This document shows, in pieces, positions 1 through 64,000 of a stretch of DNA of 64,000 bases. The stretch comes from Solea solea (taxonomy: Eukaryota; Chordata; Actinopteri; Pleuronectiformes; Soleidae). The notes beneath the pieces are model-generated. The model saw only the letters and a list, made by a program, of their open reading frames with translations, had not been told where the DNA came from and ran no database searches. Numbering within the stretch: the stretch's first letter is position 1; each line of letters begins with the position of its first letter. A program made the translations under genes and the position numbers. The stretch lies in assembly GCF_958295425.1 (NCBI RefSeq), contig NW_026704062.1, forward strand, positions 62,001-126,000, read 5' to 3'.

Positions 1-280
1 GTGGGAGAATTTATGTTGCACTTTGTTTAATTTAAGAGGAAAAAGGAAATAATTGTTAAAAATGTATATTTTCCAGAACATTGTAAGAACAACCTTTTTC
101 TTGTTTATTGTTTCAAAAGGTTTTTCACCTACGTACCTGCTTACCTGAAACCTTAAAATCACAAAATAAAAGAAGATAAGAGGAAAAGAAAAGTGTGGTT
201 ATTGAGTGAAGTCCAGCAACTCTGGGTAGATGTCCAACTCCTTCAAGTGGAGATTGCACAAAGAAGGGGAGAACTTGACA
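1..280 (+). mobile_element. 3' part of a BEL/Pao LTR (same family as element B), cut by the window edge
   Basis: These 280 bases match positions 34701-34980 of element B's 3' LTR without a visible difference, so they are the last 280 bp of an 816-bp LTR. The piece ends in the same TTGACA and is followed by the same satellite junction (AAAACACATCC) as element B. It contains the LTR polyadenylation signal AATAAA at 165-170. The shared junction means it is a duplicated copy of the same insertion, not an independent one. Whether a whole element or a solo LTR lies to the left cannot be seen. Confidence 0.93.
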
Positions 281-849
281 AAAACACATCCAAACAGTGA
301 AATCATTGCAAAATCAAACACTGGCGGCATATAACTATATCTTATAAGATTTTAACTTTATTTGTGAGGTTTATGTTATGCGACAGTAGAAAATTGAAAA
401 AAATCAGAAAACAGCCGTATACTTGCTGAATGTGCACAAAACAGACACAAATAGAAAAACACATCCAAACAGTGAAATCATTGCAAAATCAAACACTGAG
501 GGTAAATAACTATATCTTATAAGATTTTAACTTTATTTGTGACGTTTATGTTATGGGACAGTAGAAAATTGAAAAAAATCAGAAAACAGCCGTATACTTG
601 CTGAATGTGCACAAAAACAGACACAAATAGAAAAACACATCCAAACAGTGAAATCAGCGAAAATCAAACACTGGCGGCATATAACTATATCTTATAAGAT
701 GTTAACTTTATTTGTGAGGTTTATGTTATGGGACAGTAGAAAATTGAAAAAAATCAGAAAACAGCCGTATATTTGCTGAATGTGCACAAAAACAGACACA
801 AATAGAAAAACACATCCAAACAGTGAAATCATTGCAAAATCAAACACTG

Positions 850-3760
850 AGGTTACAGAAGTATATCTTATAAGATGTTAACTTTATTTGTGAGGTTTAT
901 GTTATGGAACAGTAGAAAATTGAAAAAAATCTGAAAACAGCCGTATACTTGCTGAATGTGCACAAACACAGACACACATAGAAAAACACATCCAAACAGT
1001 GAAATCATTGCAAAATCAAACACTGAGGTTACAGAAGTATATCTTATGAGATGTTAACTTTATTTATGAGGTTTATGTTATGGAACAGTAGAAAATTGAA
1101 AAAAATCAGAAAACAGCCGTATACTTGCTGAATGGGCACAAAAACAGACACAAATAGAAAAACACATCCAAACAGTGAAATCATTGCAAAATCAAACACT
1201 GAAGGCATATAACTATATCTTATAAGATGTTAACTTTATTTATGAGGTTTATGTTACGGGACAATAGAAAATTGAAAAAAATCAGAAAACAGCCGTATAC
1301 TTGCTGAATGTGCACAACAAAAGACACAAATAGAAAAACACATCCAAACAGTGAAATCATTGCAAAATCAAACACTGAAGGCATATAACTATATCTTATA
1401 AGATTTTAACTTTATTTGTGAGGTTTATGTTATGGGACAGTAGAAAATTGAAAAAAATCAGAAAACAGCCGTATATTTGCTGAATGTGCACAAAAACAGA
1501 CACAAATAGAAAAACACATCCAAACAGTGAAATCATTGCAAAATCAAACACTGAAGGCATATAACTATATCTTATAAGATTTTAACTTTATTTGTGAGGT
1601 TTATGTTACGGGACAGTAGAAAATTGAAAAAAATCAGAAAACAGCCGTATACTTGCTGAATGCGCACAAAAACAGACACAAATAGAAAAACACATCCAAA
1701 CAGTGAAATCATTGCAAAATCAAACACTGAGGTTACAGAAGTATATCTTATAAGATGTTAACTTTATTTGTGAGGTTTATGTTATGGGACAGTAGAAAAT
1801 TGAAAAAAATCAGAAAACAGCCGTATACTTGCTGAATGCGCACAAAAACAGACACAAATAGAAAAACACATCCAAACAGTGAAATCATTGCAAAATCAAA
1901 CACTGAGGTTACAGAAGTATATCTTATAAGATGTTAACTTTATTTGTGAGGTTTATGTTATGGAACAGTAGAAAATTGAAAAAAATCTGAAAACAGCCGT
2001 ATACTTGCTGAATGTGCACAAACACAGACACACATAGAAAAACACATCCAAACAGTGCAATCATTGCAAAATCAAACACTGAGGTTACAGAAGTATATCT
2101 TATGAGATGTTAACTTTATTTATGAGGTTTATGTTATGGAACAGTAGAAAATTGAAAAAAATCAGAAAACAGCCGTATACTTGCTGAATGGGCACAAAAA
2201 CAGACACAAATAGAAAAACACATCCAAACAGTGAAATCATTGCAAAATCAAACACTGAAGGCATATAACTATATCTTATAAGATGTTAACTTTATTTATG
2301 AGGTTTATGTTACGTGACAATAGAAAATTGAAAAAAATCAGAAAACAGCCGTATACTTGCTGAATGTGCACAACAAAAGACACAAATAGAAAAACACATC
2401 CAAACAGTGAAATCATTGCAAAATCAAACACTGAAGGCATATAACTATATCTTATAAGATTTTAACTTTATTTGTGAGGTTTATGTTATGGGACAGTAGA
2501 AAATTGAAAAAAATCAGAAAACAGCCGTATATTTGCTGAATGTGCACAAAAACAGACACAAATAGAAAAACACATCCAAACAGTGAAATCATTGCAAAAT
2601 CAAACACTGAAGGCATATAACTATATCTTATAAGATTTTAACTTTATTTGTGAGGTTTATGTTACGGGACAGTAGAAAATTGAAAAAAATCAGAAAACAG
2701 CCGTATACTTGCTGAATGCGCACAAAAACAGACACAAATAGAAAAACACATCCAAACAGTGAAATCATTGCAAAATCAAACACTGAGGTTACAGAAGTAT
2801 ATCTTATAAGATGTTAACTTTATTTGTGAGGTTTATGTTATGGGACAGTAGAAAATTGAAAAAAATCAGAAAACAGCCGTATACTTGCTGAATGCGCACA
2901 AAAACAGACACAAATAGAAAAACACATCCAAACAGTGAAATCATTGCAAAATCAAACACTGAGGTTACAGAAGTATATCTTATAAGATGTTAACTTTATT
3001 TGTGAGGTTTATGTTATGGAACAGTAGAAAATTGAAAAAAATCTGAAAACAGCCGTATACTTGCTGAATGTGCACAAACACAGACACACATAGAAAAACA
3101 CATCCAAACAGTGAAATCATTGCAAAATCAAACACTGAGGTTACAGAAGTATATCTTATGAGATGCTAACTTTATTTATGAGGTTTATGTTATGGAACAG
3201 TAGAAAATTGAAAAAAATCAGAAAACAGCCGTATACTTGCTGAATGGGCACAAAAACAGACACAAATAGAAAAACACATCCAAACAGTGAAATCATTGCA
3301 AAATCAAACACTGAAGGCATATAACTATATCTTATAAGATGTTAACTTTATTTATGAGGTTTATGTTACGGGACAATAGAAAATTGAAAAAAATCAGAAA
3401 ACAGCCGTATACTTGCTGAATGTGCACAACAAAAGACACAAATAGAAAAACACATCCAAACAGTGAAATCATTGCAAAATCAAACACTGAAGGCATATAA
3501 CTATATCTTATAAGATTTTAACTTTATTTGTGAGGTTTATGTTATGGGACAGTAGAAAATTGAAAAAAATCAGAAAACAGCCGTATATTTGCTGAATGTG
3601 CACAAAAACAGACACAAATAGAAAAACACATCCAAACAGTGAAATCATTGCAAAATCAAACACTGAAGGCATATAACTATATCTTATAAGATTTTAACTT
3701 TATTTGTGAGGTTTATGTTACGGGACAGTAGAAAATTGAAAAAAATCAGAAAACAGCCGT
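850..3760. repeat. Higher-order repeat: six-monomer (1,056-bp) unit, about 2.7 copies
   Basis: The marker AAATCTGAAAACAGCC occurs at 931, 1987 and 3043, exactly 1,056 bp apart. The monomer variants keep the same order in each copy: TTATGAGATG monomer, GAATGGGCAC, TTACGGGACAATAG with ACAACAAAAGAC, then TTACGGGACAGTAG. Single differences between copies (for example CGTGACAA near 2313 against CGGGACAA) show independent mutation after duplication. The block ends near 3,760, where the copies stop matching. Confidence 0.85.
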
Positions 3761-6700
3761 ATACTTGCTTAATGTGCACAACAAAAGACACAAATAGAAA
3801 AACACATCCAAACAGTGAAATCATTGCAAAATCAAACACTGAAGGCATATAACTATATCTTATAAGATTTTAACTTTATTTGTGAGGTTTATGTTATGGG
3901 ACAGTAGAAAATTGAAAAAAATCAGAAAACAGCCGTATACTTGCTGAATGTGCACAACAAAAGACACAAATAGAAAAACACATCCAAACAGTGAAATCAT
4001 TGCAAAATCAAACACTGAGGTTACAGAAGTATATCTTATAAGATGTTTACTTTATTTGTGAGGTTTATGTTATGGGACAGTAGAAAATTGAAAAAAATCA
4101 GAAAACAGCCGTATACTTGCTGAATGTGCACAACAAAAGACACAAATAGAAAAACACATCCAAACAGTGAAATCATTGCAAAATCAAACACTGAGGTTAC
4201 AGAAGTATATCTTATAAGATGTTAACTTTATTTGTGAGGTTTATGTTATGGAACAGTAGAAAATTGAAAAAAATCAGAAAACAGCCGTATACTTGCTGAA
4301 TGTGCACAAAAACAGACACAAATAGAAAAACACCTCCAAACAGTGAAATCATTGCAAAATCAAACACTGAAGGCATATAACTATATCTTATAAGATGTTA
4401 ACTTTATTTGTGAGGTTTATGTTATGGGACAGTAGAAAATTGAAAAAAATCAGAAAACAGCCGTATACTTGCTGAATGTGCACAAAAACAGACACAAATA
4501 GAAAAACACATCCAAACAGTGAAATCATTGCAAAATCAAACACTGAGGTTACAGAAGTATATCTTATAAGATGTTAACTTTATTTGTGAGGTTTATGTTA
4601 TGGGACAGTAGAAAATTGAAAAAAATCAGAAAACAGCCGTATACTTGCTGAATGTGCACAAAAACAGACACAAATAGAAAAACACATGCAAACAGTGAAA
4701 TCATTGCAAAATCAAACACTGAGGTTACAGAAGTATATCTTATAAGATGTTAACTTTATTTGTGAGGTTTATGTTATGGGACAGTAGAAAATTGAAAAAA
4801 ATCAGAAAACAGCCGTATACTTGCTGAATGTGCACAAAAACAGACACAAATAGAAAAACACATCCAAACAGTGAAATCATTGCAAAATCAAACACTGAAG
4901 GCATATAACTATATCTTATAAGATTTTAACTTTATTTGTGAGGTTTATGTAACGGGACAGTAGAAAATTGAAAAAAATCATAAAAACAGCCGTATACTTG
5001 CTGAATGTGCACAAAAACAGACACAAATAGAAAAACACATCCAAACAGTGAAATCATTGCAAAATCAAACACTGAAGGCATATAACTATATCTTATAAGA
5101 TTTTAACTTTATTTGTGAGGTTTATGTTACGGGACAGTAGAAAATTGAAAAAAATCAGAAAACAGCCGTATACTTGCTTAATGTGCACAACAAAAGACAC
5201 AAATAGAAAAACACATCCAAACAGTGAAATCATTGCAAAATCAAACACTGAAGGCATATAACTATATCTTATAAGATTTTAACTTTATTTGTGAGGTTTA
5301 TGTTATGGGACAGTAGAAAATTGAAAAAAATCAGAAAACAGCCGTATACTTGCTGAATGTGCACAACAAAAGACACAAATAGAAAAACACATCCAAACAG
5401 TGAAATCATTGCAAAATCAAACACTGAGGTTACAGAAGTATATCTTATAAGATGTTTACTTTATTTGTGAGGTTTATGTTATGGGACAGTAGAAAATTGA
5501 AAAAAATCAGAAAACAGCCGTATACTTGCTGAATGTGCACAAAAACAGACACACATAGAAAAACACATCCAAACAGTGAAATCATTGCAAAATCAAACAC
5601 TGAGGTTACAGAAGTATATCTTATAAGATGTTAACTTTATTTGTGAGGTTTATGTTATGGGACAGTAGAAAATTGAAAAAAATCAGAAAACAGCCGTATA
5701 CTTGCTGAATGTGCACAAAAACAGACACAAATAGAAAAACACATCCAAACAGTGAAATCATTGCAAAATCAAACACTGAGGTTACAGAAGTATATCTTAT
5801 AAGATGTTAACTTTATTTGTGAGGTTTATGTTATGGGACAGTAGAAAATTGAAAAAAATCAGAAAACAGCCGTATACTTGCTGAATGCGCACAAAAACAG
5901 ACACAAATAGAAAAACACATCCAAACAGTGAAATCATTGCAAAATCAAACACTGAGGTTACAGAAGTATATCTTATAAGATGTTAACTTTATTTGTGAGG
6001 TTTATGTAATGGAACAGTAGAAAATTGAAAAAAATCAGAAAACAGCCGTATACTTGCTGAATGTGCACAAAAACAGACACCAATAGAAAAACACATCCAA
6101 ACAGTGAAATCATTGCAAAATCAAACACTGAAGGCATATAACTATATCTTATAAGATTTTAACTTTATTTGTGAGGTTTATGTTAACTGACAGTAGAAAA
6201 TTGATAAAAATCAGAAAACAGCCGTATACTTGCTGAATGCGCACAAAAACAGACACAAATAGAAAAACACATCCAAACAGTGAAATCATTGCAAAATCAA
6301 ACACTGAGGTTACAGAAGTATATCTTATAAGATGTTAACTTTATTTGTGAGGTTTATGTTATGGGACAGTAGAAAATTAAAAAAAATCAGAAAACAGCCG
6401 TATACTTGCTGAATGCGCACAAAAACAGACACAAATAGAAAAACACATCCAAACAGTGAAATCATTGCAAAATCAAACACTGAAGGCATATAACTATATC
6501 TTATAAGATGTTAACTTTATTTATGAGGTTAATGTTACGGGACAATAGAAAATTGAAAAAAATCAGAAAACAGCCGTATACTTGCTGAATGTGCACAAAA
6601 ACAGACACAGATAGAAAAACACATCCAAACAGTGAAATCATTGCAAAATCAAACACTGAGGTCACATAAGTATATCTTATGAGATGTTAACTTTATTTGT

Positions 6701-8150
6701 GAGGTTTATGTTATGGAACAGTAGAAAATTGAAAAAAATCAGAAAACAGCCGTATACTTGCTTAATGTGCACAACAAAAGACACAAATAGAAAAACACAT
6801 CCAAACAGTGAAATCATTGCAAAATCAAACACTGAAGGCATATAACTATATCTTATAAGATTTTAACTTTATTTGTGAGGTTTATGTTATGGGACAGTAG
6901 AAAATTGAAAAAAATCAGAAAACAGCCGTATACTTGCTGAATGTGCACAACAAAAGACACAAATAGAAAAACACATCCAAACAGTGAAATCATTGCAAAA
7001 TCAAACACTGAGGTTACAGAAGTATATCTTATAAGATGTTTACTTTATTTGTGAGGTTTATGTTATGGGACAGTAGAAAATTGAAAAAAATCAGAAAACA
7101 GCCGTATACTTGCTGAATGTGCACAACAAAAGACACAAATAGAAAAACACATCCAAACAGTGAAATCATTGCAAAATCAAACACTGAGGTTACAGAAGTA
7201 TATCTTATAAGATGTTAACTTTATTTGTGAGGTTTATGTTATGGAACAGTAGAAAATTGAAAAAAATCAGAAAACAGCCGTATACTTGCTGAATGTGCAC
7301 AAAAACAGACACAAATAGAAAAACACCTCCAAACAGTGAAATCATTGCAAAATCAAACACTGAAGGCATATAACTATATCTTATAAGATGTTAACTTTAT
7401 TTGTGAGGTTTATGTTATGGGACAGTAGAAAATTGAAAAAAATCAGAAAACAGCCGTATACTTGCTGAATGTGCACAAAAACAGACACAAATAGAAAAAC
7501 ACATCCAAACAGTGAAATCATTGCAAAATCAAACACTGAGGTTACAGAAGTATATCTTATAAGATGTTAACTTTATTTGTGAGGTTTATGTTATGGGACA
7601 GTAGAAAATTGAAAAAAATCAGAAAACAGCCGTATACTTGCTGAATGTGCACAAAAACAGACACAAATAGAAAAACACATGCAAACAGTGAAATCATTGC
7701 AAAATCAAACACTGAGGTTACAGAAGTATATCTTATAAGATGTTAACTTTATTTGTGAGGTTTATGTTATGGGACAGTAGAAAATTGAAAAAAATCAGAA
7801 AACAGCCGTATACTTGCTGAATGTGCACAAAAACAGACACAAATAGAAAAACACATCCAAACAGTGAAATCATTGCAAAATCAAACACTGAAGGCATATA
7901 ACTATATCTTATAAGATTTTAACTTTATTTGTGAGGTTTATGTAACGGGACAGTAGAAAATTGAAAAAAATCATAAAAACAGCCGTATACTTGCTGAATG
8001 TGCACAAAAACAGACACAAATAGAAAAACACATCCAAACAGTGAAATCATTGCAAAATCAAACACTGAAGGCATATAACTATATCTTATAAGATTTTAAC
8101 TTTATTTGTGAGGTTTATGTTACGGGACAGTAGAAAATTGAAAAAAATCA
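3761..8150. repeat. Higher-order repeat: ~1.4-kb block repeated 2,993 bp away
   Basis: The rare variants CTTGCTTAATGTGC (3766 and 6759) and AATCATAAAAACAGCC (near 4977 and 7970) recur with a spacing of 2,993 bp, or 17 monomers. The block 3,761-5,160 matches 6,754-8,150 in the order of its variants, including the shared ACACCTCCAAACAG and ACACATGCAAACAG monomers. CTTGCTTAATG also occurs near 5175, about 1,408 bp (eight monomers) after the first, so an eight-monomer spacing is nested inside. Boundaries are approximate. Confidence 0.75.
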
Positions 8151-8929
8151 GAAAACAGCCGTATACTTGCTGAATGTGCACAACAAAAGACACAAATAGA
8201 AAAACACATCCAAACAGTGAAATCATTGCAAAATCAAACACTGAGGTTACAGAAGTATATCTTATAAGATGTTTACTTTATTTGTGAGGTTTATGTTATG
8301 GGACAGTAGAAAATTGAAAAAAATCAGAAAACAGCCGTATACTTGCTGAATGTGCACAAAAACAGACACACATAGAAAAACACATCCAAACAGTGAAATC
8401 ATTGCAAAATCAAACACTGAGGTTACAGAAGTATATCTTATAAGATGTTAACTTTATTTGTGAGGTTTATGTTATGGGACAGTAGAAAATTGAAAAAAAT
8501 CAGAAAACAGCCGTATACTTGCTGAATGTGCACAAAAACAGACACAAATAGAAAAACACATCCAAACAGTGAAATCATTGCAAAATCAAACACTGAAGGC
8601 ATATAACTATATCTTATAAGATGTTAACTTTATTTATGAGGTTTATGTTACGGGACAATAGAAAATTGAAAAAAATCAGAAACAGCCGTATACTTGCTGA
8701 ATGTGCACAACAAAAGACACAAATAGAAAAACACATCCAAACAGTGAAATCATTGCAAAATCAAACACTGAGGTTACAGAAGTATATCTTATAAGATGTT
8801 AACTTTATTTATGAGGTTTATGTTACGGGACAATAGAAAATTGAAAAAAATCAGAAAACAGCCGTATACTTGCTGAATGTGCACAACAAAAGACACAAAT
8901 AGAAAAACACATCCAAACAGTGAAATCAT

Positions 8930-10720
8930 TGCAAAATCAAACACTGAGGTTACAGAAGTATATCTTATAAGATGTTAACTTTATTTATGAGGTTTATGTT
9001 ACGGGACAATAGAAAATTGAAAAAAATCAGAAAACAGCCGTATACTTGCTGAATGTGCACAACAAAAGACACAAATAGAAAAACACATCCAAACAGTGAA
9101 ATCATTGCAAAATCAAACACTGAGGTTACAGAAGTATATCTTGTAAGATGTTAACTTTATTTGTGAGGTTTATGTTATGGGACAGTAGAAAATTGAAAAA
9201 AATCAGAAAACAGCCGTATACTTGCTGAATGTGCACAAAAACAGACACAAATAGAAAAACACATCCAAACAGTGAAATCATTGCAAAATCAAACACTGAA
9301 GGCATATAACTATATCTTATAAGATGTTAACTTTATTTGTGAGGTTTATGTTATGCGACAGTAGAAAATTGAAAAAAATCAGAAAACAGCCGTATACTTG
9401 CTGAATGTGCACAAAAACAGACACAAATAGAAAAACACATCCAAACAGTGAAATCATTGCAAAATCAAACACTGAAGGCATATAACTATATCTTATAAGA
9501 TGTTAACTTTATTTGTGAGGTTTATGTTATGGGACAGTAGAAAATTGAAAAAAATCAGAAAACAGCCGTATACTTGCTGAATGTGCACAAAAACAGACAC
9601 AAATAGAAAAACACATCCAAACAGTGAAATCATTGCAAAATCAAACACTGAAGGCATATAACTATATCTTATAAGATGTTAACTTTATTTATGAGGTTTA
9701 TGTTACGGGACAATAGAAAATTGAAAAAAATCAGAAAACAGCCGTATACTTGCTGAATGTGCACAAAAACAGACACAAATAGAAAAACACATCCAAACAG
9801 TGAAATCATTGCAAAATCAAACACTGAGGTTACAGAAGTATATCTTATAAGATGTTAACTTTATTTATGAGGTTTATGTTACGGGACAATAGAAAATTGA
9901 AAAAAATCAGAAAACAGCCGTATACTTGCTGAATGTGCACAACAAAAGACACAAATAGAAAAACACATCCAAACAGTGAAATCATTGCAAAATCAAACAC
10001 TGAGGTTACAGAAGTATATCTTGTAAGATGTTAACTTTATTTGTGAGGTTTATGTTATGGGACAGTAGAAAATTGAAAAAAATCAGAAAACAGCCGTATA
10101 CTTGCTGAATGTGCACAAAAACAGACACAAATAGAAAAACACATCCAAACAGTGAAATCATTGCAAAATCAAACACTGAAGGCATATAACTATATCTTAT
10201 AAGATGTTAACTTTATTTGTGAGGTTTATGTTATGCGACAGTAGAAAATTGAAAAAAATCAGAAAACAGCCGTATACTTGCTGAATGTGCACAAAAACAG
10301 ACACAAATAGAAAAACACATCCAAACAGTGAAATCATTGCAAAATCAAACACTGAAGGCATATAACTATATCTTATAAGATGTTAACTTTATTTGTGAGG
10401 TTTATGTTATGGGACAGTAGAAAATTGAAAAAAATCAGAAAACAGCCGTATACTTGCTGAATGTGCACAAAAACAGACACAAATAGAAAAACACATCCAA
10501 ACAGTGAAATCATTGCAAAATCAAACACTGAAGGCATATAACTATATCTTATAAGATGTTAACTTTATTTATGAGGTTTATGTTACGGGACAATAGAAAA
10601 TTGAAAAAAATCAGAAAACAGCCGTATACTTGCTGAATGTGCACAAAAACAGACACAAATAGAAAAACACATCCAAACAGTGAAATCATTGCAAAATCAA
10701 ACACTGAGGTTACAGAAGTA
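8930..10720. repeat. Higher-order repeat: five-monomer (880-bp) tandem duplication
   Basis: The rare variant TATATCTTGTAAGATG occurs only at about 9135 and 10015, 880 bp apart. The following monomers (TTATGCGACAG, then TTATGGGACAG, then TTACGGGACAATAG) have the same order in both copies. Boundaries were judged by eye. Confidence 0.8.
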
Positions 10721-12065
10721 TATCTTATAAGATGTTAACTTTATTTGTGAGGTTTATGTTATGGGACAGTAGAAAATTGAAAAAAATCAGAAAACAGCCG
10801 TATACTTGCTGAATGCGCACAAAAACAGACACAAATAGAAAAACACATCCAAACAGTGAAATCATTGCAAAATCAAACACTGAAGGCATATAACTATATC
10901 TTATAAGATTTTAACTTTATTTGTGAGGTTTATGTTATGGGACAGTAGAAAATTGAAAAAAATCAGAAAACAGCCGTATACTTGCTGAATGTGCACAAAC
11001 ACAGACACACATAGAAAAACACATCCAAACAGTGAAATCATTGCAAAATCAAACACTGAGGTTACAGAAGTATATCTTATGAGATGTTAACTTTATTTGT
11101 GAGGTTTATGTTATGGAACAGTAGAAAATTGAAAAAAATCAGAAAACAGCCGTATACTTGCTGAATGTGCACAAAAACAGACACAAATAGAAAAACACAT
11201 CCAAACAGTGAAATCATTGCAAAATCAAACACTGAGGTTATAGAAGTATATCTTATAAGATGTTAACTTTATTTCTGAGGTTTATGTTATGGGACAGTAG
11301 AAAATTGAAAAAAATCAGAAAACAGCCGTATACTTGCTGAATGTGCACAAAAACAGACACAAATAGAAAAACACATCCGAACAGTGAAATCATTGCAAAA
11401 TCAAACACTGAAGGCATATAACTATATCTTATAAGATGTTAACTTTATTTGTGAGGTTTATGTTATGGGACAGTAGAAAATTGAAAAAAATCAGAAAACA
11501 GCCGTATACTTGCTGAATGTGCACAAAAACAGACACAAATAGAAAAACACATCCAAACAGTGAAATCATTGCAAAATCAAACACTGAAGGCATATAACTA
11601 TATCTTAAAAGATTTTAACTTTATTTGTGAGGTTTATGTTATGGGACAGTAGAAAATTGAAAAAAATCAGAAAACAGCCGTATACTTGCTGAATGTGCAC
11701 AAAAACAGACACCAATAGAAAAACACATCCAAACAGTGAAATCATTGCAAAATCAAACACTGAAGGCATATAACTATATCTTATAAGATGTTAACTTTAT
11801 TTGTGAGGTTTATGTTATGGGACAGTAGAAAATTGAAAAAAATCAGAAAACAGCCGTATACTTGCTGAATGTGCACAAAAACAGACACAAATAGAAAAAC
11901 ACATCCAAACAGTGAAATCATTGCAAAATCAAACACTGAGGTTACAGAAGTATATCTTATAAGATGTTTACTTTATTTGTGAGGTTTATGTTATGGGACA
12001 GTAGAAAATTGAAAAAAATCAGAAACAGCCCAATACTTGCTGAATGTGCACAAACACAGACACAC

Positions 12066-12070
12066 ATAGA
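12066..12070. repeat. Target-site duplication ATAGA, left side of element A
   Basis: ATAGA here and at 16581-16585 flanks element A. Removing the element and one copy restores an intact monomer junction, CACACATAGAAAAACACATCC. Confidence 0.85.
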
Positions 12071-12451
12071 TATTATAGCAGCTCAGCCTCAAACTTCCGC
12101 TACTGAGGTTTCTGACTCCGGATGACCTGGTTGACGCGCTTTGCCTTGGCGATCGCTCTTTTGTACTCTGATTGAATGTCCACGCTGTTCGTTTCGTTGC
12201 AATATATTGGTTTATTGCTGTGCGTTTCCTTTGCATAATGAAATTCCTTCAAACAATCCACAACCATTCATGAGTAGCGCCTCCGCGGTACAGCGGTCGA
12301 AAACCGTTTGCCCTTCCGGTTCACAAACCTGACAATGACAGTGATAGTGCCACCTATATACACCTGAGCTCCCCCCTCTGAGAGCACAGCGACCCCACAC
12401 ACACATTGAGTGAATTACACCAAACCTCATAACACACATTCGGCTCCTATA
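12071..12451 (-). repeat. Element A 3' LTR (sense is minus strand)
   Basis: This 381-bp stretch matches 16200-16580 at an offset of 4,129 with no difference seen. In sense orientation it begins TATAGGAGCC and ends GCTATAATA, so it lacks the usual TG...CA ends. The polyadenylation signal AATAAA (minus strand) lies at 12211-12216, and a TATA-like TATATAGG lies at 12353-12360. Confidence 0.93.
12211..12216 (-). promoter_or_regulatory. Polyadenylation signal AATAAA in the element A 3' LTR
   Basis: The plus strand reads TTTATT, so the element's sense strand reads AATAAA. It lies about 140 bp downstream of the TATA-like box, a plausible position for the end of the R region. The matching signal in the 5' LTR is at 16340-16345. 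Confidence 0.6.
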
Positions 12452-12559
12452 CACCGGCCCCTAATTGTTAATGGCAGCCTGACATAACAATTCAAACACA
12501 ACAAGACAGGAGCAAATAATGTGTTGATACAGTTACATTAAAGTGCAGTACAGACAAAT
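12452..12559 (-). other. Element A 3' untranslated tail and polypurine tract
   Basis: Non-coding stretch between the integrase remnant stop codon and the 3' LTR. In sense, the bases directly before the LTR read TTAGGGGCCGGTG, a purine-rich run that could prime plus-strand DNA synthesis. Nothing else is recognisable here. Confidence 0.55.
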
Positions 12560-12715
12560 CTATATTCCATGTACCAAACAAAGTTTCGTCACTGGCCTTT
12601 CAATAATGTTGGCCCTTGTCTGTAACCTCACGGAACGCACCAGCCCTTGTTTATCTGGAAAAACCTCCAGAACCCTGCCAAGCAGCCATGAGAGGTTCCA
12701 GGCCATAGCATCCTC
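12560..12715 (-). pseudogene. Integrase C-terminal remnant, out of frame with gag-protease
   Basis: Read on the minus strand from 12715, 51 codons and a TAG stop (12562-12560) contain LLGRVLEVFPDKQGLVRSV and, near the end, RPVTKLCLV. This is the pattern of the BEL/Pao integrase C-terminal tail: a GRV motif, then PD.KGLVR, then RPV.KL at the protein's end. It is all that remains of pol downstream of protease. The chimeric frame (12651-15746) runs through the same bases in another phase and stops inside it at 12653-12651, giving about 20 meaningless C-terminal residues there. The remnant starts immediately after the captured coiled coil, so the breakpoint lies at about 12716-12725. Confidence 0.75.
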
Positions 12716-15700
12716 TGAGAGAATTCTGTTCCTGTAGGGTGGTGGTGTGTCGCTGCAGTGCCACCATATGGTTGTTAAGAGAAGTGTTCTGGTTCTCCAA
12801 CTGCTTGATCTGGTCCTTCAACAGGCTGCTCTCTGTCTGCAGAGAGGCATTTACTGTCTTATGAGCAGTGGTTAGCTCGGCACGCAGTGCAACATTGAGT
12901 GCTTTGCTCTCCTGAAGCTTCTTATCCAGAGTGGAGATTTTCTCCTCCTTTATCATTGACTGTTGGACAGTTTCCTCCAGTCGAGACTCAAGTAGCCTGT
13001 ACCTGCTGTCGTCCAGCGTTTCTTCGAGCTTGCACACAGAAATCCTGTTCACCATCGCCAAGGGCAGCTCCACCTCCGAAGCACCACTGTTTCCATTCAG
13101 TGGTCCGTTAACAACCCATCCAAGCACTGTCTTTATAGCATATGGGCCATTCCCGCTACTGTTAATGACCTCCAAGGGTTCTAAAATCCTGGGAGCGTTG
13201 GTTCCAATTAACAGGTCGACGTTTGCTTTTATGTTTGGGATGTTTACCTTGGACAAATATGGCCACTTTGCCAGTTCTTCAGATTTTACCATGTTATTAA
13301 CATTGACTGGCATTTGTGTTTGTGTGAGAACCTCTGGGAGAATATGAAAGTCATTGCTGTCCAGAGTAGATACCTCCAAGCCAATTAATGAATATGATGG
13401 AACCACTGTTTTCTGCCCCATCGTGCTCAACAGGAAGTTGGTTTTTCTCCCTGTGATGTTTAGCTTCCGCATTAGTTGTTCTGAGCAGAATGTGGCTGAA
13501 CTTCCTGGATCCAAAAAGGCATACGTTTTTATTATGTGATTTCCCTTTGCACTTTTGACCTTCACAGGCAGGATGGATAACACACACCGGTCCTTACCGG
13601 CCCCTGTATATCCACATGTTTTAGGTGAAGTTGGCTGGTGAGATGTTTCAGACTTTTCCGGGACTGGTTGCCTTTTAATATGAAGCACAGTGGGGTGGGT
13701 TTGACTACATATTTTACATGTCAAGCGATCTTCACAGTCACGACTCATGTGTCCCACACATAAACATGCAAAACAAACCCCCCTTTGCCTCAGAATCTGA
13801 ATCTTTTCCTTGTGCTTCCAACCCTTGAACTGTTTGCAGTCCTCCAAAGAGTGGCTATGAGCACAGCAAAGGCATTCAGTCTTTTCTGGGCCTGCTGTGG
13901 GCTCCTCAACCTTTTCCGGCGCTTCCATAGATGTTATAGTGGTGGCCATGACATTTCCTTTCATATTGTATCGAGGTTGTGCTTTAAACCCAGTGACAGA
14001 CTTTATCCCAGCAACACCAGATGACTCCTGTATCTCACCAAACAAAGGGTCAGAAAGAATCCTGACACGACGCTCAATGAACATGACCATATCCATGAAG
14101 CAAGCTGGTTGATTGGTTGTCTCCATTATGTCATGGGCTATGGTCCTCCATTGCTCCCTCATTCTGAATGGCAGCTTTGACACAATGGCTCTTATATTTA
14201 CTGGCATATTCAGTTCCTGCATGTACTGAAGCTCTTCCATTACATTGCAGCATCCACGCAGAAATAATGAATAGGCTTGCAGAGTTCTTACGTCCTCAGA
14301 TTTAACTGTCTGCCAGGCCAGAGCCTTTTCCATATAAGCACTTGCAATTTTGTACTGATTTCCAAAATGTTTCTGGAGAAGTTCCTTTGCCACTGCATAA
14401 CCACGCTCTGGAGCCATATGCTGGCAGCTTCGCACCAGTTCACGTGGCTGTCCTCTTGTGAACTGTTCCAGATAGTACAAACAATCCGCTTGTCCTGCCT
14501 TTTCCTCTACTCCTTGCTCAAAGGCTTTGATGAACGTCCTGTAATGGAGAGGGTCCCCCTCAAATGTGGGAATATCTCGTGGTGGTAGTGTCATCATACG
14601 CTGTTGCTGTACCAGAGCTGCTGTTATTTCATTTTGCCTTTGCATTATGGTAAGTATGTCAGGTGGACTTTGGCCAATGTGGTGTTGTTGCATAGGTTGA
14701 GCAGTTGATGACTGGTGTTGAAAATGCGGCAATGTTTCAGATATGTTGACCTGTTGCTGCTCTTTTTGGCTGCACTGGTGCATTGAAGCAGCTTGGACCC
14801 ATTGCTCAGTTTCCTTGGGTTGCACATCCTTTAATAAGATTTCCTTGGGTGGTAGTGACCATTTTGACAGTTCATTTTGTGTTGATTTCCATGCAACAGG
14901 ATGGTACGTCTTTGCCATAGGGTTCAACGTGGTGACAGAGTTTTCAAGTCTTTTCCTTTTCTCCTTTTCCAAATAGGAATTCATGCCATTGCTGTGTGCT
15001 TGAGAAGAACCTCTCCGCTCTGAAGCCTGTAATACAGCCAGCTTAGCAGTGGATGCAGCTATTTCAGCTTGTAAATCAAGCTGTTCTCTTTTCCTTTTCA
15101 GCTGCTGTTCCTGTTCCTCCAAGTCATGCTTTTCTTTTAAAGCTGCAGCCAGAGCAACAAGCGCTGCCCTTTCTGCTTCAACCATTATGGCTGCAGAGGA
15201 TACAGTACTTGATCTTACACTACTACGGCTCCTATGGCTCGAGTGCTTACTAATATTTGAAACACTGTCATTAGGATTAACTTCATCCACAACATTACCA
15301 TTTTCGTTTGCAACACTGTCATCATTTGATACCCACATTTTTGTGTTAGCAATACACTCACTAATAGGCAACATTTTTGCCTTGAACCATATTTCATGTT
15401 TTTCCTTTTCCTCACATGGCAAAGAATCCAACAAATTAATATGCATGTATTTTGCTTCATAACAGACTTCCAACAATTCATCAAGAGCATCCTGTACCTT
15501 TGTTTTATCATTCTTTAGCATCAAATCTTGTATTGATTTTCTTATGATGGCTGTTTGATTTAACTTAGCTTTTCTGCCAGACTGCAACCTGTCTAATTCA
15601 TTAGCAAGGGCCTTTGCAGTGAGTTTAACCACACGTTTTTGGGTTTGCGTTTCAATACCGCCAGCCACACTACTAGATGTAATAACATTTTGCACATTAG

Positions 15701-15746
15701 TCCCAGCAGCTTCAATTGTGTCCGACATAGCGCTGCTTCTTCTCAT
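12651..15746 (-). CDS. Chimeric Gag-protease polyprotein with CCDC88-like coiled-coil end
   Basis: A 1,031-residue open frame encoding the particle protein and maturation protease of a BEL/Pao element. In order: a charged N-terminal region with a strong E/K/Q-rich coiled coil (about 190-255); a Gag domain of DUF1759 type (about 385-565; FEGDP at 395); Cys/His zinc knuckles (625-690; CLCC, CFACLCVGH, CKICSQTH); and a DUF1758-type aspartic protease (about 720-880) with FLDPGSS, catalytic Asp746, ending in the usual LGWVVNGPL. The next BEL motif, RISVCKLEE, breaks off near residue 909. Instead of reverse transcriptase come about 100 residues of heptad-rich coiled coil (about 910-1010), then about 20 residues read out of frame from an integrase remnant. 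M1 (ATG at 15746) or M7 could be the start; both have a purine at -3. No stop or frameshift interrupts gag-protease, so the protein could still be made. It cannot copy itself without RT and integrase in trans. Confidence 0.88.
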   Translation of the reverse strand: MRRSSAMSDTIEAAGTNVQNVITSSSVAGGIETQTQKRVVKLTAKALANELDRLQSGRKAKLNQTAIIRKSIQDLMLKNDKTKVQDALDELLEVCYEAKYMHINLLDSLPCEEKEKHEIWFKAKMLPISECIANTKMWVSNDDSVANENGNVVDEVNPNDSVSNISKHSSHRSRSSVRSSTVSSAAIMVEAERAALVALAAALKEKHDLEEQEQQLKRKREQLDLQAEIAASTAKLAVLQASERRGSSQAHSNGMNSYLEKEKRKRLENSVTTLNPMAKTYHPVAWKSTQNELSKWSLPPKEILLKDVQPKETEQWVQAASMHQCSQKEQQQVNISETLPHFQHQSSTAQPMQQHHIGQSPPDILTIMQRQNEITAALVQQQRMMTLPPRDIPTFEGDPLHYRTFIKAFEQGVEEKAGQADCLYYLEQFTRGQPRELVRSCQHMAPERGYAVAKELLQKHFGNQYKIASAYMEKALAWQTVKSEDVRTLQAYSLFLRGCCNVMEELQYMQELNMPVNIRAIVSKLPFRMREQWRTIAHDIMETTNQPACFMDMVMFIERRVRILSDPLFGEIQESSGVAGIKSVTGFKAQPRYNMKGNVMATTITSMEAPEKVEEPTAGPEKTECLCCAHSHSLEDCKQFKGWKHKEKIQILRQRGVCFACLCVGHMSRDCEDRLTCKICSQTHPTVLHIKRQPVPEKSETSHQPTSPKTCGYTGAGKDRCVLSILPVKVKSAKGNHIIKTYAFLDPGSSATFCSEQLMRKLNITGRKTNFLLSTMGQKTVVPSYSLIGLEVSTLDSNDFHILPEVLTQTQMPVNVNNMVKSEELAKWPYLSKVNIPNIKANVDLLIGTNAPRILEPLEVINSSGNGPYAIKTVLGWVVNGPLNGNSGASEVELPLAMVNRISVCKLEETLDDSRYRLLESRLEETVQQSMIKEEKISTLDKKLQESKALNVALRAELTTAHKTVNASLQTESSLLKDQIKQLENQNTSLNNHMVALQRHTTTLQEQNSLRGCYGLEPLMAAWQGSGGFSR
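12722..13018 (-). other. Captured host-like segment: CCDC88 (girdin/daple) coiled coil
   Basis: Within the chimeric frame, residues of about 910-1009 form an uninterrupted heptad coiled coil with no counterpart in BEL elements. Phrases such as RLLESRLEETVQQS, DKKLQES, IKQLENQNTSLNN and ALQRHTTTLQEQN match my recollection of the central coiled coil of girdin/daple (CCDC88A/CCDC88C), proteins that link G-protein signalling, actin and dishevelled. This rests on recognition, not on a search. The segment is intron-free although long vertebrate coiled-coil genes are split into many exons, so capture from a spliced mRNA is likely. It seems to join two girdin regions that are not adjacent in my memory of the parent, possibly by exon skipping. 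A generic coiled coil of another long protein is the alternative. Confidence 0.62.
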
Positions 15747-16199
15747 GATGAATAGTCAGTTCATAAACAGCCAGCAGCAATCAACGGATCCGTCGCAAAG
15801 TTTATTGTCCCCCTCGCTTCGGCGACCAATGCATTGGGTTTATGCCCGGCGATGTGTGCACACAATTTGAATGGCCATTTACCGGTGTAGCGCTACACAT
15901 ACCTCCGTGCGTTGGGCGCCGTGCGGTAGTTCCATGGTCTGATGGTCCGATGATCCGATGCTCCACAGCCAGGTTCAGCTCCAGCACCGCCCGTCTTGCG
16001 TCTCGATATCCACGTCCAGACGCTCTCCAAATTCCCTCAAATTCCAAACCGCTTCCAGCAGCTCCCCCCGTCTTGCGCTCTCGTGAGCGGGTGCGATGAC
16101 GGCGTTCACGGGATCTGGACCTCCGGCGTTCTCTTCGTTCCGTACCAAACGTGCCTTAAGTGTCCCACAAAGTTCCAACTGGTGCAGGTTTTCGACTAA
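15747..16199 (-). other. Element A 5' leader
   Basis: A 453-bp non-coding leader between the 5' LTR and the gag start. Directly after the LTR the sense strand reads TTAGTCGAAAACC, which does not start with the TGG expected of a tRNA primer-binding site. The string TGGTCGCCGAAGCGAGG (sense; bases 15828-15812) sits about 370 bp further in and looks more like such a site, but its distance from the LTR argues against it. A GGAG|GTATGT sequence in sense resembles a splice donor; its use is unproven. Confidence 0.5.
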
Positions 16200-16580
16200 T
16201 ATTATAGCAGCTCAGCCTCAAACTTCCGCTACTGAGGTTTCTGACTCCGGATGACCTGGTTGACGCGCTTTGCCTTGGCGATCGCTCTTTTGTACTCTGA
16301 TTGAATGTCCACGCTGTTCGTTTCGTTGCAATATATTGGTTTATTGCTGTGCGTTTCCTTTGCATAATGAAATTCCTTCAAACAATCCACAACCATTCAT
16401 GAGTAGCGCCTCCGCGGTACAGCGGTCGAAAACCGTTTGCCCTTCCGGTTCACAAACCTGACAATGACAGTGATAGTGCCACCTATATACACCTGAGCTC
16501 CCCCCTCTGAGAGCACAGCGACCCCACACACACATTGAGTGAATTACACCAAACCTCATAACACACATTCGGCTCCTATA
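16200..16580 (-). repeat. Element A 5' LTR (sense is minus strand)
   Basis: The 381-bp partner of 12071-12451. As the 5' LTR in sense it would hold the active promoter: the TATA-like TATATAGG is at 16482-16489 and AATAAA is at 16340-16345. The ends are TAT...ATA instead of TG...CA. Confidence 0.93.
16482..16489 (-). promoter_or_regulatory. TATA-like box in the element A 5' LTR
   Basis: The sense strand reads GTGTATATAGGTGG here, about 90 bp from the LTR's 5' end and about 140 bp upstream of the polyadenylation signal. This is a reasonable U3 promoter position. Motif evidence only. Confidence 0.5.
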
Positions 16581-16585
16581 ATAGA
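16581..16585. repeat. Target-site duplication ATAGA, right side of element A
   Basis: Matches 12066-12070. The satellite resumes in the same monomer phase immediately after it. Confidence 0.85.
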
Positions 16586-18489
16586 AAAACACATCCAAAC
16601 AGTGAAATCATTGCAAAATCAAACACTGAGGTTACAGAAGTATATCTTATGAGATGTTAACTTTATTTGTGAGGTTTATGTTATGGAACAGTAGAAAATT
16701 GAAAAAAATCAGAAAACAGCCGTATACTTGCTGAATGTGCACAAAAACAGACACAAATAGAAAAACACATCCAAACAGTGAAATCATTGCAAAATCAAAC
16801 ACTGAAGGCATATAACTATATCTTATAAGATGTTAACTTTATTTGTGAGGTTTATGTTATGCGACAGTAGAAAATTGAAAAAAATCAGAAAACAGCCGTA
16901 TACTTGCTGAATGCGCACAAAAACAGACACAAATAGAAAAACACATCCGAACAGTGAAATCATTGCAAAATCAAACACTGAAGGCATATAACTATATCTT
17001 ATAAGATTTTAACTTTATTTGTGAGGTTTATGTTATGGGACAGTAGAAAATTGAAAAAAATCAGAAAACAGCCGTATACTTGCTGAATGTGCACAAAAAC
17101 AGACACAAATAGAAAAACACATCCAAACAGTGAAATCATTGCAAAATCAAACACTGAGGTTACAGAAGTATATCTTATAAGATGTTAACTTTATTTGTGA
17201 GGTTTATGTTATGGGACAGTAGAAAATTGAAAAAAATCAGAAAACAGCCGTATACTTGCTGAATGTGCACAAAAACAGACACAAATAGAAAAACACATCC
17301 AAACAGTGAAATCATTGCAAAATCAAACACTGAAGGCATATAACTATATCTTATAAGATTTTAACTTTATTTGTGAGGTTTATATTATGGGACAGTAGAA
17401 AATTGAAAAAAATCAGAAAACAGCCGTATACTTGCTGAATGTGCACAAAAACAGACACAAATAGAAAAACACATCCAAACAGTGAAATCATTGCAAAATC
17501 AAACACTGAGGTTACAGAAGTATATCTTATAAGATGTTAACTTTATTTGTGAGGTTTATGTTATGGGACAGTAGAAAATTGAAAAAAATCAGAAAACAGC
17601 CGTATACTTGCTGAATGTGCACAAAAACAGACACAAATAGAAAAACACATCCAAACAGTGAAATCATTGCAAAATCAAACACTGAAGGCATATAACTATA
17701 TCTTATAAGATGTTAACTTTATTTGTGAGGTTTATGTTATGCGACAGTAGAAAATTGAAAAAAATCAGAAAACAGCCGTATACTTGCTGAATGCGCACAA
17801 AAACAGACACAAATAGAAAAACACATCCAAACAGTGAAATCATTGCAAAATCAAACACTGAGGATAAATAACTATATCTTATAAGATTTCAACTTTATTT
17901 GTGAGGTTTATGTTATGGGACAGTAGAAAATTGAAAAAAATCAGAAAACAGCCGTATACTTGCTGAATGCGCACAAAAACAGACACAAATAGAAAAACAC
18001 ATCCAAACAGTGAAATCATTGCAAAATCAAACACTGAAGGCATATAACTATATCTTATAAGATGTTAACTTTATTTATGAGGTTTATGTTACGGGACAAT
18101 AGAAAATTGAAAAAAATCAGAAAACAGCCGTATACTTGCTGAATGTGCACAACAAAAGACACAAATAGAAAAACACATCCAAACAGTGAAATCATTGCAA
18201 AATCAAACACTGAGGTTACAGAAGTATATCTTATAAGATTTTAACTTTATTTGTGAGTTTTATGTTATGGGACAGTAGAAAATTGAAAAAAAACAGAAAA
18301 CAGCCGTATACTTGCTGAATGTGCACAAAAACAGACACAAATAGAAAAACACATCCAAACAGTGAAATCATTGCAAAATCAAACACTGAAGGCATATAAC
18401 TATATCTTATAAGATGTTAACTTTCGTTGTGAGGTTTATGTTACGGGACAATAGAAAATTGAAAAAAATCAGAAAACAGCCGTATACTT

Positions 18490-20300
18490 GCTGAATGTGC
18501 ACAAAAACAGACACAAATAGAAAAACACATCCAAACAGTGAAATCATTGCAAAATCAAACACTGAGGTTACAGAAGTATATCTTATAAGATGTTAACTTT
18601 ATTTGTGAGGTTTATGTTATGGGACAGTAGAAAATTGAAAAAAATCAGAAAACAGCCGTATACTTGCTGAATGTGCACAAAAACAGACACAAATAGAAAA
18701 ACACATCCAAACAGTGAAATCATTGCAAAATCAAACACTGAGGTTACAGGAGTATATCTTATAAGATGTTAACTTTATTTGTGAGGTTTATGTTATGGGA
18801 CAGTAGAAAATTGAAAAAAATCAGAAAACAGCCGTATACTTGCTGAATGTGCACAAAAACAGACACAAATAGAAAAACACATCCAAACAGTGAAATCATT
18901 GCAAAATCAAACACTGAAGGCATATAACTATATCTTATAAGATGTTAACTTTATTTATGAGGTTTATGTTACGGGACAATAGAAAATTGAAAAAAATCAG
19001 AAAACAGCCGTATACTTGCTGAATGTGCACAAAAACAGACACAAATAGAAAAACACATCCAAACAGTGAAATCATTGCAAAATCAAACACTGAGGTTACA
19101 GAAGTATATCTTATAAGATGTTAACTTTATTTGTGAGGTTTATGTAATGGAACAGTAGAAAATTGAAAAAAATCAGAAAACAGCCGTATACTTGCTGAAT
19201 GTGCACAAAAACAGACACCAATAGAAAAACACATCCAAACAGTGAAATCATTGCAAAATCAAACACTGAGGATAAATAACTATATCTTATAAGATTTTAA
19301 CTTTATTCGTGAGGTTTATGTTATGGGACAGTAGAAAATTGAAAAAAATCAGAAAACAGCCGTATACTTGCTGAATGTGCACAAAAACAGACACAAATAG
19401 AAAAACACATCCAAACAGTGAAATCATTGCAAAATCAAACACTGAGGTTACAGAAGTATATCTTATAAGATGTTAACTTTATTTGTGAGGTTTATGTTAT
19501 GGGACAGTAGAAAATTGAAAAAAATCAGAAAACAGCCGTATACTTGCTGAATGTGCACAAAAACAGACACAAATAGAAAAACACATCCAAACAGTGAAAT
19601 CATTGCAAAATCAAACACTGAGGTTACAGGAGTATATCTTATAAGATGTTAACTTTATTTGTGAGGTTTATGTTATGGGACAGTAGAAAATTGAAAAAAA
19701 TCAGAAAACAGCCGTATACTTGCTGAATGTGCACAAAAACAGACACAAATAGAAAAACACATCCAAACAGTGAAATCATTGCAAAATCAAACACTGAAGG
19801 CATATAACTATATCTTATAAGATGTTAACTTTATTTATGAGGTTTATGTTACGGGACAATAGAAAATTGAAAAAAATCAGAAAACAGCCGTATACTTGCT
19901 GAATGTGCACAAAAACAGACACAAATAGAAAAACACATCCAAACAGTGAAATCATTGCAAAATCAAACACTGAGGTTACAGAAGTATATCTTATAAGATG
20001 TTAACTTTATTTGTGAGGTTTATGTAATGGAACAGTAGAAAATTGAAAAAAATCAGAAAACAGCCGTATACTTGCTGAATGTGCACAAAAACAGACACCA
20101 ATAGAAAAACACATCCAAACAGTGAAATCATTGCAAAATCAAACACTGAGGATAAATAACTATATCTTATAAGATTTTAACTTTATTCGTGAGGTTTATG
20201 TTATGGGACAGTAGAAAATTGAAAAAAATCAGAAAACAGCCGTATACTTGCTGAATGTGCACAAAAACAGACACAAATAGAAAAACACATCCAAACAGTG
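18490..20300. repeat. Higher-order repeat: five-monomer (880-bp) tandem duplication
   Basis: The rare variant GGTTACAGGAGTATATC occurs at about 18743 and 19623, 880 bp apart. The same order of monomers follows in both copies: TTACGGGACAATAG, then TTATGTAATGGAACAG with ACACCAATAG, then GGATAAATAAC with TTTATTCGTGAGG. The last pair repeats once more just downstream (to about 20,560). Confidence 0.8.
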
Positions 20301-21179
20301 AAATCATTGCAAAATCAAACACTGAGGTTACAGAAGTATATCTTATAAGATGTTAACTTTATTTGTGAGGTTTATGTAATGGAACAGTAGAAAATTGAAA
20401 AAAATCAGAAAACAGCCGTATACTTGCTGAATGTGCACAAAAACAGACACCAATAGAAAAACACATCCAAACAGTGAAATCATTGCAAAATCAAACACTG
20501 ACGATAAATAACTATATCTTATAAGATTTTAACTTTATTCGTGAGGTTTATGTTATGGGACAGTAGAAAATTGAAAAAAATCAGAAAACAGCCGTATACT
20601 TGCTGAATGTGCACAAAAACAGACACAAATAGAAAAACACATCCAAACAGTGAAATCATTGCAAAATCAAACACTGAGGTTACAGAAGTATATCTTATAA
20701 GATGTTAACTTTATTTGTGAGGTTTATGTAATGGAACAGTAGAAAATTGAAAAAAATCAGAAAAAAGCCGTATACTTGCTGAATGTGCACAAAAACAGAC
20801 ACCAATAGAAAAACACATCCAAAAAGTGAAATCATTGCAAAATCAAACACTGAAGGCATATAACTATATCTTATAAGATTTTAACTTTATTTGTGAGGTT
20901 TATGTTAACTGACAGTAGAAAATTGAAAAAAATCAGAAAACAGCCGTATACTTGCTGAATGCGCACAAAAACAGACACAAATAGAAAAACACATCCAAAC
21001 AGTGAAATCATTGCAAAATCAAACACTGAGGATAAAAAACTATATCTTAAAGATGTTTACTTTATTTGTGAGGTTTATGTTATGGGACAGTAGAAAATTG
21101 AAAAAAATCAGAAAACAGCCGTATACTTGCTGAATGTGCACAACAAAAGACACTAATAGAAAAACACATCCAAACAGTG

Positions 21180-24100
21180 AAATCATTGCAAAATCAAACA
21201 CTGAGGTTACAGAAGTATATCTTATAAGATGTTAACTTTATTTGTGAGGTTTATGTAATGGAACAGTAGAAAATTGAAAAAAATCAGAAAACAGCCGTAT
21301 ACTTGCTGAATGTGCACAAAAACAGACACCAATAGAAAAACACATCCAAACAGTGAAATCATTGCAAAATCTTACACTGAAGGCATATAACTACATCTTA
21401 TAAGATTTTAACTTTATTTGTGAGGTTTATGTTAACTGACAGTAGAAAATTGAAAAAAATCAGAAAACAGCCGTATACTTGCTGAATGCGCACAAAAACA
21501 GACACAAATAGAAAAACACATCCAAACAGTGAAATCATTGCAAAATCAAACACTGAGGATAAAAAACTATATCTTATAAGATTTTAACTTTATTTTAGAG
21601 GTTTATGTTATGGGATAGTAGAAAGTTGAAAAAAATCAGAAAACAGCCGTATACTTGCTGAATGTGCACAAAAACAGACACAAATAGAAAAACACATCCA
21701 AACAGTGAAATCATTGCAAAATCAAACACTGAGGTTACAGAAGTATATCTTATAAGATGTTAACTTTATTTGTGAGGTTTATGTTATAGGACAGTAGAAA
21801 ATTGAAAAAAATCAGAAAACAGCCGTATACTTGCTGAATGTGCACAAAAACAGACACAAATAGAAAAACACATCCAAACAGTGAAATCATTGCAAAATCA
21901 AACACTGAGGTTACAGAAGTATATCTTATAAGATGTTAACTTTATTTATGAGGTTTATGTTACGGGACAATAGAAAATTGAAAAAAATCAGAAAACAGCC
22001 GTATACTTGCTGAATGTGCACAACAAAAGACACAAATAGAAAAACACATCCAAACAGTGAAATCATTGCAAAATCAAACACTGAAGGCATATAACTATAT
22101 CTTATAAGATTTTAACTTTATTTGTGAGGTTTATGTTATGGGACAGTAGAAAATTGAAAAAAATCAGAAAACAGCCGTATACTTGCTGAATGTGCACAAA
22201 AACAGACACAAATAGAAAAACACATCCAAACAGTGAAATCATTGCAAAATCAAACACTGAGGGTACAGAAGTATATCTTATAAGATGTTTACTTTATTTG
22301 TGAGGTTTATGTTATGGGACAGTAGAAAATTGAAAAAAATCAGAAAACAGCCGTATACTTGCTGAATGTGCACAACAAAAGACACTAATAGAAAAACACA
22401 TCCAAACAGTGAAATCATTGCAAAATCAAACACTGACGGCATATAACTATATCTTATAAGATTTTAATTTTATTTGTGAGGTTTATGTTATGGGACAGTA
22501 GAAAATTGAAAAAAATCAGAAAACAGCCGTATACTTGCTGAATGTGCACAACAAAAGACACAAATAGAAAAACACATCCAAACAGTGAAATCATTGCAAA
22601 ATCAAACACTGACGGCATATAACTATATCTTATAAGATTTTAACTTTATTTGTGAGGTTTATGTTATGGGACAGTAGAAAATTGAAAAAAATCAGAAAAC
22701 AGCCGTATACTTGCTGAATGTGCACAAAAACAGACACAAATAGAAAAACACATCCAAACAGTGAAATCATTGCAAAATCAAACACTGAGGTTACAGAAGT
22801 ATATCTTATAAGATGTTAACTTTATTTGTGAGGTTTATGTTATGGGACAGTAGAAAGTTGAAAAAAATCAGAAAACAGCCATATACTTGCTGAATGTGCA
22901 CAACAAAAGACACAAATAGAAAAACACATCCAAACAGTGAAATCATTGCAAAATCAAACAATGAGGTTACAGAAGTATATCTTATAAGATGTTAACTTTA
23001 TTTGTGAGGTTTATGTAATGGAACAGTAGAAAATTGAAAAAAATCAGAAAACAGCCGTATACTTGCTGAATGTGCACAAAAACAGACACCAATAGAAAAA
23101 CACATCCAAACAGTGAAATCATTGCAAAATCAAACACTGAAGGCATATAACTATATCTTATAAGATTTTAACTTTATTTGTGAGGTTTATGTTAACTGAC
23201 AGTAGAAAATTGAAAAAAATCAGAAAACAGCCGTATACTTGCTGAATGCGCACAAAAACAGACACAAATAGAAAAACACATCCAAACAGTGAAATCATTG
23301 CAAAATCAAACACTGAGGATAAAAAACTATATCTTATAAGATTTTAACTTTATTTGTGAGGTTTATGTTATGGGATAGTAGAAAGTTGAAAAAAATCAGA
23401 AAACAGCCGTATACTTGCTGTATGTGCACAAAAACAGACACAAATAGAAAAACACATCCAAACAGTGAAATCATTGCAAAATCAAACACTGAGGTTACAG
23501 AAGTATATCTTATAAGATGTTAACTTTATTTGTGAGGTTTATGTTATAGGACAGTAGAAAATTGAAAAAAATCAGAAAACAGCCGTATACTTGCTGAATG
23601 TGCACAAAAACAGACACAAATAGAAAAACACATCCAAACAGTGAAATCATTGCAAAATCAAACACTGAGGTTACAGAAGTATATCTTATAAGATGTTAAC
23701 TTTATTTATGAGGTTTATGTTACGGGACAATAGAAAATTGAAAAAAATCAGAAAACAGCCGTATACTTGCTGAATGTGCACAACAAAAGACACAAATAGA
23801 AAAACACATCCAAAAAGTGAAATCATTGCAAAATCAAACACTGAAGGCATATAACTATATCTTATAAGATTTTAACTTTATTTGTGAGGTTTATGTTATG
23901 GGACAGTAGAAAATTGAAAAAAATCAGAAAACAGCCGTATACTTGCTGAATGTGCACAAAAACAGACACAAATAGAAAAACACATCCAAACAGTGAAATC
24001 ATTGCAAAATCAAACACTGAGGTTACAGAAGTATATCTTATAAGATGTTTACTTTATTTGTGAGGTTTATGTTATGGGACAGTAGAAAATTGAAAAAAAT

Positions 24101-24180
24101 CAGAAAACAGCCGTATACTTGCTGAATGTGCACAACAAAAGACACAAATAGAAAAACACATCCAAACAGTGAAATCATTG
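21180..24180. repeat. Higher-order repeat: ten-monomer (1,760-bp) duplication
   Basis: TTATGGGATAGTAGAAAGTTG occurs at about 21608 and 23368, and TTAACTGACAGTAG at about 21432 and 23192, both exactly 1,760 bp apart. The flanking variants, including TTATAGGACAG and TTACGGGACAATAG, share the same order. Boundaries are approximate. Confidence 0.8.
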
Positions 24181-27100
24181 CAAAATCAAACACTGAGGAT
24201 AAATAACTATATCTTATAAGATTTCAACTTTATTTGTGAGGTTTATGTTATGGGACAGTAGAAAATTGAAAAAAATCAGAAAACAGCCGTATACTTGCTG
24301 GATGTGCACAAAAACAGACACAAATAGAAAAACACATCCAAACAGTGAAATCATTGCAAAATCAAACACTGAGGTTACAGAAGTATATCTTATAAGATGT
24401 TAACTTTATTTGTGAGGTTTATGTTATGCGACAGTAGAAAATTGAAAAAAATCAGAAAACAGCCGTATACTTGCTGAATGTGCACAAAAACAGACACAAA
24501 TAGAAAAACACATCCAAACAGTGAAATCATTGCAAAATCAAACACTGAAGGCATATAACTATATCTTATAAGATTTTAACTTTATTTGTGAGGTTTATGT
24601 TATGGGACAGTAGAAAATTGAAAAAAATCAGAAAACAGCCGTATACTTGCTGAATGTGCACAAAAACAGACACAAATAGAAAAACACATCCAAACAGTGA
24701 AATCATTGCAAAATCAAACACTGAAGGCATATAACTATATCTTATAAGATTTTAACTTTATTTGTGAGGTTTATGTTACGGGACAATAGAAAATTGAAAA
24801 AAATCAGAAAACAGCCGTATACTTGCTGAATGTGCACAAAAACAGACACAAATAGAAAAACACATCCAAACAGTGAAATCATTGCAAAATCAAACACTGA
24901 GGTTACAGAAGTATATCTTATAAGATGTTAACTTTATTTGTGAGGTTTATGTTATGGGACAGTAGAAAATTGAAAAAAATCAGAAAACAGCCGTATACTT
25001 GCTGAATGTGCACAAACACAGACACACATAGAAAACCACATCCAAACAGTGAAATCATTGCAAAATCAAACACTGAAGGCATATAACTATATCTTATAAG
25101 ATTTTAACTTTATTTGTGAGGTTTATGTTATGGGACAGTAGAAAATTCAAAAAAATCAGAAAACAGCCGTATACTTGCTGAATGTGCACAACAAAAGACA
25201 CAAATAGAAAAACACATCCAAACAGTGAAATCATTGCAAAATCAAACACTGAGGTTACAGAAGTATATCTTATAAGATGTTTACTTTATTTGTGAGGTTT
25301 ATGTTATGGGACAGTAGAAAATTGAAAAAAATCAGAAAACAGCCGTATACTTGCTGAATGTGCACAAAACAGACACAAATAGAAAAACACATCCAAACAG
25401 TGAAATCATTGCAAAATCAAACACTGACGGCATATAACTATATCTTATAAGATGTTAACTTTATTTGTGAGGTTTATGTTATGGGCGAGGAGAAAATTGA
25501 AAAAAATCAGAAAACAGCCGTATACTTGCTGAATGTGCACAAAACAGACACAAATAGAAAAACACATCCAAACAGTGAATTCATTGCAAAATCAAACACT
25601 GAGGTTACAGAAGTATATCTTATAAGATGTTAACTTTATTTGTGAGGTTTATGTTATGCGACAGTAGAAAATTGAAAAAAATCAGAAAACAGCCGTATAC
25701 TTGCTGAATGCGCACAAAAACAGACACAAATAGAAAAACACATCCAAACAGTGAAATCATTGCAAAATCAAACACTGACGGCATATAACTATATCTTATA
25801 AGATGTTAACTTTATTTGTGAGGTTTATGTTATGGGCGAGGAGAAAATTGAAAAAAATCAGAAAACAGCCGTATACTTGCTGAATGTGCACAAAACAGAC
25901 ACAAATAGAAAAACACATCCAAAAAGTGAAATCATTGCAAAATCAAACACTGAAGGCATATAACTATATCTTATAAGATGTTACCTTTATTTGTGAGGTT
26001 TATGTTATGGGACAGTAGAAAATCGAAAAAAATCAGAAAACAGCCGTATACTTGCTGAATGAGCACAAAACAGACACAAATAGAAAAACACATCCAAACA
26101 GTGAATTCAGTGCAAAATCAAACACTGAGGTTACAGAAGTATATCTTATAAGATGTTAACTTTATTTGTGAGGTTTATGTTATGCGACAGTAGAAAATTG
26201 AAAAAAATCAGAAAACAGCCGTATACTTGCTGAATGCGCACAAAAACAGACACAAATAGAAAAACACATCCAAACAGTGAAATCATTGCAAAATCAAACA
26301 CTGACGGCATATAACTATATCTTATAAGATTTTAACTTTATTTGTGAGGTTTATGTTATGGGACAGTAGAAAATTGAAAAAAATCAGAAAACAGCCGTAT
26401 ACTTGCTGAATGTGCACAAAAACAGACACACATAGAAAAACACATCCAAACAGTGAAATCATTGCAAAATCAAACACTGAAGGCATATAACTATATCTTA
26501 TAAGATTTTAACTTTATTTGTGAGGTTTATGTTATGGGACAGTAGAAAATTCAAAGAAAATCAGAAAACAGCCGTATACTTACTGAATGTGCACAAAAAC
26601 AGACACAAATAGAAAAACACATCCAAACAGTGAAATCATTGCAAAATCAAACACTGAAGGCATATAACTATATCTTATAAGATGTTAACTTTATTTGTGA
26701 GGTTTATGTTATGCGACAGTAGAAAATTGAAAAAAATCAGAAAACAGTCGTATACTTGCTGAATGTGCACAAAAACAGACACAAATAGAAAAACACATCC
26801 AAACAGTGAAATCATTGCAAAATCAAACACTGAGGTTACAGAAGTATATCTTATAAGATGTTAACTTTATTTGTGAGGTTTATGTTATGGGACAGTAGAA
26901 AATTGAAAAAAATCAGAATACAGCCGTATACTTGCTGGATGTGCACAAAAACAGACACAAATAGAAAAACACATCCAAACAGTGAAATCATTGCAAAATC
27001 AAACACTGAAGGCATATAACTATATCTTATAAGATTTTAACTTTATTTGTGAGGTTTATGTTATGGGACAGTAGAAAATTGAAAAAAATCAGAAAACAGC

Positions 27101-27669
27101 CGTATACTTGCTAAATGTGCACAACAAAAGACACAAATAGAAAAACACATCCAAACAGTGAAATCATTGCAAAATCAAACACTGACGGCATGTAACTATA
27201 TCTTATAAGATTTTAACTTTATTTGTGAGGTTTATGTTACGGGACAGTAGAAAATTGAAAAAAATCAGAAAACAGCCGTATACTTGCTGAATGCGCACAA
27301 AAACAGACACAAATAGAAAAACACATCCAAACAGTGAAATCATTGCAAAATCAAACACTGAGGTTACAGAAGTATATCTTATAAGATTTTAACTTTATTT
27401 GTGAGGTTTATGTTATGGGACAATAGAAAATTGAAAAAAATCAGAAAACAGCCGTATACTTGCTGAATGTGCACAAAAACAGACACAAATAGAAAAACAC
27501 ATCCAAACAGTGAAATCATTGCAAAATCAAACACTGAAGGCATATAATTATATCTTATCAGATTTTAACTTTATTTGTGAGGTTTATGTTATGGGACAGT
27601 AGAAAATTGAAAAAAATCAGAAAACAGCCGTATACTTGCTGAATGTGCACAACAAAAGACACAAATAGA

Positions 27670-27674
27670 AAAAC
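27670..27674. repeat. Target-site duplication AAAAC, left side of element B
   Basis: AAAAC here and at 34981-34985. Removing the element restores ATAGAAAAACACATCC, the normal satellite string. Confidence 0.88.
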
Positions 27675-27757
27675 TGTGAAGTCAAACTAAAGAAATTAAT
27701 AAACTCGTGTTGCAAACCGGAAAGGAACCTTTCGGCAGTCCGAGTTGCCGCACGGAC

Positions 27758-27764
27758 TATAAAA
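27758..27764 (+). promoter_or_regulatory. TATA box in the element B 5' LTR
   Basis: TATAAAA in the context GGACTATAAAAGAGGCGG, an unusually good core-promoter match, 84 bp into the LTR. Transcription would start roughly 30 bp downstream. The copy in the 3' LTR is at 34248-34254. Confidence 0.7.
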
Positions 27765-28374
27765 GAGGCGGCACACAACATCAGCGAAGACGCAAACTGA
27801 AGCAGTGCTTAGCGCAAAAATATCCAACCCCGTGCAAACAAATCTACAAACGCCAGAGAGGCAGCCGGTAAGACACCAAGCCCATCAGGAGACCCAGCGG
27901 ACAATTGAAGTGAAATGTTTGTGCAGGCGATAGCCGCTAGCGTTAGCCACGGGGCCGAACCGGCAGTGCGGTCGTTAACCCTATAAATGCCAGTGTGTGT
28001 CATGTTTGATTCTCATTCATAATTTAATGATGTCATGATTGTTTAAGTTAAGAACATGATTGTTGAGTGAGCTAATATGTTGCAGATAAATTAAGTTAAA
28101 ATGATTATGATATTATATTATTGTGGTGACATTATTTAAATTAAGTAAATGTAAAATATTTAAAATCTGAAATTAACTTAATGAAATCCCTAAATGTATT
28201 AATAATAACAGTGGGAGAATTTATGTTGCACTTTGTTTAATTTAAGAGGAAAAAGGAAATAATTGTTAAAAATGTATATTTTCCAGAACATTGTAAGAAC
28301 AACCTTTTTCTTGTTTATTGTTTCAAAAGGTTTTTCACCTACGTACCTGCTTACCTGAAACCTTAAAATCACAA

Positions 28375-28380
28375 AATAAA
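28375..28380 (+). promoter_or_regulatory. Polyadenylation signal AATAAA in the element B 5' LTR
   Basis: AATAAA about 110 bp before the LTR end. The equivalent functional copy for the element's RNA is in the 3' LTR at 34865-34870. With the TATA box at 27758 this implies a long R region of roughly 600 bp. Confidence 0.55.
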
Positions 28381-28490
28381 AGAAGATAAGAGGAAAAGAA
28401 AAGTGTGGTTATTGAGTGAAGTCCAGCAACTCTGGGTAGATGTCCAACTCCTTCAAGTGGAGATTGCACAAAGAAGGGGAGAACTTGACA

Positions 28491-28697
28491 GTGAAAAACC
28501 GCCAGTACCATAAAGCTGGCCAGGAAAAAGTACAGGAGCTTAAAGCTGGAACAGCAGGAGCAAAAACCTGGAATCCTGGAAAGGAAAAAGAGTGGAGCAT
28601 AAAGCAACATTAAAGCACCATAAGCAACATTAAAGGCGCCATTGGAAACTCCACTTTTCAAATTCACAATTAAAGAACCTTAAAAATAAAAGTAAAC
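28491..28697 (+). other. Element B 5' leader
   Basis: A 207-bp leader between LTR and gag. It starts GTGAAAAACC, without the TGG typical of a tRNA primer-binding site; a TGGCCAGGAAAAAG string lies 26 bp further in (28517) and is the nearest candidate. Short A-rich direct repeats (AAGCAACATTAAAG, twice) occur near 28601-28637. The leader ends at a good initiation context, AAACATGG. Confidence 0.6.
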
Positions 28698-31600
28698 ATG
28701 GCTAATCAAGAAGCTGGAAAATCAGTTGAACAATTGAAACTTGAAAGAACGACAGCCAAAAGAGTGTTTTCCCGTCTGGTCAACAGTATAACCCGGTCAC
28801 ATACAGACATGTCTGAAGAAGAGCTCAGAGACAATTTCAACAAACTCAAGGCACTAGGAGAGAACGTCATGGAGGCAAACGATGAGCTGGAAGCTGGCTT
28901 CATTGCAGATCTCGAAGCAGAGCTGGAAACAGATGAAGTCATGTTAACGGAGCAGGAAAAAACCGACCTGGCAAAAACTACAAATGAGAGCCAAGAGAAG
29001 CTGAAGGAGGTCAAGAGGTTGCTCCAGAAGACTCTTTGGGTCAATTTTGGAAGTAGTGAAATGTCTATAGCACTACAAGCAGCAGAGGCAGCATGTGAAC
29101 GCGTCGCTGCTGTGCAACCAAACATTAACCAGGAAGCGTATCAATTCATGCTGGACCAACTGAAAGGGTTGGTAGGAACAGCAAAGGACACGCATGGCCG
29201 ATGGAAACAGTGGGCCCCACCAGAGGCTCAGGGGGAGCTTCAGAGGCATGTGAGAGGGCTCGAACTTCACGTCCCCTTGATGGTCTCCAGAAAGGCTGAC
29301 TTCATACAAGCAACCATAAAGGAGGATACTGATAGACAAGCCCAGGTGGGAGCTACATCTAATTATCGCATACCAACCATCAAGTTAAAGCCAACAGCCC
29401 TCCCCAAGTTTGGTGGCATCAAACGTGATTTTCACAGGTGGAAAAAGGACTGGGAAGCGCTGCAGAGTCAAGGAGAGCCAACAGGCTCAAAAGAAGTGAA
29501 AAAGGTCCAGCTACTAGACAGCCTGGAGGATAAGATCACACGAGACCTTCGGCTCACGGCTTACAACACATCTGATGACATCTTCCGTGTGCTAGAGAAC
29601 CGCTACGGCAACCAAACATCCATTGCCATAGAAATAGTGGAGGAGATACAGAAGATGCCAGCTGACAAAAGTCACCAGCCACGGAAAATCGTCGACTTAA
29701 TTCAAGCTGTGGAAAAAGCACTTCAAGATTTGAGTGACCTTGGAGACACAGGTGCTATAAAAAATCCCCTTGTGACTAAGTCCATTGAAAGTAAACTCCC
29801 GGAGACACTCAAGAAGGAATGGCTTGTGTATGCAGCTGACAAGAGAAATGATGTGACTTCAAGAAATCGGTTCGACAGTCTCTTGGCATTCCTCAAAGAC
29901 CAGGAGAGCATATATGAACAACTTGAGCAACTGAAGGAGGAAGAGCCAAGCAAGAGAGAAACCAAGGTGGAGCCGAGATATGCCAGAACCAAGTCAACCA
30001 AATCAAGCAACGACCAGGAAGGGTGTGTGGTCTGCAGTGATGTAAAACACAAGAGGAAGATCTATTTTTGCAGACAGTTCCGAGCGCTGAAACTAGCAGA
30101 GAAGAGAGCTGTAGTAAAAAGGTTGGGAGCATGTAAGAGATGTTTGGAGGTTCATGGCGAGGGCTCACAGTGCAAACCTGGATTCCTGTGCAGAAACCAG
30201 GACTGCAAGGATGCAGATACTCCTGAGCACCACTTCTATCTGTGCCCCAACGCTGAGGCGAAGAAAAGCAGCGATGGTCAGAAGAGGAGCAGGTTTGGTC
30301 CGGAAGGGGATAAAGGCAGGAGGAAGTACACAGAGGAGCAGGAGGATTTCTTCGGGAAACTCTCACCTGAATTGGCAAACCAATGCCGAAATGTGTTTTC
30401 CAATACTGCATCCAGGGCTTTCAATACTGTCAAAGACCAACCAAGCCTTTTAGGGGAAAGCGGACTTCAAGAGCTGCCAGTACTGATGATGCTTGTCGAG
30501 GTCACAGCGAACGCTGGACAGAAAATTGGAACATTAATCGATTTGGCTTCTGACACCAATTACATAACCCACAAGACTGCAAGCAGGCTAAACCTCAAAA
30601 ATGAAGAAGTCACACTTGTCGTCCATGGAGTTGGGGGCATGGAGGTTCGTGTAGAGACGAAACGATACCTCCTCAAGATCAGAGTGAAAACACCAAAAGG
30701 CACTCTCAGAGCCCACCAATTGGTGTGTTATGGACTTGACAGCATTGCAGAGATACACAAACATGTGGAACCAAAGAAGCTCCAGAGATTCTTCCCAGAT
30801 GCACTGCTGGATGAACTCCGGAGACCTAAAGAAATAAGTCTGCTCATTAGCCACAAAGAAGGTCAACTAGCACCACAGAGGATCAGAGCTGTTGGAGACC
30901 TTGTGCTGTGGGACGGTCCACTGGGGAGAACAGTGGGAGGAACGCATCCTGAACTCTTCGAAGAACTCACCGTGTCAGCTCACATGTCGAAGACACACTT
31001 CGCGAGGTCGATGAGAGCAGCGGCTGCAAGATATGAGGAACAACTCACCAGCATGGTCCCAGAGCGTCCGCTGGCAAATAATCAAGGCACCATCCAGCTC
31101 TGTGAATCAAGCACTTCAGCCATCAACCAAGACTTTTTAAAGTGGTGGAGATGGGACAGCATCGGCGCAGGATGTGAGCCAAAGTGTGGAGGCTGCCGCT
31201 GTGGGAACTGTCAGCCGGGTGGCAAAGAAATGACTCTTGCCGAGGAGCGAGAACTCCAAGTGGTGAAAGATGGTCTCACCTACGTCACAGGAGACGCCCA
31301 CAGCAAAGAACCACACTGGCATACCAGATATCCATGGGTAGAGGACCCAGACTCCCTGCCGAACAATAAAAGGACCGTGGAGGCCACATTCCTCAGGACG
31401 GAAAAGCAACTGGCCAAAGAACCTGAATGGAAAGCTGCCTATACTGCTCAAGTCCATGACATGATAGATCGGAAAGCTGCAACCAAGTTATCCAGAGACA
31501 CTGTGATCAACTGGCATGGGCCAGTATGGTACGTGAGTCACCTCATTGCTCCAAACCCCCACTCTGTCACAACCCCTGTGAGACTTGTTTGGAACAGTAG

Positions 31601-34118
31601 TCAAAAGTTCAAAGGTGTGAGCCTGAACGACCTACTGATGAAAGGCCCGGATGTCCTCAACCAGATTCGTGCAGTGCTCCTGAGATTCAGGGGTGGAGTG
31701 CATGCTGCTCTGGGGGACATAAAGAAGATGTACAACTCAGTCTGGCTGGAAGAAAAGGAGATGCACCTGCATAGATTCCTTTGGCGTGATTCAGAGGACG
31801 AAGAGCTGGGGGAATATGCAATCACCAGGGTAAACATCGGTGACAAGCCAGCAGGATGCATCGCACAGCTTGCAATGCGTGAAACTGCCAACCTCCCACC
31901 TTTCACTCACCTCAAAGAGGAACGGCAGGTTATTCAAGAAGACAGCTACGTTGATGACATTCTCACGTCCCACAATGACTTAGACCAGCTGAAAACCATC
32001 ACAGCGAATGTGCAGCAGATTCTGAAAGCTGGCGGGTTCGAGCTCAAACCTTGGGCTTATTCTGAGCAAAGTGGGAGGAAGGAGTGCAGTGACAAGCTGG
32101 AAAAGGCTGTGGAAAAGACCATGGTCTTACCAAACCAGATGCGAGACGAGGATAATAAAGCACTCGGCCTTGGATACATGGTAGAAGAGGACAAACTCCA
32201 TGTCATGGTGGGAATAAACTTCTCAAAGAGAAAGAAAAAGATGAGACTCGGCCAAAACCTTCTGCAGGAGCAGATAAGAGCCCAAACACCCAACCCCCTG
32301 ACTCGGCGAGCACTGCTGAGCCAAGTGTCAGGGCTGTATGATCCAGTCGGCCTGGTAACTCCCATCAAGCAGAAGGGAGCTATCCTGGTACGTAGGGCAT
32401 TCCAGGAAGCAAAGGGTGGAAGTGCACCTGTAAAGGACTCATGGGATACAGCGCTCTCAGATGCACTCAGGGAGGATGCAATAAAGCTCTTTGAGGAGTA
32501 CGGCCAACTTGCCAAAGTCAAGTTCACCAGAGCACTGACTCCCCCAAGCTTTACTGATGGTCCCCTGGCGATCACATTCTCTGATGGTAGCGAGCATACT
32601 TATGGAGCAGTGATGTACCTCCGATGGAGGTCAGACCAGGGCCCGGTCATCCGGCTGGTGGAGTCCAAAGCAAAACTGACTCCTTTGGATCAAGGAGGGG
32701 ATGCCGTCAAAGCAGAAATGTGTGGAGCAGTGTTTGCCTCACGGCTGAAAAAGTACTTTGAACTGCACAGCCGAATCCAGATTCAGAGGTGGTACCATTT
32801 TGTTGATAGCCAGACCATCCTTGGTGCAATACAGCGGGAAAGCTATGGCTATCAAACATTCTTCGCAAATAGGATCGGGGAGATTCAAAGCAACACAAAA
32901 GTCCAGGATTGGTGGTGGATTCCTGGCCCACAAAACATTGCCGACATTATAACAAGAGGAGCCAGCCATCAAGATCTCGATGAGGACTCAGAGTGGCAAA
33001 AAGGTCAAAAGTTTCTAAGCTTGCCAGTGGAGGAGTGGCCAATCACATCAGCCAAAGAACTCGCAGCCACTGCCAGGGAGAACATCACAAAACTTCAAAA
33101 AAAGGCATATGCTGCTGCACTGACCAGAGCTCAGGCTAAGAAGCAGCAAGTGGAACACAAACTGAAACAGGAGGCACAAACAGAGCAAAGGAGGCTACCT
33201 GCAGGGTCTGCAATCCAAACGCTGGTGGATGTCAGGAGATACAGCACTCTGAGCCGTCTGGTAAAGACAGTTGCATGGATCTGGAGAGCAGCAAAACAGT
33301 TTGGCAAAGGAAGTCAAGCCGTGGAGAGTCCAAAGTGGGAGGCAATCCCCTCCACAGGAGTCATCTCTGTAAGGGAACGAGAGGATGCCCTGAGAGACAT
33401 TTTCCTTGCAGCGCAAGAAAACACAACCTTCCCTGGCACTACGTTAGACAGGCTTGTGGTCCACAAAGACAAAGACACTGGGCTACTGGTCTGTGGAGGC
33501 CGAGTACAAAGCTTCAAGGAAGCTCAAGTTAGCATCCCCCTCTTACCCTATGACGCCTGGGTGTCCAAGCTGATAGCTCGAGAGGCCCACAATGAAGGTC
33601 ATGAGGGAGTAGCTGGAACACTCCTAAAAATGAGGAGGAAGGCATGGGTCATTAAAGGGAGGAGGATCGCACAAAAAGTTGTTGATGGTTGCATGGTCTG
33701 CAGGAAAGGAAAAGCAAAGACGTGTCAACAAATAATGGCTGACTTGCCGCAACTCGCTGGTCCAAACTTATTTGTCCGAAGCAAATGGCATACTGAACAA
33801 AGAAATGTTGCCATTGGAGATGTTGTGTGGCTGTGTGACCAGAATGCACTACGAGGGCAGTTCAAGCTTGGCAGAGTCATCAGCACGACTCCAGATGTTA
33901 AAGGCGTTGTAAGGGACGTCAATATAAGAGTTTTCCCAAGCTACTGTGTCCCTGTCACGAGAGCTCTGAAAGGCAAGTCGATTCCCAAAATCAGGAGGGA
34001 AAAGATCCAAGCCACCGTCCTTCACAGGGACGTCAGGCGGCTCGTTGTCCTATTACCTGCAGAGGAACAGGCAGAAAGTCAAACGCAGCAGGGAAAGGAG
34101 AACCAAGTTTGCCTTTGA
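28698..34118 (+). CDS. gag-pol: BEL/Pao Gag-Pol polyprotein lacking the integrase catalytic core
   Basis: A single 1,806-codon frame. Residues 1-215 are charged and coiled-coil rich; 229-395 is a DUF1759-type Gag domain; 443-515 holds Cys/His zinc-binding motifs. The protease region (about 590-760) has LIDLASDTNYI at 613-623, where D615-L-A stands in place of D-[ST]-G. Reverse transcriptase (about 940-1150) has Asp1007 in LGDIKKMY and YVDD at 1084-1087. RNase H has Asp1296 (FSDGS), Glu1340, Asp1370 (VDSQ) and Asp1416 (IADI), a complete acidic set. The integrase zinc domain is intact: His1631, His1635, Cys1665, Cys1668. Then MADLP (1680-1684) runs directly into a C-terminal domain (about 1690-1735, ending GQFKLGRV), with no D,D,E catalytic core. 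The family normally has some hundreds of residues there. The frame stays open, so this is an in-frame deletion in an otherwise intact polyprotein. The ATG at 28698 has A at -3 and G at +4. The protein should still copy RNA into DNA, but integration would need another integrase. Confidence 0.93.
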   Translation: MANQEAGKSVEQLKLERTTAKRVFSRLVNSITRSHTDMSEEELRDNFNKLKALGENVMEANDELEAGFIADLEAELETDEVMLTEQEKTDLAKTTNESQEKLKEVKRLLQKTLWVNFGSSEMSIALQAAEAACERVAAVQPNINQEAYQFMLDQLKGLVGTAKDTHGRWKQWAPPEAQGELQRHVRGLELHVPLMVSRKADFIQATIKEDTDRQAQVGATSNYRIPTIKLKPTALPKFGGIKRDFHRWKKDWEALQSQGEPTGSKEVKKVQLLDSLEDKITRDLRLTAYNTSDDIFRVLENRYGNQTSIAIEIVEEIQKMPADKSHQPRKIVDLIQAVEKALQDLSDLGDTGAIKNPLVTKSIESKLPETLKKEWLVYAADKRNDVTSRNRFDSLLAFLKDQESIYEQLEQLKEEEPSKRETKVEPRYARTKSTKSSNDQEGCVVCSDVKHKRKIYFCRQFRALKLAEKRAVVKRLGACKRCLEVHGEGSQCKPGFLCRNQDCKDADTPEHHFYLCPNAEAKKSSDGQKRSRFGPEGDKGRRKYTEEQEDFFGKLSPELANQCRNVFSNTASRAFNTVKDQPSLLGESGLQELPVLMMLVEVTANAGQKIGTLIDLASDTNYITHKTASRLNLKNEEVTLVVHGVGGMEVRVETKRYLLKIRVKTPKGTLRAHQLVCYGLDSIAEIHKHVEPKKLQRFFPDALLDELRRPKEISLLISHKEGQLAPQRIRAVGDLVLWDGPLGRTVGGTHPELFEELTVSAHMSKTHFARSMRAAAARYEEQLTSMVPERPLANNQGTIQLCESSTSAINQDFLKWWRWDSIGAGCEPKCGGCRCGNCQPGGKEMTLAEERELQVVKDGLTYVTGDAHSKEPHWHTRYPWVEDPDSLPNNKRTVEATFLRTEKQLAKEPEWKAAYTAQVHDMIDRKAATKLSRDTVINWHGPVWYVSHLIAPNPHSVTTPVRLVWNSSQKFKGVSLNDLLMKGPDVLNQIRAVLLRFRGGVHAALGDIKKMYNSVWLEEKEMHLHRFLWRDSEDEELGEYAITRVNIGDKPAGCIAQLAMRETANLPPFTHLKEERQVIQEDSYVDDILTSHNDLDQLKTITANVQQILKAGGFELKPWAYSEQSGRKECSDKLEKAVEKTMVLPNQMRDEDNKALGLGYMVEEDKLHVMVGINFSKRKKKMRLGQNLLQEQIRAQTPNPLTRRALLSQVSGLYDPVGLVTPIKQKGAILVRRAFQEAKGGSAPVKDSWDTALSDALREDAIKLFEEYGQLAKVKFTRALTPPSFTDGPLAITFSDGSEHTYGAVMYLRWRSDQGPVIRLVESKAKLTPLDQGGDAVKAEMCGAVFASRLKKYFELHSRIQIQRWYHFVDSQTILGAIQRESYGYQTFFANRIGEIQSNTKVQDWWWIPGPQNIADIITRGASHQDLDEDSEWQKGQKFLSLPVEEWPITSAKELAATARENITKLQKKAYAAALTRAQAKKQQVEHKLKQEAQTEQRRLPAGSAIQTLVDVRRYSTLSRLVKTVAWIWRAAKQFGKGSQAVESPKWEAIPSTGVISVREREDALRDIFLAAQENTTFPGTTLDRLVVHKDKDTGLLVCGGRVQSFKEAQVSIPLLPYDAWVSKLIAREAHNEGHEGVAGTLLKMRRKAWVIKGRRIAQKVVDGCMVCRKGKAKTCQQIMADLPQLAGPNLFVRSKWHTEQRNVAIGDVVWLCDQNALRGQFKLGRVISTTPDVKGVVRDVNIRVFPSYCVPVTRALKGKSIPKIRREKIQATVLHRDVRRLVVLLPAEEQAESQTQQGKENQVCL
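33735..33775 (+). other. Deletion junction: missing integrase catalytic core
   Basis: Between codon 1684 (the Pro of MADLP, end of the HHCC zinc-domain linker) and about codon 1692 (start of the C-terminal domain, FVRSKWHT) the DDE core that belongs here is absent. The reading frame is kept across the join. The parent sequence is needed to place the breakpoints exactly and to test for microhomology. Confidence 0.8.
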
Positions 34119-34150
34119 AGCTGTCGATCTTCACATCGTTTCCAGGCGAA

Positions 34151-34164
34151 GATCGAGTGGGAGG
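34151..34164 (+). other. Polypurine tract of element B
   Basis: GATCGAGTGGGAGG lies immediately before the 3' LTR (TGTGAAG). A purine-rich run here is the standard primer for plus-strand synthesis in LTR elements. Confidence 0.75.
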
Positions 34165-34980
34165 TGTGAAGTCAAACTAAAGAAATTAATAAACTCGTGT
34201 TGCAAACCGGAAAGGAACCTTTCGGCAGTCCGAGTTGCCGCACGGACTATAAAAGAGGCGGCACACAACATCAGCGAAGACGCAAACTGAAGCAGTGCTT
34301 AGCGCAAAAATATCCAACCCCGTGCAAACAAATCTACAAACGCCAGAGAGGCAGCCGGTAAGACACCAAGCCCATCAGGAGACCCAGCGGACAATTGAAG
34401 TGAAATGTTTGTGCAGGCGATAGCCGCTAGCGTTAGCCACGGGGCCGAACCGGCAGTGCGGTCGTTAACCCTATAAATGCCAGTGTGTGTCATGTTTGAT
34501 TCTCATTCATAATTTAATGATGTCATGATTGTTTAAGTTAAGAACATGATTGTTGAGTGAGCTAATATGTTGCAGATAAATTAAGTTAAAATGATTATGA
34601 TATTATATTATTGTGGTGACATTATTTAAATTAAGTAAATGTAAAATATTTAAAATCTGAAATTAACTTAATGAAATCCCTAAATGTATTAATAATAACA
34701 GTGGGAGAATTTATGTTGCACTTTGTTTAATTTAAGAGGAAAAAGGAAATAATTGTTAAAAATGTATATTTTCCAGAACATTGTAAGAACAACCTTTTTC
34801 TTGTTTATTGTTTCAAAAGGTTTTTCACCTACGTACCTGCTTACCTGAAACCTTAAAATCACAAAATAAAAGAAGATAAGAGGAAAAGAAAAGTGTGGTT
34901 ATTGAGTGAAGTCCAGCAACTCTGGGTAGATGTCCAACTCCTTCAAGTGGAGATTGCACAAAGAAGGGGAGAACTTGACA
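34165..34980 (+). repeat. Element B 3' LTR
   Basis: The 816-bp partner of 27675-28490. Polyadenylation signal AATAAA at 34865-34870 and TATA box at 34248-34254. Its last 280 bp are also found at 1-280. Confidence 0.96.
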
Positions 34981-35890
34981 AAAACACATCCAAACAGTGA
35001 AATCATTGCAAAATCAAACACTGGCGGCATATAACTATATCTTATAAGATTTTAACTTTATTTGTGAGGTTTATGTTATGCGACAGTAGAAAATTGAAAA
35101 AAATCAGAAAACAGCCGTATACTTGCTGAATGTGCACAAAACAGACACAAATAGAAAAACACATCCAAACAGTGAAATCATTGCAAAATCAAACACTGAG
35201 GGTAAATAACTATATCTTATAAGATTTTAACTTTATTTGTGACGTTTATGTTATGGGACAGTAGAAAATTGAAAAAAATCAGAAAACAGCCGTATACTTT
35301 CTGAATGTGCACAAAAACAGACACAAATAGAAAAACACATCCAAACAGTGAAATCAGCGAAAATCAAACACTGGCGGCATATAACTATATCTTATAAGAT
35401 GTTAACTTTATTTGTGAGGTTTATGTTATGGGACAGTAGAAAATTGAAAAAAATCAGAAAACAGCCGTATACTTGCTGAATGTGCACAAAAACAGACACA
35501 AATAGAAAAACACATCCAAACAGTGAAATCATTGCAAAATCAAACACTGAGGTTACAGAAGTATATCTTATAAGATGTTAACTTTATTTGTGAGGTTTAT
35601 GTTATGGAACAGTAGAAAATTGAAAAAAATCTGAAAACAGCCGTATACTTGCTGAATGTGCACAAACACAGACACACATAGAAAAACACATCCAAACAGT
35701 GAAATCATTGCAAAATCAAACACTGAGGTTACAGAAGTATATCTTATGAGATGTTAACTTTATTTATGAGGTTTATGTTATGGAACAGTAGAAAATTGAA
35801 AAAAATCAGAAAACAGCCGTATACTTGCTGAATGTGCACAAAAACAGACACAAATAGAAAAACACATCCAAACAGTGAAATCATTGCAAA
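34701..35890. repeat. Segment duplicated at 1-1190 (34.7 kb away)
   Basis: At an offset of 34,700, positions 1-1190 and 34701-35890 match through the LTR end, the insertion junction and about 900 bp of satellite. They share rare variants (AAATCAGCGAAAATC, TTTGTGACGTTTATG, AAATCTGAAAAC). A few substitutions differ (for example TACTTGCTG against TACTTTCTG near 600/35300, and GAATGGGC against GAATGTGC near 1134/35834). The match ends at the monomer starting near 1190/35890. Confidence 0.88.
34981..34985. repeat. Target-site duplication AAAAC, right side of element B
   Basis: Matches 27670-27674. The satellite continues with ACATCCAAACAG. Confidence 0.88.
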
Positions 35891-38509
35891 ATCAAGCACT
35901 GAGGATAAATAACTATATCTTATAAGATTTTAACTTTATTTGTGAGGTTTATGTTATGGGACAGTAGAAAATTGAAAAAAATCAGAAAACAGCCGTATAC
36001 TTGCTGAATGCGCACAAAAACAGACACAAATAGAAAAACACATCCAAACAGTGAAATCATTGCAAAATCAAACACTGAGGTTACAGAAGTATATCTTATA
36101 AGATGTTAACTTTATTTGTGAGGTTTATGTTATGGGACAGTAGAAAATTGAAAAAAATCAGAAAACAGCCGTATACTTGCTGAATGTGCACAACAAAAGA
36201 CACAAATAGAAAAACACATCCAAACAGTGAAATCATTGCAAAATCAAACACTGACGGCATATAACTATATCTTATAAGATTTTAACTTTATTTGTGAGGT
36301 TTATGTTATGGGACAGTAGAAAATTGAAAAAAATCAGAAAACAGCCGTATACTTGCTGAATGTGCACAACAAAAGACACAAATAGAAAAACACATCCAAA
36401 CAGTGAAATCATTGCAAAATCAAACACTGAGGGTAAATAACTATATCTTATAAGATTTTAACTTTATTTGTGAGGTTTATGTTATGGGACAGTAGAAAAT
36501 TGAAAAAAATCAGAAAACAGCCGTATACTTGCTGAATGTGCACAAAAACAGACACAAATAGAAAAACACATCCAAACAGTGAAATCATTGCAAAATCAAA
36601 CACTGAAGGCATATAACTATATCTTATAAGATGTTAACTTTATTTGTGAGGTTTATGTTACGGGACAATAGAAAATTGAAAAAAATCAGAAAACAGCCGT
36701 ATACTTGCTGAATGTGCACAAAACAGACACAAATAGAAAAACACATCCAAACATTGAAATCATTGCAAAATCAAACACTGAGGGTAAATAACTATATCTT
36801 ATAAGATTTTAACTTTATTTGTGAGGTTTATGTTATGGGACAGTAGAAAATTGAAAAAAATCAGAAAACAGCCGTATACTTGCTGAATGTGCACAAAAAC
36901 AGACACAAATAGAAAAACACATCCAAACAGTGAAATCATTGCAAAATCAAACACTGAAGGCATATAACTATATCTTATAAGATGTTAACTTTATTTGTGA
37001 GGTTTATGTTACGGGACAATAGAAAATTGAAAAAAATCAGAAAACAGCCGTATACTTGCTGAATGTGCACAACAAAAGACACAAATAGAAAAACACATCC
37101 AAACAGTGAAATCATTGCAAAATCAAACACTGAGGGTACAGAAGTATATCTTATAAGATGTTTACTTTATTTGTGAGGTTTATGTTATGCGACAGTAGAA
37201 AATTGAAAAAAATCAGAAAACAGCCGTATACTTGCTGAATGTGCACAAAAACAGACACAAATAGAAAAACACATCCAAACAGTGAAATCATTGCAAAATC
37301 AAGCACTGAGGATAAATAACTATATCTTATAAGATTTTAACTTTATTTGTGAGGTTTATGTTATGGGACAGTAGAAAATTGAAAAAAATCAGAAAACAGC
37401 CGTATACTTGCTGAATGCGCACAAAAACAGACACAAATAGAAAAACACATCCAAACAGTGAAATCATTGCAAAATCAAACACTGAGGGTAAATAACTATA
37501 TCTTATAAGATTTTAACTTTATTTGTGAGGTTTATGTTATGGGACAGTAGAAAATTGAAAAAAATCAGAAAACAGCCGTATACTTGCTGAATGTGCACAA
37601 AAACAGACACAAATAGAAAAACACATCCAAACAGTGAAATCATTGCAAAATCAAACACTGAAGGCATATAACTATATCTTATAAGATGTTAACTTTATTT
37701 GTGAGGTTTATGTTACGGGACAATAGAAAATTGAAAAAAATCAGAAAACAGCCGTATACTTGCTGAATGTGCACAAAACAGACACAAATAGAAAAACACA
37801 TCCAAACATTGAAATCATTGCAAAATCAAACACTGAGGGTACAGAAGTATATCTTATAAGATGTTTACTTTATTTGTGAGGTTTATGTTATGCGACAGTA
37901 GAAAATTGAAAAAAATCAGAAAACAGCCGTATACTTGCTGAATGTGCACAAAAACAGACACAAATAAAAAAACACATCCAAACAGTGAAATCATTGCAAA
38001 ATCAAGCACTGAGGATAAATAACTATATCTTATAAGATTTTAACTTTATTTGTGAGGTTTATGTTATGCGACAGTAGAAAATTGAAAAAAATCAGAAAAC
38101 AGCCGTATACTTGCTGAATGTGCACAAAAACAGACACAAATAGAAAAAAACATCCAAACAGTGAAATCATTGCAAAATCAAACACTGAAGGCATATAATT
38201 ATATCTTATCAGATTTTAACTTTATTTGTGAGGTTTATGTTATGGGACAGTAGAAAATTGAAAAAAATCAGAAAACAGCCGTATACTTGCTGAATGCGCA
38301 CAAAAACAGACACAAATAGAAAAACACATCCAAACAGTGAAATCATTGCAAAATCAAACACTGAGGATAAATAACTATATCTAATGAGATTTTAACTTTA
38401 TTTGTGAGGTTTATGTTATGGGACAGTAGAAAATTGAAAAAAATCAGAAAACAGCCGTATACTTGCTGAATGTGCACAAAAACAGACACAAATAGAAAAA
38501 CACATCCAA

Positions 38510-41500
38510 ACAGTGAAATCATTGCAAAATCAAACACTGAAGGCATATACCTATATCTTATAAGATGTTAACTTTATTTATGAGGTTTATGTTACGGGAC
38601 AATAGAAAATTGAAAAAAATCAGAAAACAGCCGTATACTTGCTGAATGTGCACAACAAAAGACACAAATAGAAAAACACATCCAAACAGTGAAATCATTG
38701 CAAAATCAAACACTGAGGGTACAGAAGTATATCTAATAAGATGCTAACTTTATTTGTGAGGTTTATGTTATGGGACAGTAGAAAAATGAAAAAAATCAGA
38801 AAACAGCCGTATCCCTGCTGAATGCGCACAAAAACAGACACAAATAGAGAAACACATCCAAACAGTGAAATCATTGCAAAATCAAACACTTAAGGTATAT
38901 AACTATATCTTATAAGATGTTAACTTTATTTGTGAGGTTTATGTTATGGGACAGTAGAAAATTGAAAAAAATCAGAAAACAGCCGTATACTTGCTGAATG
39001 TGCACAAAAACAGACACAAATAGAAAAACACATCCAAACAGTGAAATCATTGCAAAATCAAACACTGAAGGCATATACCTATATCTTATAAGATGTTAAC
39101 TTTATTTATGAGGTTTATGTTACGGGACAATAGAAAATTGAAAAAAATCAGAAAACAGCCGTATACTTGCTGAATGTGCACAACAAAAGACACAAATAGA
39201 AAAACACATCCAAACAGTGAAATCATTGCAAAATCAAACACTGAGGGTACAGAAGTATATCTAATAAGATGCTAACTTTATTTGTGAGGTTTATGTTATG
39301 GGACAGTAGAAAAATGAAAAAAATCAGAAAACAGCCGTATCCCTGCTGAATGCGCACAAAAACAGACACAAATAGAAAAACACATCCAAACAGTGAAATC
39401 ATTGCAAAATCAAACACTGAAGGTATATAACTATATCTTATAAGATGTTAACTTTATTTGTGAGGTTTATGTTATGGGACAGTAGAAAATTGAAAAAAAT
39501 CAGAAAACAGCCGTATACTTGCTGAATGTGCACAAAAACAGACACAAATAGAAAAACACATCCAAACAGTGAAATCATTGCAAAATCAAACACTGAGGAT
39601 AAATAACTATATCTTATGAGATTTTAACTTTATTTGTGATGATTATGTTATGGGACAGTAGAAAATTGAAAAAAATCAGAAAACAGCCGTATACTTGCTG
39701 AATGTGCACAAAACAGACACAAATAGAAAAACACATCCAAACATTGAAATCATTGCAAAATCAAACACTGAGGGTACAGAAGTATATCTTATAAGATGTT
39801 AACTTTATTTGTGAGGTTTATGTTATGGGACAGTAGAAAATTGAAAAAAATCAGAAAACAGCCGTATACTTGCTGAATGTGCACAAAAACAGACATAAAT
39901 AGAAAAACACATCCAAACAGTGAAATCATTGCAAAATCAAACACTGAAGGCATATACCTATATCTTATAAGATGTTAACTTTATTTATGAGGTTTATGTT
40001 ACGGGACAATAGAAAATTGAAAAAAATCAGAAAACAGCCGTATACTTGCTGAATGTGCACAACAAAAGACACAAATAGAAAAACACATCCAAACAGTGAA
40101 ATCATTGCAAAATCAAACACTGAGGGTACAGAAGTATATCTAATAAGATGCTAACTTTATTTGTGAGGTTTATGTTATGGGACAGTAGAAAAATGAAAAA
40201 AATCAGAAAACAGCCGTATCCCTGCTGAATGCGCACAAAAACAGACACAAATAGAGAAACACATCCAAACAGTGAAATCATTGCAAAATCAAACACTTAA
40301 GGTATATAACTATATCTTATAAGATGTTAACTTTATTTGTGAGGTTTATGTTATGGGACAGTAGAAAATTGAAAAAAATCAGAAAACAGCCGTATACTTG
40401 CTGAATGTGCACAAAAACAGACACAAATAGAAAAACACATCCAAACAGTGAAATCATTGCAAAATCAAACACTGAAGGCATATACCTATATCTTATAAGA
40501 TGTTAACTTTATTTATGAGGTTTATGTTACGGGACAATAGAAAATTGAAAAAAATCAGAAAACAGCCGTATACTTGCTGAATGTGCACAACAAAAGACAC
40601 AAATAGAAAAACACATCCAAACAGTGAAATCATTGCAAAATCAAACACTGAGGGTACAGAAGTATATCTAATAAGATGCTAACTTTATTTGTGAGGTTTA
40701 TGTTATGGGACAGTAGAAAAATGAAAAAAATCAGAAAACAGCCGTATCCCTGCTGAATGCGCACAAAAACAGACACAAATAGAAAAACACATCCAAACAG
40801 TGAAATCATTGCAAAATCAAACACTGAAGGTATATAACTATATCTTATAAGATGTTAACTTTATTTGTGAGGTTTATGTTATGGGACAGTAGAAAATTGA
40901 AAAAAATCAGAAAACAGCCGTATACTTGCTGAATGTGCACAAAAACAGACACAAATAGAAAAACACATCCAAACAGTGAAATCATTGCAAAATCAAACAC
41001 TGAGGATAAATAACTATATCTTATGAGATTTTAACTTTATTTGTGATGATTATGTTATGGGACAGTAGAAAATTGAAAAAAATCAGAAAACAGCCGTATA
41101 CTTGCTGAATGTGCACAAAACAGACACAAATAGAAAAACACATCCAAACATTGAAATCATTGCAAAATCAAACACTGAGGGTACAGAAGTATATCTTATA
41201 AGATGTTAACTTTATTTGTGAGGTTTATGTTATGGGACAGTAGAAAATTGAAAAAAATCAGAAAACAGCCGTATACTTGCTGAATGTGCACAAAAACAGA
41301 CATAAATAGAAAAACACATCCAAACAGTGAAATCATTGCAAAATCAAACACTGAAGGCATATAACTATATCTTATAAGATGTTAACTTTATTTGTGAGGT
41401 TTATGTTATGGGACAGTAGAAAATTGAAAAAAATCAGAAAACAGCCGTATACTTGCTGAATGTGCACAACAAAAGACACAAATAGAAAAACACATCCAAA

Positions 41501-41760
41501 CAGTGAAATCATTGCAAAATCAAACACTGAGGGTACAGAAGTATATCTAATAAGATGCTAACTTTATTTGTGAGGTTTATGTTATGGGACAGTAGAAAAA
41601 TGAAAAAAATCAGAAAACAGCCGTATCCCTGCTGAATGCGCACAAAAACAGACACAAATAGAGAAACACTTCCAAACAGTGAAATCATTGCAAAATCAAA
41701 CACTGAAGGTATATAACTATATCTTATAAGATGTTAACTTTATTTGTGAGGTTTATGTTA
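38510..41760. repeat. Higher-order repeat: eight-monomer (1,407-bp) unit
   Basis: The CGTATCCCTGCTGAATGCG subtype begins units at 38695, 40102 and 41509 (1,407 bp apart) and at 39223 and 40630 (also 1,407). The order of the other variants, including TTTGTGATGATTATG and AACATTGAAATC, is kept. About 2.3 copies. Confidence 0.85.
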
Positions 41761-44249
41761 TGGGACAGTAGAAAATTTAAAAAAATCAGAAAACAGCCGT
41801 ATACTTGCTGAATGTGCACAAAACAGACACAAATAGAAAAACACATCCAAACATTGAAATCATTGCAAAATCAAACACTGAGGGTACAGAAGTATATCTT
41901 ATAAGATGTTAACTTTATTTGTGAGGTTTATGTTATGGGACAGTAGAAAATTGAAAAAAATCAGAAAACAGCCGTATACTTGCTGAATGTGCACAAAAAC
42001 AGACATAAATAGAAAAACACATCCAAACAGTGAAATCATTGCAAAATCAAACACTGAAGGCATATAACTATATCTTATAAGATGTTAACTTTATTTGTGA
42101 GGTTTATGTTATGGGACAGTAGAAAATTGAAAAAAATCAGAAAACAGCCGTATACTTGCTGAATGTGCAAAATAAAAGACACAAATAGAAAAACACATCC
42201 AAACAGTGAAATCATTGCAAAATCAAACACTGACGGCATATAACTATATCTTATAAGATGTTAACTTTATTTGTGAGGTTTATGTTATGGGACAGTAGAA
42301 AATTGAAAAAAATCAGAAAACAGCCGTATACTTGCTGAATGTGCACAACAAAAGACACAAATAGAAAAACACATCCAAACAGTGAAATCATTGCAAAATC
42401 AAACACTGACGGCATATAACTATATCTTATAAGATGTTAACTTTATTTGTGAGGTTTATGTTATGGGACAGTAGAAAATTGAAAAAAATCAGAAAACAGC
42501 CGTATACTTGCTGAATGTGCACAAAACAGACACAAATAGAAAAACACATCCAAACAGTGAAATCATTGCAAAATCAAACACTGAGGGTAAATAACTATAT
42601 CTTATAAGATGTTAACTTTATTTGTGAGGTTTATGTTATGGGACAGTAGAAAATTAAAAAAAAATCAGAAAACAGCCGTATACTTGCTGAATGTGCACAA
42701 AAACAGACACACATAGAAAAACACATCCAAACAGTGAAATCATTGCAAAATCAAACACTGAGGGTACAGAAGTATATCTTATAAGATGTTTACTTTATTT
42801 GTGAGGTTTATGTTATGGGACAGTAGAAAATTGAAAAAAATCAGAAAACAGCCGTATACTTGCTGAATGTGCACAAAAACAGACACACATAGAAAAACAC
42901 ATCCAAACAGTGAAATCATTGCAAAATCAAACACTGAGGGTAAATAACTATATCTTATAAGATGTTAACTTTATTTGTGAGGTTTATGTTATGGGACAGT
43001 AGAAAATTGAAAAAAATCAGAAAACAGCCGTATACTTGCTGAATGTGCACAAAACAGACACAAATAGAAAAACACATCCAAACAGTGAAATCATTGCAAA
43101 ATCAAACACTGAGGGTACAGAAGTATATCTTATAAGATGTTTACTTTATTTGTGAGGTTTATGTTATGGGACAGTAGAAAATTGAAAAAAATCAGAAAAC
43201 AGCCGTATACTTGCTGAATGTCCACAACAAAAGACACAAGTAGAAAAACACATCCAAACAGTGAAATCATTGCAAAATCAAACACTGATGGCATATAACT
43301 ATATCTTATAAGATTTTAACTTTATTTGTGAGGTTTATGTTATGGGACAGTAGAAAATTGAAAAAAATCAGAAAACAGCCGTATACTTGCTGAATGTGCA
43401 CAAAAACAGACATAAATAGAAAAACACATCCAAACAGTGAAATCATTGCAAAATCAAACACTGAAGGCATATAACTATATCTTATAAGATGTTAACTTTA
43501 TTTGTGAGGTTTATGTTATGGGACAGTAGAAAATTGAAAAAAATCAGAAAACAGCCGTATACTTGCTGAATGTGCACAACAAAAGACACAAATAGAAAAA
43601 CACATCCAAACAGTGAAATCATTGCAAAATCAAACACTGACGGCATATAACTATATCTTATAAGATGTTAACTTTATTTGTGAGGTTTATGTTATGGGAC
43701 AGTAGAAAATTGAAAAAAATCAGAAAACAGCCGTATACTTGCTGAATGTGCACAAAACAGACACAAATAGAAAAACACATCCAAACAGTGAAATCATTGC
43801 AAAATCAAACACTGAGGGTAAATAACTATATCTTATAAGATGTTAACTTTATTTGTGAGGTTTATGTTATGGGACAGTAGAAAATTAAAAAAAATCAGAA
43901 AACAGCCGTATACTTGCTGAATGTGCACAAAAACAGACACACATAGAAAAACACATCCAAACAGTGAAATCATTGCAAAATCAAACACTGAGGGTACAGA
44001 AGTATATCTTATAAGATGTTTACTTTATTTGTGAGGTTTATATTATGGGACAGTAGAAAATTGAAAAAAATCAGAAAACAGCCGTATACTTGCTGAATGT
44101 GCACAACAAAAGACACAAGTAGAAAAACACATCCAAACAGTGAAATCATTGCAAAATCAAACACTGACGGCATATAACTATATCTTATAAGATTTTAACT
44201 TTGTTCGTGAGGTTTATGTTATGCGACAGTAGAAAATTGAAAAAAATCA

Positions 44250-47200
44250 GAAAACAGCCGTATACTTGCTGAATGTGCACAAAAACAGACACAAATAGAA
44301 AAACACATCCAAACAGTGAAATCATTGCAAAATCAAACACTGAAGGCATATAATTATATCTTATAAGATTTTAACTTTATTTGTGAGGTTTATGTTATGG
44401 GACAGTAGAAAATTAAAAAAAATCAGAAAACAGCCGTATACTTGCTGAATGTGCACAAAAACAGACACACATAGAAAAACACATCCAAACAGTGAAATCA
44501 TTGCAAAATCAAACACTGAGGGTACAGAAGTATATCTTATAAGATGTTTACTTTATTTGTGAGGTTTATGTTATGGGACAGTAGAAAATTGAAAAAAATC
44601 AGAAAACAGCCTTATACTTGCTGAATGTGCACAACAAAAGACACAAATAGAAAAATACATCCAAACAGTGAAATCATTGCAAAATCAAACACTGACGGCA
44701 TATAACTATATCTAATAAGATGCTAACTTTATTTGTGAGGTTTATGTTATGGGACAGTAGAAAAATGAAAAAAATCAGAAAACAGCCGTATCCCTGCTGA
44801 ATGCGCACAAAAACAGACACAAATAGAGAAACACATCCAAACAGTGAAATCATTGCAAAATCAAACACTGAAGGTATATAACTATATCATATAAGATGTT
44901 AACTTTATTTGTGAGGTTTATGTTATGGGACAGTAGAAAATTTAAAAAAATCAGAAAACAGCCGTATACTTGCTGAATGTGCACAAAACAGACACAAATA
45001 GAAAAACACATCCAAACATTGAAATCATTGCAAAATCAAACACTGAGGGTACAGAAGTATATCTTATAAGATGTTAACTTTATTTGTGAGGTTTATGTTA
45101 TGGGACAGTAGAAAATTGAAAAAAATCAGAAAACAGCCGTATACTTGCTGAATGTGCACAAAAACAGACATAAATAGAAAAACACATCCAAACAGTGAAA
45201 TCATTGCAAAATCAAACACTGAAGGCATATAACTATATCTTATAAGATGTTAACTTTATTTGTGAGGTTTATGTTATGGGACAGTAGAAAATTGAAAAAA
45301 ATCAGAAAACAGCCGTATACTTGCTGAATGTGCACAACAAAAGACACAAATAGAAAAACACATCCAAACAGTGAAATCATTGCAAAATCAAACACTGACG
45401 GCATATAACTATATCTTATAAGATGTTAACTTTATTTGTGAGGTTTATGTTATGGGACAGTAGAAAATTGAAAAAAATCAGAAAACAGCCGTATACTTGC
45501 TGAATGTGCACAAAACAGACACAAATAGAAAAACACATCCAAACAGTGAAATCATTGCAAAATCAAACACTGAGGGTAAATAACTATATCTTATAAGATG
45601 TTAACTTTATTTGTGAGGTTTATGTTATGGGACAGTAGAAAATTAAAAAAAATCAGAAAACAGCCGTATACTTGCTGAATGTGCACAAAAACAGACACAC
45701 ATAGAAAAACACATCCAAACAGTGAAATCATTGCAAAATCAAACACTGAGGGTACAGAAGTATATCTTATAAGATGTTAACTTTATTTGTGAGGTTTATG
45801 TTATGGGACAGTGGAAAATTGAAAAAAATCAGAAAACAGCCGTATACTTGCTGAATGTGCACAACAAAAGACACAAGTAGAAAAACACATCCAAACAGTG
45901 AAATCATTGCAAAATCAAACACTGAGGGTACAGAAGTATATCTTATAAGATGTTAACTTTATTTGTGAGGTTTATGTTATGGGACAGTAGAAAATTGAAA
46001 AAAATCAGAAAACAGCCGTATACTTGCTGAATGTGCACAAAAACAGACATAAATAGAAAAACACATCCAAACAGTGAAATCATTGCAAAATCAAACACTG
46101 AAGGCATATAACTATATCTTATAAGATGTTAACTTTATTTGTGAGGTTTATGTTATGGGACAGTAGAAAATTGAAAAAAATCAGAAAACAGCCGTATACT
46201 TGCTGAATGTGCACAACAAAAGACACAAATAGAAAAACACATCCAAACAGTGAAATCATTGCAAAATCAAACACTGACGGCATATAACTATATCTTATAA
46301 GATGTTAACTTTATTTGTGAGGTTTATGTTATGGGACAGTAGAAAATTGAAAAAAATCAGAAAACAGCCGTATACTTGCTGAATGTGCACAAAACAGACA
46401 CAAATAGAAAAACACATCCAAACAGTGAAATCATTGCAAAATCAAACACTGAGGGTAAATAACTATATCTTATAAGATGTTAACTTTATTTGTGAGGTTT
46501 ATGTTATGGGACAGTAGAAAATTAAAAAAAATCAGAAAACAGCCGTATACTTGCTGAATGTGCACAAAAACAGACACACATAGAAAAACACATCCAAACA
46601 GTGAAATCATTGCAAAATCAAACACTGAGGGTACAGAAGTATATCTTATAAGATGTTTACTTTATTTGTGAGGTTTATGTTATGGGACAGTAGAAAATAG
46701 AAAAAAATCAGAAAACAGCCGTATACTTGCTGAACGTGCACAACAAAAGACACAAGTAGAAAAACACATCCAAACAGTGAAATCATTTCAAAATCAGACA
46801 CTGACGGCATATAACTATATCTTATAAGATTTTAACTTTATTTGTGAGGTTTATGTTATGGGACAGTAGAAAATTGAAAAAAATCAGAAAACAGCCGTAT
46901 ACTTGCTGAATGTGCACAAAAACAGACACAAATAGAAAAACACATCCAAACAGTGAAATCATTGCAAAATCAAACACTGAGGGTACAGAAGTATATCTTA
47001 TAAGATGTTTACTTTATTTGTGAGGTTTATGTTATGGGACAGTAGAAAATTGAAAAAAATCAGAAAACAGCCGTATACTTGCTGAATGTGCACAAAAACA
47101 GACACAAATAGAAAAACACATCCAAACAGTGAAATCATTGCAAAATCAAACACTGAAGGCATATAATTATATCTTATAAGATTTTAACTTTATTTGTGAG

Positions 47201-49890
47201 GTTTATGTTATGGGACAGTAGAAAATTAAAAAAAATCAGAAAACAGCCGTATACTTGCTGAATGTGCACAAAAACAGACACACATAGAAAAACACATCCA
47301 AACAGTGAAATCATTGCAAAATCAAACACTGAGGGTACAGAAGTATATCTTATAAGATGTTTACTTTATTTGTGAGGTTTATGTTATGGGACAGTAGAAA
47401 ATTGAAAAAAATCAGAAAACAGCCTTATACTTGCTGAATGTGCACAACAAAAGACACAAATAGAAAAATACATCCAAACAGTGAAATCATTGCAAAATCA
47501 AACACTGACGGCATATAACTATATCTAATAAGATGCTAACTTTATTTGTGAGGTTTATGTTATGGGACAGTAGAAAAATGAAAAAAATCAGAAAACAGCC
47601 GTATCCCTGCTGAATGCGCACAAAAACAGACACAAATAGAGAAACACATCCAAACAGTGAAATCATTGCAAAATCAAACACTGAAGGTATATAACTATAT
47701 CATATAAGATGTTAACTTTATTTGTGAGGTTTATGTTATGGGACAGTAGAAAATTTAAAAAAATCAGAAAACAGCCGTATACTTGCTGAATGTGCACAAA
47801 ACAGACACAAATAGAAAAACACATCCAAACATTGAAATCATTGCAAAATCAAACACTGAGGGTACAGAAGTATATCTTATAAGATGTTAACTTTATTTGT
47901 GAGGTTTATGTTATGGGACAGTAGAAAATTGAAAAAAATCAGAAAACAGCCGTATACTTGCTGAATGTGCACAAAAACAGACATAAATAGAAAAACACAT
48001 CCAAACAGTGAAATCATTGCAAAATCAAACACTGAAGGCATATAACTATATCTTATAAGATGTTAACTTTATTTGTGAGGTTTATGTTATGGGACAGTAG
48101 AAAATTGAAAAAAATCAGAAAACAGCCGTATACTTGCTGAATGTGCACAACAAAAGACACAAATAGAAAAACACATCCAAACAGTGAAATCATTGCAAAA
48201 TCAAACACTGACGGCATATAACTATATCTTATAAGATGTTAACTTTATTTGTGAGGTTTATGTTATGGGACAGTAGAAAATTGAAAAAAATCAGAAAACA
48301 GCCGTATACTTGCTGAATGTGCACAAAACAGACACAAATAGAAAAACACATCCAAACAGTGAAATCATTGCAAAATCAAACACTGAGGGTAAATAACTAT
48401 ATCTTATAAGATGTTAACTTTATTTGTGAGGTTTATGTTATGGGACAGTAGAAAATTAAAAAAAATCAGAAAACAGCCGTATACTTGCTGAATGTGCACA
48501 AAAACAGACACACATAGAAAAACACATCCAAACAGTGAAATCATTGCAAAATCAAACACTGAGGGTACAGAAGTATATCTTATAAGATGTTAACTTTATT
48601 TGTGAGGTTTATGTTATGGGACAGTGGAAAATTGAAAAAAATCAGAAAACAGCCGTATACTTGCTGAATGTGCACAACAAAAGACACAAGTAGAAAAACA
48701 CATCCAAACAGTGAAATCATTGCAAAATCAAACACTGAGGGTACAGAAGTATATCTTATAAGATGTTAACTTTATTTGTGAGGTTTATGTTATGGGACAG
48801 TAGAAAATTGAAAAAAATCAGAAAACAGCCGTATACTTGCTGAATGTGCACAAAAACAGACATAAATAGAAAAACACATCCAAACAGTGAAATCATTGCA
48901 AAATCAAACACTGAAGGCATATAACTATATCTTATAAGATGTTAACTTTATTTGTGAGGTTTATGTTATGGGACAGTAGAAAATTGAAAAAAATCAGAAA
49001 ACAGCCGTATACTTGCTGAATGTGCACAACAAAAGACACAAATAGAAAAACACATCCAAACAGTGAAATCATTGCAAAATCAAACACTGACGGCATATAA
49101 CTATATCTTATAAGATGTTAACTTTATTTGTGAGGTTTATGTTATGGGACAGTAGAAAATTGAAAAAAATCAGAAAACAGCCGTATACTTGCTGAATGTG
49201 CACAAAACAGACACAAATAGAAAAACACATCCAAACAGTGAAATCATTGCAAAATCAAACACTGAGGGTAAATAACTATATCTTATAAGATGTTAACTTT
49301 ATTTGTGAGGTTTATGTTATGGGACAGTAGAAAATTAAAAAAAATCAGAAAACAGCCGTATACTTGCTGAATGTGCACAAAAACAGACACACATAGAAAA
49401 ACACATCCAAACAGTGAAATCATTGCAAAATCAAACACTGAGGGTACAGAAGTATATCTTATAAGATGTTTACTTTATTTGTGAGGTTTATGTTATGGGA
49501 CAGTAGAAAATAGAAAAAAATCAGAAAACAGCCGTATACTTGCTGAACGTGCACAACAAAAGACACAAGTAGAAAAACACATCCAAACAGTGAAATCATT
49601 TCAAAATCAGACACTGACGGCATATAACTATATCTTATAAGATTTTAACTTTATTTGTGAGGTTTATGTTATGGGACAGTAGAAAATTGAAAAAAATCAG
49701 AAAACAGCCGTATACTTGCTGAATGTGCACAAAAACAGACACAAATAGAAAAACACATCCAAACAGTGAAATCATTGCAAAATCAAACACTGAGGGTACA
49801 GAAGTATATCTTATAAGATGTTTACTTTATTTGTGAGGTTTATGTTATGGGACAGTAGAAAATTGAAAAAAATCAGAAAACAGCCGTATA
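44250..49890. repeat. Higher-order repeat: sixteen-monomer (2,813-bp) tandem duplication
   Basis: Rare markers recur exactly 2,813 bp apart: GGGACAGTGGAAAATTG (45811 and 48624 for GTGGAAAATT), AATCATTTCAAAATCAGAC (46781 and 49594), TATATCATATAAGATG (near 44885 and 47698) and AACAGCCTTATACTTG. The copies run about 44,250-47,060 and 47,060-49,890. Confidence 0.87.
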
Positions 49891-50338
49891 CTTGCTGAAT
49901 GTGCACAACAAAAGACACAAATAGAAAAACACATCCAAACAGTGAAATCATTGCAAAATCAAACACTGGCGGCATATAACTATATCTTATAAGATTTTAA
50001 CTTTATTTGTGAGGTTTATGTTATGGGACAGTAGAAAATTAAAAAAAAATCAGAAAACAGCCGTATACTTGCTGAATGTGCACAAAAACAGACACACATA
50101 GAAAAACACATCCAAACAGTGAGATCATTGCAAAATCAAACACTGAGGGTACAGAAGTATATCTTATAAGATGTTTACTTTATTTGTGAGGTTTATGTTA
50201 TGGGACAGTAGAAAATTGAAAAAAATCAGAAAACAGCCGTATACTTGCTGAATGTGCACAACAAAAGACACAAGTAGAAAAACACATCCAAACAGTGAAA
50301 TCATTGCAAAATCAAACACTGACGGCATATAACTATAT

Positions 50339-50342
50339 CTTA
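50339..50342. repeat. Target-site duplication CTTA, left of solo LTR copy 1
   Basis: CTTA here and at 51753-51756. Joining the flanks restores TATATCTTATAAGAT. Confidence 0.8.
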
Positions 50343-50838
50343 TGTTGGGATTAGGGGCGTGATTGGTTATGAATTTACAATATTAATAATTGATTAATTA
50401 TGGAATAATTAATCTCTTATAAAAAGTTGAGTCAAACTCAAATCGGGGCACCACTCCTCTCAAACAGAGGAGAACAATCGGTTCTGAATGAACCATTAAT
50501 TCATAACCTCCAAAAACAGTCTCATAAATTAAGCGGACTACCAATTTGGATTATGATTAATAATTAACTTAATAATTGATAAATCACAATACTACATCAA
50601 TAGTTAGGTGAATTGAAGGATTGGAATTCTACAGGGAAGAGGTTGGCAATATACACACTTGTGCAATATTAATCAGACCAGACTGTATATTTTATAAAAC
50701 ATTTATTAAAAAGACATCAAAGATATAAACAAGAATATTTACTAAATGTAACAATATACAGTGTATGTGTGTGAAAAAGAGAGAGTCTGTGTGTATGCAG
50801 GTCAAATGGTCAAGTCAGATAGAGGTAGACTACAAATC

Positions 50839-50877
50839 AAGATGGCGGTTGACAAAGAAACTACAACAAGATGGCGG
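50839..50877. promoter_or_regulatory. Paired YY1-like motifs in solo LTR copy 1
   Basis: AAGATGGCGG occurs at 50839-50848 and 50868-50877, with a partial AAGATGGC at 50883-50890. This is the core of the YY1 binding consensus. Such sites are common in LTR and LINE promoters, so a role in transcription of the parent element is plausible. Motif evidence only. Confidence 0.45.
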
Positions 50878-51249
50878 AATCAAAGATGGCTTCTTGACCG
50901 CATGGCTGCTGTGTTTCTTGGTTAACTACTTTTCTAAAGTGAGATGTCAGGTTAGATGAGAGGTTAGAAGCATGCACATCTAGAGCTGAGAGCTAAGAAG
51001 CATGGACATCACTAACATCATATTAACCTAAATCTAGGCATTACAACAACACTTTATGTGAGCAAGTAAGCTCAGTATAACATTTCATCTATGCTTAGCC
51101 AAGTAGTGTAATGCTATGCTAGGCCCAGTTACGTTACCAAGTCCTTAAAAGATGCAAAAGTGTCCTTTTGAGGTGCTGTCTGTTGGTCCAGGAACAGTAG
51201 ATGGTTGACTGTGTTTCTGGTGTCTGTGGCTCAGGTTCCTCCTCACAAA

Positions 51250-51269
51250 GTTAGCTAGTTGGAGCTAAC
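51250..51269. other. Perfect hairpin in solo LTR copy 1
   Basis: A 7-bp inverted repeat (GTTAGCT / AGCTAAC) separated by six bases. It also occurs in copy 2 at 58816-58835. Function unknown. Confidence 0.4.
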
Positions 51270-51752
51270 TTGGCTCTGGATCCTTGGTTGATCCTTAGGC
51301 AGGCTCTGGTGTCGCTGCCTCTGATGGGAGGATAGCAGGCTGCTGTGAGCGGGCCTGCTCGAAGATCAGCAGAGAGGGTCTCTTGCTGCTGGAAGCTTGT
51401 TAAGCTCTGTGCTGAAGGGTCTTCAGTCGAAGAGCTGAGGTCTGTGTCCTTCCTGCACCCAGAAGGGCAGGGAAGAGCAGAGGAGCCTGTGTCCTCCGGT
51501 GAGCTGGAGACGAGAAGCGAAGAAGAGAAGCGAAAAGAGAAAGAAGGAGGGGAAACCTGGCTTTTGTATTGCCTGTTACATGGGGGTCACATGTCCAAAA
51601 GTGACCACTGAGGTGGGTTTCCCACTGATGTGTGGAAGATAAGGGATCTTTATTGACTGAGTTTTATGACACTCTTTGTCTCTGAGCAAAGGGCCATGTG
51701 TTCTCCATCCAAGATGCATGTGACTCCATCTTGAATGAGCTGATCCCCAACA

Positions 51753-51756
51753 CTTA
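51753..51756. repeat. Target-site duplication CTTA, right of solo LTR copy 1
   Basis: Matches 50339-50342. The satellite resumes with TAAGATTTTAAC. Confidence 0.8.
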
Positions 51757-54700
51757 TAAGATTTTAACTTTGTTTGTGAGGTTTATGTTATGCGACAGTA
51801 GAAAATTGAAAAAAATCAGAAAACAGCCGTATACTTGCTGAATGTGCACAAAAACAGACACAAATAGAAAAACACATCCAAACAGTGAAATCATTGCAAA
51901 ATCAAACACTGAAGGCATATAATTATATCTTATAAGATTTTAACTTTATTTGTGAGGTTTATGTTATGGGACAGTAGAAAATTAAAAAAAATCAGAAAAC
52001 AGCCGTATACTTGCTGAATGTGCACAAAAACAGACACACATAGAAAAACACATCCAAACAGTGAAATCATTGCAAAATCAAACACTGAGGGTACAGAAGT
52101 ATATCTTATAAGATGTTTACTTTATTTGTGAGGTTTATGTTATGGGACAGTAGAAAATTGAAAAAAATCAGAAAACAGCCTTATACTTGCTGAATGTGCA
52201 CAACAAAAGACACAAATAGAAAAATACATCCAAACAGTGAAATCATTGCAAAATCAAACACTGACGGCATATAACTATATCTAATAAGATGCTAACTTTA
52301 TTTGTGAGGTTTATGTTATGGGACAGTAGAAAAATGAAAAAAATCAGAAAACAGCCGTATCCCTGCTGAATGCGCACAAAAACAGACACAAATAGAGAAA
52401 CACATCCAAACAGTGAAATCATTGCAAAATCAAACACTGAAGGTATATAACTATATCTTATAAGATGTTAACTTTATTTGTGAGGTTTATGTTATGGGAC
52501 AGTAGAAAATTTAAAAAAATCAGAAAACAGCCGTATACTTGCTGAATGTGCACAAAACAGACACAAATAGAAAAACACATCCAAACATTGAAATCATTGC
52601 AAAATCAAACACTGAGGGTACAGAAGTATATCTTATAAGATGTTAACTTTATTTGTGAGGTTTATGTTATGGGACAGTAGAAAATTTAAAAAAATCAGAA
52701 AACAGCCGTATACTTGCTGAATGTGCACAAAACAGACACAAATAGAAAAACACATCCAAACATTGAAATCATTGCAAAATCAAACACTGAGGGTACAGAA
52801 GTATATCTTATAAGATGTTAACTTTATTTGTGAGGTTTATGTTATGGGACAGTAGAAAATTGAAAAAAATCAGAAAACAGCCGTATACTTGCTGAATGTG
52901 CACAAAAACAGACATAAATAGAAAAACACATCCAAACAGTGAAATCATTGCAAAATCAAACACTGAAGGCATATAACTATATCTTATAAGATGTTAACTT
53001 TATTTGTGAGGTTTATGTTATGGGACAGTAGAAAATTGAAAAAAATCAGAAAACAGCCGTATACTTGCTGAATGTGCACAAAAACAGACACAAATAGAAA
53101 AACACATCCAAACAGTGAAATCATTGCAAAATCAAACACTGACGGCATATAACTATATCTTATAAGATGTTAACTTTATTTGTGAGGTTTATGTTATGGG
53201 ACAGTAGAAAATTGAAAAAAATCAGAAAACAGCCGTATACTTGCTGAATGTGCACAAAACAGACACAAATAGAAAAACACATCCAAACAGTGAAATCATT
53301 GCAAAATCAAACACTGAGGGTAAATAACTATATCTTATAAGATGTTAACTTTATTTGTGAGGTTTATGTTATGGGACAGTAGAAAATTAAAAAAAATCAG
53401 AAAACAGCCGTATACTTGCTGAATGTGCACAAAAACAGACACACATAGAAAAACACATCCAAACAGTGAAATCATTGCAAAATCAAACACTGAGGGTACA
53501 GAAGTATATCTTATAAGATGTTTACTTTATTTGTGAGGTTTATGTTATGGGACAGTAGAAAATAGAAAAAAATCAGAAAACAGCCGTATACTTGCTGAAC
53601 GTGCACAACAAAAGACACAAGTAGAAAAACACATCCAAACAGTGAAATCATTGCAAAATCAAACACTGACGGCATATAAGTATATCTTATAAGATTTTAA
53701 CTTTATTTGTGAGGTTTATGTTATGGGACAGTAGAAAATTGAAAAAAATCAGAAAACAGCCGTATACTTGCTGAATGTGCACAAAAACAGACACAAATAG
53801 AAAAACACATCCAAACAGTGAAATCATTGCAAAATCAAACACTGAGGGTACAGAAGTATATCTTATAAGATGTTTACTTTATTTGTGAGGTTTATGTTAT
53901 GGGACAGTAGAAAATTGAAAAAAATCAGAAAACAGCCGTATACTTGCTGAATGTGCACAACAAAAGACACAAATAGAAAAACACATCCAAACAGTGAAAT
54001 CATTGCAAAATCAAACACTGGCGGCATATAACTATATCTTATAAGATTTTAACTTTATTTGTGAGGTTTATGTTATGGGACAGTAGAAAATTAAAAAAAA
54101 TCAGAAAACAGCCGTATACTTGCTGAATGTGCACAAAAACAGACACACATAGAAAAACACATCCAAACAGTGAAATCATTGCAAAATCAAACACTGAGGG
54201 TACAGAAGTATATCTTATAAGATGTTTACTTTATTTGTGAGGTTTATGTTATGGGACAGTAGAAAATTGAAAAAAATCAGAAAACAGCCGTATACTTGCT
54301 GAATGTGCACAACAAAAGACACAAATAGAAAAACACATCCAAACAGTGAAATCATTGCAAAATCAAACACTGACGGCATATAACTATATCTTATAAGATT
54401 TTAACTTTATTTGTGAGGTTTATGTTATGGGACAGTAGAAAATTGAAAAAAATCAGAAAACAGCCGTATACTTGCTGAATGTGCACAAAAACAGACACAA
54501 ATAGAAAAACACATCCAAACAGTGAAATCATTGCAAAATCAAACACTCAAGGCATATAACTATATCTTATAAGATGTTAACTTTATTTATGAGGTTTATG
54601 TTATGGGACAGTAGAAAATTGAAAAAAATCAGAAAACAGCCGAATACTTGCTGAATGTGCACAAAACAGACACAAATAGAAAAACACATCCGAACAGTGA

Positions 54701-57700
54701 AATCATTGCAAAATCAAACACTGACGGCATATAACTATATCTTATAAGATTTTAACTTTATTTGTGACGTTTATGTTATGGGACAGTAGAAAATTGAAAA
54801 AAATCAGAAAACAGCCGTATACTTGCTGAATGCGCACAAAAACAGACACAAATAGAAAAACACATCCAAACAGTGAAATCATTGCAAAATCAAACTCTGA
54901 GGTAACAGAAGTATATCTTATAAGATGTTAACTTTATTTGTGAGGTTTATGTTATGGGACAGTAGAAAATTGAAAAAAATCAGAAAACAGCCGTATACTT
55001 GCTGAATGTGCACAAAACAGAAACAAATAGAAAAACACATCCAAACAGTGAAATCATTGCAAAATCAAACACTGAGGGTAAATAACTATATCTTATAAGA
55101 TTTTAACTTTATTTGTGACGTTTATGTTATGGGACAGTAGAAAATTGAAAAAAATCAGAAAACAGCCGTATACTTGCTGAATGTGCACAACAAAAGACAC
55201 AAATAGAAAAACACATCCAAACAGTGAAATCATTGCAAAATCAAACACTGGCGGCATATAACTATATCTTATAAGATGTTAACTTTATTTGTGAGGTTTA
55301 TGTTATGGGACAGTAGAAAATTAAAAAAAATCAGAAAACAGCCATATACTTGCTGAATGTGCACAAAAACAGACACACATAGAAAAACACATCCAAACAG
55401 TGAAATCATTGCAAAATCAAACACTGAGGGTACAGAAGTATATCTTATAAGATGTTTACTTTATTTGTGAGGTTTATGTTATGGGACAGTAGAAAATTGA
55501 AAAAAATCAGAAAACAGCCGTATACTTGCAGAATGTGCACAACAAAAGACACAAATAGAAAAACACATCCAAACAGTGAAATCATTGCAAAATCAAACAC
55601 TGACGGCATATAACTATATCTTATAAGATTTTAACTTTATTTGTGAGGTTTTGTTATGGGACAGTAGAAAATTGAAAAAAATCAGAAAACAGCCGTATAC
55701 TTGCTGAATGTGCACAAAAACAGACACAAATAGAAAAACACATCCCAACAGTGAAATCATTGCAAAATCAAACGCTGAGGGTACAGAAGTATATCTAATA
55801 AGATGCTAACTTTATTTGTGAGGTTTATGTTATGGGACAGTAGAAAAATGAAAAAAATCAGAAAACAGCCGTATCCCTGCTGAATGCGCACAAAAACAGA
55901 CACAAATAGAAAAACACATCCAAACAGTGAAATCATTGCAAAATCAAACACTGACGGCATATAACTATATCTTATAAGATGTTAACTTTATTTGTGAGGT
56001 TTATGTTATGGGACAGTAGAAAATTGAAAAAAATCAGAAAACAGCCGTATACTTGCTGAATGTGCACAAAACAGACACAAATAGAAAAACACATCCAAAC
56101 AGTGAAATCATTGCAAAATCAAACACTGAGGGTAAATAACTATATCTTATAAGATTTTAACTTTACTTGTGACGTTTATGTTATGGGACAGTAGAAAATT
56201 GAAAAAAATCAGAAAACAGCCGTATACTTGCTGAATGTGCACAACAAAAGACACAAATAGAAAAACACATCAGAACAGTGAAATCATTGCAAAATCAAAC
56301 ACTGAGGATAAATAACTATATCTTATGAGATTTTAACTTTATTTGGGAGGTTTATGTTATGGGACAGTAGAAAATTGAAAAAAATCAGAAAACAGCCGTA
56401 TACTTGCTGAATGTGCACAAAAAAAGACACAAATAGAAAAACACATCCAAACAGTGAAATCATTGCAAAATCAAACACTGAGGGTACAGAAGTATATCTA
56501 ATAAGATGCTAACTTTATTTGTGAGGTTTATGTTATGGGACAGTAGAAAAATGAAAAAAATCAGAAAACAGCCGTATCCCTGCTGAATGCGCACAAAAAC
56601 AGACACAAATAGAAAAACACATCCAAACAGTGAAATCATTGCAAAATCAAACACTGAAGGCATATAACTATATCTTATAAGATTTTAACTTTATTTGTGA
56701 CGTTTATGTTATGGGACAGTAGAAAATTCAAAAAAATCAGAAAACAGCCGTATACTTGATGAATGTGCACAAAAACAGACACAAATAGAAAAACACATCC
56801 AAACAGTGAAATCATTGCAAAATCAAACACTGAAGGCATATAACTATATCTTATAAGATTTTAACTTTATTTGTGAGGTTTATGTTATGGGACAGTAGAA
56901 AATTGAAAAAAATCAGAAAACAGCCGTATACTTGCTGAATGTGCACAAAAACAGACACAAATAGAAAAACACATCCAAACAGTGAAATCATTGCAAAATC
57001 AAACACTGAAGGCATATAACTATATCTTATAAGATGTTAACTTTATTTGTGAGGTTTATGTTATGGGACAGTAGAAAATTGAAAAAAATCAGAAAACAGC
57101 CGTATACTTGCTGAATGTGCACAAAAACAGACATAAATAGAAAAACACATCCAAACAGTGAAATCATTGCAAAATCAAACACTGAAGGCATATAACTATA
57201 TCTTATAAGATGTTAACTTTATTTGTGAGGTTTATGTTATGGGACAGTAGAAAATTGAAAAAAATCAGAAAACAGCCGTATACTTGCTGAATGTGCACAA
57301 AAACAGACACAAATAGAAAAACACATCCAAACAGTGAAATCATTGCAAAATCAAACACTGACGGCATATAACTATATCTTATAAGATGTTAACTTTATTT
57401 GTGAGGTTTATGTTATGGGACAGTAGAAAATTGAAAAAAATCAGAAAACAGCCGTATACTTGCTGAATGTGCACAAAACAGACACAAATAGAAAAACACA
57501 TCCAAACAGTGAAATCATTGCAAAATCAAACACTGAGGGTAAATAACTATATCTTATAAGATGTTAACTTTATTTGTGAGGTTTATGTTATGGGACAGTA
57601 GAAAATTAAAAAAAATCAGAAAACAGCCGTATACTTGCTGAATGTGCACAAAAACAGACACACATAGAAAAACACATCCAAACAGTGAAATCATTGCAAA

Positions 57701-57908
57701 ATCAAACACTGAGGGTACAGAAGTATATCTTATAAGATGTTTACTTTATTTGTGAGGTTTATGTTATGGGACAGTAGAAAATTGAAAAAAATCAGAAAAC
57801 AGCCGTATACTTGCTGAATGTGCACAACAAAAGACACAAGTAGAAAAACACATCCAAACAGTGAAATCATTGCAAAATCAAACACTGACGGCATATAACT
57901 ATATCTTA
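51757..57908. repeat. Satellite array 4, ~176-bp monomers
   Basis: Same satellite in the same orientation. It holds most of copy 1 of the 7.57-kb duplication. Near 55,652 one monomer has a 3-bp loss (GAGGTTTTGTTATG) that is shared with its paralogue near 62,862. No gene is visible. Confidence 0.97.
57905..57908. repeat. Target-site duplication CTTA, left of solo LTR copy 2
   Basis: Duplicate of 50339-50342 made with the 7.57-kb block. Confidence 0.78.
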
Positions 57909-59318
57909 TGTTGGGATTAGGGGCGTGATTGGTTATGAATTTACAATATTAATAATTGATTAATTATGGAATAATTAATCTCTTATAAAAAGTTGAGTCA
58001 AACTCAAATCGGGGCACCACTCCTCTCAAACAGAGGAGAACAATCGGTTCTGAATGAACCATTAATTCATAACCTCCAAAAACAGTCTCATAAATTAAGC
58101 GGACTACCAATTTGGATTATGATTAATAATTAACTTAATAATTGATAAATCACAATACTACATCAATAGTTAGGTGAATTGAAGGATTGGAATTCTACAG
58201 GGAAGAGGTTGGCAATATACACACTTGTGCAATATTAATCAGACCAGACTGTATATTTTATAAAACATTTATTAAAAAGACATCAAAGATATAAACAAGA
58301 ATATTTACTAAATGTAACAATATACAGTGTATGTGTGTGAAAAAGAGAGAGTCTGTGTGTATGCAGGTCAAATGGTCAAGTCAGATAGAGGTAGACTACA
58401 AATCAAGATGGCGGTTGACAAAGAAACTACAACAAGATGGCGGAATCAAAGATGGCTTCTTGACCGCATGGCTGCTGTGTTTCTTGGTTAACTACTTTTC
58501 TAAAGTGAGATGTCAGGTTAGATGAGAGGTTAGAAGCATGCACATCTAGAGCTGAGAGCTAAGAAGCATGGACATCACTAACATCATATTAACCTAAATC
58601 TAGGCATTACAACAACACTTTATGTGAGCAAGTAAGCTCAGTATAACATTTCATCTATGCTTAGCCAAGTAGTGTAATGCTATGCTAGGCCCAGTTACGT
58701 TACCAAGTCCTTAAAAGATGCAAAAGTGTCCTTTTGAGGTGCTGTCTGTTGGTCCAGGAACAGTAGATGGTTGACTGTGTTTCTGGTGTCTGTGGCTCAG
58801 GTTCCTCCTCACAAAGTTAGCTAGTTGGAGCTAACTTGGCTCTGGATCCTTGGTTGATCCTTAGGCAGGCTCTGGTGTCGCTGCCTCTGATGGGAGGATA
58901 GCAGGCTGCTGTGAGCGGGCCTGCTCGAAGATCAGCAGAGAGGGTCTCTTGCTGCTGGAAGCTTGTTAAGCTCTGTGCTGAAGGGTCTTCAGTCGAAGAG
59001 CTGAGGTCTGTGTCCTTCCTGCACCCAGAAGGGCAGGGAAGAGCAGAGGAGCCTGTGTCCTCCGGTGAGCTGGAGACGAGAAGCGAAGAAGAGAAGCGAA
59101 AAGAGAAAGAAGGAGGGGAAACCTGGCTTTTGTATTGCCTGTTACATGGGGGTCACATGTCCAAAAGTGACCACTGAGGTGGGTTTCCCACTGATGTGTG
59201 GAAGATAAGGGATCTTTATTGACTGAGTTTTATGACACTCTTTGTCTCTGAGCAAAGGGCCATGTGTTCTCCATCCAAGATGCATGTGACTCCATCTTGA
59301 ATGAGCTGATCCCCAACA
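57909..59318. mobile_element. Solo LTR of an unassigned LTR retroelement, copy 2 (1,410 bp)
   Basis: Matches 50343-51752 at an offset of 7,566 with no difference seen, including the target duplication and the flanking monomer variants (ACACAAGTAG monomer on the left, TTTGTTTGTGAGG monomer on the right). It therefore arose by duplication of satellite plus insert, not by a second insertion. The YY1-like motifs are at 58405-58414 and 58434-58443. Confidence 0.78.
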
Positions 59319-59322
59319 CTTA
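59319..59322. repeat. Target-site duplication CTTA, right of solo LTR copy 2
   Basis: Duplicate of 51753-51756. Confidence 0.78.
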
Positions 59323-62300
59323 TAAGATTTTAACTTTGTTTGTGAGGTTTATGTTATGCGACAGTAGAAAATTGAAAAAAATCAGAAAACAGCCGTATAC
59401 TTGCTGAATGTGCACAAAAACAGACACAAATAGAAAAACACATCCAAACAGTGAAATCATTGCAAAATCAAACACTGAAGGCATATAATTATATCTTATA
59501 AGATTTTAACTTTATTTGTGAGGTTTATGTTATGGGACAGTAGAAAATTAAAAAAAATCAGAAAACAGCCGTATACTTGCTGAATGTGCACAAAAACAGA
59601 CACACATAGAAAAACACATCCAAACAGTGAAATCATTGCAAAATCAAACACTGAGGGTACAGAAGTATATCTTATAAGATGTTTACTTTATTTGTGAGGT
59701 TTATGTTATGGGACAGTAGAAAATTGAAAAAAATCAGAAAACAGCCTTATACTTGCTGAATGTGCACAACAAAAGACACAAATAGAAAAATACATCCAAA
59801 CAGTGAAATCATTGCAAAATCAAACACTGACGGCATATAACTATATCTAATAAGATGCTAACTTTATTTGTGAGGTTTATGTTATGGGACAGTAGAAAAA
59901 TGAAAAAAATCAGAAAACAGCCGTATCCCTGCTGAATGCGCACAAAAACAGACACAAATAGAGAAACACATCCAAACAGTGAAATCATTGCAAAATCAAA
60001 CACTGAAGGTATATAACTATATCTTATAAGATGTTAACTTTATTTGTGAGGTTTATGTTATGGGACAGTAGAAAATTTAAAAAAATCAGAAAACAGCCGT
60101 ATACTTGCTGAATGTGCACAAAACAGACACAAATAGAAAAACACATCCAAACATTGAAATCATTGCAAAATCAAACACTGAGGGTACAGAAGTATATCTT
60201 ATAAGATGTTAACTTTATTTGTGAGGTTTATGTTATGGGACAGTAGAAAATTTAAAAAAATCAGAAAACAGCCGTATACTTGCTGAATGTGCACAAAACA
60301 GACACAAATAGAAAAACACATCCAAACATTGAAATCATTGCAAAATCAAACACTGAGGGTACAGAAGTATATCTTATAAGATGTTAACTTTATTTGTGAG
60401 GTTTATGTTATGGGACAGTAGAAAATTGAAAAAAATCAGAAAACAGCCGTATACTTGCTGAATGTGCACAAAAACAGACATAAATAGAAAAACACATCCA
60501 AACAGTGAAATCATTGCAAAATCAAACACTGAAGGCATATAACTATATCTTATAAGATGTTAACTTTATTTGTGAGGTTTATGTTATGGGACAGTAGAAA
60601 ATTGAAAAAAATCAGAAAACAGCCGTATACTTGCTGAATGTGCACAAAAACAGACACAAATAGAAAAACACATCCAAACAGTGAAATCATTGCAAAATCA
60701 AACACTGACGGCATATAACTATATCTTATAAGATGTTAACTTTATTTGTGAGGTTTATGTTATGGGACAGTAGAAAATTGAAAAAAATCAGAAAACAGCC
60801 GTATACTTGCTGAATGTGCACAAAACAGACACAAATAGAAAAACACATCCAAACAGTGAAATCATTGCAAAATCAAACACTGAGGGTAAATAACTATATC
60901 TTATAAGATGTTAACTTTATTTGTGAGGTTTATGTTATGGGACAGTAGAAAATTAAAAAAAATCAGAAAACAGCCGTATACTTGCTGAATGTGCACAAAA
61001 ACAGACACACATAGAAAAACACATCCAAACAGTGAAATCATTGCAAAATCAAACACTGAGGGTACAGAAGTATATCTTATAAGATGTTTACTTTATTTGT
61101 GAGGTTTATGTTATGGGACAGTAGAAAATAGAAAAAAATCAGAAAACAGCCGTATACTTGCTGAACGTGCACAACAAAAGACACAAGTAGAAAAACACAT
61201 CCAAACAGTGAAATCATTGCAAAATCAAACACTGACGGCATATAAGTATATCTTATAAGATTTTAACTTTATTTGTGAGGTTTATGTTATGGGACAGTAG
61301 AAAATTGAAAAAAATCAGAAAACAGCCGTATACTTGCTGAATGTGCACAAAAACAGACACAAATAGAAAAACACATCCAAACAGTGAAATCATTGCAAAA
61401 TCAAACACTGAGGGTACAGAAGTATATCTTATAAGATGTTTACTTTATTTGTGAGGTTTATGTTATGGGACAGTAGAAAATTGAAAAAAATCAGAAAACA
61501 GCCGTATACTTGCTGAATGTGCACAACAAAAGACACAAATAGAAAAACACATCCAAACAGTGAAATCATTGCAAAATCAAACACTGGCGGCATATAACTA
61601 TATCTTATAAGATTTTAACTTTATTTGTGAGGTTTATGTTATGGGACAGTAGAAAATTAAAAAAAATCAGAAAACAGCCGTATACTTGCTGAATGTGCAC
61701 AAAAACAGACACAAATAGAAAAACACATCCAAACAGTGAAATCATTGCAAAATCAAACACTCAAGGCATATAACTATATCTTATAAGATGTTAACTTTAT
61801 TTATGAGGTTTATGTTATGGGACAGTAGAAAATTGAAAAAAATCAGAAAACAGCCGAATACTTGCTGAATGTGCACAAAACAGACACAAATAGAAAAACA
61901 CATCCGAACAGTGAAATCATTGCAAAATCAAACACTGAGGGTAAATAACTATATCTTATAAGATTTTAACTTTATTTGTGACGTTTATGTTATGGGACAG
62001 TAGAAAATTGAAAAAAATCAGAAAACAGCCGTATACTTGCTGAATGCGCACAAAAACAGACACAAATAGAAAAACACATCCAAACAGTGAAATCATTGCA
62101 AAATCAAACTCTGAGGTAACAGAAGTATATCTTATAAGATGTTAACTTTATTTGTGAGGTTTATGTTATGGGACAGTAGAAAATTGAAAAAAATCAGAAA
62201 ACAGCCGTATACTTGCTGAATGTGCACAAAACAGAAACAAATAGAAAAACACATCCAAACAGTGAAATCATTGCAAAATCAAACACTGAGGGTAAATAAC

Positions 62301-64000
62301 TATATCTTATAAGATTTTAACTTTATTTGTGACGTTTATGTTATGGGACAGTAGAAAATTGAAAAAAATCAGAAAACAGCCGTATACTTGCTGAATGTGC
62401 ACAACAAAAGACACAAATAGAAAAACACATCCAAACAGTGAAATCATTGCAAAATCAAACACTGGCGGCATATAACTATATCTTATAAGATGTTAACTTT
62501 ATTTGTGAGGTTTATGTTATGGGACAGTAGAAAATTAAAAAAAATCAGAAAACAGCCATATACTTGCTGAATGTGCACAAAAACAGACACACATAGAAAA
62601 ACACATCCAAACAGTGAAATCATTGCAAAATCAAACACTGAGGGTACAGAAGTATATCTTATAAGATGTTTACTTTATTTGTGAGGTTTATGTTATGGGA
62701 CAGTAGAAAATTGAAAAAAATCAGAAAACAGCCGTATACTTGCAGAATGTGCACAACAAAAGACACAAATAGAAAAACACATCCAAACAGTGAAATCATT
62801 GCAAAATCAAACACTGACGGCATATAACTATATCTTATAAGATTTTAACTTTATTTGTGAGGTTTTGTTATGGGACAGTAGAAAATTGAAAAAAATCAGA
62901 AAACAGCCGTATACTTGCTGAATGTGCACAAAAACAGACACAAATAGAAAAACACATCCCAACAGTGAAATCATTGCAAAATCAAACGCTGAGGGTACAG
63001 AAGTATATCTAATAAGATGCTAACTTTATTTGTGAGGTTTATGTTATGGGACAGTAGAAAAATGAAAAAAATCAGAAAACAGCCGTATCCCTGATGAATG
63101 CGCACAAAAACAGACACAAATAGAAAAACACATCCAAACAGTGAAATCATTGCAAAATCAAACACTGACGGCATATAACTATATCTTATAAGATGTTAAC
63201 TTTATTTGTGAGGTTTATGTTATGGGACAGTAGAAAATTGAAAAAAATCAGAAAACAGCCGTATACTTGCTGAATGTGCACAAAACAGACACAAATAGAA
63301 AAACACATCCAAACAGTGAAATCATTGCAAAATCAAACACTGAGGGTAAATAACTATATCTTATAAGATTTTAACTTTACTTGTGACGTTTATGTTATGG
63401 GACAGTAGAAAATTGAAAAAAATCAGAAAACAGCCGTATACTTGCTGAATGTGCACAACAAAAGACACAAATAGAAAAACACATCAGAACAGTGAAATCA
63501 TTGCAAAATCAAACACTGAGGATAAATAACTATATCTTATGAGATTTTAACTTTATTTGGGAGGTTTATGTTATGGGACAGTAGAAAATTGAAAAAAATC
63601 AGAAAACAGCCGTATACTTGCTGAATGTGCACAAAAAAAGACACAAATAGAAAAACACATCCAAACAGTGAAATCATTGCAAAATCAAACACTGAGGGTA
63701 CAGAAGTATATCTAATAAGATGCTAACTTTATTTGTGAGGTTTATGTTATGGGACAGTAGAAAAATGAAAAAAATCAGAAAACAGCCGTATCCCTGCTGA
63801 ATGCGCACAAAAACAGACACAAATAGAAAAACACATCCAAACAGTGAAATCATTGCAAAATCAAACACTGAAGGCATATAACTATATCTTATAAGATTTT
63901 AACTTTATTTGTGACGTTTATGTTATGGGACAGTAGAAAATTCAAAAAAATCAGAAAACAGCCGTATACTTGATGAATGTGCACAAAAACAGACACAAAT
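59323..64000. repeat. Satellite array 5, ~176-bp monomers, runs off the right edge
   Basis: Continuation of the array within copy 2 of the 7.57-kb duplication. The order of variants follows 51757 onward apart from the two-monomer deletion near 61,700 and isolated exchanged blocks (for example GGGTAAATAAC near 61,940, where copy 1 has CGGCATATAAC). No gene is visible. Confidence 0.97.

Follow-up and report, generated by a model that had tools for sequence, protein, structure and literature searches.

How does a retrotransposon come to carry a host-like coiled coil, in frame and directly behind its protease, and what could such a coil do there? The question is raised by element A, a BEL/Pao retrotransposon in the 64-kb window analysed here (64,000 nucleotides of Solea solea contig NW_026704062.1; all positions given are those of the window). 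We put at about 0.85 the probability that element A captured a segment of the host gene CCDC88C (Daple) behind its Gag-protease part, losing most of pol. This value applies to capture alone: a one-off accident and a recurrence due to short sequence similarity, both weighed below, compete only with the further step that assigns the coil a function.

A recent insertion in a satellite array

Most of the window consists of a 176-bp satellite (280-12069 and 16581-64000), near-continuous apart from inserts and perhaps centromeric or heterochromatic, which element A interrupts (Table 1). The two LTRs of the element are identical at 382 of 382 bp, ATAG stands on both sides, and the flanks, once joined, restore a satellite unit that is found 26 times in the window as CACATAGAAAAACAC, so that the intact LTRs and target duplication described in the initial annotation are confirmed. 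Because of the identical LTRs and the target-site duplication, this copy must have been made by retrotransposition, and its insertion is recent. The same annotation held that the chimera itself had been mobilised, which is borne out in part; the capture could date from the very reverse-transcription event that made this copy, and no second copy of the chimera lies within the 64-kb window. The LTR carries TATATA and AATAAA, which we take to be the likely promoter and polyadenylation signals. On the coding strand the LTRs start with TATAGG and end with AATAT, not TG...CA, and the usual tRNA primer site (TGG...) is not seen by eye directly after the 5' LTR.

Table 1 Positions of element A and its parts in the window
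Feature	Position	Strand	Remarks
Target-site duplication ATAG, 3' LTR side	12066..12069	.	
Element A (BEL/Pao retrotransposon)	12070-16580	-	Interrupts the 176-bp satellite array
3' LTR	12070..12451	-	382 bp, identical to the 5' LTR
Integrase C-terminal remnant	12563..12724	-	Frame other than that of the fusion ORF; tblastn with BEL relatives
Fusion ORF	12651..15746	-	1,031 aa: Gag-protease, CCDC88C segment and 22 out-of-frame residues
Captured CCDC88C (Daple) coiled-coil segment	12720..13022	-	Residues 909-1009
In-frame loss of ~40-45 host residues (AHKTV/NASLQ)	12851..12852	-	Relative to P0008, P0009, P0016 and others
Putative site of a host intron, not present in element A	12866..12867	-	After LRAELTT; protein-level inference
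BEL/Pao Gag-protease part	13023..15746	-	Residues 1-908
Aspartic protease match (Asp_protease_2)	13347..13520	-	Weak, E 0.039, below cut-off
DUF1759 (BEL/Pao Gag) match	14139..14564	-	Pfam E 1.5e-9, above cut-off
5' LTR	16199..16580	-	382 bp; TATATA at 16489-16484, AATAAA at 16345-16340
Target-site duplication ATAG, 5' LTR side	16581..16584	.	

A second BEL/Pao element (element B, 27675-34980, plus strand) has identical 816-bp LTRs and one 1,806-aa ORF with Pfam matches to DUF1759, RVT_1, Peptidase_A17, H2C2 and DUF5641. It has no Pfam match to an integrase core at E ≤ 1e-3; its sequence passes from MADLP to QLAGPNLFV, where the core seems to have been deleted in frame, and element B too would need help to move. 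Elsewhere in the array, two insert-containing stretches (50330-51769 and 57896-59335), identical over the 1,440 bp compared and 7,566 bp apart, probably arose when a large unit of the array was recently duplicated; neither contains an ORF of at least 100 aa.

Gag and protease are kept, most of pol is lost

The fusion ORF is a single minus-strand frame inside element A. Together with the LTRs and their duplication, its DUF1759 Gag and its protease, whose motif FLDPGSSATFC recurs in the relatives P0085 and P0154, are those of the BEL/Pao group, and the RT, RNase H and integrase core of an autonomous member are absent. Between protease and 3' LTR, no match to BEL relatives was found except the integrase C-terminus. 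Since the sequence re-enters that C-terminus in another frame, the inserted piece stands in place of RT, RNase H and the greater part of integrase, and element A thus cannot move on its own proteins: it is a non-autonomous BEL/Pao derivative.

Relatives were collected with residues 360-930 of the fusion ORF as query, and the best 120 of 361 matches at E ≤ 1e-10, with 45-80% identity to element A, were retained; the query included 22 residues of the window's coil, so that ascertainment was almost, not wholly, independent of the coil. Closest in the tree of these 120 are P0068 (Merluccius polli) and P0069 (Sebastes umbrosus), and a scan of viral contigs gave no relatives of element A. At the position where element A leaves BEL, P0069 reads RISVCKLEEMLTKQYNHDFNE, and what follows its RISVCKLEE (MLTKQYNHDFNE) is the usual RT start in the relatives, which element A lacks.

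The captured segment matches fish CCDC88C

The donor search (query residues 900-1031, database of 5.77 billion sequences) gave 66 matches at E ≤ 10 among 325 candidates; it admitted proteins of 0.55-1.75 times the query length, which removed those above ~1,800 aa from the candidates, presumably including full-length CCDC88A and many full-length CCDC88C. The best match reached E 2.0e-29 at 74% identity. CCDC88C or Daple was the name of 52 of the 66 (one name incomplete), the other 14 bore generic names or none (CH-domain, HOOK N-terminal, hypothetical, unnamed, uncharacterized), and among proteins within this length bracket, CCDC88A lying outside it, none of the 66 at E ≤ 10 was named as another gene. 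No BEL Gag-protease was found in these matches at E ≤ 1e-3. On this similarity we assign the captured segment to fish CCDC88C/Daple, ahead of the other genes searched. The initial annotation had let the frame depart from BEL at RISVCKLEE, about residue 909, had placed the segment at 12722-13018 and had named a CCDC88 gene as its probable source; BEL sequence indeed runs through E908, the limits are correct within a few bases (12720-13022) and the gene is CCDC88C, with a best match of E 2e-29. The BLASTP check it proposed, applied to residues 909-1009, likewise led to CCDC88C or unnamed proteins, and the best 120 of 361 BEL relatives are without the segment.

Two other assignments were tried and rejected. 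One is a generic coiled-coil match, set against which the CCDC88C matches are strong: no Pfam match of the captured piece came near the cut-off (best E 0.011) and its PDB matches are at chance level (best E 0.46). The other is a BEL domain: close relatives have RT sequence at that place, and the segment was not found in the best 120 of 361 relatives, where its best match has E 0.45.

Identity to the donors was compared over two blocks totalling 92 columns, for which 45 of the 66 matches, representing 37 distinct sequences, were usable (no more than five gaps, no match to a different part of the protein). Several are isoforms of one species, and the figures leave out host insertions, the linker and one codon that is lacking after QQSM. 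Over these columns the window copy has a mean identity of 0.795 to the 37 hosts, which among themselves have 0.794, and its best identity is 0.846 (Scophthalmus). Residues private to the window copy number 3 of 92, as against 0-10 in the 37 hosts; even the nearest of the sequences listed is too distant for protein divergence to date the capture.

Junctions and internal losses

At the 5' junction, element sequence extends through E908 of RISVCKLEE and donor sequence starts at about T909 (13022), where hosts read EHTLED or EYTLED (EHTLDD in P0013). Donors (NREKLLQQEHTLEDSRYR) and window (NRISVCKLEETLDDSRYR) are similar in register here, sharing NR, E and TL, which would allow for a switch some codons before this point; this likeness was seen, with small variations, in five of the six CCDC88C hosts examined (P0003, P0005, P0006, P0008 and P0010) and is absent in P0004. 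At the 3' junction, the donor runs to N1008/S1009 (12720) and the integrase C-terminus match, in its different frame, begins at 12724 and ends at 12563; in tblastn, seven relatives share 55-69% identity with it, and others as little as 42%. AATTCT(C) at this point can be read both as donor Asn-Ser and as element Ile-Leu (at codon level, from proteins); donor and element may have five to seven bases in common here. The fusion ORF then continues for 22 out-of-frame codons to its end.

Inside the segment, one codon is missing after QQSM. Many host proteins have ~43-50 residues between the two blocks, of which the window keeps the first few linker residues, AHKTV (compare ARQTV and GQKTV in hosts), before it jumps to NASLQ. 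After LRAELTT, 7 of 25 host proteins (P0003, P0005, P0006, P0010, P0018, P0036 and P0040) run into unrelated residues, mostly VRTYIH-like, that look like intron read-through, and P0002, the best donor match, may hold a five-residue piece, ERTHM, which P0036, from the same species, also has. No such insert stands in the window. Since an apparent intron is read through in these seven hosts and is absent from the window, the segment likely derives from spliced ccdc88c mRNA.

Apparent coils at the same boundary in two further BEL lineages

We inspected the tails behind the protease in the best 120 of 361 relatives, 102 of them over ~110 residues. In most of them RT follows, the protein stops, or the sequence skips to later pol; in P0085, P0132 and P0163 the tail is unmatched or shifted and no longer than ~60 residues, and in P0105, P0154 and P0169 non-BEL stretches occur at other places. 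Two of the 120 run for more than 150 residues into non-BEL sequence directly after the boundary: P0126 (Oryzias sinensis), whose tail is KIF20B (best match Oryzias latipes Kif20Ba, E 1.4e-48), and P0115 (Rhinichthys klamathensis, LOC130078447), whose tail is RRBP1 (best match Phoxinus, E 1.5e-87), both in a composite search. An automatic screen for non-BEL stretches failed to flag P0126 and the window's own captured piece and is unreliable, probably owing to matches between one coil and another; we therefore counted chimeras by inspection of the tails.

Both proteins leave BEL at the protease/RT boundary used in element A, and all three breakpoints lie within ~14 codons after the NR of VNRIS/ANRIS. 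In P0126 the element sequence continues past the KLEE stretch through LWQQ. In P0115 about 13 residues (~758-770, KEQIYELESVREE) that match neither side clearly, possibly from a third source, lie between BEL and RRBP1, whose match begins at EDSVASLQ. In a midpoint-rooted tree of the 120 Gag-protease sequences the three chimeras fall in separate BEL lineages, and at the protein level they would represent independent captures of three donor genes at one boundary. With KIF20B and RRBP1 coils there in two database proteins, the swap seems to recur, although both are gene models known from protein alone, for which a fusion made by the predictor is conceivable.

The tail of P0126 has 0.78 identity to O. 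latipes (on a scale where O. latipes and O. melastigma share 0.80) and that of P0115 has 0.85 to Phoxinus (Phoxinus to the nearest other host, 0.86). Private residues number 21 of 189 in P0126, against 2 in its nearest host and 5-41 in other hosts, and 27 of 291 in P0115, against 8 and 2-42. Mean identity to hosts is 0.604 for P0126 (0.648 among hosts) and 0.759 for P0115 (0.810 among hosts). By these comparisons both captured parts appear diverged beyond their nearest hosts and within the overall range of hosts. At 0.73, the identity of the P0126 tail to O. melastigma is below that to O. latipes (0.78), as would fit a capture within the genus Oryzias; we take O. sinensis to be so close to O. 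latipes that 78% would be too low for its ordinary gene.

Directly behind NRIS, two other proteins depart from the usual course, P0068 for a later part of pol and P0130 to end; of the Gag-protease relatives, P0068 stands nearest to the window element and P0130 to P0115. In the window NRIS is followed by GT (TCT GTG), where gene predictors may splice.

Predicted structure of the coil

AlphaFold models residues 904-1010 as a single helix, with 9 of 11 ten-residue blocks at pLDDT 72-90 and the first two at 38 and 66; the model as a whole is poor outside the helix (mean pLDDT 52.8, pTM 0.26, 18 sequences in the alignment), which leaves protease dimerisation without structural support. Compared with shuffled sequences, the heptad pattern is significant in the window segment (p = 0.016) and in P0126 (none of 500 shuffles), and not in P0115 (p = 0.058). 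Two post-protease stretches of other elements, taken as controls, gave p 0.25 and 0.17.

Discussion

The capture that we favour would have occurred in a particle holding host mRNA, where reverse transcriptase, copying element RNA, would have changed template to spliced ccdc88c mRNA and, near the integrase C-terminus, returned to element RNA. The product would carry LTRs, Gag, protease and 101 CCDC88C coil residues in frame where RT began, and the enzymes that made and inserted this copy would have been supplied in trans by an intact element. As a mechanism this is already known from other LTR elements: reviews give accounts of a change of template between LTR-element RNA and mRNA packaged with it (PMC5408686, PMC8232201, PMC13317346) and cases of LTR-mediated retroposition in mosquito, zebrafish and chicken (PMC5408686, PMC13317346, PMC8232201). 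LTR-mediated retroposition, as these sources present it (Tan et al. 2016, via PMC5408686, PMC8232201), and element A are alike in that part of a host mRNA was copied between LTRs; in element A, however, the piece stands in frame behind a BEL Gag-protease, at the protease/RT boundary, and other coiled-coil genes have seemingly been taken up at the same BEL site. From what these reviews relate, the nearest parallel in print is maize Bs1, an LTR element with pieces of three cellular genes (PMC5408686, PMC13317346); Bs1 is a plant element that unites three different genes in one, whereas the BEL chimeras show one structure class in three lineages. Bdelloid LTR elements have extra ORFs, some with coiled coils, according to the accessible part of another paper (PMC5408684).

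In the literature searched (titles and starts of abstracts, mostly without subscription papers) no BEL element with a host coiled coil appeared, and the recurrence with coiled coils at one site may be new. Acute transforming retroviruses with gag-onc fusions are defective, carry a host coding piece behind Gag and need a helper. Element A resembles them in being defective, in its fused host coding piece and in its need of a helper, and differs in being a BEL/Pao retrotransposon with the fusion behind the protease and nothing that points to growth signalling.

Proteases of the retroviral type work as dimers. The coil could take over the role of RT by holding two precursors together and so activating the dimeric protease. 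We base this proposal on the loss of RT and on effects seen in HIV: in the part of the report available to us, a leucine zipper placed behind HIV-1 protease increased Gag cleavage (PMC3291649), and RT-RT contact is proposed, in the accessible text of a second paper, to promote protease activation (PMC11998509). The zipper construct also reduced particle yield through premature cleavage (PMC3291649, same part), so such a fusion could equally harm. That construct and element A both have a coil directly behind a retroelement protease; the former was made in the laboratory, while the coil of element A is natural and its effect only proposed. This is the role for the coil that we prefer, tentatively and at less than even odds; a broader benefit to Gag assembly is the next choice. 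The general form of the proposal is on the unlikely side: fish BEL/Pao elements would repeatedly give rise to defective parasites in which everything from RT onward is swapped for a coil from host mRNA (CCDC88C, KIF20B, RRBP1) that pairs precursors and switches on the protease. Loss up to the integrase C-terminus is observed in element A; P0126 and P0115 are known up to their coils.

It is quite possible, if not the outcome we would bet on, that the fusion is a one-off accident of the reverse-transcription event that produced this copy, its coil without function and never moved again. Three private residues of 92, within the 0-10 of the 37 hosts, are as expected of a young capture, and neither the window nor the best 120 of 361 relatives holds a second copy. 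Against an accident, two other BEL lineages have coils at the same boundary, with open frames and captured parts more diverged than the nearest host (some other hosts equal or exceed them in private residues, with up to 41 and 42); moreover, the window fusion is in frame, a one-in-three chance, and kept its frame through two internal losses, of one codon and of ~40-45 codons.

Recurrence might also reflect short similarity in place of selection, if the protease/RT boundary resembles coiled-coil coding sequence and thereby steers template switching, which we think rather unlikely. The clustering of all three breakpoints within ~14 codons after NR would fit, as would the register shared by CCDC88C donors and window in five of six hosts examined and the TQNRV that RRBP1 hosts have near BEL TANRI; template switching at short similarities is described in the review text available (PMC5408686). 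The likeness, however, is known at the level of protein, not of bases, and P0126 runs past KLEE through LWQQ before it leaves the element. An old, lineage-specific BEL part that merely resembles CCDC88C is close to inconceivable, for although charged stretches also occur in fish BEL Gag itself (the one examined in the window, residues 186-262, shows no heptad pattern, p = 0.84), the segment has ~80% identity to CCDC88C of many percomorphs in two blocks, its best BEL match among the best 120 of 361 relatives is E 0.45, and close relatives have RT sequence at that position.

We return to the capture of host coils, of which three chimeras in all are few cases. The uptake of host genes by LTR elements is, to our knowledge, mostly regarded as a random process. 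That three lineages each have a host coiled coil in one and the same place after the protease suggests that one structure class is favoured there; if so, retroelement assembly and protease activation would become testable with natural material, and, should the coil act as proposed, the swap would be the natural counterpart of the HIV protease-zipper construct. The chimeras show a route by which host coiled coils are joined to capsid proteins.
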